Assembly: GCA_030549335.1 (NCBI GenBank)
Contig: CM060189.1
Span: 33,875,001 to 33,939,000 of the forward strand
Direction of reading: 5' to 3'
Source: Pontederia crassipes
Lineage: Eukaryota > Streptophyta > Magnoliopsida > Commelinales > Pontederiaceae
Length of the DNA: 64,000 nucleotides
Below are positions 1 through 64,000 of the stretch, piece after piece (position 1 is the first letter of the stretch; each line of letters opens with the position of its first letter). The notes under the pieces are model-generated. The model worked only from the letters and a program-made list of their open reading frames with translations. It did not search any database and was not told where the DNA came from. Made by a program: the position numbers and the translations under genes.

Positions 1-2230
1 TGTTTGCAAACACCAATAGGCATCTGAAAGAGGGACATGAAATACACAGGAATTGCTGACAGCACTAAGCGGACTAAAATCAACCTACCACCACGCAATA
101 AAAGTCTTGAACTCCATCCTTCTAGTCGTCTCTCCACCCGCTCAATAACTGGAGTCCAATCTTTATATAGTAACTTTTTGTCCGAGAGTTGTAATCCGAG
201 GTTGGGTAGAGGAAGACTACAGATAGCTATTTGGAGCACCAGAGAACACCGACTTGCTTCTTTTGTATCCATGCCAAATGGTATGAATGATGACTTGGAA
301 TGATTAATGGAAAAGCCCGAAAAGTCGTCAAAAATGTCAATGAGTAAAGCAATCCTTCTTGCTGCCACCTCGGAGCCTTCTATAAAGAACAAGGTATATC
401 GTCTGCATATTGTAACAAAGGGACAAGTGTACCTTGGTTTGGGATTGGGCAAAAACCAGAGAGAATGCCCTCATTGTAAGCTAAGAGTGTGCATCTAGCC
501 AGAGCATCAGCAGCAAGAACAAACAACATAGGGGCCAGCGGACAACCCTGTCGAACTCCATGTTGGGGTTGTACCCACCCACTAGCAGGACCGCCATTAA
601 TAAGAGGAGAGAAAGAAATAGTGCATACACACCATTTCATCCAAGAGATCCAACTGTTTGGGAAGCCACATCGCTGAAGGGAGCTCCATATGAATGACCA
701 ATCTAAGGAATCATATGCCTTGGAGAAGTTGACTTTCCAAAGAAACCCATGTTTGCTTGTTCGTCTCCAGAAAGAAATAATTTCGGCTGCCATTGAAAAG
801 CTGTCCATTATAGAGCGACCTGAGATGAATGCTGATTGGACCGGATGTATACCCGTAGACGATTTGCAAGAACTTTGGCCACTATAAAATAGATGGCATT
901 TGAAAGTGCAATTGGTCTGAACTCCTCAACTCTTTCAGCCGATGTCTTCTTTGGAATGAGAAAGAGAAAGAATTTATTCAATCTCTCAAACCCATAGTTT
1001 CCAGCAGCAAACTCTTTGATCACAGCCATGACATCCTTGCCAATAACACTCCAAAATTCACGAAAGAAAAAAACAGGAAAGCCATCTAGGCCTGGCGCAC
1101 CCTCACCTTTTAAGTCTCGAAGTGCCCGAAGGGTTTCTTCCTCTGAGAACTCCTGCACAAGCTCAGATGCTTGAGTTTTAGATAGTTGTGGCATATCTCG
1201 GCCATTCCATAACCATTCTCTGGGTGACGACGTCTTGTGAAGTCCTTAAAGTGTTGAGCAATTGCTTCTCCAACTGGAATTCTTCCTATAATCTCCATGA
1301 CACCAACTAGTAGCCGGTGACTACTAGCGCACATATGAAAATAATGAGTATTTGCGTCATCTTCCCGAAGCCAGAGCTGACGAGATCTTTGGCGCCACTG
1401 AATTTCTGTCTTGCGGTCCTCCTCAGCTACAATCTCTTGGTGACTCTTCCTGTCAATCCTCTCTTGTGCTAAGAGTTCCCTATTGTCTTCTATTCGGTCA
1501 AATTGAGCTATGGCAGCCAAGGCATCAGCTCTTCTTCGCAAGCGTTCCTCCTTAATTTGCCTCTTGTACACTTGGAGAGAAGCTCGGAGACTTGATAATC
1601 TTTCAGCAAACGTGCGTGTCGCTGATGTGGACTCAAGGACGTTTTTCCATTTCTCATTGATCATCTCCCGAAAACCCTCTTCCATGAGCCATGCTTTCTC
1701 AAACTTGAAATAAGTCCCAAATGCTCTTCCCTCATTAGTTTGCCAGAGAAGAGGTGTGTAATCGGAGAATGGTCTTTCCAATGCTTTGACAAAGGCTAGA
1801 GGAAAGGCCTCAAGAAGTTCCACTGATCCCAAGATCTGTCAAGTTTGGACTTAGCCTGCGGTGATGCAGTACTCCTCCAAGTGTATTTGCAGTTTGGTAG
1901 GAAAATCAAAGAAACCCAGCTCATCAATAAAATCCCTGAAATCTTCCTCTCAGCCTCTTCGTTCGACAGGTCTGTCTTCACTTTCCAAGGTCACATTGAA
2001 ATCCCCTCCAATAAGCCAAGGATATTCTGAAAATGCCTCTCGTGTTTGTCGGAGCTCGGATCAAATTTTTAGTGTGTGGTGGAATGGAACATATGCGCAC
2101 TCATTGTCCCTATTTTCGCAGGAAAGGCAGTGTACAGGAAGATTTCAAATTTCCAAGAGGAGAAAATAGGTGAATGCCGACAGGTCGCAGACATCATTGA
2201 GCCATGGAGTTGATGACAAACCATAATCTA
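1..2230 (-). mobile_element. Degenerate LINE (non-LTR retrotransposon) ORF2, 3' end off window
   Basis: Broken minus-strand reading frames at 1981-1796, 1832-1110, 1194-808 and 808-380 together read as a plant L1-type ORF2. The first holds the end of the endonuclease region (SKLDR followed by SDYTPLLW). The middle holds a linker and the start of the reverse transcriptase (GAPGLDGFP, then PIALSN). The last holds RT motifs, including GVRQGCPLAPMLF and the catalytic YADD box near 393. Frame changes between the blocks show that it is dead. Downstream ORF2 (zinc knuckle, poly-A) would lie to the left of base 1. The element lies beyond exon 3 of the minus-strand cofactor B gene, so it either sits in a cofactor B intron or truncates that gene. 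The right boundary is approximate. Confidence 0.88.
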
Positions 2231-2439
2231 GACCTTCTGCAACACTGTGCTATTGGACGGTTGGTCTCAGTTCTGATCCCCTCTTTGGACATTCTCTATA
2301 CAATTAGCATGAACCAGAAAGGAACATTGCTGAACATTCGACTGGTTGCCGACAGAGATTGACAAGCTGACTAACACCTCTCAAACTCCCAAATGGTGGC
2401 AGATTTCCTGAAAGATGTAGATGAGGGAGGAAGGTAGCA

Positions 2440-2911
2440 AACCATGCTCACCTGTGAGGCATCTACTTACATGGTTCTATAGATAGAGATGTGCCAATGA
2501 GGTACCTACATCATGTGTTTTCTCAATGATCATGTTGAGGATATCAACCATCTATCTTTCAACAGTCCTTTTGTGCAAGATTGGAATGTTTATGGATTGA
2601 GAGAAGCTCATGATCAAAGTTCTGGAGATCCTTCTGAATGGGTGGACAGAACAGAAGCATTGAAGCAAAAGTCTTCAGACAGCAGCGAGCAAGGCCTTTT
2701 TCTGTCTTATAGTTTATTTGGCTCCAAAAGAATGGGTGCACATTTAGAGGAGAAAGGTTCTACATGGAAAATGTTGTCTCAAGTGCAGCTAATATGGTGA
2801 AAGAATTTGAAGGGGCCTGAACGTTAATACTGTACTCCTGTGATGTAACTTAACTACATCTTAACAAAATTGATGGTACACAACCAACCTTTACTCTCTC
2901 AAAAAAAAAAA
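2440..2911 (+). mobile_element. LINE 3' end fragment with zf-RVT remnant and poly-A tail
   Basis: The plus-strand frame at 2513-2800 begins with CFLNDHVEDINHLSFNSPF, which matches the zinc-binding region at the end of plant LINE ORF2 (C..C..E...HL.F.C.F) with the later cysteines lost. A short 3' UTR and a run of A at about 2900-2911 follow. It is opposite in orientation to the LINE on its left, so these are two separate insertions meeting tail to head. No target duplication was identified. It is not functional. Confidence 0.7.
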
Positions 2912-3234
2912 AGGAATTTGCAGATCTACCCACATAAATATGGATCGCTGCATAAGAATATGAACATCAAGTTATAAGTTTAACAACTTGTCAATAGACT
3001 GATAGAGCGTTAAGATAATAACTTAACCAATATAACCTATAAATGTCAGAACACGTTCTGCTGCTTTTCAGGAAATATTGAAATAAATGAGTCAGTCATT
3101 GTCTAAAACGTTCAGAAATGATTCATGGTGTCATTCAGATATATACATGTAATTCAAAAAGCTACATGCATGTTAGCAAATACTACATCACAATTCTTTT
3201 GCGGCAAGAAAACACAGATTTCAGTGCAACTCAC

Positions 3235-3795
3235 TGTCAAGCTTATTGTAAGCCTCCTCAGAGATGGTGTACTTCTCGACTAGTGAAGTGTCCTCCAACC
3301 ATCCACCGGAAGTCAGTGAAGAGGGATCGAGATCGACAACATGCAACCGGAACCTTCAATGTATCATCCAAGAATCTACTTAAGCCATAAAAAAGAAAAC
3401 AATTAAGCATCCACAGAGAAGAAGAATAAGATCGAGATCTGAACCCGTCTTGTGGCGAGAAGTAGCCGAGCGGACGGACGTCGTCGAGGAGATCGGCGAG
3501 CTTGGATCCGGCGTCGTCGTAGAGCTCGAGGCGCATGGAGCCAGCGGAGGTGCCGCACTTCTTCCACAACTTTTCCTTCACCGACTCCACCGTCGACTGA
3601 GCGATTAAGAGCAGAGGAGATCAAAGGCATAAGGTTTCGGCAAAAGGGGTCTCTGCATTTTAGGAAGAGGAGCCCAGGCGGAGTCCATACTTGAAGGGAG
3701 AAGCGGACGTCGGCGGAGAATGACTTGAGGTTGGAGTGGGTGACGCGGAGGAGCACCGAGTCGTCCGTCGGGAGCTGCTGCAGCAGGGACGCCAT
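3235..3795 (-). CDS. TFCB: Tubulin folding cofactor B, first three exons (partial)
   Basis: Cofactor B binds alpha-tubulin and, with cofactor E, takes part in tubulin heterodimer assembly and turnover in the cytosol. Exons on the minus strand are 3795-3691 (35 codons, MASLLQQLPTDDSVLLRVTH...), 3596-3445 and 3353-3235. They give about 125 residues of the N-terminal ubiquitin-like domain and linker. Family signatures are KEKLWKKCGTS, LELYDDAGSK, RPLGYFSP and DLDPSSLTSGGWLEDTSLVE. Splice sites: exon 1 ends CAA|GTATGG, exon 2 ends GACGG|GTTCAG (a weak donor), exon 3 ends GACA|GTGAGT. The C-terminal CAP-Gly domain is absent from 1-3234, which holds LINE remnants instead, so it is either left of the window or lost. 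The start ATG matches the family N-terminus. An hAT-like element sits 141 bp upstream. Confidence 0.9.
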
Positions 3796-3935
3796 CGTGG
3801 CCGGCGACGACGACGAGCGCTTCGACCCCTTGTTAAGCCGTGGTGCCTGCGAAACGAACTCGGCGTCGTCCTTTTGCTACTGTTTCGAAGGTTCGCCGTG
3901 AATTGGCAGGCAGACCCAGAGTCGATGCCGACTCG

Positions 3936-4483
3936 TAGGGGATAGCACGGGTCGGGACGACCGGTCGTCCCGACCAGCGCCGGCCCGGAAATCCGGGTTT
4001 TTTTTCCGCCCGGTTACCTACCGGGCCAAGATCGAATCTCACTATTTGAGACTCGGCCGGTACCGGATCCGGTACCGAGTTTGAGTTGTAAAAATTTGAT
4101 CCGATCCCGACTCGATATTATATAGTATAGTAATATATTAAATTATTTAAAAATATTATATTTACATCTATTTTAATTTAAAATTTATAGTTTATTATAT
4201 ATATTAAACATACAATATATTATATTATTATACATATGTATTTTAATTGATAATTATTATATTTATATAATAATAAATATTTTTTAATATTATTTTTTTA
4301 TTAATTATGGTCGAATCGGGACAACCGGGAATGTCCCGGTTTGTGACCCGGTTCGACCGGGTCATCCCGATCCCAGCCGGGACCGGGTCCGGGACTGGAA
4401 CCTGTTTTAAAAAACTCGGGCAAAATCGGGTCGGGACTGAGTCGGCCAAAACTCGATCCCGAACTCGGTTTTGCTCACCCCTA
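3936..4483. mobile_element. hAT-like non-autonomous element with 8-bp target duplication
   Basis: The element starts TAGGGGATAGCA and its other end, read on the minus strand, starts TAGGGGTGAGCA (10 of 12 identical). It is flanked by identical 8-bp direct repeats CCGACTCG at 3928-3935 and 4484-4491. An 8-bp duplication is typical of hAT transposons. The ends are rich in CCGG/GTCGGGAC motifs and the core (about 4090-4300) is almost pure AT. There is no transposase. It lies in the 5' flank of the minus-strand cofactor B gene. Open frames inside it (such as 4307-4543) come from the repeats and are not genes. Confidence 0.85.
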
Positions 4484-4689
4484 CCGACTCGAACGAAAGC
4501 CCAAAAGGTTCGAGACGGTGACCGATCGACCCAGCTCAATTGAATGTTTTTAATTTGTTTTCTAAAAATAATTATTTCGCTGCATTTATATTTGTTTTTC
4601 CGTTTTTTGTATTCCTATATTATTGTAAAAATATATATGTCTAGGTTTGAATGATCTTGCTGTATTGTTAAATCTGTTTACTATATTGT

Positions 4690-5290
4690 CATTCAATTAT
4701 TTAAAAAGATTATTAACGAGTACATTATCTTATTTAATATGCATAAGTAATTTATTTGATAATTTATATTATTTATTTATACGAAAATAAAGATTTATAA
4801 GTTAGTATAAAATTTTTACCAATATACCCATTATCAAAATAATTATGTTTAAATATATAAATTATTTTTAACTTTGTAAACATAAATTACAAATATACAC
4901 TCACACATAAAATTCAAATTTATAAAATAACTAATATATTTTTAAAATATGATAATAATATATTCATAATAATAACAACTAATATTTATTTGATTCATTT
5001 TATAATTATTTTATTTATTATTATAATTTATTCAATGTATTTTAAAATTTATTTAAATAAAATTGTAAATGACAAATGCAGAGTGAAATGAATGCAACCC
5101 AGATGATAACGTAGTTTGCCGCTTCTTCTATAGACAATCAACGTTGTCACTTCATAAACAATGTGAATTGTTTGAATAATGTAAATTATCTATAAAGTGA
5201 ACAGGACAGTGTGGCTAGCCCAAGTAATTTATCTGATAATATATAAAGATTACCTTTAGAGAAACGCCCCATAAACTCTCTAACAAACGA
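4690..5290. repeat. Dispersed AT-rich repeat, copy 1
   Basis: This stretch shares several blocks in the same order with 6745-7470. One is ACATTA.CTTATTTAATATG near 4711 and 6812. Another is a block around TTGTCACTT.AT.A.CAAT near 5143 and 7298. A third is AGCCCA...AATTTA...ATATA.AAAGATTAC near 5217 and 7377. The family was not identified. The order and spacing suggest two diverged copies of one non-autonomous DNA element. No coding capacity is seen. Confidence 0.5.
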
Positions 5291-5949
5291 GAGTCAAAAT
5301 TGGTATTTAAGTTCTAATGCTTCCTGACTTTATTTTTCCTTTTTTTTCTCTTACATTTTTTTCCTTTCTTTATCCATATCATTCCAGTAATTGTGCATCA
5401 TTGGCCGTCTTTGGAAAATTATTTCAACATAGATCCATCAAAGTCCAAAATTATTAGTATATAATTAATTTGGTGAACGAAATTGAGCTTTTGTCAACCC
5501 AACGCCCATAATAAGTTGATTATCTTCTAGTTCCTGATCTACTAAGTAACAACCTTTTTTTTTTCTTTTGATTAGGTTTCGGCAATCGAATCATGGCTCT
5601 TCCAAGTTCCACGTAGTTGAATTGACAGATTAGTTTCTCGTGTGTTTTGATGGAGTAGAAGATGAGGAAGATAGAAAAAATATATGCTATAGATTAATTT
5701 TAGTACGTGTTTTAATAAAATTAAATTTTATAAATGTAAAATATAATTGCATTAATTAATAAATCAAAAGTATAAATTAAATTTTTTAATAAAAATATTT
5801 AAAATATATTATTTGAATAACGAAATCAATTTTAATAATTATATTTAATGAAGTATAATTTTTAATGAAATAATAAGTAATACATAATAATATATTGATA
5901 TTTTATAAAAGTTAATGAGTACATAGAACACCTCCCTCTACACCTTCAT

Positions 5950-6285
5950 GTAGAACACTTATTTTCATTATTTAATTAATTTAATAATTATAATTCAGGA
6001 TTACATTAACCATATACTTCTTAGATGAAGTTATATATATATAACTTCATATATATAGATATATAGATAATTTGAAAATAAAAAAATTCATCTAAGACTA
6101 AATAAATTACAATCAATCAATCATATTTGTTAAAATAGCTTGATCATGATTATCGGATAATTCGATAATCTTGATATTAATCATATTTACTCTTTAACAC
6201 AGACTTCAAATTAATATATATATATATATATTAATCTAAAAAGTAAAATGGGTGCTCTACACATGTTCTACATATGCATTTTCCT
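5950..6285. repeat. Possible MITE with terminal inverted similarity
   Basis: The left part contains CTACACCTTCATGTAGAACAC. The right part, read in reverse, contains ATGTAGAACATGTGTAGAGC. The interior is AT-rich and holds a small palindrome around GAAGTTATATATATATAACTTC at about 6025-6050. A short MITE is likely, but no clear target duplication was seen. Confidence 0.35.
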
Positions 6286-6744
6286 CTATTTTATATTTAA
6301 TAAATAAATTATTTTATAAGAGAAAGGTGAGAAAGAGGGAATAAGGAAAGGAAAAAACATAATAAACAAATTTGAAAAAAGAGTTCATCACATCAATCAA
6401 AAAATAGAAATTTGAAAAAAGTTGTGTCTGGTTCCACTTCCAACAAACATTACATCTTACGTCGTTTAGTGGAATCGATTAGAATTAAGTGATGGTTCTG
6501 TCGGGCCTAAGCCTCCTAGCTTAAGCTCCCTTTTTTCACCTCTCAAATAAAAAAGTAGAACTCTTACTTGGATACTTAATACCACATATGATATATAAAT
6601 GTGTAAAGCTATTGTTAAGACCAAATGGAAAAGTTGTTGGAAGAGGGTTTAAGTTTTTAATCCTTTAATCCAATGATACAATCCTCAAATATTTATGATC
6701 ATGAAATGCCAAAAAATTCTTAGTTGTAAAATAAATTAAGGAAG

Positions 6745-7470
6745 TGTTTAGTGCATTACCTTTTCACATTACTTGACATAAATATTATCACTTATTAAAT
6801 TATCAGCAATATACATTACCTTATTTAATATGTACAAGTAATCAATTCAACAATTCAAATAATATTGTTTACTTACAACGAAAGGTTACTAGGTAATGTA
6901 TAGTTTTTTATTAAAATATTCTTTATCACTACTGTCGAGTTAAAGTTTATACAACCCGGCTAAAAACTCGAATAAAAATTCATAAAATTGACAAATTAAA
7001 TAAATATAATTATAAAAATTTTATATATTTTAAGTAGAAATGATGGTAATAAATATAATAATATTCAAAATAATAACTAATAATATTATACTCGTGTGAA
7101 TAATAATTTAAGTAAATTAATATTGTTAATTATGATAGTAACAATTGTAATAATATTTTTTTGTTATCGTCATTACATTATTTTTGTATATTATTTAATA
7201 TTTTATTTATATAATATTGCAAAGGACATAAATAAAAAGAAAATCAAATCAGATGGCCACTCAAGTTGCAATATGAATAGACATCTCCTTCAATGTGGAT
7301 TGTCACTTTTATAAGCAATTTGCATTGTTAGGCAATCTAGTTTACAAATGAAAATAAATAAATAATATAATATGGTGAGCCCAGATAATTTAATTTCATA
7401 TTACTAGTAATATAGAAAGATTACTTATAGGGAAATCGTTCCCTAACTTTCATATAGAGTTTGACTATAT
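6745..7470. repeat. Dispersed AT-rich repeat, copy 2
   Basis: This is the partner of the repeat at 4690-5290, in the same orientation and sharing collinear blocks. The open frame at 7096-7314 is an AT-rich chance ORF (mostly I, Y, N and F residues) and was not called as a gene. Confidence 0.5.
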
Positions 7471-7755
7471 TACATATTGTTTAGATTGAGATTTAATATA
7501 AAGTTGTCAAGCTACCTTTATCTCAATTAGAGATGGTCATGTATTTGTGGGAAAAAAATTATGAATAGAAAAAATGGGACGAATAAAAATAATGCACCAA
7601 ATAAATTTATCAATGGATGGATTTCATATTTTGAAAAAAAAGTATGAACTATTAAAGAAAAATATGCACTTTGCAAATTAAATATGAATTATTAAACAAA
7701 ACTGATGTTTAAAAATAAAAACATTAATGAATAAGTTGCATACTATACAAAATAA

Positions 7756-8966
7756 GACAAAAAGGAGTATGCAGCCCCATCAGGCTGTAAATTGCAACAA
7801 CCCCATCTTAGCCGTGGTCTCTCTCATCAACCCACATGATATCTTATTTCTCTCCATACATCTTGCCAGTGCTCGAGTTACCGCTGCTACTTCAGTTCCG
7901 GCATCTCTTTTCTACTTTCTATTTTTCGGTTCAGATGTCCTCTTCCTCCACCTCAAATGTGCGCCACTCATGTCCTTTGCAGTGTGCTGCCGAAATGCTC
8001 TGAAGAGCTTGACACTGTCATCGATTGCAGGCACGGGCACTGCTTTCATTCAGGGCGGCTATGAGCTCCTCATTGTGGTGCTCGGACGGTAGGCCTTTGA
8101 CTACATCAATGTCAGCCATGCCTCCAATGGCCACCTCACGACCTTCCAGGGAGGCGAAGCCGACCTTTTGTCCAAGCTCCAAGATCTCATCAATTGTCCC
8201 GGCTACGACGAGTGGCATGGCATCATATTTTGGCAGATCTCTCTCGCCCAATCCGACGAACTTCACCTTAGTTGAGGTGATGGACACTGCTGCTAAGACG
8301 ACGATGATCTCGGTATCCACGATTGATTCATTTATCCCTTTCTCTCATTCCCCAATCTCTCACACTCTACATATTTCCTTCTCTTCCCCAATCTCTCTCC
8401 TTTTATCTATCGTTTCTCTCTCATTCCCCAATTACTCCTTCTCATCTACCATTTCTCTCTTATTCCCCAATCGATAACTTTGGTTTCATCTTTCTAAACA
8501 TAAAAATCCACATTTCTCCTTCATTCCCTCTCTCTTGTTTCATCTTTTTTGAAGAAGAAATTATCTCTCATTCTCCAAGCTTCTCACTTTACATGTCAAG
8601 AGGATTCACGATGAGTCAACAAAACATTGATTTAAAAAAGTAATGGAATTGAAGGTGGTTCTCTCGCCGTCTGCCAAATTCGATCTTTCAACCTTCGGCA
8701 ACGAAGAATATAGTCAAGAGAGCCTAGAACCCATCGTTCTATGAGCCCTTGTCAGTGACTGCAGATGGCATCAAAGGACGTTTGGCGGGGAAGGAGCACC
8801 GTGAGAGAAGCGGAGAACGCCTTGTTAAAGAAATGAAGAGCCGGCTTGGGGAAGTTTTTTTTTATCTTTTATACTGAAGACATGAACCCTTGATTTAAAT
8901 CTGATGGTCCAAAATTATCTGTTGTAGATTACAACATAGAAGGGGCACTGTATACTCAGCGACCCC
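7756..8966. mobile_element. Mutator-like element, possible Pack-MULE
   Basis: Identical 9-bp direct repeats ACAAAATAA flank the segment at 7747-7755 and 8967-8975; 9 bp is the usual Mutator duplication length. The two ends share inverted similarity: GAGTATGCAG followed by CCCC on the left, GAGTATACAGTGCCCC on the right (reverse strand), each beginning 9 bases inside its boundary. The 1.2-kb interior has no transposase. It holds a minus-strand open frame of 100 codons, a CT-rich stretch at 8330-8580 with repeats of CTCATTCCCCAATCTCTC type, and a more balanced segment at 8650-8860. Higher GC inside than outside suggests captured gene sequence. Confidence 0.6.
8018..8320 (-). pseudogene. Unrecognised 100-codon ORF, probable captured gene fragment
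   Basis: This open frame begins MDTEIIVVLAAVSITSTKV and continues with KFVGLGERDLPKYDAMPLV and DEILELGQKVGFASLEGREV. Its composition is protein-like, without low complexity, and unlike the AT-rich surroundings. I do not recognise the family. It lies inside a segment with Mutator-type ends and target duplications, so it may be exonic sequence captured from another gene. No intron or promoter could be assigned. It may not be translated. Confidence 0.35.
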
Positions 8967-8975
8967 ACAAAATAA

Positions 8976-10157
8976 ATATGAATGTCTAAAGAAAGACAAT
9001 TGTACATGCATAATTGTAAAAGAGACTTTGAATAAAAGAATTATTTATTTTGACCACTTATATGCATCTTATGAAGTTTTGGAAGTTGATAATTTAACTA
9101 TTAATGTTTATAAGAATCACATAAGGATTTGTTTGAAAAATTCCTTTTGCTATTCTTCTGCTTTGCTATCATTTCATTCTCAACCAAACACATCCTAATG
9201 CTGACAAAAACCAAAATTATTTCTTGTCGGTAATGACCATTTTTATCAACCAAATTCGATCATTTTCGTGATTGATAAAGCGACATTTCGTGCATTCAAG
9301 GTAAGAATAATCCAAATGTTTCCTTTTTTCCATCTCATAACAACTAACATTGTTAGATCCGTAATGAACATCTAGGAAGAAAGTTATTCTCATTCTCTGT
9401 TATTAATTTGGTATCTCGATAAAGACAAACATTATCCACTCCTTTTTATCATTATGTCATGAATGTAAAGTTTTCTTTTGTAATCACGACAAAGATTGGG
9501 AGAGATTTATTCCTATTCTCACATCCACCACCTTAGGTCCACCTTAACAAGGTAAATGTTATGGATATCATCCGAATGTAGCATCATCCTCGTTCGAGAG
9601 AGATATACTGACATGTATATCCACTCCACCACCATCGGTCGGTCGGTCATATATAATGATCAGGTATGTCCATGACACTATTCATAATCATTATAATAAT
9701 AATGATTTCATGATGACTGAACTATCATCTCCTTAATAACTATAATAGTCATATATCTATCAAACAAACAATTGAACTATGAACTATGAACTTTTGGCAA
9801 TCGTTAAGTTGAGAATGTAAAATTTTTGTATGCTCCAAATGAATAACAAAACCTACTACCTTTTTGTACTATAATTTGCTTACTTCTAATGATATCCAAA
9901 AAGTCAATAGCAATTGACTAATTTAGTTTAGTTGTGTACATTGTTGCTTGTGCTTGTTTTACTACTAATTTCATATTTCCAATATGCTCCTATTAGCATT
10001 CAATTCGTCCTACCAAAAACATTATTCAATACATCTTTTTTTACACAACTTCTCCTTGTTCTAAAAGTTCATACATATTTGTTGATGTGCCTTGAATTAT
10101 GTATCCTGTACTCAAAATTATGAAAGAAAAAATGAAAAAAGAGGAAAAATGAGAATC
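8976..10157. other. AT-rich intergenic DNA, no gene seen
   Basis: I see no coding signature, RNA gene or clear transposon ends here. The 63-codon frame at 9932-10123 is hydrophobic low-complexity chance sequence. Short imperfect repeats (such as GAACTATGAACTATGAAC near 9776) are present. Confidence 0.6.
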
Positions 10158-10460
10158 TGTGACGGAAGCGGATGGCTTTGGCCGTTAGGTCCAAGCCCAT
10201 AGCCCGCATTCTCGTGGGGGGTGTGGGAGGCGAAGCCCCCCGCAGTATGGACCTTTATATATGAGGGTTAGGATTTTATATGATGCATATTCTCTTTTGA
10301 CTCATAAAATAAATTTATGGCGGCGACTTCCTTTGTCTGTGGATGTTTCTCTCTTGTTCACATTGATCAAAAGAGTTTTACCACGTTAAATTTTTGTGTT
10401 TATCTTCTCTTTCTTTCGTTGTTTTGATTATTCATCGATTCTCGTGTTCTATTCAGAACA
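10158..10460 (+). mobile_element. Copia-like solo LTR
   Basis: The segment starts TGTGACGGAAGC. It contains the block GGAGGCGAAGCCCCCC, a TATATAT box near 10254, GTCTGTGGATG, and the late block ACCACGTTAAATTTTTGTG followed by a CT-rich tail ending near TTCTATTCAGAACA. These features are common in plant Ty1/Copia LTRs. There is no internal retrotransposon sequence on either side, hence a solo LTR. The 3' end is uncertain by about 10 bases and no exact 5-bp target duplication was found. It ends about 255 bp before the start codon of the zinc-finger homeodomain gene and could affect that promoter. Confidence 0.6.
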
Positions 10461-10715
10461 CATATGCTAAAGGGCTTGCAATGCACCCCTTTTGCACCAC
10501 CCCCTGCTCACTTTTCAGACTTTTCCTCACTAGAAAACATCAGTTAGTTCGAGCATCTTTTTTCTGATTGAGCTCTCCACCATGTCTGCTAGTTACCAGT
10601 TTCTGTTCTCTTTTGTGTCTCCCTCATTATAAGTCATTCGCTAACCTTGTAACCCATCTCCACTAGCATCGCAGGCCGGAGAGGAGAGACTTCCATTGTC
10701 GGAGGGAGAGAGAGA

Positions 10716-11366
10716 ATGGCAGAAAATAATAGACGGGTGAAGAGGTACGGCAGGTGCATGAAGAACCACGCCCTGGCCACCGGAGGAAGAGCCCACGATG
10801 GTTGCCTCGAGTTCATGCTCGACGCCACCAACCACGACCCCGCCACGGTCCTGCACTGCGCAGCTTGTGGCTGCCATCGGAGCTTCCATCTCCCGGACGG
10901 CGACTTCTCGGTCGCCCTCTTCCATCAGATGCAACAAAGGCAACAAGAACTCGCCGCTGGGGGGCCTTTGCCATACCAGCAAGCGCTGCACAATTACCAG
11001 TTGATGTTCCATCAAGCTGAGGCGCCGGTGCCGTTGGTGGCCCAGACGGACGAAGGTGATCGCAGCGCGATGGGAGTTTTGGCGCAGCGGATGACGACGC
11101 AGGAAGAACGGAGGGAGCAGATGCAGACCTTCGCCGAGCGCTTGGGGTGGCGGGTCCGGAGGCAGGACGAGCACGCAGTTCGATTGTTCTGCTCCGAGAT
11201 GGGAGTGAGCAAGAGGGCTTTCGTGTCCTGGATGCGTAGAAACAAGAAGCCGAAGGGTGCCAGCTCGTCGGAGGCCTCCGCTCCTGCTCCGTCGCCTAAT
11301 GATAGCGGCGGCATGTTAAGGGCCTCGTCGTCAGAGGCCGCGGCTTCTTCTCCGTCGCATATGTAA
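10716..11366 (+). CDS. Zinc-finger homeodomain (ZF-HD) transcription factor
   Basis: This intact single-exon gene of 216 residues is a plant-specific nuclear DNA-binding protein. The ZF-HD dimerisation zinc finger is at about residues 10-60: RYGRCMKNHA, then GGRAHDGCLEFM, then LHCAACGCHRSFH, with all expected Cys and His ligands. A ZF-HD-type homeodomain is at about 122-180: RMTTQEERREQMQTFAERLGW, ending FVSWMRRNKK (recognition helix with the W..N pattern). The tail is rich in Ser, Ala and Pro. The gene is GC-rich and intronless, as is normal for the family. The ATG is preceded by purine-rich GGGAGAGAGAGA. A TATA-like ATTATAAG lies near 10626. A Copia-like solo LTR lies just upstream. The subfamily member was not assigned. 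Confidence 0.94.
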   Translation: MAENNRRVKRYGRCMKNHALATGGRAHDGCLEFMLDATNHDPATVLHCAACGCHRSFHLPDGDFSVALFHQMQQRQQELAAGGPLPYQQALHNYQLMFHQAEAPVPLVAQTDEGDRSAMGVLAQRMTTQEERREQMQTFAERLGWRVRRQDEHAVRLFCSEMGVSKRAFVSWMRRNKKPKGASSSEASAPAPSPNDSGGMLRASSSEAAASSPSHM

Positions 11367-13145
11367 AAGTGCGTGCGATGGCTCCGAAGCGTGAGGATTC
11401 TGTTGCAGTCACCTCGTCGGAGTCCTCAGAGGGCAGATGCACGCGTGAAAAATGCATGTAGTTTGGTTGTAATTTGCACATGTGTCAGCACTTTGTTTAG
11501 TTCTCGAATGTAGTTTTGTCAAGTTTAATATTAATATGATGATTACGTTGCCGTGCATTTTTAGGTGTCACAAAAGTGGCTAATAATAATAAAAAATATA
11601 ATATGGCATGACATGATGCCATATTCTCCAACGTAAAATAGATTAATAATTTTTATTTAATTACCATATATTTATCATAAGTGAAATACAATATTTAAGT
11701 TGAAATAAGCAATTCCAATGCTTAAAGAATTCCTGGTCAAACGAATGATTTTTCCAATTAATAATATTTTCTAATGAATTTATAATTTAATAATGATGAG
11801 ACGGCAATGATAGTAATAATAACAACAATAATACTCAGTTGTAATATATAATAAACATAGGTCATACATGTGGTAAACACAGTGAGAACTGAACAAGTGA
11901 TAATCTGGTGAGGCTGTTTGCTTTACTATATAAAAATATTAATGATTATATTTAATTATAATTGATGTAAAGTATAGCTAATACTACTTAGCTTAAGATC
12001 TATAACCTTTTAAGAATTCTTATTATAAATAGAAGAAAGAAAGATAACACAAATAACATAATTAATAATAATAAATTTTAAAATTTTTAAAAATATTATT
12101 ATGTTGATTTTTTACATAATTTAACTATAATAAAAATGATAACAATAAATAGTTATGGATGAGAAGAGAAGAGAGACTACGGGATCCTATTTATATGGAT
12201 TTAGATCCATCATAGTTGAAAATAATAAAATTTATATGGATTTATTATAAAAAATAATAAAATTTCCTCAATTTTTTTTGAAAAAATTAAAATTGAAATT
12301 CTCAATTTAATTCTAATTGGAAGTTTTTTAGTACCCACTCATATTTCTGGCGCTCAAGGCTATAACACACTAATTCCAAGTTGAGATATTTTCCCGACTA
12401 ATTAGAAGTCATTTATAACATACTTTATGATTTAATTTAAATATAAATATAAGTGCCCGATTTTATTCTAATATCGATTCTTTTTTTTCAATTAATGTTC
12501 CTTCTTTTTCTAATTATGGTTTTGTTTTCTTTTAAATCCTAACTATCTCATTTAACATTTTATTCCAAATTTCTTATAAAAATGGGACATTATACATTTC
12601 TAACTCTATAAAAGACGAGGCAAAATAATAAGTTATTTATAAAAAAAGAAATGAAGTTGGATAATATTATTTTACTAATAAAATGTTTAAAAATTACATC
12701 CAACTAGTAATACAGCTCTTACATATCATTTGGATTATTGGTGGTATGGTATTTAAGTAGAGGAGTTAAAATTATCCATAATATAATATAAAAATAATCT
12801 TAAAATTTTAAATAAAATAATTAATAAATTTCATATAAAGGGTGAGAAATTTCTTTTTATTTTTTGTTTGAGCTTCATTTTGTCTATTCATTAAATAATA
12901 TAATACCAAACCTTGTAGGAATAAAACAAATAAAAAGAAAAAAGGAACGCAAACAAAATTCCTCCTTCATTTTCTTCTAATAAGAACCAGGATTAGTTAT
13001 TATCTTATTATTCATTTTGCATGTTAAATAATTGAATTAAATAATATGATACCAAAACCTTGCAAAATAAAACAAATAAAAATCATTCTCCAAGCTATCA
13101 GGAACCGGGACCATCACATCCGATCCTGCATCCATCCCCTCTTGC
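11367..13145. other. AT-rich intergenic DNA with a 47-bp direct repeat
   Basis: No gene is seen. About 47 bp are repeated at 12891-12937 and 13037-13083 (TTAAATAATAT.ATACCAAA.CCTTG, then ATAAAACAAATAAAAA) with few differences, 146 bp apart. The rest is AT-rich without clear element ends. The 3' UTR of the ZF-HD gene occupies the first part. Confidence 0.6.
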
Positions 13146-13358
13146 TTGCTCCTGGAGGTCTCCTCTCATTTTTTTCCCCTGCAAGCAAAGCAAAACAAAA
13201 CAAAACCCCTCAATCCCACAGAACACAGTGCCGCTTCCTTCCATCCACACTGCGCTTTTCATCCCTCCCTGCGGCTTTTTTTCCCCCTCCGGATAACACG
13301 ACCTCTCTCAGCAATTCCATCTGACGCCTTATCCGCAAGCCGCCTATCCATTAGAATC

Positions 13359-16300
13359 ATGACGAGCCTCCCTGCTGCGTCGCCCTCTCCGTGCTACACC
13401 AAGCCGCACGCCTCTTCCCTCCCTTCTCTGCCCCTCCCCCGCTTCGCGTGCCTCCCCTTCCCCCGCTCCCTCGCGAAGGGCAAAGCCGGCGGCGCTGGCG
13501 CTCTCGCCCTCCGATGCTCTTCGATTCGGGCGGCTAAGCAACAGCAGCAGCACGCCGGCCCGGCGAAGAAGAAGACTGGAAGGAGGAGAGCTCCGGAAAG
13601 GTCCGCGGCCGAGGGCGGCGGCAGCTCGGTGGAGGTGGTCGCCGCGCCGCCGGCGGGGGCTGGGGAACAGAGCCGCCTGAGCCATCCTTCCCCGTTGCCG
13701 AAGCCGCCCGCTGGATTCGTGCTCGACGAGTATGGCAAAGTGCTCATGGCTTCGTCGAAGCGGTTGGCGACCATCGTGAGCATCTTTTTTTAGTTTGTTG
13801 TGCTTCTTCCGTGAATAAAAAGAAGCTTATATTCATCAGTATATACTCTTGACTCGTATTGTAATTGATGGATAATAAGGCGAGGGCCGTTGGTAGATGT
13901 CATATTAGGTTTGTTCATTGGACTGGAGTGTTGAAATGGAATGCTTAGTTATTGGGTTTACTAATTCAAATGTATAGAAAGGCTTGAGAGGTATTCATAG
14001 TAGCACTTTGAAGTCCTACGAATAGTTGTGTCATAATGCTGAAGAATGGGTAGAAAATTATACATTGGATGGAAGAGTAAAATGTGAAGTTAGGATGTTT
14101 AACGAAGTAGCTTGTAAGTCCCTATCATCCTTTTTTATTCTCCTAAAAAAAAGTCCCTATCATCCTTTGTTATGAGAGAGTGGGGTTTCGGATAGAATTT
14201 ATGTAACTGTTTTTCAGTGAGCTAGGATGATTTCCTATCTCTCACATACACACATGTACATTCCTTTTTTCAAAATTTCAATGAATACAAATGGACGACT
14301 ACCCACCTTTTAGTCATCCTTCCCTCTAAAAAAATCCCTATTGTAGGATAAAATCAAGTTGATTTTGACTCTTATTAATTTTGACGCACCAAGATTCATG
14401 ATATTGTATACAGCCTGATTGGTATGATTTCGAAGTATGTACAGAGCCTTAAAGTTGTATGTCTAAATATTTTTTTATTTTTGAGAGGTTGCATGTCTAA
14501 ATCTATCTATGTGCCAAAGGGCCAAAGATTGAAGTGAAGATTAGCGTCAGAAGACACACAGAATATTCCCGAAATAAGAATCACAAAATGATAGTTATGA
14601 TGATTCAACTGAGATAATGAGTATCAATAATGTTAAAACTATTAGTAACTTAAGAAGGAAAGTAATGCAATCATGTATATGAGAAATAAAGTGAAATTCA
14701 TCATTCACTTTTGCCAAACACTCTCATGGGCAAAGACTGATATCTTTTGTATGACTCAATAAATACACAATTAGATTAGGGAAAGGTAAGTTAGCACAAT
14801 GTTAAATGTGAGTGAAGAATAAGGTTATGGAATTACATGGTGTTTGCACAATTGAAGTTCTATGGAAAATGAGGGATTCCCAATGAACTATAAACTGAGT
14901 TGTATTCAATTGGTGTGAAGTAAATTCTGGAAGAAGGTTTATAAGGAAAGCTTTTTCTGGTTTTCGGATAAATATCGGTAAAATATTAAGTACTCGTGTG
15001 TGTGCAGTGGGCATTGTCTTTAGTGGTTGGTAATTTGGTTCCATTCATGTAAGAGAGGATATGGGGGATAGGGTAAAACCTTTCCCCAGAGGATTATTTT
15101 CTCCTTTCAACAACAACAACAACAACAAAGCCTTATCCCACTAGGTGGGGTCGGCTACATGGATCATACGACGCCATTCCGCTCTATTCGTTGATCCATG
15201 TTCATAAGATTCGACAGGGTTTTACGCTGGCTGTCGGGGCCTAACACAACCCTCCTCCTTTATCCGGGCTTGGGACCGGCTATAAAACATAGGCGGAGTT
15301 TATTTTCTCCTTTCAGTTAAATAAAAATGATTTGCATGGAACATCTTATTTTAGTTGCTAAACACAACAAAATTGGAAACATTATCCTCAAACAATGTGG
15401 CATAAGTTTCAAACAAATAGTAATAATCAGCCTCAATACATTACAATATTACTTAGATTACATCAAGATCTTTGCTTGGCTTATAAAGCACGCCACGATC
15501 CTCACATGAGCATATATGGCGAGATGGGCACCTAGCTCAGGTACCACCTGCATCTTGTGCAAGAGGTCGAAGGAGGATATCGACTATCTCTCCAGCGTCT
15601 GTCCCATCACCAAGGTATTGTGGCAGTTGCGACGATTCAACATTGATGGCTTGGATCTAGGCATGCTCTGGCAATCATTATGGGCCATGTACACACGAGA
15701 GGATCATAAATGGAGGCATCTGTGGATGATAACCATGACATGGACTATTTGGCTACAACATAACCACTACTTTTTCTTTGGAAAGGAGAGGTGCTACAAC
15801 AACAACAACAACAAAGCCTTATCCCACTAGGTGGAGTCGGCTACATGGATCATACGACGCCATTCTGCTCTATTAGTAAATATTCGTTGATCCATGTTCA
15901 TAAGATTCGACAGGGTTTTACGCTGGCTGTCGGGGCCTAACACAACCCTCCTCCTTTATCCGGGCTTAGGACCGGCTATAAAACATAGGCGGAGTTGGAA
16001 AGGAGAGGTGCTACATAAAGATATTTTACAACACATCATTTCTCATGTGAGATAGGTAGTTTCCTTCTGTGGGATCCATTCCCACCAAGTTTCTCTCCTT
16101 TGGCTTCCTTGTGGATTATGTTAGCACACATGCAAATTATCATCTTTCAAGTTTTAATACATCGTGGATGGCTGCCCACGTTTGGTAGCCATCCTTTTAC
16201 CTTTCAAAGTAAAAAATAGGTTGAGTTTGAAAGAACTGTTTCTCTTGTTTTTCTACGACTGGTGTTTGGTAGCAAAGCTTTTTTGCTGCTCTTCAGTAAA

Positions 16301-19300
16301 GATTGGTTTTGCTTTTTCTAGAGGCAGCGTAGACCTTAGTTTACTATCTAAGGCAGTAAATTTTCATTATAAAATTACCATTCCTTATATTCACTGATGA
16401 TAAATTCTACTGTCTTGCTGCTAAAAGGATATATACTATAAAACTTACATTTACAATGTTTATTAGCCACAAGAAATGGCAGTTTTGCACTTTGTCTAAC
16501 TGATCATTTTACAGTTATGTATTAAGCCCAACGAGTTAATTGGATTCAAGAGCTTATCATCCATAGCATTGTTAAATGTTAAAAATTTGTTCATTGGCAT
16601 GCTGGTCAAACACTTTTAAATGCTTGATAAAGCACTCCATTTGTTATTGACTTCCTGCATTGTGTGTTCTACTTTAGTTTGGATTATAGAATGGTCATAG
16701 AAACATGGTCAACACATCTGAATTTAGAACTTCTCTTAGTTGAATTATGTGTGTTCATGCGGTATCACAGATGCATGTTTCAAACAGGCACCCTACATTT
16801 GGTGGCTTTTCTTGTCCTTGGTCTCTGGACCAGTCATTCCTATTATGAACTTTGGATAGTTAGACTAATAGTTATTCATTCTGATGCGACCTTGTTCAGG
16901 TTGATGCTACAAATAACTTGCCATTAGTATGTGTTATCAGGAGAGTTTTTCAAAGCACAAAAGGGGATGATTGTATGCTTCTCTGTCCAGTTGATACGTG
17001 AGTATGCAGTTCTTGCATTTTTTGTGTTTTTCTCACTAAACAAATATGATCTCCTATGAAAAAATGCTGCATCTTTTTAGGCCTGTTCAAATTTTGAAGA
17101 GCACAAACTTCAATGGTTGGTCAGCGGTATGCTCTTTACTGATCTGTACTATAAGTATTAGAAATACTGCCTTATTAAATTTTTCGACATACTTATGATT
17201 ACTGGTGTAACTCATTGTGAATATGTTTTGCATTGTTATCCTTTTCTAGCTTTTGATGAATTAAGTTTTGGATTAGACCTTGATAATTTGTGATATATAT
17301 ATATATATATATATATGATAATTTGTGATATGGTGGCCATTTTTTCTGTCAACATTCTGATTGCCAATACAGAAATACTATTTTAACTCTGGTCTTCTCT
17401 TCTTCAAAAAGAGTGCTTTCTGTGTGCATTTTGTTATAAAAAATCGTGAATGTACACTAATAAATAGTTCTTCTTTACTGATGACAATTCCAAAATATGC
17501 ATATTCTATGCACCATGGTCAATTTGCTTCCTCTTTGTCAGGTTAAAAATCCATTTAACATTATTTGTTTACAGTTGTTTGTGCTTATGATTGCTAATTG
17601 TGCATCTGTCTATCTCTGGGCATATTTTTTTCTTTTATAGGTTAATGATGATGAAGTCGAAGCCATTCTTCCTGCTGCTGCATATGCTCTTGCAAAAATC
17701 CATATGCATTTTGTGGCAAGTGGGTAAGAAAATCTTTCCTGTTCTTCAAAAAAATCTTTGCTATCTGGCTTACTCTCTTTTCACTAGAATTAAATTTGTT
17801 TTGTTAATGAACATGGATCAACGAGCGTCGTATGATCCATGTAGCCGACCCCACCTAGTGGGATAAGGCTTTGTTGTTGTTGTAAGTATATTTTATAGAA
17901 TTTCATGGTATCATAATGTTACTTTCTTGTGAGTAAGCTATTTTACCTTTTTATTTTGCTGTGCCATATGTTAGGACTTATACCATGGAATCTAATGGTA
18001 TTTGTATCTTGTGTCTTTCATTTTAGGTTTTGTTACACTGCAAGAGGCAGTTTTTGTTATTCTGAAGAGGACATACTCGAGTTTGGAACAGGTGCTTCTT
18101 TTATTTCTGTCAGCAAGATGACAAGTCCTCGTTATTTCTTTCAGCCTTTTCTACCCGAGCTAAGTTATTTTTTTATATAAGTAGAAAATTTGTTGGCAAA
18201 TCGCTTAAAAAAAAGAAAAAAAAGTGAAATTTGTTGGCAAAGGTGCTTATGTATACTTAGACCCATACTATTGTTTTTTGGATTTTCAAGTTCTACTTAT
18301 CTTGAACAATGAAAATCATTACTAACTATAGGAACACAATAATACAAATTTCTTGATAAGAATAGATCTTTAATCCATTCATTTAAAGCTCAATTGTTTT
18401 AAGAACAAAGTGTAAGTTGATTTAGTTGGTTAAGCATTGAGGCTAGTAGCCCTGGGTCCAAACATCAAAGACACCAGTTAGAGAGGGGGTTAACTTTTAA
18501 TTCTCTACACATTCGGCCGAATTGGTCATGTATTAGTAGTATTGAACATGGGTCGCCCTCGGGCAATTCGAAAAAAATCATTTGTTTTCTTGTATTAGGT
18601 TCCCTTTTATTTAGTTTTCCTTTTGTTTAGTTTCCCTTGTTATTTTGAATACAAAGTGTTTAAAACCCTATAAATACTTTCGTATGGTTGTATTAGAATA
18701 AAACTTTGATGAATGGAAATTATTTTCTAGTTATCAATGGGGGTTGGGGGTAGAGTGGTAAGCAGCTTTGCTTTGCTTAAGTAAATCTTGAGTTCACTCT
18801 TAGAGTTGGCATGCAATCTGAGACGAACACCAAATTAGTCGGGTAGATGGTGAGCCTAAATTTTAACCCATGGCCAGTGCAGATAACTGTCTGGGTTGGA
18901 TAATTGGCGCCATTTTCTGAATATTGGGGTGGCAATTGAAAAAAATTCCAATTATTTTTCAAGTGGATAGATGTAAGTTGATCAGGAGTAGTTTAATTAA
19001 GTAGATCTCCATCAAATTGGTTACATCGCTATGTACTTCAAAACTAATAGGACAGACTCACTTTTCACCTTGGAAACTTTGGTATCAGGAGTTCTGCCCT
19101 GGTTTTATAGTGAAAGAGATCAATAGAAAAATTACATAATTAACTTAGCTGACCTTTTCAATTGTATCACACAATGGTATATCTTATTGCCCTTTGTGTG
19201 TTAGAAATATAACTATGAATTTTTAGTCAGTGGCCTTTGGGCTTCTGATATCAGGTTGAAGAAGTATAACTCTTAAATGTGTCATGTCACATGCCCATGC

Positions 19301-22300
19301 ACCCTTTGTGTGTTAGAAAGTATAACTATGAATTAGTCACAGGACTTTGGGCTTCTGATGTCAGGCTTAATATTGAGAAGTATAACCCTAAATGTGTCAT
19401 GTCACATGCCCATGCACTGGCTGGAGAATGAAATTCTGGGCTGGTCTTGTATTGTATATCTCATTTCTTGCTCCATGTTTACTAAGAAATTTCATCCTGC
19501 GACAATGTATGGCTGGATGATTAACAATCTTGGTTAATTATCCTTTACTCGCTAAAAAAAGGCTTTGAATGCCTACTTTGCACAAGTCGCATATACAGAA
19601 TTCAGGATCTCTACTTTATCTTCATCATTCTTTTATTTCTGTGATTCATAGTTGGTATCAGTCCCCTGTCCTATGTGTTTCTTATTCAATTGTGCATGCG
19701 ACTCATCTAGATGATGGTGAAGATATCGAAGGGTTGCCCACGGAAGGTGTAGAGATAACATGCTTCAATTTGGTAAGATAATCCAAGACAAATATTTTGT
19801 CAAAATATTAGCTCAGCTTCAGATATAGAGTTCGAACAGCTACTATTTGGCTCAAGATTTTCATTTGTTCCTTCTCAAAAAAAAAAAAAAAAAGATTTTC
19901 ATTTGTTAGCCTCCATAGTAACCGACCCCACCTAGTGGGATAAGGCTTTGTTGTTGTTGTATTTGTTAGCCTCCATAGTCCATACCAAATCTTTTAAAGA
20001 TACTTCTTACCGTTCTCTTGGTATGATGAACTTTTATCTGCTTAGTTGAAAAGCTTTTATGTTATCCTGATAAAAATGGTTCATTTGACTGTTACTTCAT
20101 CACATGGAGTAGACAACTTAACATGCCTTGCTTAGAATCACTTTTGTAATATGCAAAAATCAATTTCAAACTAAGTTTTTGTTTATTATAAAAGAAAATT
20201 CATGGACTTAGTACATGCAGAAAATAAAAAGTTAAAATATGAAAGGTCCTACTGTGAGACTCAGATATCTTGATCTACATCCATGTTATTTATCTTCTTT
20301 TACACCTTTCTTTTTTTATGCCATTTTGGGTTCATGTTCTGCAGTAAACTTATCCTCGTCTTTGGGAGCATCCATAAGATGCATTTTAATCTCATATTCT
20401 GTAATAAAGCTTACCCTTAAATTTGGAGGCATCCATTAGATGCATTCAACAAGGCTTCAGCTCATAGTAGGCACGCAATTACCAAAAAATTATCAGAATT
20501 TCCTTGAGTATCGTTCATTTTCTCATTACATGAGTGATAAACTAAAGTAGAAATTCAGTGGAATAGCATCTATAGGGTGCTTAAACAGTGGCTAACTTTT
20601 TAGCTATGTAGATCAAAGTATAGTCAAGTTGATCTTGTAATCGACTCCATTTGTTTGATGCTATCATGCTAAATAAAGTTTGGTGGGTTGCTTGAACAAT
20701 TGCTTTTGATGACTTGGTGGAAATGGTTTGGTTGTGTGCTTATTTCTGGTTGGTGCAAGCTAAGTCTATGTTTGATACTAATCTTATTGAATGTGTTATA
20801 TCCTGGTGATGGATAGTGTTTGCTTGTTGAAATAACCTGTTTGGTGTAACTATCTAATGCCATTAGTCAGGATTAGAAAATCTTATTTGTCCATAAGAGA
20901 AGATTGGGTAGAGCTGCCTAGAGCCATACATTGTAGAAGTTTATGTTTACCTCGTGTTTTTGGAAAATGATTGCACCAACATAAGCAACCATTATTGACT
21001 TTTCTTTTGATCATTACTACCTGGCCTTATACTTTTTACTTGTATTGCAGGATGGCGCACATTATATGATCTACACACCATCTGATCCACTTTTATTTGT
21101 GGCTATTAGGGTAGGTAGTGTATTTCCTTTTCTTCGTATGTCTTAAAAATGTTAATTTGCCTCTGGAAAGTGAATGATGCTAAGGTATTTTGAGTTTATA
21201 TGGAATTTCAATGCTATATATATCTTATGATGAAGGTTTTACTTGTGCAGGACAAAAAAGGTGATTTGCAGATCGCTGATGATGTAAGAAAAGAACCCAT
21301 TTTTCATATTCTTCTTAATTCAGTGGCTAAGATCTTTATGCTGATTCTTTTCTTTTTCAAATTCTCCTATATTGATTCTTTTTGTTGTTTTCAGTTAGTA
21401 CATGTTTGTGCTCCCTCCCAATAATCCCTTTCAGTCAGGAAGTTCTAGCTGCATGGAGTTTGCCTTTTTTTAATTGCAGCATTTTCTTCCACTATTGCTT
21501 TGAGATTTATGCTCTTTGGTTTTCTTCTTTTTTGTTGTTTCTTTTACATTTACCTGTCACAAATCGTCCAATAGATCAAACAGTCATTAGTAAAATGGCC
21601 ATGTTTTATCTGTGTCATAAGTATATGCAAATATGTATTACCATGGACAAGACATCTCTTCTCAGGTATAGAGTTTTAAAATGACACTATTTTTCCTATT
21701 ATTAGACGAACTGCTTTGTTGTTATTCTAGCGATAATCTAGGCTAGCCAACTTTCAAGATGCAGATTGTCATATGTGAATTGACAACAACAACAACAACA
21801 AAGCCTTATCCCACTAGGTGGGGTCGGCTACATGGATCATACGACGCCATTCCGCTCTATTAGTAACCAAACCTTTCGGTATATTATTCACCAATAGATC
21901 TTGCTCTATTAGTTCGCCAAGTGTCCGCCTTGGCCTCCCTCTCCCTCTTTTAATCGGACTCCAGATTATTTGATCTACTCTTCTTACTGGCGCATCTAAT
22001 GGTCTTCTCTGAACATGACCAAACCATCTCAAACGATTCTCTACCATTTTCTCACTAATAGGAGCCACTCCGACTCGTTCACGTATATGGTCATTCCTAA
22101 TCTTATCTAATCTTGTATGACCACACATCCATCTCAACATCCTCATTTCGGCTACCCCCACTTTACGTTCATGTTGTCCCTTCATAGCTCAACATTCACT
22201 ACCATATAACACTGCTGGCCTTATAGCAGTACGATAGAATTTTCTTTTAACTTTATTGGGTACTTTTCTATCACAAAGAACTCCAGTGGCTTTCCTCCAC

Positions 22301-25216
22301 TTACACCAACCAGCTTGAATTCTATGATTAACATCGTCATCAATCTCACCATCTTGTCTTACAATTGATCCTAAATATTTAAACTTTGTCACTTGAGGAA
22401 TTATATCCTCCCCTAACCTAACTTTCAAATCGTCTCTAAGTTGTTTATTTGTGAAATTGCTATGCATATATTCTGTTTTATTCCTACTTAAACGAAAACC
22501 CTTTGACTCCAACGTATTTCTCCATATTTCCAATTTTGTATTAATCTTTTCTCTTGAATCCGCTAAAAGTACTATATCATCCGCAAATAGCATGCACTTA
22601 GGTACCTCCTCTGTGATACTCTCGGTTATAGCATCGATAACTAAGTTAAATAGATACGGGCTTAAAGCTGATCCTTGATGTAGGCCAATTCCTATAGGAA
22701 ATTCATTTGTCTCACCTCCGGGTGTCCTAACCCTAGTCAATGCCCCATCGTACATATTTTGTATTACCTTAATGTAGGCAACATTCACCCTCTTCTTTTG
22801 CAAGGCTTTCCAAAGTACATCCCTTGGTACCCGATCATACGCCTTCTCTAAGTCAATGAAAGCCATATGTAAGTCTCTTCTCCTACTTCGATACTTCTCC
22901 ATCATCCCCCTTAGTAAATAAATCGCCTCTGTAGTGGATCTTCCTGGCATGAACCCAAATTGTCTCTCAGAAATACTAGTCTCCATTCTCAATCTATGCT
23001 CAATCACTTTTTCCCATAATTTCATAGTGTGACTCATAAGTTTAATCCCTCTATAATTTGCACAATTCTGAATATCCCCTTTATTAGATGTCACCTCAAA
23101 AGGAAAATTACTAGGTGCTCAGACAGATGGCTGACAAAATATATTTGTATTGAAGAAATTTATGTGTCTTTTGGCCTTTCTACTCTTCTAACTTCTCATA
23201 AAACAGGATCTTCTAGAGGACCCTGCTGTTGTTGATGCAGTAGACGAGGAGACCGAATTTAATGCTCTTGTGGTATGTTTCTCTTGTCCATGCAACTTTA
23301 GTTTTGAGGATCAAGTTTTACATGAACCTCTAATTGTTTAGAACTATCTTGGCTTAAATGCTGGAAACATTGTTTAAATGTATTCACGTCACAAGAAGAT
23401 GTATGCCAATAAAGACTATAACTTGTTATGAAAAATGGCCACATCTTGAATCCATCAAGGGACTCTACCATGGCATGCAAGCATGATCAAATGCCGATAA
23501 GCCCATTTTGATAATAAGGCTTTATTAGCACCCAAACCCCCAAGCCATCTTCTGTGCAAGGTCGGCATATGTCCTTCCATGCAACAAGATGTACGCCATG
23601 GTTAAAATTTTAGGGTCTTTCCAAAAAAAAAAATGCTTTGGATTGAATTAAGGCAGGTTTCCACAGATCTTGGTACCGTAAGGACAGACATCTTATAATA
23701 TATTAGAATTGCCGATAATACAGAACACACCAATGAGAGACGATTACCCCTAGACAAGAGTTTTGAACACCATTCCTCTGCTATATTTCCAAATTTTTCG
23801 ATAATCAGTGATAATTCCTTGGATGGCATTTCTTATTATATAAAGGAAGGCCCAAATAAGGTAATGGTAAAGTACCAATAGCAGTTTGTAATGCCCCCGA
23901 ACAGTCAATAGCCATCTGATCCTTCATACCTAAAGAAATGAAAGTGGATTTCAGCCGGTTAATATATGTATTTAGGTTTTAACCATTTAGCAGTTAATGG
24001 ACATCCCTTAATCTCTATTCACACATGAATATCTTCATAAGATTTTATTTTTCTCTTAATATTGTGCCGTAACCAACTCCGCCTATGTTTTATAGCCGGT
24101 CCCAAGTCCGGATAAAGGAGGAGGGTTGTGTTAGGCCCCGACAGCTAGCGTAAAACCCTGTCGAATCTTATGAACATGGATCAATGAATGAGCGGAATGG
24201 CGTCGTATGATCTATGTAGCCGACCCCACCTAGTGGGATAAGGCTTTGTTGTTGTTGTTGTATTGTGCCGTAACCATGTGGATGTACATGGGGAAAAACA
24301 GCGTCAATACTGTAACCTTACTTCAAGTCATAAATACAAAAACTTGGCTGTTATTTGAATTGGGATCTAGAATATCAGACGTTTTTATATTTGATGTGTG
24401 ACCTAAAATATCACAATATTGACATTTTTCAGGGATGTTCTTTGTGCTATTAGATATTATACATCACTTGTTCTCCTAATTTATTAATACATTAACTCCA
24501 TTCGGTCAAGGAACCAGCTTAGAATATTGAAAAATGAGTTGGTGTGACAATTACCCAGTGACAAGTATTAGTAATATTTTTCCCTTTCAGCTGGCGTTCC
24601 GACCAGCAAAGCCAAAGGTAGATCTTGGTGGAAATATATGCTAATGTGGTAATGATGAGGGGGCTTCAGACCCTGGGGGTAGAGGAATGTTTTATCCCAA
24701 AAAACTTACCTTGTAGCCATGATGGAGAATACCCATATGCTCATTTGGATAATAAGTTAAGGAAAAACTACCAATGTTGATGGTTCATACTCGGGAGTAA
24801 CTACAGGTCTATGTCATCTGAATGTGTCATCCAAGTTTTTTTTTTATCATTTTGCTTTGCTAGCTGTATTTTGTATTTCTTCATATGTTTGCTTTGTGCT
24901 ATATTAATACACCCTACAAACTTAATCTCCTGGATTAATCATATGAACTGTTTTTCAGTTTAGTTGTGAGTTCATATAAATACTTAGAGGTCGGTGTCTC
25001 TTATATTTTATCATTTGCCATGCAAAGGGCATTTTATATCTTCTCCTTCTCGGGTTGTATGCTACATCTGTTGGTTGTCTATTTACTTATTTGGGTTTAA
25101 CATGTTTAATATCTTTTCCATAATAGCATTTTTTTTTCGGTGGGCCATAATAGCATTTTTAAAATCTGCAGGAAGAGGAGGCAGCACTTTTTGAGTCACT
25201 GTTGGGAGAAAGATAA
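13359..25216 (+). CDS. DUF3727-family protein, probably plastid-targeted (10 exons)
   Basis: This complete gene encodes 324 residues. Exons: 13359-13775, 16900-16997, 17081-17126, 17641-17723, 18027-18091, 19711-19772, 21051-21110, 21251-21283, 23207-23272, 25172-25216. All introns are GT-AG and the phases join correctly. Exon 1 is GC-rich and begins MTSLPAASPSPCYTKPHASS, a Ser/Pro/Arg-rich sequence typical of chloroplast transit peptides, and then has a basic low-complexity stretch. The conserved domain starts at FVLDEYGKVLMASSKR. It continues with VCVIRRVF, DDCMLLCPVD, DDEVEAILPAAAYALAKIHM, GEDIEGLPTEGVEITCFN, YMIYTPSDPLLF and a C-terminus ending EEEAALFESLLGER. This is the plant DUF3727/DUF1292-type family; its biochemical role is unknown to me. 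In-frame ATGs upstream (13146) were rejected because the family begins near MTS. The introns carry many retroelement insertions. Confidence 0.92.
14116..14168 (+). mobile_element. 17-bp poly-A insertion with 18-bp target duplication
   Basis: An insert TTTATTCTCCTAAAAAA (14134-14150) is flanked by perfect 18-bp direct repeats AAGTCCCTATCATCCTTT at 14116-14133 and 14151-14168. The A-rich 3' end and the repeat length fit target-primed reverse transcription by a LINE that stopped almost at once. It lies in intron 1 of the DUF3727 gene. Confidence 0.7.
14272..14333 (+). repeat. Probable LINE 3'-end fragment
   Basis: The sequence TGGACGACTACCCACC, then TAGTCATCCTTCC and a short A run, resembles the 3' end of the LINE fragment at 16163-16213 (TGGATGGCTGCCCACG, then TAGCCATCCTTTTACC and an A run). 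It is likely another 3' terminal LINE piece in intron 1. No target duplication was found. Confidence 0.4.
15110..15299 (-). mobile_element. RTE-tailed (Au-like) SINE with 16-bp target duplication
   Basis: On the minus strand this reads CTCCGCCTATGTTTTATAGC at its start, then GGATAAAGGAGGAGGGTTGT, then GACCCCACCTAGTGGGATAA, and ends in a TTG-repeat tail. Direct repeats TTATTTTCTCCTTTCA flank it at 15094-15109 and 15300-15315. The 3' region and TTG tail match the end of the RTE LINE at 21783-23099, as known for Au SINEs. Intron 1 of the DUF3727 gene. Confidence 0.85.
15510..16213 (+). mobile_element. LINE ORF2 3' end (zf-RVT), interrupted by a SINE
   Basis: The frame from 15516 reads a zf-RVT-like segment, CILCKRSKEDIDYLSSVCP, then KVLWQLRRF and WTIWLQHNHYFFFGKERC. 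At 15798 it is broken by a SINE (15799-15994) and it resumes after the second target-site copy at about 16016. A 3' UTR with TGGATGGCTGCCCACG...TAGCCATCC and an A-rich end near 16213 completes it. It is 5' truncated and lies in intron 1 of the DUF3727 gene. Confidence 0.75.
15799..15994 (-). mobile_element. RTE-tailed (Au-like) SINE nested in a LINE fragment, 21-bp target duplication
   Basis: This is full length and closely similar to the copy at 15110-15299. Perfect 21-bp direct repeats flank it at 15778-15798 and 15995-16015 (starting TTGGAAAGGAGAGG). The CAA-repeat end on the left is its 3' tail on the minus strand. It splits the LINE open frame, so it is younger than that LINE. Confidence 0.9.
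17281..17331. repeat. TA microsatellite between 16-bp direct repeats
   Basis: A 19-bp AT-alternating run (17297-17315) lies between perfect direct repeats TGATAATTTGTGATAT at 17281-17296 and 17316-17331. It could be a tiny insertion that expanded as a microsatellite, or a local duplication. Intron 3 of the DUF3727 gene. Confidence 0.5.
17806..17884 (+). mobile_element. 5'-truncated RTE-tailed SINE or LINE end
   Basis: The segment reads AACATGGATCAACGAGC, then GTCGTATGATCCATGTAGCC, GACCCCACCTAGTGGGATAA and a TTG tail. The CAACGAG segment before GCGTCGTATG fits the SINE better than the LINE. It lies in the intron just after exon 4 of the DUF3727 gene. Confidence 0.8.
18186..18241 (+). mobile_element. 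26-bp A-rich insertion with 15-bp target duplication
   Basis: Insert 18201-18226 (TCGCTT, then an A-rich run broken by a G, ending GTG) lies between perfect direct repeats AAATTTGTTGGCAAA at 18186-18200 and 18227-18241. It is consistent with a minimal LINE-mediated insertion. Intron 5 of the DUF3727 gene. Confidence 0.6.
18417..18575 (+). repeat. Possible tRNA-derived SINE
   Basis: The sequence TTTAGTTGGTTAAGC resembles a pol III A box. About 30 bases later, GGGTCCAAACATC resembles a B box. The spacing and order fit a tRNA-like head. The following 100 bases end in a short A run near 18570. The boundaries are approximate and no target duplication was confirmed. Confidence 0.4.
18727..18958 (+). 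repeat. Possible second tRNA-derived SINE
   Basis: GGGTAGAGTGGTAAGCAGC resembles an A box. GAGTTCACTC about 35 bases later resembles a degenerate B box. The stretch ends with an A-rich run near 18950. It is in intron 5, next to the other tRNA-like repeat, and differs from it in sequence. The family was not identified. Confidence 0.35.
19190..19413. repeat. Tandem duplication of about 112 bp
   Basis: Two adjacent copies start CCCTTTGTGTGTTAGAAA at 19190 and 19302, and share GGGCTTCTGAT.TCAGG and AATGTGTCATGTCACATGCC. They differ by a few substitutions and small indels. Non-coding, in intron 5 of the DUF3727 gene. Confidence 0.8.
19854..19907 (+). mobile_element. 22-bp poly-A insertion with 16-bp target duplication
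   Basis: Insert 19870-19891 is CCTTCTC followed by 15 A residues. Perfect direct repeats AAGATTTTCATTTGTT flank it at 19854-19869 and 19892-19907. The CTTCTC-plus-poly-A end resembles the end of the LINE at 2885-2911. It is an extreme 5' truncation. Confidence 0.8.
19901..19979 (+). mobile_element. 41-bp RTE/SINE tail insertion with 19-bp target duplication
   Basis: Insert 19920-19960 contains only the last part of the RTE/Au family: ACCGACCCCACCTAGTGGGA, then TAAGGC and the TTG tail. Perfect 19-bp direct repeats ATTTGTTAGCCTCCATAGT lie at 19901-19919 and 19961-19979. Its left target copy overlaps the right target copy of the preceding 22-bp insertion, so two events hit the same site. Confidence 0.92.
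21783..23099 (-). mobile_element. RTE-type LINE, 5' truncated
   Basis: Minus-strand frames 23094-22189 and 22185-21814 encode most of an RTE reverse transcriptase and C-terminus. Visible motifs are NYRGIKLMSH, RQFGFMPGRSTTEAI, FIDLEKAYDRVPR, GLHQGSALSPYLFN and the catalytic FADD (in MLFADDIVLL). The C-terminal region includes MLRWMCGHTRLD, RLRWFGHVQRR and RGRPRRTLGE. A TGA stop replaces the usual Trp codon between YGSEC and AMKGQ, so the copy is dead. It ends directly in GACCCCACCTAGTGGGATAA plus a TTG tail (left end). It sits in intron 8 of the DUF3727 gene, antisense to it. The 5' boundary is approximate. Confidence 0.93.
23600..23835 (-). mobile_element. LINE ORF2 fragment (post-RT region)
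   Basis: The minus-strand frame 23829-23602 reads EEWCSKLLSRGNRLSLVCSV, then LSAILIYYKMSVLTVPRSV and SIQSIFFFGK. This matches the conserved stretch after the reverse transcriptase in plant L1 elements (LS.GGR..L..SVLS..PIY...). It is a fragment only, in intron 9 of the DUF3727 gene, with no clear ends. Confidence 0.7.
24076..24260 (+). mobile_element. RTE-tailed (Au-like) SINE with 16-bp target duplication
   Basis: This is a full-length copy starting ACTCCGCCTATGTTTTATAG and ending in the TTG-repeat tail. Perfect direct repeats TATTGTGCCGTAACCA flank it at 24060-24075 and 24261-24276. It is in intron 9 of the DUF3727 gene, sense orientation. Confidence 0.92.
25118..25160 (-). mobile_element. 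11-bp insertion with 16-bp target duplication
   Basis: Insert 25134-25144 (TTTTCGGTGGG) lies between perfect direct repeats CCATAATAGCATTTTT at 25118-25133 and 25145-25160. On the minus strand it reads CCCACCG followed by A residues, as expected for a LINE tail. The right repeat ends 12 bases before the last exon (25172), so the insertion altered the acceptor region of intron 9 without removing the AG. Confidence 0.6.
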
Positions 25217-26338
25217 ATACTTAACCAGGTCCGCCTCAAGATAACTTCATTACACCAGCATTTCCACCTGAATGTAAAAGCGTGATTGCTTCTGTATGCC
25301 TGTTTAGTTTAGAACTGTATCATCCTTTATTAATTGTATGTAAATAAATTGCTAACAAGTATATTTTGTTCTTAGCATTTTCATCAGATGGTTTTCGTCT
25401 TTTTTGTTCGTGATCTTTTGATCCATTGAAGAATAGAAATCCAAGAATCCCGGAAGTAAATTGTCAGGTATGAAGATTTCTCTTGGATAGACATGATCAT
25501 CAATCGGTACCAACAATGGGCTAATATCGTGTAATGTTTCACAGACTTGAAACTTTAACCCCCGGTCTGCTGTCGTTTACTTTTCACAGACTTTGAAGTT
25601 TTTATGAGAAAAGCTTGCGATCGGCTTATTTTCAGTATCCACTGATTTTGTAACCGGAAAAGAAAGCCCACTGATTTGAAAGGGTTACTTGAAATGGCGC
25701 CTGGCCCTGACACTATGAGAAGGAACAATATATTTTTTTCGACTATATGATGCCTGAAAGGGTCCTTAAAACATTCTCGGCATGTTTTTGATGTGGGACG
25801 CGGCATGTTTTAGTTTACTACAAAAACAAAACTACAAGCTAGTGGAGCTAGTGGTATGTATATGAAAAGTAAATTTGATCATATCGAGACAGGCGGTAGC
25901 ATCTAATTAAACTATGGACCAAGAACTTTCACATCTTGTATAGTGCTTAAATCTTTACATCAGCCCTTCATCATGCAGCTTCATCTTGTTCCATGCATCT
26001 CAAGAACTACTTCAGCCCTTCATCATGCAGCTTCATCTTGCTCCATGCATCTCAAGAACTACTGTTTAGCAGCAGAAAGGCTGCATAGGATGAAACATCA
26101 CTTCCGGGCTTCCATCAGCAACCTAACTAGTTCATCTGTCGTCAGTCCAAGCTTCCTTCTTCGTCGCCTTCGTGCGACCTAGTTCTCCTTCGCCTGTATC
26201 GACTGGCTGACAACAGATGTGGTGACACATGAATAATACCGAGCTGACATGGCGTGAGTCTGCAAGAGGGAAGCCAGTATTGCGCTTGCCTCCGTCGTCG
26301 TCCGTGCGGGTCGGAGTAATCTTGGAGTAATCTTGCCG
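25217..26338. other. Convergent intergenic region with a 52-bp tandem repeat
   Basis: This lies between the 3' end of the DUF3727 gene and the 3' ends of minus-strand genes. It contains a perfect-register tandem duplication of 52 bp at 25961-26012 and 26013-26064 (CAGCCCTTCATCATGCAGC...), the two copies differing at about two sites. No further gene is supported. Confidence 0.7.
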
Positions 26339-26521
26339 TTAAGAAGGGTGCAAGTTAGTTGGGGGCTTCAACTCTGGTGGCGCCGCCGACTGTAGTGGTG
26401 GTGGTTCTGCAGTGGCAGTGGCGACGTTCTGACAATTCATAATGTAATAAGGTTTAGGAGCCCCCGGTTGGATTTCCCACTTGAATGGAATGGAACCTGG
26501 TCGCTTGAAAGAGTCATCCAA
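26339..26521 (-). CDS. Small DUF688-like protein or truncated relic
   Basis: This 60-residue frame starts MDDSFKRPGSIPFKWEIQPG. That start matches the conserved N-terminus of a family of small plant proteins of unknown function (the SIPFKWEIQPG.PK motif; DUF688-like). The remainder is Pro/Ala-rich and ends at PPTNLHPS. Related proteins as I know them are longer and have a Ser/Arg-rich C-terminal part that I do not see here. The copy may therefore be truncated, or its later part may have been lost by frameshift. It lies between two convergent genes on the strand of the NRAMP gene. Function unknown. Confidence 0.5.
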   Translation of the reverse strand: MDDSFKRPGSIPFKWEIQPGAPKPYYIMNCQNVATATAEPPPLQSAAPPELKPPTNLHPS

Positions 26522-28627
26522 GCCCGCTCGCCTTCAGCTCGCAGCTCTTGTCATCGATCTTTGTTTCTGGTCTCGTCTCTGCACCTCCTGTTTTGGAACT
26601 TGTTAGGATGCGTGGCTGCATCCCACCATTGGCTCTCTTGGCTTTTACATGGATTAGGCTGCTTTTGGCTTCATTCTACTCCCTCTCTGTCACAACCCAC
26701 GAGCTGGATGAAAGAGTCTATAGGTCGCATTTATACAATCTCTGTGTTAATCTTCACGCAGTCCCATTATAACAAGCTAATGGAGAAGCTGTAAGGTACT
26801 CCTCATTTCTTATATGTAAATTTCTATTAATTATATAACGGGAACATATTTTATTTAGATCGAAGACTGGAACATAATTTAGTCGAGCTAATAATTGCCC
26901 GAGACAAGCTGCATGATACTTACTGCTTACATATCATGTTTTTCTCAACGTGCATAAACTAACAAGAAGCATGCAATTGATATTGATGCATACATACATA
27001 GACTTTGATGCAGAAATATTACAGTTAACCTGTGAAATTATATAGGCAAACAAATTATTCACTCAGGAAGTGGGATATCTGCAAGATCATCTCTGTAGGG
27101 TACTATCTCATTCCCTCCTCTTGTTCTCGCCTGGTCAAAATGATCAGACATTCCCTTCTCCATTTCTATCTGCGAGGCAACACAATCGGAGGTGTTTATG
27201 AAGGTGACTGCAGTGTCCTTCCTGAATGTCAAGTAGACGACTGCACAGATGTAGGCGGCCATCAGGGGGAAGACGACGATGCTGATCAAGACATTGGCGG
27301 CCTTTGGTAGGCTGCTGTGGACCAGCCAACCAATGAAGCTGGTGATCAGGAAGTACATGTTGATCCCTATGACGCCCAAACCAAGAGCCCATGATAGCAC
27401 AATGATCTGTATGCACCAAATAATTGAAGTACTACAAGTGAATATTATATTCTTTTTCCTAAATTAAGAAGGATTATACTTAACGCACATATATGGAATT
27501 TTTGTGAGGCCCCATTTTGGTCCGACTGCTGCTGAACTTGAGGAGGGGGATCAGAGCAAATGGCAGCTCAAAAGATAGTATCATCTGTACAATTTCATTG
27601 GTTAGATAACACAATAAGGTACACATAATAGTTACAACTAATTATATCATTACCGATGCTATTATGATGAGCCTTGCAGCTCCGGAAGAACCAGCAATGA
27701 CAGAGACGATAAGACTAGGAGCGATTGCAATTAGCCGAGTCAGGAGATTCCTTGTCCACTTCCTCATCTTAATGTCCAAGAACCCCTGCAAAATCATTAA
27801 TCGCAAGAAACACAGTTCACGCTTAAACACGAGCATGCATGCCTGGTACAAGAAACATGAAACTGCCATAGCATAATTTCTCCTGTCAGGGATAAGTTTT
27901 TAGTATATTGACATTATGCACCTGCATGATGTACTGACCGGCGTATGTGCCGGTAATCGTGGAGCTCTGTCCGGAAGCAAGTAATGCGATTGCATACACT
28001 GTTGAACTCGCTCCTCCCAAAACGTTCTATAAGAAGAGTGTTTCTAATTAGTTGGGAACAAGACAGCTCATGCTCAAAAAAATTTGACTAATAAATAAAT
28101 GATGCTGATTTCGATGGAAGGAGATCACCTTGAGCAGAAAAGATGAAGAGTTGAGGGTGAGATCGCTGCATCTATCAGCATCCTTAGGGGAGAGGTTTGT
28201 AGCCGAGCAGATAGTGCCGGAAACAGATATAACTGCAATGTTGATGAGCAGAGCCACAAACAACGCGAATCCACTTTCCCAAAGAAAGTATCTGCATGCT
28301 TCCTGTCGACGTATATATGTATATATGTTACAGGAATTATAGTCGAAGAAGGAAAAGAGCAATCAATTGTTTCTCACTGCAAAGTACATGCATGATATCT
28401 GCATGAACCATGCTTTTGTGGCTTGTTATTCCACTGATAATTAACAATTTTGTGTAGTAAATTTCTTTTTACACTTACGTTGATTCCTTTGACAGATGGT
28501 GGCGTTTTTCTAGATAACACCAAAGCCGAATGTAAAAACAAGTTGTGCCTGAGAAAAACGCTAACACACACACACACACGTGAACATAAGCAAAAAAAGA
28601 TATATTACTCAGAGAGAAGATGATCAT

Positions 28628-28714
28628 GTCATATCTTTTCAATGTGCATGTTAAATATATAGATGATGTACGTATAGAGCAATGGCGTCATATCTTTTCA
28701 ATGTGCATGTTAAA
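28628..28714. repeat. 28-bp direct repeat with exon-derived filler near the exon 7 donor
   Basis: The 28-bp sequence starting GTCATATCTTTTCAATGTGC occurs at 28628-28655 and 28687-28714. Between the copies is AGAGCAATGGCGTC (28676-28689), identical to 14 bases of exon 7 at 28748-28761. Copy B has a single unit and no filler. This looks like a repair event with templated insertion, 12 bases from the exon 7 donor. Confidence 0.75.
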
Positions 28715-29050
28715 GGTGACACTTACGGCACGACGAGGGTGCCCATGAGAGCAATGGCGTCGCCGGTGGCACCAGTGCCCTTGAGCTTGGGCACAAAGAG
28801 GCCCTTCATCACCTCGGTTGCCGGGGGCTTCACGTAGCTCAGTTCGCCGAAATAGCAAGCCGCCATGAGAAATACCAGAGCAGAAATTAATAACTCTAGT
28901 TTCCGGACCTGCTCAAAGTTCATTGAAGCAAACAATAAGAGAAGACATTCAAATCAAGAGGAACAATATCTGATAGTTATAAAACATAGGTTTTGGATAA
29001 TTTAACTAGTGTAATCAATTATTAGTAATTAGTTTAATTAACTAATATGA

Positions 29051-29233
29051 ACTCCGTCTATATTTTATAGCCGGTTCCAAGCCCGGATAAAGGAGGAGGA
29101 TTGTGTTAGACCCCGATAGCCAGCATAAAATCCTGTCGAATCTTATGAACATGGATCAACGAATATAGAATGACGTCGTATGATTCATGTAGCCGACCCC
29201 ACTTAGTGAGATAAGATTTTGTTATTGTTGTTG
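29051..29233 (+). mobile_element. RTE-tailed (Au-like) SINE at the NRAMP-A exon 6 donor
   Basis: This is a diverged full-length copy (ACTCCGTCTATATTTTATAG ... GACCCCACTTAGTGAGATAA plus TTG tail). Direct repeats TAACTAATATGA lie at 29039-29050 and 29234-29245. On the minus-strand transcript the exon 6 donor (29250, GTAACT) is followed within 5 bases by the target repeat and within 17 bases by the SINE. Copy B lacks it, so it arrived after the duplication. Confidence 0.9.
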
Positions 29234-30589
29234 TAACTAATATGAGTTACCCCATATCTCTGGAGGCCAAGAAGTAATAGGGTGCTCAACCCAGTGATCA
29301 GAACCCCACTCCAAACTGGAATATGAAACAAAATGTTGAGCGTAAAGGCTGTCCCTATAACTGCACCAAGAGCCAAAATAGTTCATTTATTAGATCCATT
29401 AAAGAAGGAAGAAGGAGGTTGTTGATCAGATGGCTGTCGATAATTTTATTCTCTAAGAGAGAAAAAATAATTCATTAAGCTTAGAAAGATTTTAAATTAA
29501 CCTTCAGGGATGTCAGCAGCGATCACAGCGACCTCAGCTACAATCCAGAGAAAGATCTTGACATACTTTGGGTACTCAGCTTTACAAAGCTCTGCGAGAT
29601 GCCTCCCTATATATACGTATTAAGATAATCCATTGCATGCATTAATCATCTGTCAATTTATATGATTTTTGTTTGATAAAGCACGAATAACTTGAAAAGA
29701 AAATATTACTTATTAATTACCTGTTGTTACTCCAAGGTTTGCTGCTAAAGATTGAATTATCAGCGCGAACACAAGCCCGATTAGTATGACCCAAAGAAGC
29801 TGTTAAAATTATTTCAAAAAAATAAATGACAACAAATTAATGATTGGCCTCCTCAGATCACAAATAGATATTTGTGTGAACTCATATATCACATTATCCT
29901 AATTGTCTCTGAGTTTGGACACTATGCTCAGTTTCAATTGGTATATAAAATAGATTCAATTTCCTTTTGTAAAAAATATTTTTTTTACATGAAAAAACTT
30001 CAAACTTCTCGTAATATTTAATTAGATCCGAAATTTTAAATCGGACAACTAGCTAGATCGAATTCGTAAATGTAGTTTGATTTGCGGCCATTTAAGTTAG
30101 GGTTTTGTTTTATTATTGAATTCGATATCGTTCCTATTTTGTTAGGATCAGGTTGTTCAATTTAATTATAATGATGTCTATCGCTAGCTCGAATCTAAAG
30201 TTTCCGAGTTACGGAAAGCTTGGCGTCCAACGTCGAATAATTGGAATAAAAACTCAACTCAGCACTGTCGTTTTAGACTACGTCCAACTATCTTCCTAAA
30301 ATTTTTAAATATATTTAAAAAGTTATGCTTATGAATAATAATATGTTTAGAAATTAGATATGTATAACGATGTCTAAAATAAATGGAATTAATTAGAGAA
30401 ATATTGTAGTTTTACAAACTAAATAATTTTAATATTAATTATATGCTTATTAATATATTTTTAGGTTATTCGCGTCAATCTAAAACTACATAAATGAAAT
30501 TAGTAAGGCTGTTCTTGTTCCATTTTACAGTCAGTTCTCTCTCTCTCCCGTGTCGGTAGGTGCGAAGTGTTGGGGTCGGATTTGTTGTT

Positions 30590-31475
30590 TTTTTCATGGT
30601 TATTAAAACCGGATCGGACCGGCCGGTTCAACCGGTTCAACCACGAATCGACTGCTGATCCGGTCCGAATTAATATGAAAAACGGAAATGAACTTGAATC
30701 GGGCAAAAATCGGTTCAACCGATAAAAATTGGTTCAACCACAAAACCGAAAAAATCCAGTTCAAATATAAAGTGAAAAAATAAAAAATAAAAGTAAAAAT
30801 AGGAAATAAAAAGTTAGAAAGGAAGGTAAAAAAATGAGAAAATATTTGAATTTAGAATTGGTAAAAATTAAAAAGGAAATAAATGTGGGAAATCAATATG
30901 GGAGAGAAATTAATGGAAATAAAAATGGAAAGTATTAAAACGGAAATAAAGAAGAAAATAAAAGGAAGTAAGTGTGATGTATGAAAATTTTAATTAATTT
31001 ATTATCATCACAAAATAGTATAAAATAATTAATATAGTATATCAACAATAATAACTTAATTTTTTATGAATATTAAAAGTTTTAATATCTTTTTATTATA
31101 AAAAAGTAAATAAATATGGGAATTAATGGGGAGAGAGGAATTAATGGAAATAGAAAAATAAAATATTAAAATTAAAGTAAAGAAAAAATAAACATGAGAG
31201 TGATATATGTAAAAATTAATTAATATATCATCATCCTAAAATAGTATTGAAGAATAAAATAAAAGAATTAATATACTATATTAATAATAAAACTTCAAAC
31301 TCTTTTTATGAAAATTAAATATTTGTTTATATGAATTATAAGCATTATATAATATTTATTAATATATATAATTATTTTAAATAATATTAATTTAATAAAA
31401 TCCGGTTGAACCAAGTTGAATCCGATCAATTCGATCCAACCACGACCCAGTTGAGTGGCGGGTCCGGTTGATCGC
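30590..31475. mobile_element. Possible hAT-like non-autonomous element
   Basis: The left end is rich in CCGG/GGTTCAACC motifs (AAAACCGGATCGGACCGGCC at 30605). The right end reads CCACGACCCAGTTGAGTGGC, then GGGTCCGGTTGATCGC. The core is AT-rich. Terminal motifs in inverted orientation (ACCGGATCGGACC against ATCAACCGGACCC) suggest a DNA element. It is absent from the matching intron of NRAMP copy B. No firm target duplication was found. Confidence 0.45.
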
Positions 31476-31477
31476 TA

Positions 31478-31554
31478 ATATATGGAGGATTTCAACTCCA
31501 TTAGTTCCCACCATTCATGCATGTTAATATCCAGATGGTCGAATTCGCTAATAT
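31478..31554 (+). repeat. Inverted repeat arm 1 (77 bp)
   Basis: This is the reverse complement of 32838-32914 with a single mismatch (T at 31506 against C on the opposite reading). The arm starts ATATATGGAGGATTTCAACT and ends GAATTCGCTAATAT. It directly abuts the right end of the possible hAT-like element. Confidence 0.93.
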
Positions 31555-32126
31555 TTGCGTGTACTGTAGAGTTCATTATTCAAAAGTGGCAATGTTGTGC
31601 CGTAGACTAAAAGGCTTTTGGGAAGTGCAATTGTACACACCACCATCTTCAAGCCAAATCATACTATCGATCACAAATTTCCATTGTTCTTGTGATAACG
31701 TAGACATATTTATTTATGAAACAACTAACTAAATATTCTCTACCCACTACATAGCTAACCTCTTTGTAGCCTTAGATGACATCTCACGCAGTACTTTTAA
31801 ATATGACATCCCTGAAATTTGAGGTTTTCTAGTTGAGATTGAAATCAAGATTCAAGAGACTATGACAATGGATATAAACCTCAAAAGGTTATCCACGTGT
31901 GAAATTCTCAGTTGCAATTTTTGTCTATTCTATATAAAACAGCTTCTATGATTTATCTATTAATGATTTCTCGAGAGGGTCTATCTTTTTGTATGTAATT
32001 TTTTAAATTTGAATAAACTTTTGTTGTTTTCCATGATGTGAATCTTTAAAATTCTTAAGGAAGGGGATGAATCTTGTAACAAAGTACAATAAAAATATAT
32101 CTTTTGATACCATCGACAATAGTGTA

Positions 32127-32127
<1 letters not shown>

Positions 32128-32186
<59 letters not shown>
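32128..32186. repeat. ATT trinucleotide microsatellite
   Basis: About 20 ATT units lie in intron 3 of NRAMP copy A. The flank that follows (AAAAATATTCAAGTTATATTC, then CCCGTCTTTTTG) matches the unit that is tandemly repeated three times next to TA microsatellites in copy B (57050-57430). The Asn- or Tyr-repeat open frames across it are artefacts. Confidence 0.95.
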
Positions 32187-32187
<1 letters not shown>

Positions 32188-32837
32188 CGCGCCAAGTTGA
32201 ACAAAAATATTCAAGTTATATTCTCCCGTCTTTTTGTTCCTATAGAAACAAGTCAATTAGGTATTCTTCCGTGTCATATTCATCTGGAGCACAAATAATT
32301 AATCGTAGTTAAACCATGAAAAGACTCAAGTCAGTTAGGTATTATGTCGATCCCTATATATTATTATAGATTAAGAATTCTTAATTTCGATATTTTTATA
32401 ATTATAAGTTCTAAAAAGGTTCGCATTAATGAGAAAACTTAAGAGTTGGTCTGGTGGGTATATGGAGTAATAACTAATAACGACATGTGCACTGACACTA
32501 CTAAAGTTTGCCACTTTACCGAAGAAACAAAAACTCCACGTAATTAATTAATGATCAAGAGTCAACGGTTCTAGCTTTCAGATCAAGTATGAAAATTAAT
32601 ATCACATGGGGCAGGTTTCAACATGCATGGAAATGGAAAGGGGTATTAATCTTTACAAATCACAAACGCTTGACTCTACTTGTACTTCCCTATCTCGATC
32701 TGCATATCGATAGCTATCTATTAATATAGAGAGATACATATATGCTACAAACCAATAACATTGGAGAAATTTATGCATGCATGCATGCGTAATAAAAACA
32801 TATATTATAAGAAAATTGGACGTTATGATCATTTCAT

Positions 32838-32914
32838 ATATTAGCGAATTCGACCATCTGGATATTAACATGCATGAATGGTGGGAGCTAATGGAGTTGA
32901 AATCCTCCATATAT
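32838..32914 (-). repeat. Inverted repeat arm 2 (77 bp), next to the exon 3 donor
   Basis: This is the partner of 31478-31554, about 1.28 kb away. It starts 17 bases into intron 3 of NRAMP copy A (donor at 32931). Copy B keeps the flanking bases (GAATTCAACCAT, then ATATATGTCTTAG) but lacks about 54 bp in between. Confidence 0.93.
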
Positions 32915-33744
32915 ATCTTGGTTTGACTCACCTCATATCGATGATTAGCTCCTGCTTGCAGGTCCGTTTCCACTGCACGCGACATGATTTAAAAAAAAAA
33001 CACGAAGATTACATGATCTGCATGTATACGTACTCATAAATCAAAACTCTTAAAACTTGACAAAGTAAAATTTCCACTTAATTTTTTGTTCCTTTGTTGA
33101 TATAATTTTCCAATGATATATGTATATATATACCATTAAGTGTATGAGAATATGAGTCTGGCGAAAAAAGGAATCCATTCGACGCGATTAATACTCGATA
33201 ATAAACCTAGAAATAAAAAAAAGTCAGAGAGCATGCGTATGTGCTGACTAATGACTCACAGTTGGCAGGATCAAGATAAGCTAAGGAAACGAGAAATCCA
33301 GGTCCAACATGAGCCATGAACCGTTGCCATCCGGGCTTCTGCATAATTATCATTAATTGATTACAATCCACGGACGGTGACAATCAATCAAAAAAAAAAA
33401 AAAAAGAAACATAATTTCTCAGGCATGAGTGCATGCATGCAGAACTGAAAATTAGTCGAGGGAAAAAATATGGAGGTGTAATTGATTCTAACCTTGTCTT
33501 GGGCATCTCCATCTTTGTGAGGTGACTGCCCTTTGGTGCTCTCTCTCTCATCCTCCTCACCACCTTGCAGTCCAGCCACTACTACTCTCGTGTCTTGAAA
33601 GCCTTCCCTCCCCCTGCTGCTGATTCGGCAGCCACTCGCCTGCTTTCTCTCCCCTGAGCACCACCACCCTCCATGTAGTAGAACTTAGTTTCTGCTACAA
33701 TTTTATATTGTTTTGAGTTGAAGCTGGCTGTGCTGACAGGAGCC

Positions 33745-33751
33745 TTATATA
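33745..33751 (-). promoter_or_regulatory. TATA box of NRAMP copy A
   Basis: On the minus strand CTATATAAGGCTC lies 71 bp before the ATG at 33674. The same box and surrounding bases (AGCCTTATATAG on the plus strand, next to GCTGGCTG..CTGACA) are kept in copy B at nearly the same distance. Confidence 0.75.
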
Positions 33752-34298
33752 GAGATGTGGTGCCGGTTAACTCTCTCTGAAGCCCTAATGGAATAATGGG
33801 ATGTTGATTATTGCCTGTGATAAATTAGATGCAATAGATTTTTTTTGGTCAAACGAATAATTGTTTTTTATGTACAACTAGAGAAATATTCTTTTCCTGT
33901 CACATATAAATTAATTGATTTTGTAATTTTTCAATCACATCAAAATTCATAATTTTTTTTATCAAATCTTTTCCCTTGAAGTTATTTTTGAGCATGACAA
34001 AAGAAAAGAGAAACGAAATAAAATGTGAATCTCATATATATTAGGACATAAATTCGTTGATAAATTAGATAAGTGTCTTGGATTTAATTCTCGCTGTGTT
34101 ATGTATTATTGATTGATTTTCGTGGCGACTCTTTAACCACTTATGCACTTGCACTATATTTTCCCCCCAAAAAAATGTTTAATTCGGAATCAAATTTTAT
34201 CAACTTTTATTATATTAATGAAGAGCATCACTACTAATTAGTCTTCGATCACTGACCCTAAAATGTGTTTAACTTTTATAAAATATAAATACATACAT

Positions 34299-34302
<4 letters not shown>

Positions 34303-34351
<49 letters not shown>
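34303..34351. repeat. TA microsatellite
   Basis: An alternating AT run of about 49 bp lies in the upstream flank of NRAMP copy A. Confidence 0.95.
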
Positions 34352-34355
<4 letters not shown>

Positions 34356-34760
34356 ATTAACAAAGGATTATGGCACGAATCATGCGCGTATTGAAACTTA
34401 ATCATATCCAAGTGTACGCCTGGGTTCCACGAATGATTCTGAAATTCCATTTATTCTACTGAGAACAAATGACATGAATCATGAGTCAGGATACTAAACT
34501 TTTAATTTCTTACAGTGCACTATAATATTTAATTGAGTTGTTTCATGTTTTTTTTTATTATCAGCCACTTATAATACATTTGTTGTCTATCTATCTATCT
34601 GGGGGGATATATATACGTAGACCAGAAGAATAGGGTTGTTTAAACCCTGGATGCAACAGAGATCTGATGTTGACAAGTTAATTCTCTTTCCTATCATGCG
34701 GAAATATTAACAAAAGAATTACAAGAATTGAGAAAGTTTGAATCTCTTCTTCAATCCATC

Positions 34761-36779
34761 CTAAGAGCAATTATATTTTCTTCTATTTTTTATTTATGAC
34801 CTAACTATATGTATTATATGTAATTAGATTGAATTAATAGATAATGTTAACACCCTCAAATTCTTTTTAATAATAAAATATTAGTTTACGTAATTAAATA
34901 AATTAGAAAAAAATGATTACTTATCAAGAATAATAGAAATAAAGTTTATAGGAAATAAAATTATAGTAAGATAATAAATAAGAAAAAAGAGAAAATATAA
35001 GTTTAAAATAGAAATAAGGATTTAGACTAACATTAGTCATTTAAGTTTTAATTTGAATCTAATTATAAGTTTAATTTATAAAGGACTCTCAATGAGAGTT
35101 AAAATAAGTATTCTAAGTTTAACAATATTAAGAAGATAAAATAATATTATTTTATTTCAAAAATTAGAAAATATTAATATTAATTAATTATTTAAGTAAA
35201 AAATTAGGAATAACAATGACTAAAAGTGATAGAATAAAAAAATAATTAGAAGATGACTAGGGATAAATTTTGAACTAAGATTGAATTGGGACTCCCAATA
35301 AGCTTTAAATTAGGAATTTTAGGTTAAAAATATTAAGAAAATAAAATAACAATAAATTATTATTTTAATTCTAAAAATTTAGTATTAAAAATAACTATTA
35401 TTAACTAATTCCAAAACAATATTATAAATTAGAAGATAATGAGATGTTATGAAGAGATAGGAGTTTGATTGAAGAAGAAAAGAAAAGAAACAATGGAAAA
35501 GGAAATAAGAAAAAAGATTAAGTTAATTAAAATAATAAATAGAATTAAATTAATTTTGTGATTAGACTTTTAGTTAGAATGGAATGTGCATTATCCCATA
35601 TATAAGGTTCTTTCTTCCCTTAAGTCAAATGATTTTTTTCATCAACTTTGAACCATATTTTCTCTCACCTCGATACACGTGCAACATTGCTCTTAACCTT
35701 TTGTTACTCGTAGGCTCCTTTTGTTACTCGTAGGCTCTTTTGGCATTATTAGCGGTTTGATGAGTGAACGATGATATGAATTTCTTACTCATTATTATTA
35801 GGGCAGAAGCATGATTTTCTTAATTTACGTTGTAATTAAATAACATAATATATTTTTAATCGTTTACTTGATATATGAAATCCCCATGTTATCTTAACTC
35901 TTTTGCAGAAAACATAGATAAAATCTTCTAACTTTATAAACATTTATATTTCAGCAAGTACCCTCACGCTGCATAGGGGTATCCGGCAGTCAAGTTGAAA
36001 GAGTCCTTACATGGTGGTACTTGACGCCACTGAAAAGGAGAAGCTGAGCTGGCAGGAAAAGCAAAATGCTAGCTGTCATCTAAAATTTTGCATAAATGGA
36101 TGAAGGCACTAGGACAAGTGTCATACATCCACTTGCCTGATGAAGGAAAGAGAGAGGAATACAAAAAAGGTGGTGTACTAGGATGGACAACGGTCGTGCA
36201 TCAGATGGCTGAACAAAAAGCATATGCTATACAAGGGACAAGTGTAAAAAATCCAATGGTGGACAGAAATGATGCCAAAATATAAAAAGGAAAAAGAATC
36301 TCAAAGATGGGGGGCCAGCAATGATCGAGAGGTAACATTGGAGAGCAAGAAGCAGTCGGAGGGCTGGAGCAGGCCAACCATGAAGGAAGTCAGGCCATCT
36401 TTCGGAGGAGAGAGAACTAGCCGAGCTGAGAAGGGAGGCTGGAACTCTACTACATTGATGCTATCTTTTGCTACTTTTAGTCTGTCATTTTATTATTTTG
36501 CTTTCTGAATCTTTTTGTTGAACAATGTTTAGTAGTAGTTTGATGATGTTTTGTGTTGTGATCAATAGTTATGTATAACTAATTAGCCATCATGGTTGTG
36601 TGATATTTCTTGATGGGATCAAACTCTTTTGTTATGTCACTTATGGATTGGATGCATATTTTCTTAATTTGTAATGCTGATTTTACTTGCTGGATTTCAT
36701 CTTCTTTGTCGATACTTGATTTTTCCTCTATGCAACAGACTCCTAAGAGGGAACATATGTTGTCTTAGTGTCCCAGCAA
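34761..36779. other. Intergenic region, AT-rich then unknown repeat-like sequence
   Basis: 34761-35940 is AT-rich with no gene seen. 36000-36780 has a more balanced composition with short open frames at 36088-36285 and 36269-36508 that I do not recognise. It ends at the CACTA insertion, and the same kind of sequence (AGCTGAGA..G, GGCTGGA/GGCTGAA) resumes after it at 44627. It may be an old retroelement split by the CACTA element. Confidence 0.5.
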
Positions 36780-37479
36780 GGACACTACAAGAAAATCGAA
36801 TAATAGCGACCCAACAACCGAGACGCTAATGCAGTGCTATTGAGTCTCTAGAGCAAATAGTGTCCCTTGAGCGTCCAACTAGCGATGAAAAATGTGACGC
36901 CAAAAATCGGTGACTAATGGCATCACAATAGAGCCAAAGAATCCGGAGACGCTACTAGCGTCAATAGTCAAAGTTACGAAGATGTGTGATGTTTGGTTGG
37001 GAGGTGTCATCAAACGATGTTATGACAACACTAAAGTGGCGCAACAACTGAGACATTATTCCGACGCTCAAGAGACGCTAACGTTATGCGTTAGTTGACA
37101 CGATTTTGGCGCTAGAGGCCAACATCATGTTTGTTGCGTCGCCAATGAGACGCTAAAGTGACGTTAAAGATGATATATTGAATATAGCGCTGACTACGTC
37201 TGCGACGCGAGTGTGACGTGACGGAGGTGCTAATCGCAGATTTTTTTACCCATTACAACTTTATTTTTCCCTTCCCATACCATACAATTATATAATGCAT
37301 ATAAATGCATTGATATTCATCACATGCATAATATGAAAGCATCACAGGCACAATATTTAAGATAAGAATATGAAAAATAATAAACTGAAAAGTAATAAAC
37401 TGAACTAAGTAGTATATCTAATAATAAGTCTATAAGTAACAAAAGTATAGTTTTTATCCATGGTTTATTTCTATCTAAG

Positions 37480-39170
37480 GTTTGGGAGTTATTGTTGTCG
37501 TTTCGGACGTTTGATCCCGACGTGCTCGGTCCATGGTCTCGACGGGAATTGATTCTGCATCAGGATCAATTCTTGAATCACCTGTAATAGCGGAGCCAAC
37601 TACTGTGATATTTGCTCTGATAGCTACTGCGATAGCTGCATCATATCAGGCAACAGATGGGCTCAGAGCAGATGGGCCGCCTGCATATCCTCCGCTCCTC
37701 CTAAGTACACGAGCGGTTATGTCGAGGCTACGAAAGTATCCTCCTTATGTCATGCGGCCACCTCCTCCCAAACAGCAGGGTCTTCTATGAAATATAAAAA
37801 CTATACAATCATGTAATATATAAATTATATATAAAAAAATATATAAATTAAAAATATGAATCTCTTCCAAGAAACATTACCTGGTTGCTAAGTACTCGGA
37901 TTATCTCCATACTTTTCAGCCATTTTCGCATTATACTCATCCTAAAAAATTTAAACATTGCACATTTAATAAATAGTGCACTAACTGTGATATTTGCTCT
38001 GATAGCTGCTGCGATAGCTGCGTCATATCAAGCAACAGATGGGCTCGGAGCAGATGGGCCACCTGCATATCCTCCACTCCTTCCAAGTATATGAGCGATT
38101 GTGTCGAGGCCACGAAAGTATCCTCCTTATGTTGTGCGGCCACCTCCTCCCAAACAGCAGGGTCCTCTATGAAATATAAAAACTATACAATCATGTAATA
38201 TATAAATTATATATAAAAAATACATAAATTAAAAATATGAATCTCTTCCAAGAAATGTTACCTGGTTGCTGAGTACTCGAATTATCTCCATACTTTTCAG
38301 CCATTTTCGCATTATAGTCATCCTAAAGAATTTAAACATTGCACATTTAAAAAATAGTGCACTAACTTTAACAACCAAGTGAACATGTGATGAGACTTAC
38401 TAGAAGTCTACGAGCAGTGGGTGTGATCAAGTCGTTGGTCTTTCGACTCTTATGCGTGGCCTCGTAGACCATGCGAAAGTCCACATGACCATCTTATTTC
38501 TCCTCCTACAATAAAGTTTTAAATTTTATAAAATAAGTATAAGTTAAAAGTTTGATTAATTAAATTTGTATGTAAATTATTATGTGCCATCGATGCTCGT
38601 CAAATCGCATCGACCCCCTATGTGGATGTGGGCCTCGAGCTTCGAAAGTCGGTTAATTCTTGCCTTTTTCGACTTCTTTTGCCATTGTTCATCCATCCTT
38701 TATGAACATCACATATTTAGACTTTCAAAAATTATAAAATTAATAAAAATAATTTAAAAGTAAACATACTTACCACTTCCTACATAAGAACTTCCAAACC
38801 GAGCGCCTAATATGCTTTGTGCATCTTTGTATGCCCTGCTCCAAAGTGAGGCCGGTGGACATGACGATCTTGCGAAACTTGTACAATCGATTTCAGAGGC
38901 ATTTCACAGCCACCTCCTCAAAAGCTCTCCAGATTATCCTTAAACTAAGATCTAGATGAAACTGATTTGCCTCCTATACAATATGTTAAAACTTAATAAT
39001 TTAAAAATAAGATAAAAAAATTATGTAACCCAAATAGAAGATCATACCATAAAGGTTCGAAAGATGTCATTGCGCACTTGAATTGAGACATCTTTCAGGA
39101 TCCTGCACCTTCCGATAAGTGGAAAAGAACGAGAACACTGACATCCCGCACGGTACTAGCGAGTATGAAA
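37480..39170 (-). pseudogene. Degenerate CACTA-associated coding remnants (Transposase_24-like)
   Basis: Minus-strand translation gives pieces such as DFRMVYEATHKSRKTNDLI (38400-38480), RIIWRAFEEVAVK and RKIVMSTGLTLEQG (38790-38960), and DPAVWEEVAAQHKED plus a Gln/Leu-rich coiled-coil-like stretch (LSQQLSEQISQ) at 37580-38150. Order and style fit the second ORF of plant CACTA elements, but stops interrupt it. The identification is tentative. Confidence 0.45.
37602..38366. repeat. Tandem duplication of about 382 bp inside the CACTA element
   Basis: Two adjacent copies (37602-37983 and 37984 to about 38366) share ACTGTGATATTTGCTCTGAT, AGGCAACAGATGGGCTC-type sequence and the non-coding tail with ACATTACCTGGTTGC, at well over 90 percent identity by eye. 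The unit covers a coiled-coil-like exon remnant and its intron. Confidence 0.92.
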
Positions 39171-40589
39171 GTGGTCCTGTAAATTACAAATAAGAATTAA
39201 TTTTTAATGATAAGCAAAACTATAATAAAATTTCTACAACTTACTTAACTTACGGCTGAACAATATTATTCACGGTGACCACTCCATTATCATGTAATCC
39301 CTCTTCATCTTTGAAGAGGAATCATTATCCAGTACAGCTGGGTAGACTGAGAAGGTCCGACATCAACTATGAGCCCTAATACAAAATAAATCATTAGTGT
39401 CATACTAAATTAAACTAGTGATAATTGATATTTGTACAGTAATGTTCTCACCTCGAGTAATGTCTATCATTGCATGATCCGTGGCAGTCTGCTTGTCAGA
39501 ATGTGATAAGTCGGATGCTTGTGCTATCGGCGGCGTAGCAATTGACATTATTAAAAAATAATTAATGTAATTAATTGAGAAATATAATGTCAATAATAAT
39601 AAATATATCACCTGGGGTAAGATGTCGCTCGCCAACGCTAGAATGTGGTAAAGCGTCCGGTAATCTCGGCGGTGGCGTAGCAACTATCATAAAAAAATAC
39701 TTAAAATACTTGCATGTATTTAAAATTTTAGAATATACAAAAAATAACTTGGTGTAACATGTCGATCGTCATCGTGCGATTGAGACGTCCTGTCTATGTG
39801 CCCCGTCGACGGTGGAGTAACTATCACAAAAATAAAATAATTAGAAAACTGTATCGCCTACTATGTGGCACATACTTGGAGTGATAAGTGGAGACGACCC
39901 ACCAATGGATCGCTTACTATGAGATTTCGAAAGAAGCAACACTTTCATTTTGATATGCCACATTAATAAATTCATCAACACCATCCTTATATTCTTCTGT
40001 TATAATGCCATGTTTATCCTTCCAACGACGAATCCAACTATGATATGACTTTGTCATTTCTGTAACGAGCAACATTAAGCCATATGTCAATAAATTATTG
40101 TATTTGAAACATGTGATTTTGAAGCCATGAAGTCCAAAATCACATGTTTCAAGTACTTGATCGTCGTATCAGAATCAACCATAATGTATATTTTGGGTAC
40201 CAAGATGTCTCTTTTTTTTTCATAATCTCATTTTATTACCAAGAATGTCAAACGTTATGATTAACTCAACCATCTATAAAGTAGGAATTAGATTAATTTC
40301 ATGTAATTAATTAGGAATTAGATTAATTTCAAGTAATTAACTTAATATGGTATTAGATTAAAAAATAGCAAATTAACTAGGAATTAGATTAGTTTCAAGT
40401 AATTAACTAGTGATTAACCTAACATGTATTAAATTAAAAAAATAGCAAATTAACTAGGAATTACATAATGGATGGTGGTGGGTTCGTACCTTCTTAAGCA
40501 GAGAAGGATGGCGATGGACGACGGAGGAGGGTAAGCGGTGGAGGAAGGCGGAACATTTGGAACATTTTGTTTCTGAACGCGGGCGATGG

Positions 40590-40990
40590 GCGGCACCGGA
40601 CGGAGGAGCATAGATGACGGAGGAGGCGGAGGGCGAGCCGTGGAGGAGGCAGAGGGCGGGCCACGGAGGAGGCGAAGGGTGGGCCGCGGAGGCGGAGGAG
40701 GTGGAGGGTGGGCCACGGAGGAGGCAGAGGGCGGCGGAAGGCGGATGGCGGCGGAAGAGGCGGAGGGCGGCGGGACACAGAGGTAGAGAGCGGAGGAGGG
40801 CGGTTGGGCGGAGGAGGCCGGCGCAGGGCGAATCGAAGGAGGGCGGTTGGGCGGACGACGACGAGTTCAACGAGGGTGGGGTCGGTCGTCGGATCAGTGG
40901 GCGTCGATCGTCGGGCGTCGGGCGTCGGAGCAGCGGGCATCGACCGTCGGGCGTGTCGATCACGGTGAAAATCGGCGAGCGAACGAAGTA
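40590..40990. repeat. GC-rich minisatellite in the CACTA element
   Basis: Degenerate repeats of GGAGGAGGC.GAGGGCGG.C dominate. Because A/T stop codons are absent, several frames on both strands stay open (for example 40454-40963 minus and 40614-40991 plus). None shows a protein family. It may be the first exon of the CACTA ORF on the minus strand, but this is not demonstrated. Confidence 0.8.
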
Positions 40991-41160
40991 ACAATAAAAC
41001 GTGAAAATGCATAAGAGGGGTTAGGGATTTAATTAAGTTAAGTATTTAGTGCCTCACTTAGACGCGATGCTACTTAGACGCTAAGGGGCCGCCATCATTG
41101 AGACGCTATTTCGAGGCTGTAGGGATGCTATTTCGAATTTTCTTCCTAATTTAAGATTAT

Positions 41161-41395
41161 ATGTGCGAGATTAAGTGATAATAATATGTATATGTGTACG
41201 TGTTATATATGTGTATTTATATGTCAATATATGCCCGATTACATGAGGGTAATAAAAAGTCGGCTAATGCGGCTGTATAGAGAAGCTAATGCGTTGCTAA
41301 AATATATTAGCGACACACTAATGCCGTAGTAGCGTCTCTATTATCTTAGCGTCTCAATGTCGAGGCGCTAGGGCGACGCTAATATGTTTTCTATA
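41161..41395. repeat. Internal direct repeat of the CACTA element, copy 1
   Basis: ATGTGCGAGATTAAGTGATA ... AATAAAAAGTCG.CTA.TGCGG ... GCTAAAATATATTAG.GACA is repeated at about 43450-43700. The two copies lie on either side of the nested CACTA-like element. Confidence 0.8.
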
Positions 41396-41800
41396 TTCTA
41401 ATTTTCTATTATATGTATGTAATTTTCTTTGCCGATAGGTTTTCTATCACTACAAGAAAATCACGATTTTCCGACGGGCAATTTCTGACGGTTCGAAATC
41501 CGTCGTAATTTGCGATGGATTTTTCGACGGTTTCATTTCAGACATATTTTTCGACGGTTATGACCTTCAGAAATGATTTATATCATTATTTAATTTTTTG
41601 ATGATTAGGAACGTCGATATTTTTGACGGATATCCATCCGTCGCAATTTCTGACGGATTTTTCGACGGTTACGATCGTCGGAAATGAAAAAAATTAAATT
41701 ATATAATTTGTTATATTATTATTTAATGTTTCCAACGGATTTTCTGATGGTTAGGACCATCAGAAATGAAAAAAATTAAATTATGTAATTTTTTATATTA

Positions 41801-42278
41801 TTATTTAATTTTTCGACGGTTAGGAACGTCGATATTTCCGACGGATATCCATCCGTCACAAAATCCGTCGTAATTTCCGACGGTCGTAACCGTCGATAAA
41901 TATATAATAATATCATATAATTAATATTTTTACAATTAAATATTTGTGACGGTCACAACCATCGGTAATTTTAAAAATAATTAATATATGCATTTCCGAC
42001 GGTCAGAATAGTCGGTAAATAAATTTCGTTATTCCGCTTTTTATTTAATTTTTCGACGGATAGGAATGTCGATATTTCTGACGGATATCCATCCTTCGCA
42101 AAATCTACCGCAATTTTCGATGGTCGTAACCGTCGGTAAATATATAATAATATCATATAATTAATATTTTTATAATTAAATATTTGTGACGGTCACAACC
42201 GTTGGTAATTTTAAAAATAATTAATATATGCATTTCCGACGGTCAGAATCATCGGTAAATAAATTTCGTTATCCCACT
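41801..42278. repeat. 240-bp tandem duplication in the nested element
   Basis: The units start TTATTTAATTTTTCGACGG at 41801 and 42041 and stay collinear to about 42278 (ATATCCATCC, AATATATAATAATATCATA, GACGGTCAGAAT). They differ by scattered substitutions. Confidence 0.9.
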
Positions 42279-42389
42279 TTTTTTTTCCATTTTCCCGCTT
42301 TCTCGTCGTTCGAAATTCAATATATACCCTCTCCTCTCCTCTCTCACCCTCCACTCCTCTCTCTCTCCCTCCTCTTCTCTCTCACCCTC

Positions 42390-42725
42390 TGTCGGCCACT
42401 CTCCCTCTCCCTCTCCCTCTCCCGGCCGGCGAGCCTCTGACTGGACGTCGTCGACCGCCGGCGACCCTCTCCTGCCATCTCTCTCTCTCCGGCCCGGACT
42501 GCCAGGCGGCCGCTTTGGGCCGGATCGATCGTCTGGCGGTCGGATCCGGCCCCAGCGGCCCGGATCGGCCGTTGGCAGCTCAGATCCGACGTCGGCGGTC
42601 GGATCCGGCCCCAACGGCCCGGATCAGGCGTCGGCGGCCCGGATCCGGGCGCCAGGCGCCGGATCCAGCCCCCAGCGGCCGGATCGACCGCCTGGCGGCC
42701 GGAGCTGGCCGCAACTCGATCTGGC
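42390..42725. repeat. CT- and CCGGATC-rich island in the nested element
   Basis: A CTCTC-rich run (42330-42420) passes into degenerate tandem units of about 27 bp of CGGATCCGGCCCCAGCGGCC type. Open frames on both strands (42249-42614 minus, 42515-42892 plus) are caused by base composition. Confidence 0.75.
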
Positions 42726-43301
42726 CGCTAATTTTTTTATATTTAAAATATTCTTTGCGACAGTTGCGACCGTCGAAAGATCGACGATTACGACGACCGT
42801 CGGAAGTTTTGACAGTTGCGACCGTCGAAAACTTTCGACGGTTCGAACCGCCGGCCTTTTCCGACGGTTCTGACCATCGATATTTCCGATGAATTTTTTT
42901 TATCATCGCAAATCGATTTGCGATGAGCGTTTTTTTGACGGATCGATTCCGGCTGAAAAACTATCGGTAATTGAATTACCGACGATTTTCGGGCTGATTA
43001 CCGACGGTCCAAACCGTCGGTAATCAACATTTTTTTAGTAGTGTCTATGTATTCTAATTTTCTATTTTAGATTTTCTATATATTGTAATTTTCTATTATA
43101 TGTATGTTAGGTCTATGTATTCAAGATAGTGTCTTATCGCATTGTGCCCCGTTCCAGTTGTTTTGTTCCCTTCCCACTCTAAAAATTATGGAATGCATAT
43201 ATAATTATTCATGTATATGTATATAAAATTATAAAGTCTATATGTATATGACAAAATTGTGTATATATATCTCTAATATATGTGTATGTATATGCCTACA
43301 T

Positions 43302-43700
43302 GTGAGAGATTAAGTCACAACAATGTGTATATCTATATTTATTATAAGTATATACGTGTATGTCTATGTCTATATATGTGCGAGATTAAGTGACAATAAT
43401 GTGTATATGTATACGTATTATAAGTATATATATGTATGCATATGTCTATATGTGCGAGATTAAGTGATAATAATATGTATATGTGTACTTATTATATATA
43501 AGTATAAGTATATACGTGTATTTATATGTTTATATGTGCCCGATTAAGTGAGTGTAATAAAAAGTCGACTACTGCGGCGCTATAGAGACGCTAATGAGTT
43601 GCTAAAATATATTAGTGACACACTAGCGTCGACGTAGCATCTCATATGTGTTAGCGTCCCAATAACGAGATGCTAGAGAGATGCCAATAGTGTCTCTATA
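43302..43700. repeat. Tandem units of about 75 bp, plus copy 2 of the CACTA internal repeat
   Basis: Units starting TGTG.GAGATTAAGT..CAA.AAT recur near 43302, 43378 and 43450. The last continues as the partner of 41161-41395, including TAAAATATATTAG.GACACACTA. Non-coding. Confidence 0.75.
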
Positions 43701-44626
43701 GCGTCAACCATAATTGCGACTTTATTGTGGTATTACGTAAACACTATTGAGCCTCTACTGTGACACTAAAATGGGATAATTGTCTCTTAATTCAACCACC
43801 ATAATTCCATGATTAAGAATATAAAAGTAATATATGTATAATTAAGATATGATATATATTGTATGCATAAGTAACATATATAATATAGGTAACAAATTAT
43901 ATATTTAGGAACACTCCTATGATGTAGGCATATATAAGTAATTATGTAGGAATACATATATATGTTGAAGGTACATATATAATATTTAATTTATTTATTC
44001 ATTAAAATATAGTATAGATAATATATATTAACATATATGGGGTTGCGTCAAAATAGATAACATATAGTTATATAAATATAGATAGCGTATATAAGTTATC
44101 TATTTCTTATTTAACATATATGTTCCTCAAACATATATAGTTATGAGACGTCAAGTAAGTGTTAAAATAGTGTCAATTAAGCATTGTATGTGTTACATGT
44201 GTAGGCAACAATAAGACTATGTCTTTATATTGGCATCTACATAGCGTCGCACTATCTGTGATGCCACGTAGCGTCGCAGCTATCAGCGCTAAACCCGCGC
44301 AAATATACGGTGTCTACAAACCGATGTTCCTATATAGAATCGATATAGCGTCCCAAATCCTGAGACGATAGATTCGCGTTGAACGTTGTCGACGCTACAG
44401 CAATGTTAAGTACTCCCGCGCATTTTCACTCTACCGCGTGCCTCTTTTAGCATCTATTTCACGAAACGCTAAGATAACACTAATGTGACGCTATTGAGAG
44501 GCAAGTAGCATCTCCATTCTGGGAATTAATTGCGGCGCTATAACGACGCTCGTGGCGTCGACATAGCGTCACTAGAAGTTGGGACACTATTTTGCATCGC
44601 TAATCGTCAGTTTTCTTGTAGTGGGA

Positions 44627-47600
44627 GCTGAGAGGCTGAACTGGTCACGCTGGAATAATCAATTGGCTGGTCACTCCAACTTGAGATAATCCGAGAGGTG
44701 GAGCTCATGGAGGATGACTCAATCATAATCTGAATGCTTAAATCCATAGTTTCGAAGCGAGAACGGAGAAACTAAAATATCCCTAACACGAGAGTGATGA
44801 GAACCTATATTTTATGTTTTGATGATTTGTTTGTAATCACCCATCTCCCTTCTTCATGTCTGATTTCTCCTCCTTCTGCAATAAGGCCCTTGAGAAGGGT
44901 ATTTGTGAGACAGTTTAGCAGTGAGCCGAGGTGTTAGCTAACTGTATTAGAGAAACCAACGAATGAGATGAGGGAGACTGAGCTCAAGCCGAGAGGGGAG
45001 AGTTCAGGGGAGTAGTCCTATATGTGCTTGAATCTGCAGTCTCGAAACGTGAGTGGAGATGCTAAAGCGATCCTCAATGCAAGAGTATTAGGATCCATTT
45101 TCATGAATTGTTGATTTGTTTGCATCTAATTGAACTGAATTTCTTAGGCATAGCTAACTACTGTTCATCCCTAAAAAAAATTTCCTAGTCTTGACCGTTA
45201 ACATCATCCGTGAGTTTTGGATTCATAGTTCTGTTTTTATCATTTAACCAAAAAGCTAAAAAAAAATACACAAAACGAAAATCACAAAACTGTTACATTT
45301 CTGCAATATTGATTTCAGCAATCTTAGCTTACTTCTCTTACTATCAAAATCAGATTCTCTTCTTTTATTATTACATAAGTCTAAAAACAAATACAACTTC
45401 TCTCTCTATGGTTCAACCCTGATCTATACATCGACGATGGTTGTATACTTGCAACCTGAGAAGTATAGTTGAGATTATAAATTTAAAACTTATTTACATT
45501 CTGGTAAAAGGGAATCCGATCTTCACATACGTGTATCTAGTATGCAAATACCGACTATTTCCCATATCTGCACAGATTTCTCACAACAGTGGATAGCGAT
45601 TTAAATAGCGGCTGATGATTAGCGATTAGCCGTTCACTTAAGATATTAATAAATAAGTATTTGATAAACTTAGCGATGAAATTAGCGTATGTATATAAAA
45701 TGATATAATTGGACATACAATAAATTATTCAATTCAATCTCTATACAAAATTTATTAAAATTTAGTAAATAAATCATTAATATCACAATAAAATAAAATA
45801 AAATTTCACAAGTAAATTTGTTATTAAATTATATAAAAAATATATTTACAATACATTTTATATAGTTCATACATGATATGAAAATATTAATTATTAAATT
45901 AATTTCTATATCCATTATTAATAAGCAAACATTTTGTAATTAATTAAATATGAATATAAAATAAATATAGTTGAATGGAGATAAAATAAAAATGATAAAA
46001 TAATAAGATAAATCGATAAAGGAATAATACATTTGAATAAGGATAAAATTGGAAAAAATATAAACCTCTCAACGCTAAAAGCTAAATATTAGTTAAAGTA
46101 GCTTTTCAATATTTTCATTCAAAACGCTAAACTCTATTTGATCCTTGAAGACATAGAGTTGTGATCGGAATCCAGGTACTATTGTCGGAATGTTGAACGA
46201 AAGTTGAAGAGTTTTACGGTAAAGGTACATATGAATTTCATATTCATTTTTGGATGTTATTTTTTAGTAAAATTAATTAAATCAAAGAACATTTAATGAT
46301 GGTCTAATATGTCCTATGATTAATGAAGAGTCCAATAAGTTTACATGTCGAAAGAATTAGCTAGGACCCAAAAGGTTACTCAAAGTTAAAAAATAATTAG
46401 AGTTTCGTTATGTAGGAACCCCACCAAAGCTCACCGCTCTTGTTCTATGATATGGCCAAAAAAAATTACTCGTCAGTCATATACCTACTTTGAGTTTTTA
46501 GTTAAAATAGAAAATGGTGTTCGGGTATTCAACGATCAGCCGTAACGGCCGAACTCAATTCATGTCATCCAACCCAGATTTCACAATTGATTAAAGAAGT
46601 CGAAATGAAACAAGACTGATTTTAAAACGATCTATGCCGCTACAATACCCAGCTCGACTTTTGATGATTGTTAAAATGTTTTAATCTATCGTTGAATGAG
46701 CTCTTTAATCATGTCTTTGATCTTATTAAACTGAAATATCAAAGATAGATAAGTATGTAAGAAAATAAAAGCTATAATACATGGTTTATCATGTGCATTG
46801 ATTGTTAAATTCAAAGTGAAGAAGTTTAGTAAGTATCCTAAAGTTTCGGGTCTAAAGTTGATCCCCACCTCTGGTCTTAGCTTGATTCACCATGATATAA
46901 ATATATGTAAAAGTGTCATGGTGTAATGCATAATAATTATTAAAGAGCGCTGATAGGTCAATACATATGATGTCTATAGAAAGTTGTGTCTAAAATAAAA
47001 GATGCAGTGCAACACACCAAAAAAGTCAAAATGATTGCATAAGAAGAGAGAAAGAAAGGAAGAAATAAAAAAGGAAGAAAGGAAGGAAAAGTTAAGTAAA
47101 AAAACTTATTATTTAATTCTTTTGGTTATTTGATCATTTATGAAACTATTAAAGTTTATGTTACTTCTATTAAGCAATATATTCATTTGTATCATCTTAC
47201 TTACTAAGCGGTATTGCTCATGAAAGTTTTATTTTTTGTATTTGAATCTAAAAAATAATTGAACTGATAATTCAGGATGGGGTTATATACAACAACAGTA
47301 TTTGTGGTGATATAAAAATGCACATAGGACTGAATCATTACAACCCTTTATTGTCATTTAATGCAAAGTTATTTGAAAATAGTTATCTTTTGAGAACTAG
47401 TAGGAAAAAATTTAGAAAATTCAATTTCACACTTTGTTAGAAAGTTGTTTCGCTTATGCACTTTATATAAGAAGATAGTTATTTATTATTTGATAAAATT
47501 AAGTTGATTGGTCAATATCTAAAAGAAACAATTGTAGGTAATGTGATTCAAAATAAACTCAATTATCACGTGGAAGGAGGGTGGAATTTCAAACGTTACA

Positions 47601-48153
47601 AATAATAGTTTGATTATTTGATAACACTTAGCAATTTATGAAGAACTATTGGCGACACAAATAATGCACTTGATAAATATGTCTTCAAGTATGATGATTA
47701 AATTAACAAATAAATATTTGAATAGTGTTAATTTCCTTTTGGTGAATGTAGAGAGAAAAGACGACTTCATATATTTTTTCTCATTCTAAATTGAAAAAAA
47801 AACATGCCAAAGTAAAAACTCTCCTATTTGGTGCTTCCTTGTTGTGGACTGTAAGTGATATTAGTGGATCTGAGCACGTGAGGAATCAAGGAGGAACGTT
47901 TAAAGTCGAAGGAAATAACTCGAAAGGATCCCGAATTTGATAGAAAGGTGTGATATCGGAATCTAAGTAATACAGATTTGATTCTTGAGAGCTATGCATG
48001 TTATTAACAATGACTTTGGGTTTAGGAATCATGCTAATGTTGGGTAGCATAATGGCCTCTTATTATTGTTTATGAAAAATGGACTCTCGCTAAATTTAGA
48101 AGAGATTGTTTTGGTTGATCCATGTGCTAAGATTCATTCTTATGGTTGTCTAG
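44627..48153. other. AT-rich intergenic DNA with diverged local repeats
   Basis: Two related stretches at about 44700-44860 and 45010-45150 share T.GAATC..CAGT.TCGAA.CG.GA, then GAGA..CTAAA, and TTGTTGATTTGTTTG-like ends. 45590-46145 has inverted similarity (AGCGATTAGC, AAACTTAGCGA against TAGCTTTTAGCG, GAGTTTAGCG) and may be an hAT-type MITE. No gene is supported in 46150-48153. Confidence 0.5.
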
Positions 48154-48161
48154 ATTATGAT

Positions 48162-49211
48162 GTGTAAATTTCACTAAATATCCTCCAACTTTACACGTTT
48201 TTTCAGTTCTATCCTCCAACTTTAGTTTGTAATCAGATTTCCCTCCAACTATTAACTCGTTTCACCAACTACCATTTTCACTGGGTATAGACAATTTACA
48301 TGTCATTTTGCTTACGTGACAAGTCATTAAAAAATAAAATAAATATAAAATGTTAAAATAATATAATACATTTTTTAAAAATAGGGGTGATGCCCCCTCC
48401 TCTCTCTCTAGTCACCGGCGATCTCGTCGGCAAAGGGAGGCGTGAACGACGCCCCTCTCCCTCTTGCCGAGGAGCAGCTCTCCACCACCCTTGTTGGAGA
48501 AGCCAATCCCCCTCATTCCTGACTCGCCGAGCAACCTCCTCCCCCCATCCCCTCCATCGCGTTCGCGACCATCCCCCAACTCCTTCGGCATGCACCTGCT
48601 CGCGACACCATCCGCTGGCGAGCAACCTTCCCCCGTCCCCCGGGAACCCACCACACTCACTCCGCCAGCTAGCACTCCCCAGCTTGTTCGGCGAGCACCC
48701 CCACTCCTGTCCCCATTTGTCAGCCTGCAACCACCCGCTTGCGACCGCACCCCTACCGTCAGCTAGTGGCCCCCATGAATTCGGCGAGTAATCGTGATTG
48801 CCGGCGTCGCCGTCGACACCCCCCTCGCTCCTACCCGCTGGAGAGCATCCTTCGCTCATGACCCCATCCGTCGACTTGAACAACCCCCACTTGCGACCCC
48901 ACCCCCTCTTCCGGCCACCCCCCGTTCACATTTCTCCTTGCCGGTGAGGTCGCTAGTGATCAGAGAAAGGGGAGGGGATGACACCCCCTTCTTCTTTTTA
49001 TTTTTTAACTATTATATTATTATTTTGTATTTATTTTATTTTAAAATGGTTTTTCACAAAAGCAAATGACCGGTGAACTGCCTATATCCGATAAAAAGGA
49101 TAGTTGGTGAAACAACTTAGTAGTTGAAGGACAATCTAGTTATAAAGTAAAGTTGAAAGATAAAGTCGGAAAAGCGCTAAAATTGGAGGACATTTAGTAA
49201 AATTTACCTAT
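48162..49211. mobile_element. Mutator-like element with long terminal inverted repeats
   Basis: The two ends match in inverted orientation over more than 200 bp: TAAATTTCACTAAATATCCT, then TTTCACCAACTA, GACAATTTACATGTCATTTT-like and AAATAAAATAAATA on the left, against TAAATTTTACTAAATGTCCT, TTTCACCAACTA and AAATAAAATAAATA read in reverse from 49208. ATTATGAT occurs at both flanks (48154-48161 and 49212-49219), an 8-of-9 match to a 9-bp duplication. The interior (48390-48930) is GC-rich with degenerate repeats of the GGCGAGCAACC/CCCCC type. No transposase is seen. The open frames inside (48353-48883 minus, 48387-48791 plus and others) are compositional, though captured gene sequence is possible. 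Confidence 0.82.
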
Positions 49212-49219
49212 ATTATGAT

Positions 49220-51433
49220 CCATGTTTAATAAGATTTTTGAGATAAGGTCAAGCATGTTTTAGGCCTAGTTATGGTTCTATGATTCTCCATTATCAATGA
49301 AAATATTTATATTCAAGGAATAAACTTAATAAGGCCTATATATTTGATGATTATGTTTTTATGCAAATGATTACCCATAAGGAAAGCATATTGCATGCTT
49401 AGATTTACGCCATGTGATGCTTATGTATTTCTATAATTTGGATTGAAGAAACGACTCTTATGATGAATGATGATATAGATATGAAAATGATGATTAATAA
49501 TGGATTTATGTTACTTGCCTGAAATTTGATAAATTACATGGAAATGAAATTGATGGCGAATGACCCCTGAACCATTCGGTATGTTAAAATGTTGTTTCTA
49601 TATGCTTAGGAATGTTTGCTATTTGAAAACTAATTGAAAATCTAAGGATTTCATATTGACCTACGGTTCTACCATAGAAAAATAGGTGATCGATATTAGT
49701 ATCAAACATCTACTCCTCTCCTACAGAAGAATATATGTTATCATACTATATTCCCGGTCCTTATAGTAGGCATCCGCTCCTCTTCTACAAAAGAATCTAT
49801 GATAAAACCTTGAAATTATATGTGTTGATGTCTCTTATAAACAAATGTATGTCCTAAAGATAAAGAAAGTGTCTCTCTACAAGATCACCAGGTTAATTGA
49901 ATATTATATTGATGGATTTAAGAAAAATAAATGTGAACATATAAGATGAAGATGACACACTTATTGTGAAAACTTTGTTCATTTTATCGTTTATTGTAAA
50001 AAGACTATTACTTTGAAAGAAGTTAAATATAGCTTCCATGCCGATGAATTTTGACACCAATCACTAATATATTTGTAAAAATCTAGATCATAACTTAAGA
50101 AGTGCAAGCTATAATTCAACAAGAAAAAAATCCAAAGGTCGTACAAAATTATTGCAAGGAATCATACCGTTGGAAGGACTATCTTAAGAAGAAGGTCATG
50201 GATGTTGTGGTTATACATGAGACTAGAGAATATGAAGATAATGATTAGGTTCTAGTTGCTAACAATTGAAGATATTTAGAGGAAAGTTAAGTTATTGAGG
50301 TTTTCCTAAATGACACAACATTCAAACATTCACTAAAATAAATTATTAGAATTATAGTTTATATGTATAATCTTTATATTTCATTCAAACATTCATTAAA
50401 ATAAATCTATCAAATTAACTTTTCAAATTTTATTATTACTTTAACTCCATCCAAACAAACTCTCAACTTATGTGTCAATTCATCTATTCAATAAGAGATT
50501 CTAGATAGCTCATGTCTATAAATCACAAGAGCAAATCAAAACTTTCAAATAATGAAAAGTCACATTAAATTCAATAGCCAGAATATGTAGAAATTAAAGA
50601 GTAACTAAAAGATGTGACATTAAATATTATTGTTAGGCATCGTCAGAAACAACATATCCTTCTTAGTGATATGGCTTAGAGTATATTGTTGCCTATGCAT
50701 TATAGGTTGCTAAAGAGCCCATAAAGTTTCCTACCTATAGGAATACCATACGTAGATTATGAGCAAGAAAGAAGCATTGTAAGAAAGAATACCTCTTCTG
50801 ATAGCCTAGAACAAAGGACAACAACAACAATGAAATATGGCTTCGATAGAGGACAAAACCAACAACTAGCTTGGAGGAAGGTATTAGGAGGTGTCATGTC
50901 TCTAGGAGGAAGAGAGAGACAATGTTTTAGGGTTTTGGCAATTTTATTAGTTACATGTTAGATCGATTTGGATATTCATATATAGATCTACATTTTAAAG
51001 ACCCAGAAGGACGAAAGTAATATGCCCCATCCCAATCTTCGAAGTAAGATGTAGGGGCCACAATTTCTCCCCATCCACCTTCGCGTGACAAAATTCTCTA
51101 TAGTTGATGGCTCCCTAAGGAAGATTCGCTCATGTATACCTAAACCTTGGGCAATATTGTCAAGGCATGCTTCTTATATTTTGGGATATCTTTATAGATC
51201 ATGGAATATAAAAAAAAAAGTATTGAGCATTCACAAAAAAAATTAATGTGACTCAATATGAAAATGAATGACTAATCGGGGTTCTTAATTGGGGTAAACT
51301 TAGATAACATTCACTTGTTCAAATCCTCATAAGGAAACATAAAAAAATTTAATTATTATTTAGACACTTAATTTTGTTTTGACACAAAGTCTTGTTAGTT
51401 GAAGCAATAAGTAGTCTATTTGAAATATATAAC

Positions 51434-51482
<49 letters not shown>

Positions 51483-52179
51483 TTGTGTCATTTATAAGGA
51501 TAAAAAAGTAACTGAACAAAATATAACATTTTCGCTCCTTTTTTTCTCTTCTCCACTTCATTTTGGAGTTGAAAAATTGATTCATGTTTTTCCTCCTTTC
51601 CACTTTTTTCTCCTCCATTCCGTCTTAATCAAACAAGGGGAAATATAAAATTTTCCTTCTCTTTTCCTCCTTTACCTCTCTTTTCCTTCAATCCAAAAAG
51701 GGGCCAAGAGTGAAATTAGAACATCAAAATAGAAATCTTGATTCCCATGACATAATGATGAGCATGAAATTTTGAAATGTTTCACTTAATCCAATGTTTC
51801 TTGGTTGCCCATTCAGTTATGCATTGTCCTTGGTAATTACAAAACAACAAGAAAAAAAGTCTATCTATAATATGCAGAAATTGAACTTTTCATTGGGCCG
51901 GTCCCAATAACTAATCTACTTTGTTCGAACTACATTGGCCAAAACTGTAAACAAAAGCATCAAGAAAATGCTCATGGGCCTCCTTTCAACAAATAGAAAA
52001 TCACAGCCATAAACAAAGTATTAAATTGTATTTAAAGTCATTATTTTTCCCAACAATAACTTTTTTTAATGGAATTTGGCCATGCACAGTTTCTTTTTTG
52101 TATGAAAAATTCATTTATTTTGTGTGCCTACATATACTTGTTCACATCAGTGAAAAGGGCTATGAAGAAGCTAAAATTA
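49220..52179. other. AT-rich intergenic DNA, no gene seen
   Basis: Short stretches such as 49540-50240 and 50680-51200 have a less AT-biased, old-retroelement look, but no frame or domain is recognisable. A 44-bp TA microsatellite lies at 51437-51480. Confidence 0.5.
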
Positions 52180-52441
52180 TCCACCACTTCTTATATCTAA
52201 ATGTGTAATGATTATATAACTGGAACATTTTTTTTTTCAGATCGAAGTCGAGCTACTAATTGCCCGAGACAAGCTACATGATTCTTGCTACTTATATATC
52301 ATATTGTTCTCAACATACATAAACTAAGAACATCTATACATATTAATTTCAGCAGCTCGATGCAGGGTGCATACATACATAGACTTTGATGCAGAAATAT
52401 TACAGTTGACCTGTGGAAACATCTGGGCAAACTTAAATTAT

Positions 52442-53787
52442 TCACTCAGGAAGTGGGATATCTGCAAGATCTTCTCTGTAGGGTACTATCTCATTCCCTC
52501 CTCTTATTCTTGCCTGGTCAAAACGATCAGACATTCCCTTCTCCATTTCTATCTGCGAGGCAACACAATCGGAGGTGTTTAAGAAGGTGACTGCAGTATC
52601 CTTCCTGAAGGTCAAGTAGATGACTGCACAGATGTAGGCGGCAATCAGCGGGAAGACGATGATGCCGATCAAGACAGTGCCGGCCTTCGGTAGGCTGCTG
52701 TGAACCAGCCAATCGACGAAGCTGGTGATCAGGAAGTACATGTTGATCCCTATGATGCCCAAGCCAAGAACCCATGATACAACAATGATCTGCATGCACC
52801 AATTAAGTAATGTAAGTGAATAGTATATATATTCTTTTTCCTCAGTCAAGCTGGTGATATATATCTTGGCTTTCTGATTGTACTTAACGCACATATATGG
52901 AGTTCTTGTGGGGTCCCATTTTGGTCCGACTGCTGCTGAACTTGAGGAGGGGGATCAGAGCAAATGGCAGCTCAAAAGAAAGTATCATCTGTATATATAA
53001 TTTCATTGGTTAGATAGCACAATCAAGAGAGAGATAATGATTAATTATATATGGTCAACTAATTATATCATTACCGATGCTATTATGATGAGCCTTGCAG
53101 CTCCAGATGAGCCAGCAATGATAGAGACGATAAGACTAGGAGCGATAGCAATTAGCCGAGTCAGGAGATTCCTTAACCATTTCCTCATCTTAATGTCCAA
53201 GAATCCCTGCCAAGCCATTAACCACAAGAAACACAGTTCATACTTAATCATGAGCATGCATGCCTTGTACAAGAAACATGAAACTAGCTTAGCGTATTCC
53301 TCCTTTGTCAGGGATAAGTTTTTACTAGTATATAAAGTCAGGTACCTGCATGATGTACTGACCGGCGTATGTGCCGGTAATCGTGGAGCTCTGTCCGGAA
53401 GCAAGTAGTGCGATTGCATACACTGTTGAACTCGCTCCTCCCAAGACGTTCTGTAAGAAGAGTTCATGCTCAGACAATTTTGACTACTAAATAAATAAAT
53501 GATTCTGGTATCCATAGAAAGAAAAATCACCTTGAGCAGAAAAGATGCAGAGTCGAGGGTGAGATCGCTGCATCTGTCAGCATCCTCCGGGGAGAGGTTT
53601 GTGGCTGAGCAGACAGTGCCAGAAACCGACACAACTGCGATGTTGATGAGCAGAGCCACAAACAACGCGAACCCACTTTCCCAAAGAAAGTATTTGCATG
53701 CTTCCTGTTGACATATATATACATAAAGGAGAGAACACATTAGGAATCAATCAATCAATTGTAATTATTCTCACCGAAAATGCATGC

Positions 53788-53822
<35 letters not shown>

Positions 53823-54438
53823 ATAAAATGAATATGCTAAGCATCTTTCGCTTAGCACTGTGTGTCAACCATTTATATCATATCTAATGGCTCAAACCAG
53901 ATCTCCTCCACTACCATCAAAATCTAATCCAAAGGCTCATATTCATCTCGCCGGATGATGCAACTCCTCCCTCCCTTCCTCTCTCATATTCTCTCTCCCC
54001 AGTGACCTTGATCTGCACCCCGCATCGAGAGATCGGGGAGAAAGGGGGAGAGAGCAGAGGAAGAATCGTAAGGTCACCGTCGCATCGCCTCACCTCGCTG
54101 TCGTTGTCGCTTCGCCTCGCCGTCGCCATCATCGGAGGGGAGATCAAGAGTGAGAGGGAGCGACGTGTCAAAATCTCACCGGCGACCCTCACGCTCGCAC
54201 CTCGCCGTCTATCGGAGGGGAGATCAGGGAGAGAGCATAGGGTGGGATCGGGAAGTCACCATCATATCGCATCGCCTCACCATCATCATCGTCGGAGGGG
54301 GACCGGGGAGAAAGGAAGAGAGATGGGGAGTGAGAGAGAGCTCGCTAATATATCGCGAGATGACGTCAAAATATTATGCGCGAGGATCTCAACCATCCAA
54401 TCTAATATCAACGATTGAGATGTTGCTTCAGCATATCC

Positions 54439-54507
<69 letters not shown>

Positions 54508-57018
54508 AATTGTGTGTAGTTTTAAGTTTCTTTCTGCACTTACATTGATTCCTTTGACAGAAGGTGGTGTCTTTCTAGAGAGTACCAAAGCCGAATGCAA
54601 AAACAAGTTGTGCCTGAGAAAAACACACACACATGAACATAAGCAAAAAAGTTATATTACTCAGGGAGAAGGTGATCATGTCATATCTTTTCAGTGTGCA
54701 TGTTAAATATATAGTTGATGTACATGTACGTATAGACGTGGCACTTACGGCATGACGAGGGCGCCCAAGAGAGCAATGGCGTCTCCGGTGGCACCGGTGC
54801 CCTTGAGCCTGGGCACAAAGAGGCCCTTCAGCACCTCGTTTGCCGGGGGCTTCACGTAGCTCAGTTCGCCGAAATAGCAAGCCGCCATGACAAATACCAG
54901 AGCAGAAATGAACAACTCCAGTTTCCGGACCTGCACAAAGTTAAATTGATCAGCAAATAGTAAATTACAAGACGTTAATTGTAAAATACTAAGGTTTATT
55001 CGGACAACTTGATTAATGTAATAAATTAGTAATTGATTTAAGCTAATATATTTTACCCCATATCTCTGAAGGCCAAGAAGTAATAGGGTGCTCAACCCTG
55101 TGATCAGAACCCCACCCCAAACTGGAATATGGAACAAAATGTTGAGTGCGAAGGCTGTCCCTATGACTGCACCAAGAGTCAAAATAATTCATTTAGATCG
55201 ATTCATAAAGACGTCGTTGACACGACCATCCATGATTTTATTAATTCTTCAAAAGATAAAGTTATTGCATTAAGCTTAAAAAGATTAAATTAATTAATTA
55301 ACCTTCAGGGATGTCGGCAGCGATCACAGCGACCTCAGCAACAATCCAGAGGCAGAACTTGACATACTTTGGGTACTCAGCTTTACAAAGCTCAGCGAGA
55401 TGTCTCCCTGCATATTAAGATAATTCATAGAATCAATCGTCTGTAAATTTATATGATTTTTGTTTGATAAATCACGATTAACATGAAAAGAAATATTACT
55501 TATTTGTTACCTGTTGTTACTCCAAGGTTTGCTGCTAAAGATTGAATTATCAATGCGAACACAAGCCCGATTAGTATGACCCAAAGAAGCTGTCAAATTA
55601 TTAATTTCAGAAACAATGAGAACAATTGATTAACCTCAGATTGTGTGTGTGTGTGGACTCATAGCTTATCACATGATGCAGCTTTAATCCTAATTAATTG
55701 TCTATGAGGTTTGGCATTATGCTCAACTTCAATTGCTATATAAAATAATTCGGTTTCCTTTTGCAAACTTAATTTTTCATAAAACCTTCAAACTTCCATA
55801 ATATTTAGAAATGAGTTCCAACAACAATAGAGTTTGCTTATTGGAGTTTATTAACCTCTATATAATTGAGAAATACCAGAGATGGATAGTTAATTCTATA
55901 TGTAAATGAAGAGATTCAAGTTCTATATGTAAATGAAAGAATTCAAGTCATAGACTGCGTTTGACAATCGAAGTTAGGTGGAACCACTTCCGCCTAGTTC
56001 CTCAAACAATGTGATGTGACTTGGATGCGAAATCAGACCGCATTAAATGAGGGCAGAACTAAGATCAGGTGACTCTAGATCTACTCATTTTTTGGTAGAA
56101 CCAGCTCATTTCTTTTTTTCATGACTTTTTTATTTTAAAATCTTTTTTCCTTTTATAGTTCTTTCTTCTTTTTATATTGCTTATATAAAAAAATTATTTA
56201 TTATATATAAAATATTTATAATAAAGGATTAATATAATATTATTTAGAAATTAATATTTCATTAAATATAAATTATTAAATGTTTTATATTTAAATAATA
56301 TATTTTAACTATTTACTTTTAATAAGAAAATTTAATTTATACTTTTATTTTTATTTTTAAACAAAATTATATTTTATATTTATAATACTTATTTTTATTC
56401 AAACACCTCACGAAAATTAATCTATCATATCTATTTTTTCTATTACATCAATCATTTAGTTCCTCATCATTATGTTCCACCTCATTTGAACACATCATGA
56501 ACTAATTTATCAATTTAAGTGTTCACAAAGATTTTAGAAGAACCGTGGTACGTTGCCAAACGTAGTAGTATGGAAGATATATATTTTTTAAGTATCACTC
56601 TAATTGCTATTGGAGTTGAGCTTTGGAATTTGGAATTTGGTTTGTAACCGAGTTTATTAGTACTGTATTTTTGTAATATATTATAATTATATTTTTACCT
56701 TACTAAAATTAAGTTCTTCTCTGAAATTTGAGGTTTCTAATTATATTATAATTAAACTTCTTCTCTGAAATTACTTCATCTATCAATAAATCCGAATTTC
56801 TCTGCAATCTCTGGCCTAGATTTCTCTGCAATCCCTCAAATCTGAATATAATTCTATTGTTGCCCAATTATGCAATCTAATTAAGGGGGATGAACTTGTG
56901 AGATCGTGAATCTCATGTATTTACGTTCATGTGTGATATTCTCTTCGTTCGACGTCCCTGACGAACTAGAACGATAATATATAAATTTACAATAATATAT
57001 AGACTTTCATACCATCCA

Positions 57019-57057
<39 letters not shown>

Positions 57058-57148
57058 ATGCGCAAAGATGAACGAAAATATTCATGACATATTCTCTCGT
57101 CTTTTTGCTCCTATATTATTAACAAACACAGTTATTTGTATATTCCTC

Positions 57149-57197
<49 letters not shown>

Positions 57198-57283
57198 AAA
57201 GATGAACGAAAATATTCATGACATATTCTCTCGTCTTTTTACTCCTATATTATTATCAAACACAGTTATTTGTATATTCCTCG

Positions 57284-57337
<54 letters not shown>

Positions 57338-57921
57338 AAAGATGAACGAAAATATTCATGACATATTCTCTCGTCTTTTTGCTCCTATATTATTAACAAA
57401 CACAGTTATTTGTATATTCCTCGGTGTCAAGTTCAGGACCATAAGATTCTAGTTAAAAATTACGCATAGAAGGACTGAAAACCGACAACTCTCTCTCTCT
57501 ATATATATATATAATATAATATTAAGAATTAAGAATTCTAAATTTCAATATTTTTTAAAAACGTTCTGAAAGGTGGGTAATGAGAGGAATTTTAAAATTG
57601 TTCTGGTAGGTAGACTGATAAGGGCACGTGCACGGACATTATTGTTGTCAGGTTTGCGACTTCACCGAAGCAAAAGCTTCACACAATTTAATTAAATGAC
57701 GAGTCAACGATTGTAGCTTCCACATCAAGTATGGAAATGAACATCACATGGGGCAGGTTTTAACATGGAAACGGCAAGGGCTTAGGAATTAATTAGGGCT
57801 TGGGAATAAATGTTTACGAGTCACAACGTCTACACTCAAAAACTCTTCTCATACATCGATTTGCATGGCATATTGGCATGCCCACATATATATAGACCAT
57901 GCATAATCTATCTATTAATAT

Positions 57922-57964
<43 letters not shown>

Positions 57965-58818
57965 AATAACCTGGGAGAAATTTATGCATGCATGCGTATT
58001 AAAATTTAAAACACATGTAAGAAAGTTGGACGATATGATCATTCCATATTAACGAATTCAACCATATATATGTCTTAGTTTTGACTCACCTCATATCTAT
58101 GATTAGCTCCTGCTTGCAGGTCCGTTTCCACTGCACGCGACACGACAAAAACATCAAAATATGGAGATTATATGTGCACATATACGTACTCATAAATCTA
58201 AACTGTGAGAGCTCGACAAACTAAAGTAAAATTTCAACCTTTTTGTTATTGATTTTTCAACGATATATTATGTATATCAAGTATATATATGAGAATATGA
58301 ATCTGGTAAAAGGATCGGTTCTACGCTATTAGTACTCACAAATAAATCTAAAAGTAAAGAGGGAAAAAAAGTAAGAGTATGTATATGTGCTGAAAGATTG
58401 ACTCACAGTTGCCAGGATCAAGATAAGCCAAGGAAACGAGGAATCCAGGTCCAACATGAGCCATGAACCGTTGCCATCCAGGCTTCTGCATAATTATGTG
58501 CCACCAAAATCATCATCGATCATTAATTGACTACAGTCCATGGATCCATGTTGTCAATCGATCAAACACACAAAACTTTGTTTTTCTCAGTGCAAAAGTG
58601 AAAGGTAGTGGAGAAAAATTATGGAAGTGTAATTAATGAACCTTGTCTTGTGCATCTGCATCTTTGTGAGGTGACTGCCCTTTGCTGCTCTCTCTCTCAT
58701 CCTCCTCACTATCTTGCCCTCCAACCATTACGACAGTCTTTTCTTCCATGCCCTCTCTCCCCCCTTCGGCAGCCACTCTCCTGCTTTCTCTCCCCTTGTT
58801 AGCTCCACCACCCTCCAT
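52442..58818 (-). CDS. NRAMP metal transporter copy B (NRAMP1/5-like), intact
   Basis: This predicted 565-residue membrane protein would carry divalent metals (Mn, Fe or Cd in rice relatives) with protons. Exons on the minus strand: 58818-58642, 58485-58407, 58130-58090, 55589-55511, 55407-55303, 55166-55057, 54930-54749, 54613-54544, 53704-53531, 53450-53346, 53206-53075, 52988-52893, 52789-52442. All introns are GT-AG and the total of 1698 bases stays in frame. The N-terminal 59 residues are hydrophilic and cytosol-like ([15 protein letters not shown]...). TM1 carries DPGN (residues 82-85) and TM6 carries MPHN (257-260), both canonical for transition-metal transport. The family signature [20 protein letters not shown] is present. 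The C-terminus ends [13 protein letters not shown], like rice NRAMP5. A conserved TATA box lies 70 bp upstream of the ATG. The choice between NRAMP1 and NRAMP5 as the nearest relative is not settled. Confidence 0.94.
53820..54439. mobile_element. Inverted-repeat element in a TA microsatellite, NRAMP-B intron 8
   Basis: The segment is bounded by TA runs (53790-53819 and 54440-54503). The ends match in inverted orientation: AATGAATATGCTAAGCA on the left and AATGGATATGCTGAAGCA on the right (reverse), with weaker similarity further in (ATATCTAATGGCTCAAACC against TTAGATTGGATGGTTGAGA). The interior is GC- and purine-rich (GATCGGGGAGAAAGGGGGAG, CGCCTCACC repeats). The matching intron of copy A is only 176 bp and lacks it. 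It is probably a MITE or Mutator-type element that inserts in TA repeats. Confidence 0.65.
57001..57430. repeat. Three tandem units of about 135 bp linked to TA microsatellites
   Basis: Each unit is a TA run followed by GCGCAAAGATGAACGAAAAT, ATTCATGACATATTCTCTCG, TCTTTTT.CTCCTATATTAT and CAGTTATTTGTATATTCCTC. Units begin at about 57021, 57153 and 57285; the last lacks a following TA run. Copies are nearly identical, so the expansion is recent. Copy A has a single diverged unit after its ATT microsatellite (32190-32290). Intron 3 of NRAMP copy B. Confidence 0.95.
57929..57961. repeat. TA microsatellite
   Basis: An alternating AT run in intron 3 of NRAMP copy B, close to exon 3. Confidence 0.9.
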
Positions 58819-58887
58819 GTAGTGGAATATGATTTCTGCTATGATCCGAATTTGTTTTGAGTTAGAAGCTGGCTGCTGACATGAGCC

Positions 58888-58894
58888 TTATATA
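58888..58894 (-). promoter_or_regulatory. TATA box of NRAMP copy B
   Basis: On the minus strand CTATATAAGGCTC lies 70 bp before the ATG at 58818. Both the box and its distance are shared with copy A. Confidence 0.78.
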
Positions 58895-59810
58895 GGGAAG
58901 AGGTGCCAGTTCACTCTTCCAACCCCCAATGGAATATTACTGCCTGGCCATTATAAATTAGAGATAGTCTATCTTTTTTCTCCGCAAAACGATACATAAT
59001 CGTTTTCCTACGTTTGAGAAATGTTCTTATTTTCTTTCTGTTGCCTATAAATAAATTGATTTTGTAATTCAAACACCACAAAACTCATTAAAAAAAAATT
59101 ACTTGTCAACAAATTTTCCCTTGAGGTCATTATTGGAGAAACGCATGGAGAGAATACCGAAGGAAAAAAAGATAAGTGAAACAAAATGTAAATATCACAT
59201 GATATAAAATTCAGTACTGTCAAATTGAACAAGTCTCTCGAGTTCAATTCTCGGTGTGACATTATTGATCGATTTTTATATAATTCAGTCTATATACGAC
59301 TTTGTAATTTAAGACGGTAACAGTGAAAGTTTGTCTTGCAAATTTTATATATTAACGAAGAGCATCACTGTTTAGTCTTCGATCACGTGAACGGCTACAT
59401 GGTGGTTTAGTTGTACGAGCTCATTAAAGTAACGTCTTTAACTTTTTATGAAATATGTATTAAGATACATATAACAACAAATTAGGGTTATGGCACGAAT
59501 CATGCCATAATTTTTTTAATCATATATTCATATGAGTCGAGATATTAGAATTTTAATTTGCTTATATCTCACTATTTATATTGCTCAATTTATTTGTTTC
59601 ATATTTTTTTCATTATCTGAGGCTCATAATATATTTGTAATACAATGGAGGGGGGAAAATATTTATACGTGTGCCAGAAGATAAGGTTGAAAACTCTGCA
59701 TGAGGCTATCTGACGTTGGCAAGTTAAATCTCCTTTGCTGTCATGAAGGAAAGAAATATAACAAACGAACAAGAATTTGGGAAAGTTTGAATCTCTTTTT
59801 TATTTGATTC

Positions 59811-61561
59811 GGAAAAAAAAAACGACACAATTTATATGTAGTTGGTTTCGATTTTACATGTATATTGCACACAACTATATGTACCTAATTTTGATCAGAT
59901 TAAGAATTTGCTTAGTCGATAATAATTAATTAGAAATTTCGAAGAACTATTAGCGATGACAATATAGTGGAATTGGTGAATATGTCGTTTAGGTATAATG
60001 ATTAAATCGATAAACAAAGATTAAACTATTGCTTATGTCCTTTTTGTGATCCCACGGAGAAAATGAAGGCCTCCTATAATTCATTAACTAGCAATATTTT
60101 TTTATCCATTTTGTTTGTTCTCTCTTTCCTCTGATTCGATAGCCAATGCGGCTTCGTGGGCAAATTAAGGCGATCTTGTAAATTGTAATCATTCAGTCAA
60201 ATCAAAAAATTGAGGTAGACAGAGAGAGAGAGAGTGAGTATGTGTGAGGTGAGAGAGTGAGAGAGAGATAGAGAGTAGTTTAATGTTCGTCAATTTCTAT
60301 ATATCCTACGGTAGGAAGGGAATCGCGGTGACTTAAAGCTCAATCAACGAGCTTTCCGCTCGGCGATCGAGTTTAACGTTTACCTAAGCCAAATATGTAT
60401 AATGATCATATATAAATTTATCTTACGATATCTTTAAATTTTGTATCGCATTTTTTACTTTAAACGTCATATTTTGTACGATTCTATTAATTTTTTATTA
60501 ATTTTTTATTTATTAAAAAAATTAAAATATCCTTCAACGAACTCTTTTGTCTTTTAATATAAAATGCTAAAAATATAAAAATTAATTTATTATTATATAT
60601 TAATGCCCTCCCTCCAGTACAAGTTTTTATATATTTTTAATTTTTTTTTATTTTTAAACATTAAAAACGATAAGAGTTCATGTATCTTTTCATGAATGAG
60701 GAAAAGCAAAAATAATAAAAAAATCATACAAAAAGATTAAAGTGAAAAATGCAGTAAAGATTAGATATCATAAGATATGTTTAATTAATATAAATACCAA
60801 AAATTATGATAGTTTAAAAAAAATAAGAACATTACACTAAATATAAGTAGGTTACTAGACAAGGACGAACCAGGGTGTTTGGGAGTGGCCTTAGCCCCTC
60901 TCAATTTTTTTTATATCTATATAATTATGTATATATTAGGTAAGAAAATTTTAAAATATGGTCAATATATAAAAATTGTCCCTCCTGAAATGTTGGCCTC
61001 ACTCCTGTCATTGGATAGAGGATTATGAACCCAAAGGTGTTCACTTTACATATCAATGATTAAAAAAATATTGTAAAATTATTTTTTTAAAAATATTTGT
61101 CAAGAACTTCGTTAATTTATGAATGAACTACAAGTTTCTAAATCAATATAATAATTAGAATTAAAGAATCGTATTATGTTAATAATATATATATTATATA
61201 AAGTTTAATATAGGTGTTGAATTCTTTACATATGAAATGCGTGTCAAACGATTTTACGCATAATTTATTTTATTTTTTCAATATCTTTTTTCATGAATAG
61301 TTTAGATGATCATTGATGATAACAAAAATATGACTCAAATCATTGTCAACAATTATATTATTTTTTTCAAAATTTTACGAACTTATGTACATTATTATCC
61401 TTTATAATAGATATATGTATTTTTCATAACTTTTTACATTATAAAACTAATTTTTGTTGCCATCAACGATCATCTAAACAATTTATGAAGAAAAATTCAA
61501 AAAATAAAATAAAATATGCGTAAAATCGCTTATTATGTACTTCAAAAATGCTCAACACCTA
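59811..61561. other. AT-rich intergenic DNA, no gene seen
   Basis: Upstream of the NRAMP-B block. It contains a GAGAGA-rich stretch (60215-60275). 60870-61000 has a less biased composition reminiscent of transposon remnants (GGGTGTTTGGGAGTGGCC). No frame or RNA gene was recognised. Confidence 0.5.
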
Positions 61562-61580
61562 TATATATATATATATATAT

Positions 61581-62319
61581 GAATTTAATGGGCGTGTAAC
61601 ACTCATTTGATGAAGCATCGTGAAACGCCCCTATCATAATCATTCATTTCAGATAATTGAGATCAAAACCACTTCCCCCTCCTCCTCTGGTTCTCTTTCT
61701 TCTCTGTCCTCTCTCTTCTCTCTCCTCTCTCTCCCCTCTGACACTTTCCGATCTACGTCGCCGTCGGCCCTCCCCTCCGATCTCTCTCTTCTCTGCAATC
61801 ACCGCCTCTATCCCCGATCTGCATGCGCCGCCGCCGCCTCTCCTCTGATCCCTAATCTGCGTTGCTGCCGCCACCCTTCCCCTTAGATCTCTCTCTTCTT
61901 TGCGTTCATCGCCCCTGTCCCTGATCTGTGTTGTCGTCGCCGCCACCGCCTCTCCTCCGCTCTCCTCTCTTCTCTCCGATCAGCGCCGTCGCCGCCTCTC
62001 CTCGGCTCTCCACTCTTCTCTCCGCTCCCTGATTTGCGTAGCAGCAGCCGCCGCCGCCTCCCCTCCCCTCTTATCTCTCTTCTCTTCTCCGATCATCGCC
62101 CCTGTCCCCGATCTACGCTAGCCACGTCGACCAGGAAGTTCGCCATGATTCGGCATCGTCGGCCAGGGTCGACGACATCTACCGACCGACGATTTTACGA
62201 TGGGGTGAGAAAAAGAGAGAGTGGTTTGGAGGGAAGGATGGTGGTTTTGATCTCAGCTGTAGATCTAAAATGGACGATCATGATATAGACGTTTCACGTG
62301 TTACACGTCCGTTAAATCC
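61581..62319. mobile_element. Inverted-repeat element in a TA microsatellite
   Basis: TA runs flank the segment at 61562-61580 and 62320-62343. The termini match in inverted orientation over about 80 bp: ATTTAATGGGCGTGTAACAC, then GTGAAACGCCCCTATCAT and GAGATCAAAACCAC on the left; ATTTAACGGACGTGTAACAC, GTGAAACGTCTATATCAT and GAGATCAAAACCAC on the right (reverse strand). The left arm has a short extra segment. The interior is CT-rich then GC-rich (repeats of CCCCGATCTGC and GCCGCCGCC type), with compositional open frames. No transposase. Confidence 0.82.
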
Positions 62320-62343
62320 TATATATATATATATATATATATA

Positions 62344-63170
62344 GGGAATAATGGGCGTCCCCCCCCCCCATTTCAGATGGGGGGACACTCCCCCATTTCA
62401 CGGCGTCCGTTCGATCTGGATCAGACGGGCGCCGATCAAAAACTGAGTTTTTCAAGATAATGGGGTCGTGGGCACTCGGTTCATGTCAAAAAAAGTCAGT
62501 TTTTTATCTTGCACCCAGTTCATCCGATGGACAAGAGTACAAAAACCTTGCGCTCGTTCTCTCTCTCAACTCTCTCGTTCTCACCTCTCGCTCTCTCGCT
62601 CTCCCTCTCTCTATCGCTCTCCAGATCCGCCTCACGCCCGAGATCCGCCACAGCCGTCATCATCTCCGTCGCTGATGAGATCTCCGCGAGTGCAGCTGCG
62701 TCGTCGAAGCCCAGTTCTGTGCAAGAGAGACCGCCGGCCACATCGTCCGACTAGTTCTAATGCCTTGCCGACCAGATATGTGCCTCGCGGGGTCGCAGGC
62801 GGTCGCTAAGGCACAAATCTGTTCGAACGCATTCATGAAGCCCCAGCGACCGTCGACAAGATCTGCTCCTCATCGACCGCGACCCCCGCGCGACCTCGTC
62901 CCGACAGATCTGTCCGCCTGCGCCCCCATCCTGGCAAATCTACCTGCCTGCGACCCCATCCCGGCAGATCTGATCGCCGACAGATCTCCTTGCCTCCAGG
63001 AAGCCGCGACCCTCCCTCAATTTGCTCGCCATCGACGCCCGCGCGAAGGGGAGTGGAGATCCGAGTCCGTCCGCCAGATCTGCGACCTCGCCGAGCGTCG
63101 CCCGACTGCCCACCCCGCCGCTCCTGCACGCCACCGCACATCTTGTTTTATTATAATAACTTTTTGTTAA
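62344..63170. other. GC-rich repeat-like segment, probable transposon part
   Basis: This begins with ATGGGCGTCC, a C run and an imperfect hairpin (CCCCCATTTCAGATGGGGGG). It continues through a CTCTC-rich run (62560-62620) to degenerate tandem units of about 31 bp with CCCCATCC.GGCAGATCTG (62900-62980). Open frames occur on both strands but none has a recognisable domain. It resembles the interiors of the neighbouring inverted-repeat elements. No matching right end was seen in the window. Confidence 0.5.
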
Positions 63171-64000
63171 TCCATCTTGTAAATTTTTATTTTTATTGAG
63201 CTCATATAATCTTTTGTTCAAATGCTTTGTTGATGTAATATTTTTGCATCCTAACTCAGTCATGTTAGATGCTTTCTGGAAAAAAAGCTGGGATGTCCTA
63301 AATGTCACAGGTTGTTAACTGGATCATGTTAAATTCTAAATCGTGTTTGGTGTCCTGAGATTTAAGGCATTACTTATGTTCTGAGCCTTGTTTTTAATTT
63401 TTCCTAAAGATATTCGAAGCCCATCACATATTCTACATTCTCGTCTCCATCTCTCATTCCGTCAAATCCTCTCAACGTTAACAAATGAAATTTGTTACAT
63501 AATTGAAGATCTTTGAGTTGAATAACTCTGGGAAACCTCATGGTCATCGATGTGAAAACAACCTCGCGCTTTACACGATAAGAATAAATTGATCTACAAC
63601 ATGAATTATCAACAAACAAATAATTAAGTTTAAACTAGTTTACAACAAAGCACGAAGATATGCCACAAAATACAACGTTACATTATGGCACATCCATTAC
63701 AAATAAAATTAATTCAACGGTGTAAGGGGTCGGTGGTGCTCAGCGTGGCTAATCGGCGGCGATTGTCGGTGGATCTCGACGGGGGAGGGGCAGCAGACAG
63801 GGAGGCGGGGTACGCGAGGGTCGATGGCGCTCGGCAGGGCTCGGTGGTGCTCGTCAGGGCTCGAGCGGCGTGTGGGCAGGGTCGTGCGAGCGCGGCAGGC
63901 AGGCGGCGGCGTGCAGGTGGGGTCGTGCGAGCGCAGCAGGGCAGGCGGGGGCGTGCGTGCAGCGGCGTGCGGGCGGCGACTTCCGACGATGACCAAATCT
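63171..64000. other. Window end: AT-rich DNA then a GC-rich repeat
   Basis: 63171-63700 shows no gene. From 63710 the base composition changes abruptly to GC-rich, with imperfect repeats of GGGTCGTGCGAGCGC.GCAGG (63880 and 63921) and GGCGTGCGGGC. The minus-strand frame 63996-63709 is Pro/Arg/His-rich and unrecognised. It resembles the GC-rich start of CACTA coding remnants at 40590-40990 and may continue past the window. Confidence 0.45.

Follow-up and report, generated by a model that had tools for sequence, protein, structure and literature searches.

The 64,000-nucleotide window of Pontederia crassipes analysed here carries two NRAMP genes, copies A and B, and we put the probability at roughly two in three that copy A is a recently inactivated duplicate of the NRAMP1/5 type and not a new kind of transporter. 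In what follows, A7 and B7 denote copies A and B in the window (contig C7), and A8 and B8 the copies that the same assembly has on contig C8.

Copy A is a 13-exon gene on the minus strand at 27059–33674, with its ATG at 33674 and a TGA that ends at 27059. All 12 introns are GT-AG, and exons 2–13 retain intact splice sites and 507 intact codons, which score 374.4 bits against the Pfam Nramp entry (PF01566; cut-off 29.8); copy B scores 389 bits. The features are:

33493..33674, minus strand, copy A exon 1, with the ATG at 33674; frame broken
33260..33338, minus strand, copy A exon 2, carrying DPAN (33261–33272) and the M67 ATG at 33317
32932..32972, minus strand, copy A exon 3
29721..29799, minus strand, copy A exon 4
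29502..29606, minus strand, copy A exon 5
29251..29360, minus strand, copy A exon 6
28727..28908, minus strand, copy A exon 7, carrying TLVV (T254 codon at 28738–28740, V257 codon at 28729–28731)
28479..28548, minus strand, copy A exon 8, with the remainder of PHN and TM6b
28129..28302, minus strand, copy A exon 9
27922..28026, minus strand, copy A exon 10
27654..27785, minus strand, copy A exon 11
27489..27584, minus strand, copy A exon 12
27059..27406, minus strand, copy A exon 13, including the stop codon
31478..31557, plus strand, inverted-repeat arm in copy A intron 3, an additional copy, the C8 counterpart having a single match
32835..32914, minus strand, inverted-repeat arm in copy A intron 3, lying 17 nt away from the donor of exon 3
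52442..58818, minus strand, copy B, 13 exons, open frame of 565 aa, with DPGN and ALVM-PHN

The collinear counterpart of copy A, A8, lies at the matching position of the C8 region (C8:42653382-42658898), likewise has 13 exons, is open over 566 aa and differs from A7 by a dS of 0.083. The two intron 3 arms of copy A are 97.5% identical, a divergence below that of A7 and A8 at silent sites. An earlier note on this DNA had given the coordinates of copy A exactly and had rightly described its 12 introns as splicing correctly; its further statement that the rest of the gene is well kept stands for the introns, for exons 2–13 and for the selection estimates reported below, but not for exon 1, whose frame is broken.

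Exon 1 measures 182 nt in copy A; it is 177 nt long in copy B and 180 nt long in A8. The G-run at 33610–33614 has five G in copy A and six in A8 and both B copies, and two consecutive stops (TAG TAG, 33579–33584) follow codon 30, so that in the assembly sequence the gene shows the broken frame of a pseudogene. No in-frame ATG occurs upstream of exon 2; the first is M67, shortly before TM1, and five out-of-frame ATGs precede it in the examined sequence (200 nt upstream plus exons 1–3).

At the metal site, TM1 of copy A retains the DxxN of SLC11/NRAMP proteins: the change from DPGN to DPAN alters Gly84 and leaves the ligands D82 and N85 as they were. TM6 carries changes at two ligand positions, A254T and M257V (GALVMPHN to GTLVVPHN, in the numbering of copy B), with exon 7 ending in ACC CTC GTC GTG CC and exon 8 starting with G CAC AAC. 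ALVM has thereby become TLVV, so that, of the four positions that classically contact the metal, two are altered and TxxV stands in place of the A/CxxM of canonical transition-metal NRAMPs; both TM6b histidines are retained (PHN...LHS). The contrast previously drawn between DPAN and VPHN in copy A and DPGN and MPHN in copy B is thus borne out, at 33261–33272 and at the exon 7/8 junction. The accompanying view, that changes fell at these two motifs, was right about both spots, but it overlooked A254T beside M257V, and the TM1 Asp and Asn ligands are unchanged.

The TM1 and TM6 changes are distributed differently. DPAN is common to A7 and A8 and is thus a trait of the whole A lineage; TLVV is private to A7. 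Canonical A/CxxM is found in B7, B8, A8, C11 and C12, leaving copy A as the only one of the six NRAMP loci compared in the genome with TxxV. Set beside plant transporters of the NRAMP1/NRAMP5 type (SLC11; poplar PcNRAMP1, rice OsNRAMP5), copy A is alike in fold, gene length, Asp82, Asn85 and PHN, and differs by DPAN, TLVV and the exon 1 frameshift. The suggestion that both motif changes mark a substrate switch does not fit this pattern, with DPAN shared with an open, ALVM-bearing copy and TLVV confined to the copy with a broken exon 1. Furthermore, the poplar NRAMP1 mutant G63A (DPAN) is wild-type-like in yeast for Cd, Mn and Fe (PMC9316961).

Codon models show that A7 evolved mostly under purifying selection over its separate history. 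Its branch omega is 0.209 (interval about 0.08–0.53), with an omega of 1 rejected (2dlnL 10.29); on the A8 branch omega is 0.10 (2dlnL against 1, 20.61). A value near 1, which the earlier note had taken as one of the signs of a simple pseudogene, was therefore not what we found; A7 does not show neutral evolution on its own branch, where a recent loss would be invisible. The loss must therefore be recent, or the one-base frameshift an assembly error. The A stem evolved faster, at an omega of 0.515 versus 0.122 on other branches (2dlnL 8.62, in one of the seven branch settings that were compared), and is not distinguishable from 1 (2dlnL 1.27). A254T and M257V are each placed on the A7 branch with a posterior of 0.99. 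Replacement and silent changes number 7 and 13 on A7 versus 4 and 17 on A8, shares that do not differ (Fisher P 0.31). Two of the seven A7 replacements fall at the four ligand sites, which is above chance in a post hoc comparison (P 0.0024), so a functional change may have preceded the loss.

This clustering and the low omega of A7 also speak for an altered-selectivity transporter, which we regard as unlikely and which would have the frameshift be an assembly error, or translation start at M67, and the TM6 changes be selected, giving a DxxN, TxxV protein that moves Mn, perhaps Ca, and not Cd. The frameshift indeed amounts to a single base, the difference between five and six G in one run. DraNramp M230A is reported to have a negligible effect on Mn transport and to reduce that of Cd strongly, EcoDMT M235A to transport Mn still and gain Ca, and in EleNRMT, a Mg transporter, a Thr at the Ala position is reported to contribute an additional hydroxyl ligand. 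The plant mutants point the other way: poplar NRAMP1 M236A abolished Cd transport and weakened that of Mn and Fe too (PMC9316961), OsNRAMP3 M241T did not restore Mn uptake and, according to a review, a change at M235 abolishes transport by OsNRAMP5. Further, the ligand-site P value was obtained post hoc; with seven changes, a pair falling within three codons somewhere in the gene is unremarkable (P 0.26); and no sister copy in the genome shares TxxV, which is present at one locus of six. A more specific version, in which a DxxN-TxxV plant NRAMP was selected on one chromosome set for retaining Mn uptake while shutting out Cd, perhaps with Ca or hydrated ions let in, and in which the frameshift is an error or a later event, seems to us distinctly improbable.

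That copy A is a long-dead pseudogene, all of whose changes are neutral decay since the duplication, would account for the frameshift with its two stops and for the faster A stem. We rejected it on the branch omegas of A7 and A8 and hold it to be very improbable; A8 is open, and the splice sites and codons of exons 2–13 of copy A are intact. An assembly artefact, with sequencing or phasing mistakes behind the frameshift, and perhaps behind other bases private to copy A, in an otherwise ordinary gene, has an even slimmer chance. A one-base difference in a G-run would suit it, and the NRAMP copy on C11, an odd-numbered contig like C7, likewise has an indel in its frame, with the C12 copy open. 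Against it, A254T and M257V are substitutions, spaced 9 nt apart, and the 13 silent changes are spread on the A7 branch, unlike indel-type read errors.

A second origin of an Nrat1-type aluminium transporter or of a magnesium-type NRAMP relative is scarcely credible, even though copy A has lost the TM6 Met and altered the third position of DPGN, as in Nrat1, and replaced the TM6 Ala with Thr, as in EleNRMT. The closest solved relative of copy A by sequence is SiNRAT (PDB 8ont; E 6e-203), and both lack the TM6 Met. Nrat1 is described as having DPSN, AxxT, PYN and one more Asp in TM3, where copy A has DPAN, TxxV, PHN and Ala (VIAADIPEV against VISDDIPEV, at the site of SiNRAT Asp 140, located by alignment; the structure chain is numbered one above the paper). 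We thus rejected a convergent Nrat1, none of its three tested sequence marks (DPSN, AxxT, the TM3 Asp) being present. T241V is reported to abolish detectable Al binding in SiNRAT and S68A to remove trivalent-ion competition, so copy A bears just the failing residues. EleNRMT (PDB 7qia), a weak sequence match (E 5e-07), resembles copy A in opening its TM6 motif with Thr and in lacking the Met. The NRMT magnesium transporters are described as having DxxG and TxxA/T and as having lost both TM6b histidines, whereas copy A has DxxN, Val and both histidines; we rejected this identity on the absence of DxxG. The relatives without the Met that the earlier note had cited, Nrat1 and the magnesium type, thus do not share the signature of copy A.

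The open-access papers searched include NRAMPs with DPGN and MPHN; among them, we found no NRAMP with VPHN, and DPAN only as a made mutant. The DxxN-TxxV combination is absent from the signatures in the literature compared. A DNA pattern for VPHN (G, three free residues, V-P-H-N, a hydrophobic residue, a free one, L, H and S/T/C/W/R) matched 12 stretches in prokaryote contigs, none in an open frame with DPxN and hence none resembling an NRAMP, a weak result with no positive control. The Met version of the DNA pattern matched in none of the 12 genomes behind those matches, which is uninformative about NRAMPs; its amino-acid form fits three NRAMPs.

Recent inactivation, our preferred reading, would have unfolded as follows. 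Copy A would have arisen by local duplication of an NRAMP1/5-type transition-metal transporter gene, and the A lineage would then have been under looser constraint for a time, when the tolerated change of Gly84 to Ala (DPAN) occurred, before purifying selection constrained both A copies. On C7, copy A would then have gained A254T, M257V, the one-base exon 1 frameshift and the intron 3 inverted duplication. Translation from the normal ATG would terminate after 30 codons, and any protein begun further in, at M67, would lack the thioether ligand and should transport Cd poorly, and probably Mn and Fe too. A8 and both B copies, with canonical ligands and open frames, could take over the function. 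Weighing against inactivation are the rejection of an omega of 1 for A7, the intact introns and exon 2–13 codons, the similar replacement shares of A7 and A8, the ligand-site clustering, the reported tolerance of Met loss for Mn in DraNramp and EcoDMT, and a frameshift of one base in a short G-run that is possibly an assembly error.

If copy A is the ordinary case, the paired-chromosome comparison cleanly tells apart DPAN, which is shared and tolerated, and a change confined to a copy that is failing. If instead A7 keeps Mn and excludes Cd, it would offer a naturally occurring test of the single residues that let a plant root NRAMP pass Mn and refuse Cd, and would be directly useful for low-cadmium crops.

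The window, C7:33875001-33939000, lies in a 1.13-Gb genome made up of 43 contigs; a region of contig C8, collinear with it in reversed order, carries a counterpart of each of its two NRAMP genes.

33674 to 27059, minus strand: copy A (A7), NRAMP gene with 13 exons and 12 GT-AG introns
58818 to 52442, minus strand: copy B (B7), NRAMP gene with 13 exons and 12 GT-AG introns
C8:42653382-42658898: A8, counterpart of copy A, open frame of 566 aa, DPAN, ALVM kept
On C8: B8, counterpart of copy B, open frame of 565 aa, DPGN and ALVM
31478-31557 and 32835-32914: two 80-nt arms, 98% alike, of an inverted repeat within copy A intron 3

Copy B has an uninterrupted frame of 565 aa. The earlier description of copy A as well kept holds from exon 2 onwards, where exons 2–13 are open (506 aa plus the stop) and 12 of 12 introns are GT-AG, but fails for exon 1, whose ATG opens a frame that meets TAG TAG after 30 codons. 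In the assembly sequence this frameshift is a single G missing from a short G-run (5 G, versus 6 G in A8, B7 and B8). The stretch examined upstream of M67 in exon 2 (B7 numbering throughout) contains no in-frame ATG and five out-of-frame ones. Pfam Nramp matches score 374 bits for copy A and 389 bits for copy B. One arm of the inverted repeat comes to within 17 nt of the exon 3 donor site, and the repeat may hinder splicing of copy A; A8 has a single match to the arm, with none at E 1e-3 in B8, the C11 and C12 loci or the rest of the window.

In exons 2–13, 36 residues distinguish copy A from copy B. These include G84A (which gives DPAN) and M257V, the two motif changes that the earlier note had singled out, and also A254T, which it overlooked and which turns the TM6 motif ALVM into TLVV. 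Metal is contacted by residues 1 and 4 of each motif, with TM6 residue 1 acting through its main chain (excerpted text of PMC5949535), so DPAN spares both TM1 ligands and TLVV alters both TM6 positions.

With copy A exon 7 as query, the genome yields six matches, A7, A8, B7, B8 and a third gene on contigs C11 and C12, and TLVV occurs in A7 only. The C12 copy is open; the C11 copy (L014, C11:44601500-44611400) is short of 2 nt in exon 9, which breaks its frame. Silent divergence is 0.083 for A7–A8, 0.060 for B7–B8 and 0.066 for C11–C12, compared with 0.17 to 0.18 for A against B; four further NRAMP-type pairs, over shorter stretches, give 0.023 to 0.054. Contigs C1–C16 look paired, NRAMP positions suggesting the pairing for six of eight pairs, and the pairs may be either haplotypes of a hybrid or subgenomes. 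The odd contig is the shorter member in all eight, and broken NRAMP1/5-type loci number two of three on odd contigs (copy A, C11) versus none of three on even ones.

Elsewhere in the window, reverse-transcriptase frames (Pfam RVT_1) lie at 22189-23118 and 380-925, both on the minus strand, and 21789-23085 matches C8 at 94% in the opposite orientation. Pfam assigns a ZF-HD dimerisation domain to the small zinc-finger gene at 10653-11366 (plus strand), part of a segment that runs collinear with C8 at 93%.

Published mutants, as described in excerpts of the sources cited, bear on transport. In yeast, poplar NRAMP1 G63A, equivalent to DPAN, is native-like for Cd, Mn and Fe, and M236A abolishes Cd and impairs Mn and Fe transport (PMC9316961). 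A change at M235 of OsNRAMP5 abolishes transport, according to a review (PMC13211123), and OsNRAMP3 M241T does not restore Mn uptake. Two mutants point the other way for Mn: DraNramp M230A cuts Cd transport and hardly affects Mn (PMC10185341), and EcoDMT M235A keeps Mn transport and gains Ca (PMC8806188). SiNRAT T241V impairs Mn transport and abolishes detectable Al binding (PMC10115441). Excerpts of the literature examined held no test of Met to Val in a canonical NRAMP. By analogy with these Met mutants, we firmly expect that the A7 protein would have lost Cd transport, and loss of Mn transport would be the likelier outcome in a plant protein.

Nrat1 has DPSN, AxxT and an added TM3 Asp, and Mg-type relatives have DxxG and TxxA/T, whereas copy A has DPAN (DxxN), TxxV and Ala at the TM3 site; by sequence it is thus not of the Nrat1 type, on all three features, nor of the Mg type, on DxxN with TxxV. 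The closest solved structure is SiNRAT (E 6e-203), as expected of any plant NRAMP.

We fitted codon models to the tree ((A7,A8),(B7,B8),(C11,C12)), trying seven branch settings. A single omega over the whole tree is 0.141. The A stem has 0.515 against 0.122 elsewhere (2dlnL 8.62) and does not differ from 1 (2dlnL 1.27). The A8 branch gives 0.10 and the A7 branch 0.209 (95% likelihood-profile interval about 0.08 to 0.53), the latter statistically in line with the remaining branches (2dlnL 0.66) and distinct from 1 (2dlnL 10.29), so the dN/dS near 1 by which copy A was to be recognized as a pseudogene is not found. Together, these values show a loose phase in the A lineage followed by constraint on both A copies, with neutral time occupying at most part of the A7 branch. 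Reconstruction places seven replacements (F143I, A167T, V211L, A254T, M257V, E321K and I507V) and 13 silent changes on the A7 branch, and four and 17 on A8, with no difference in replacement share (Fisher P 0.31). Two of the seven A7 replacements fall on the four ligand sites (P 0.0024 under neutral weights, for sites picked post hoc); two changes within three codons anywhere in the gene have P 0.26.

The motif changes described earlier are correct as far as they go, but the proposed substrate switch marked by both motifs is not supported, because DPAN is old and harmless and TLVV is confined to the copy with the broken start. Recent loss of copy A is likelier than a new function, a reading qualified by the frameshift being a single base in the assembly sequence.
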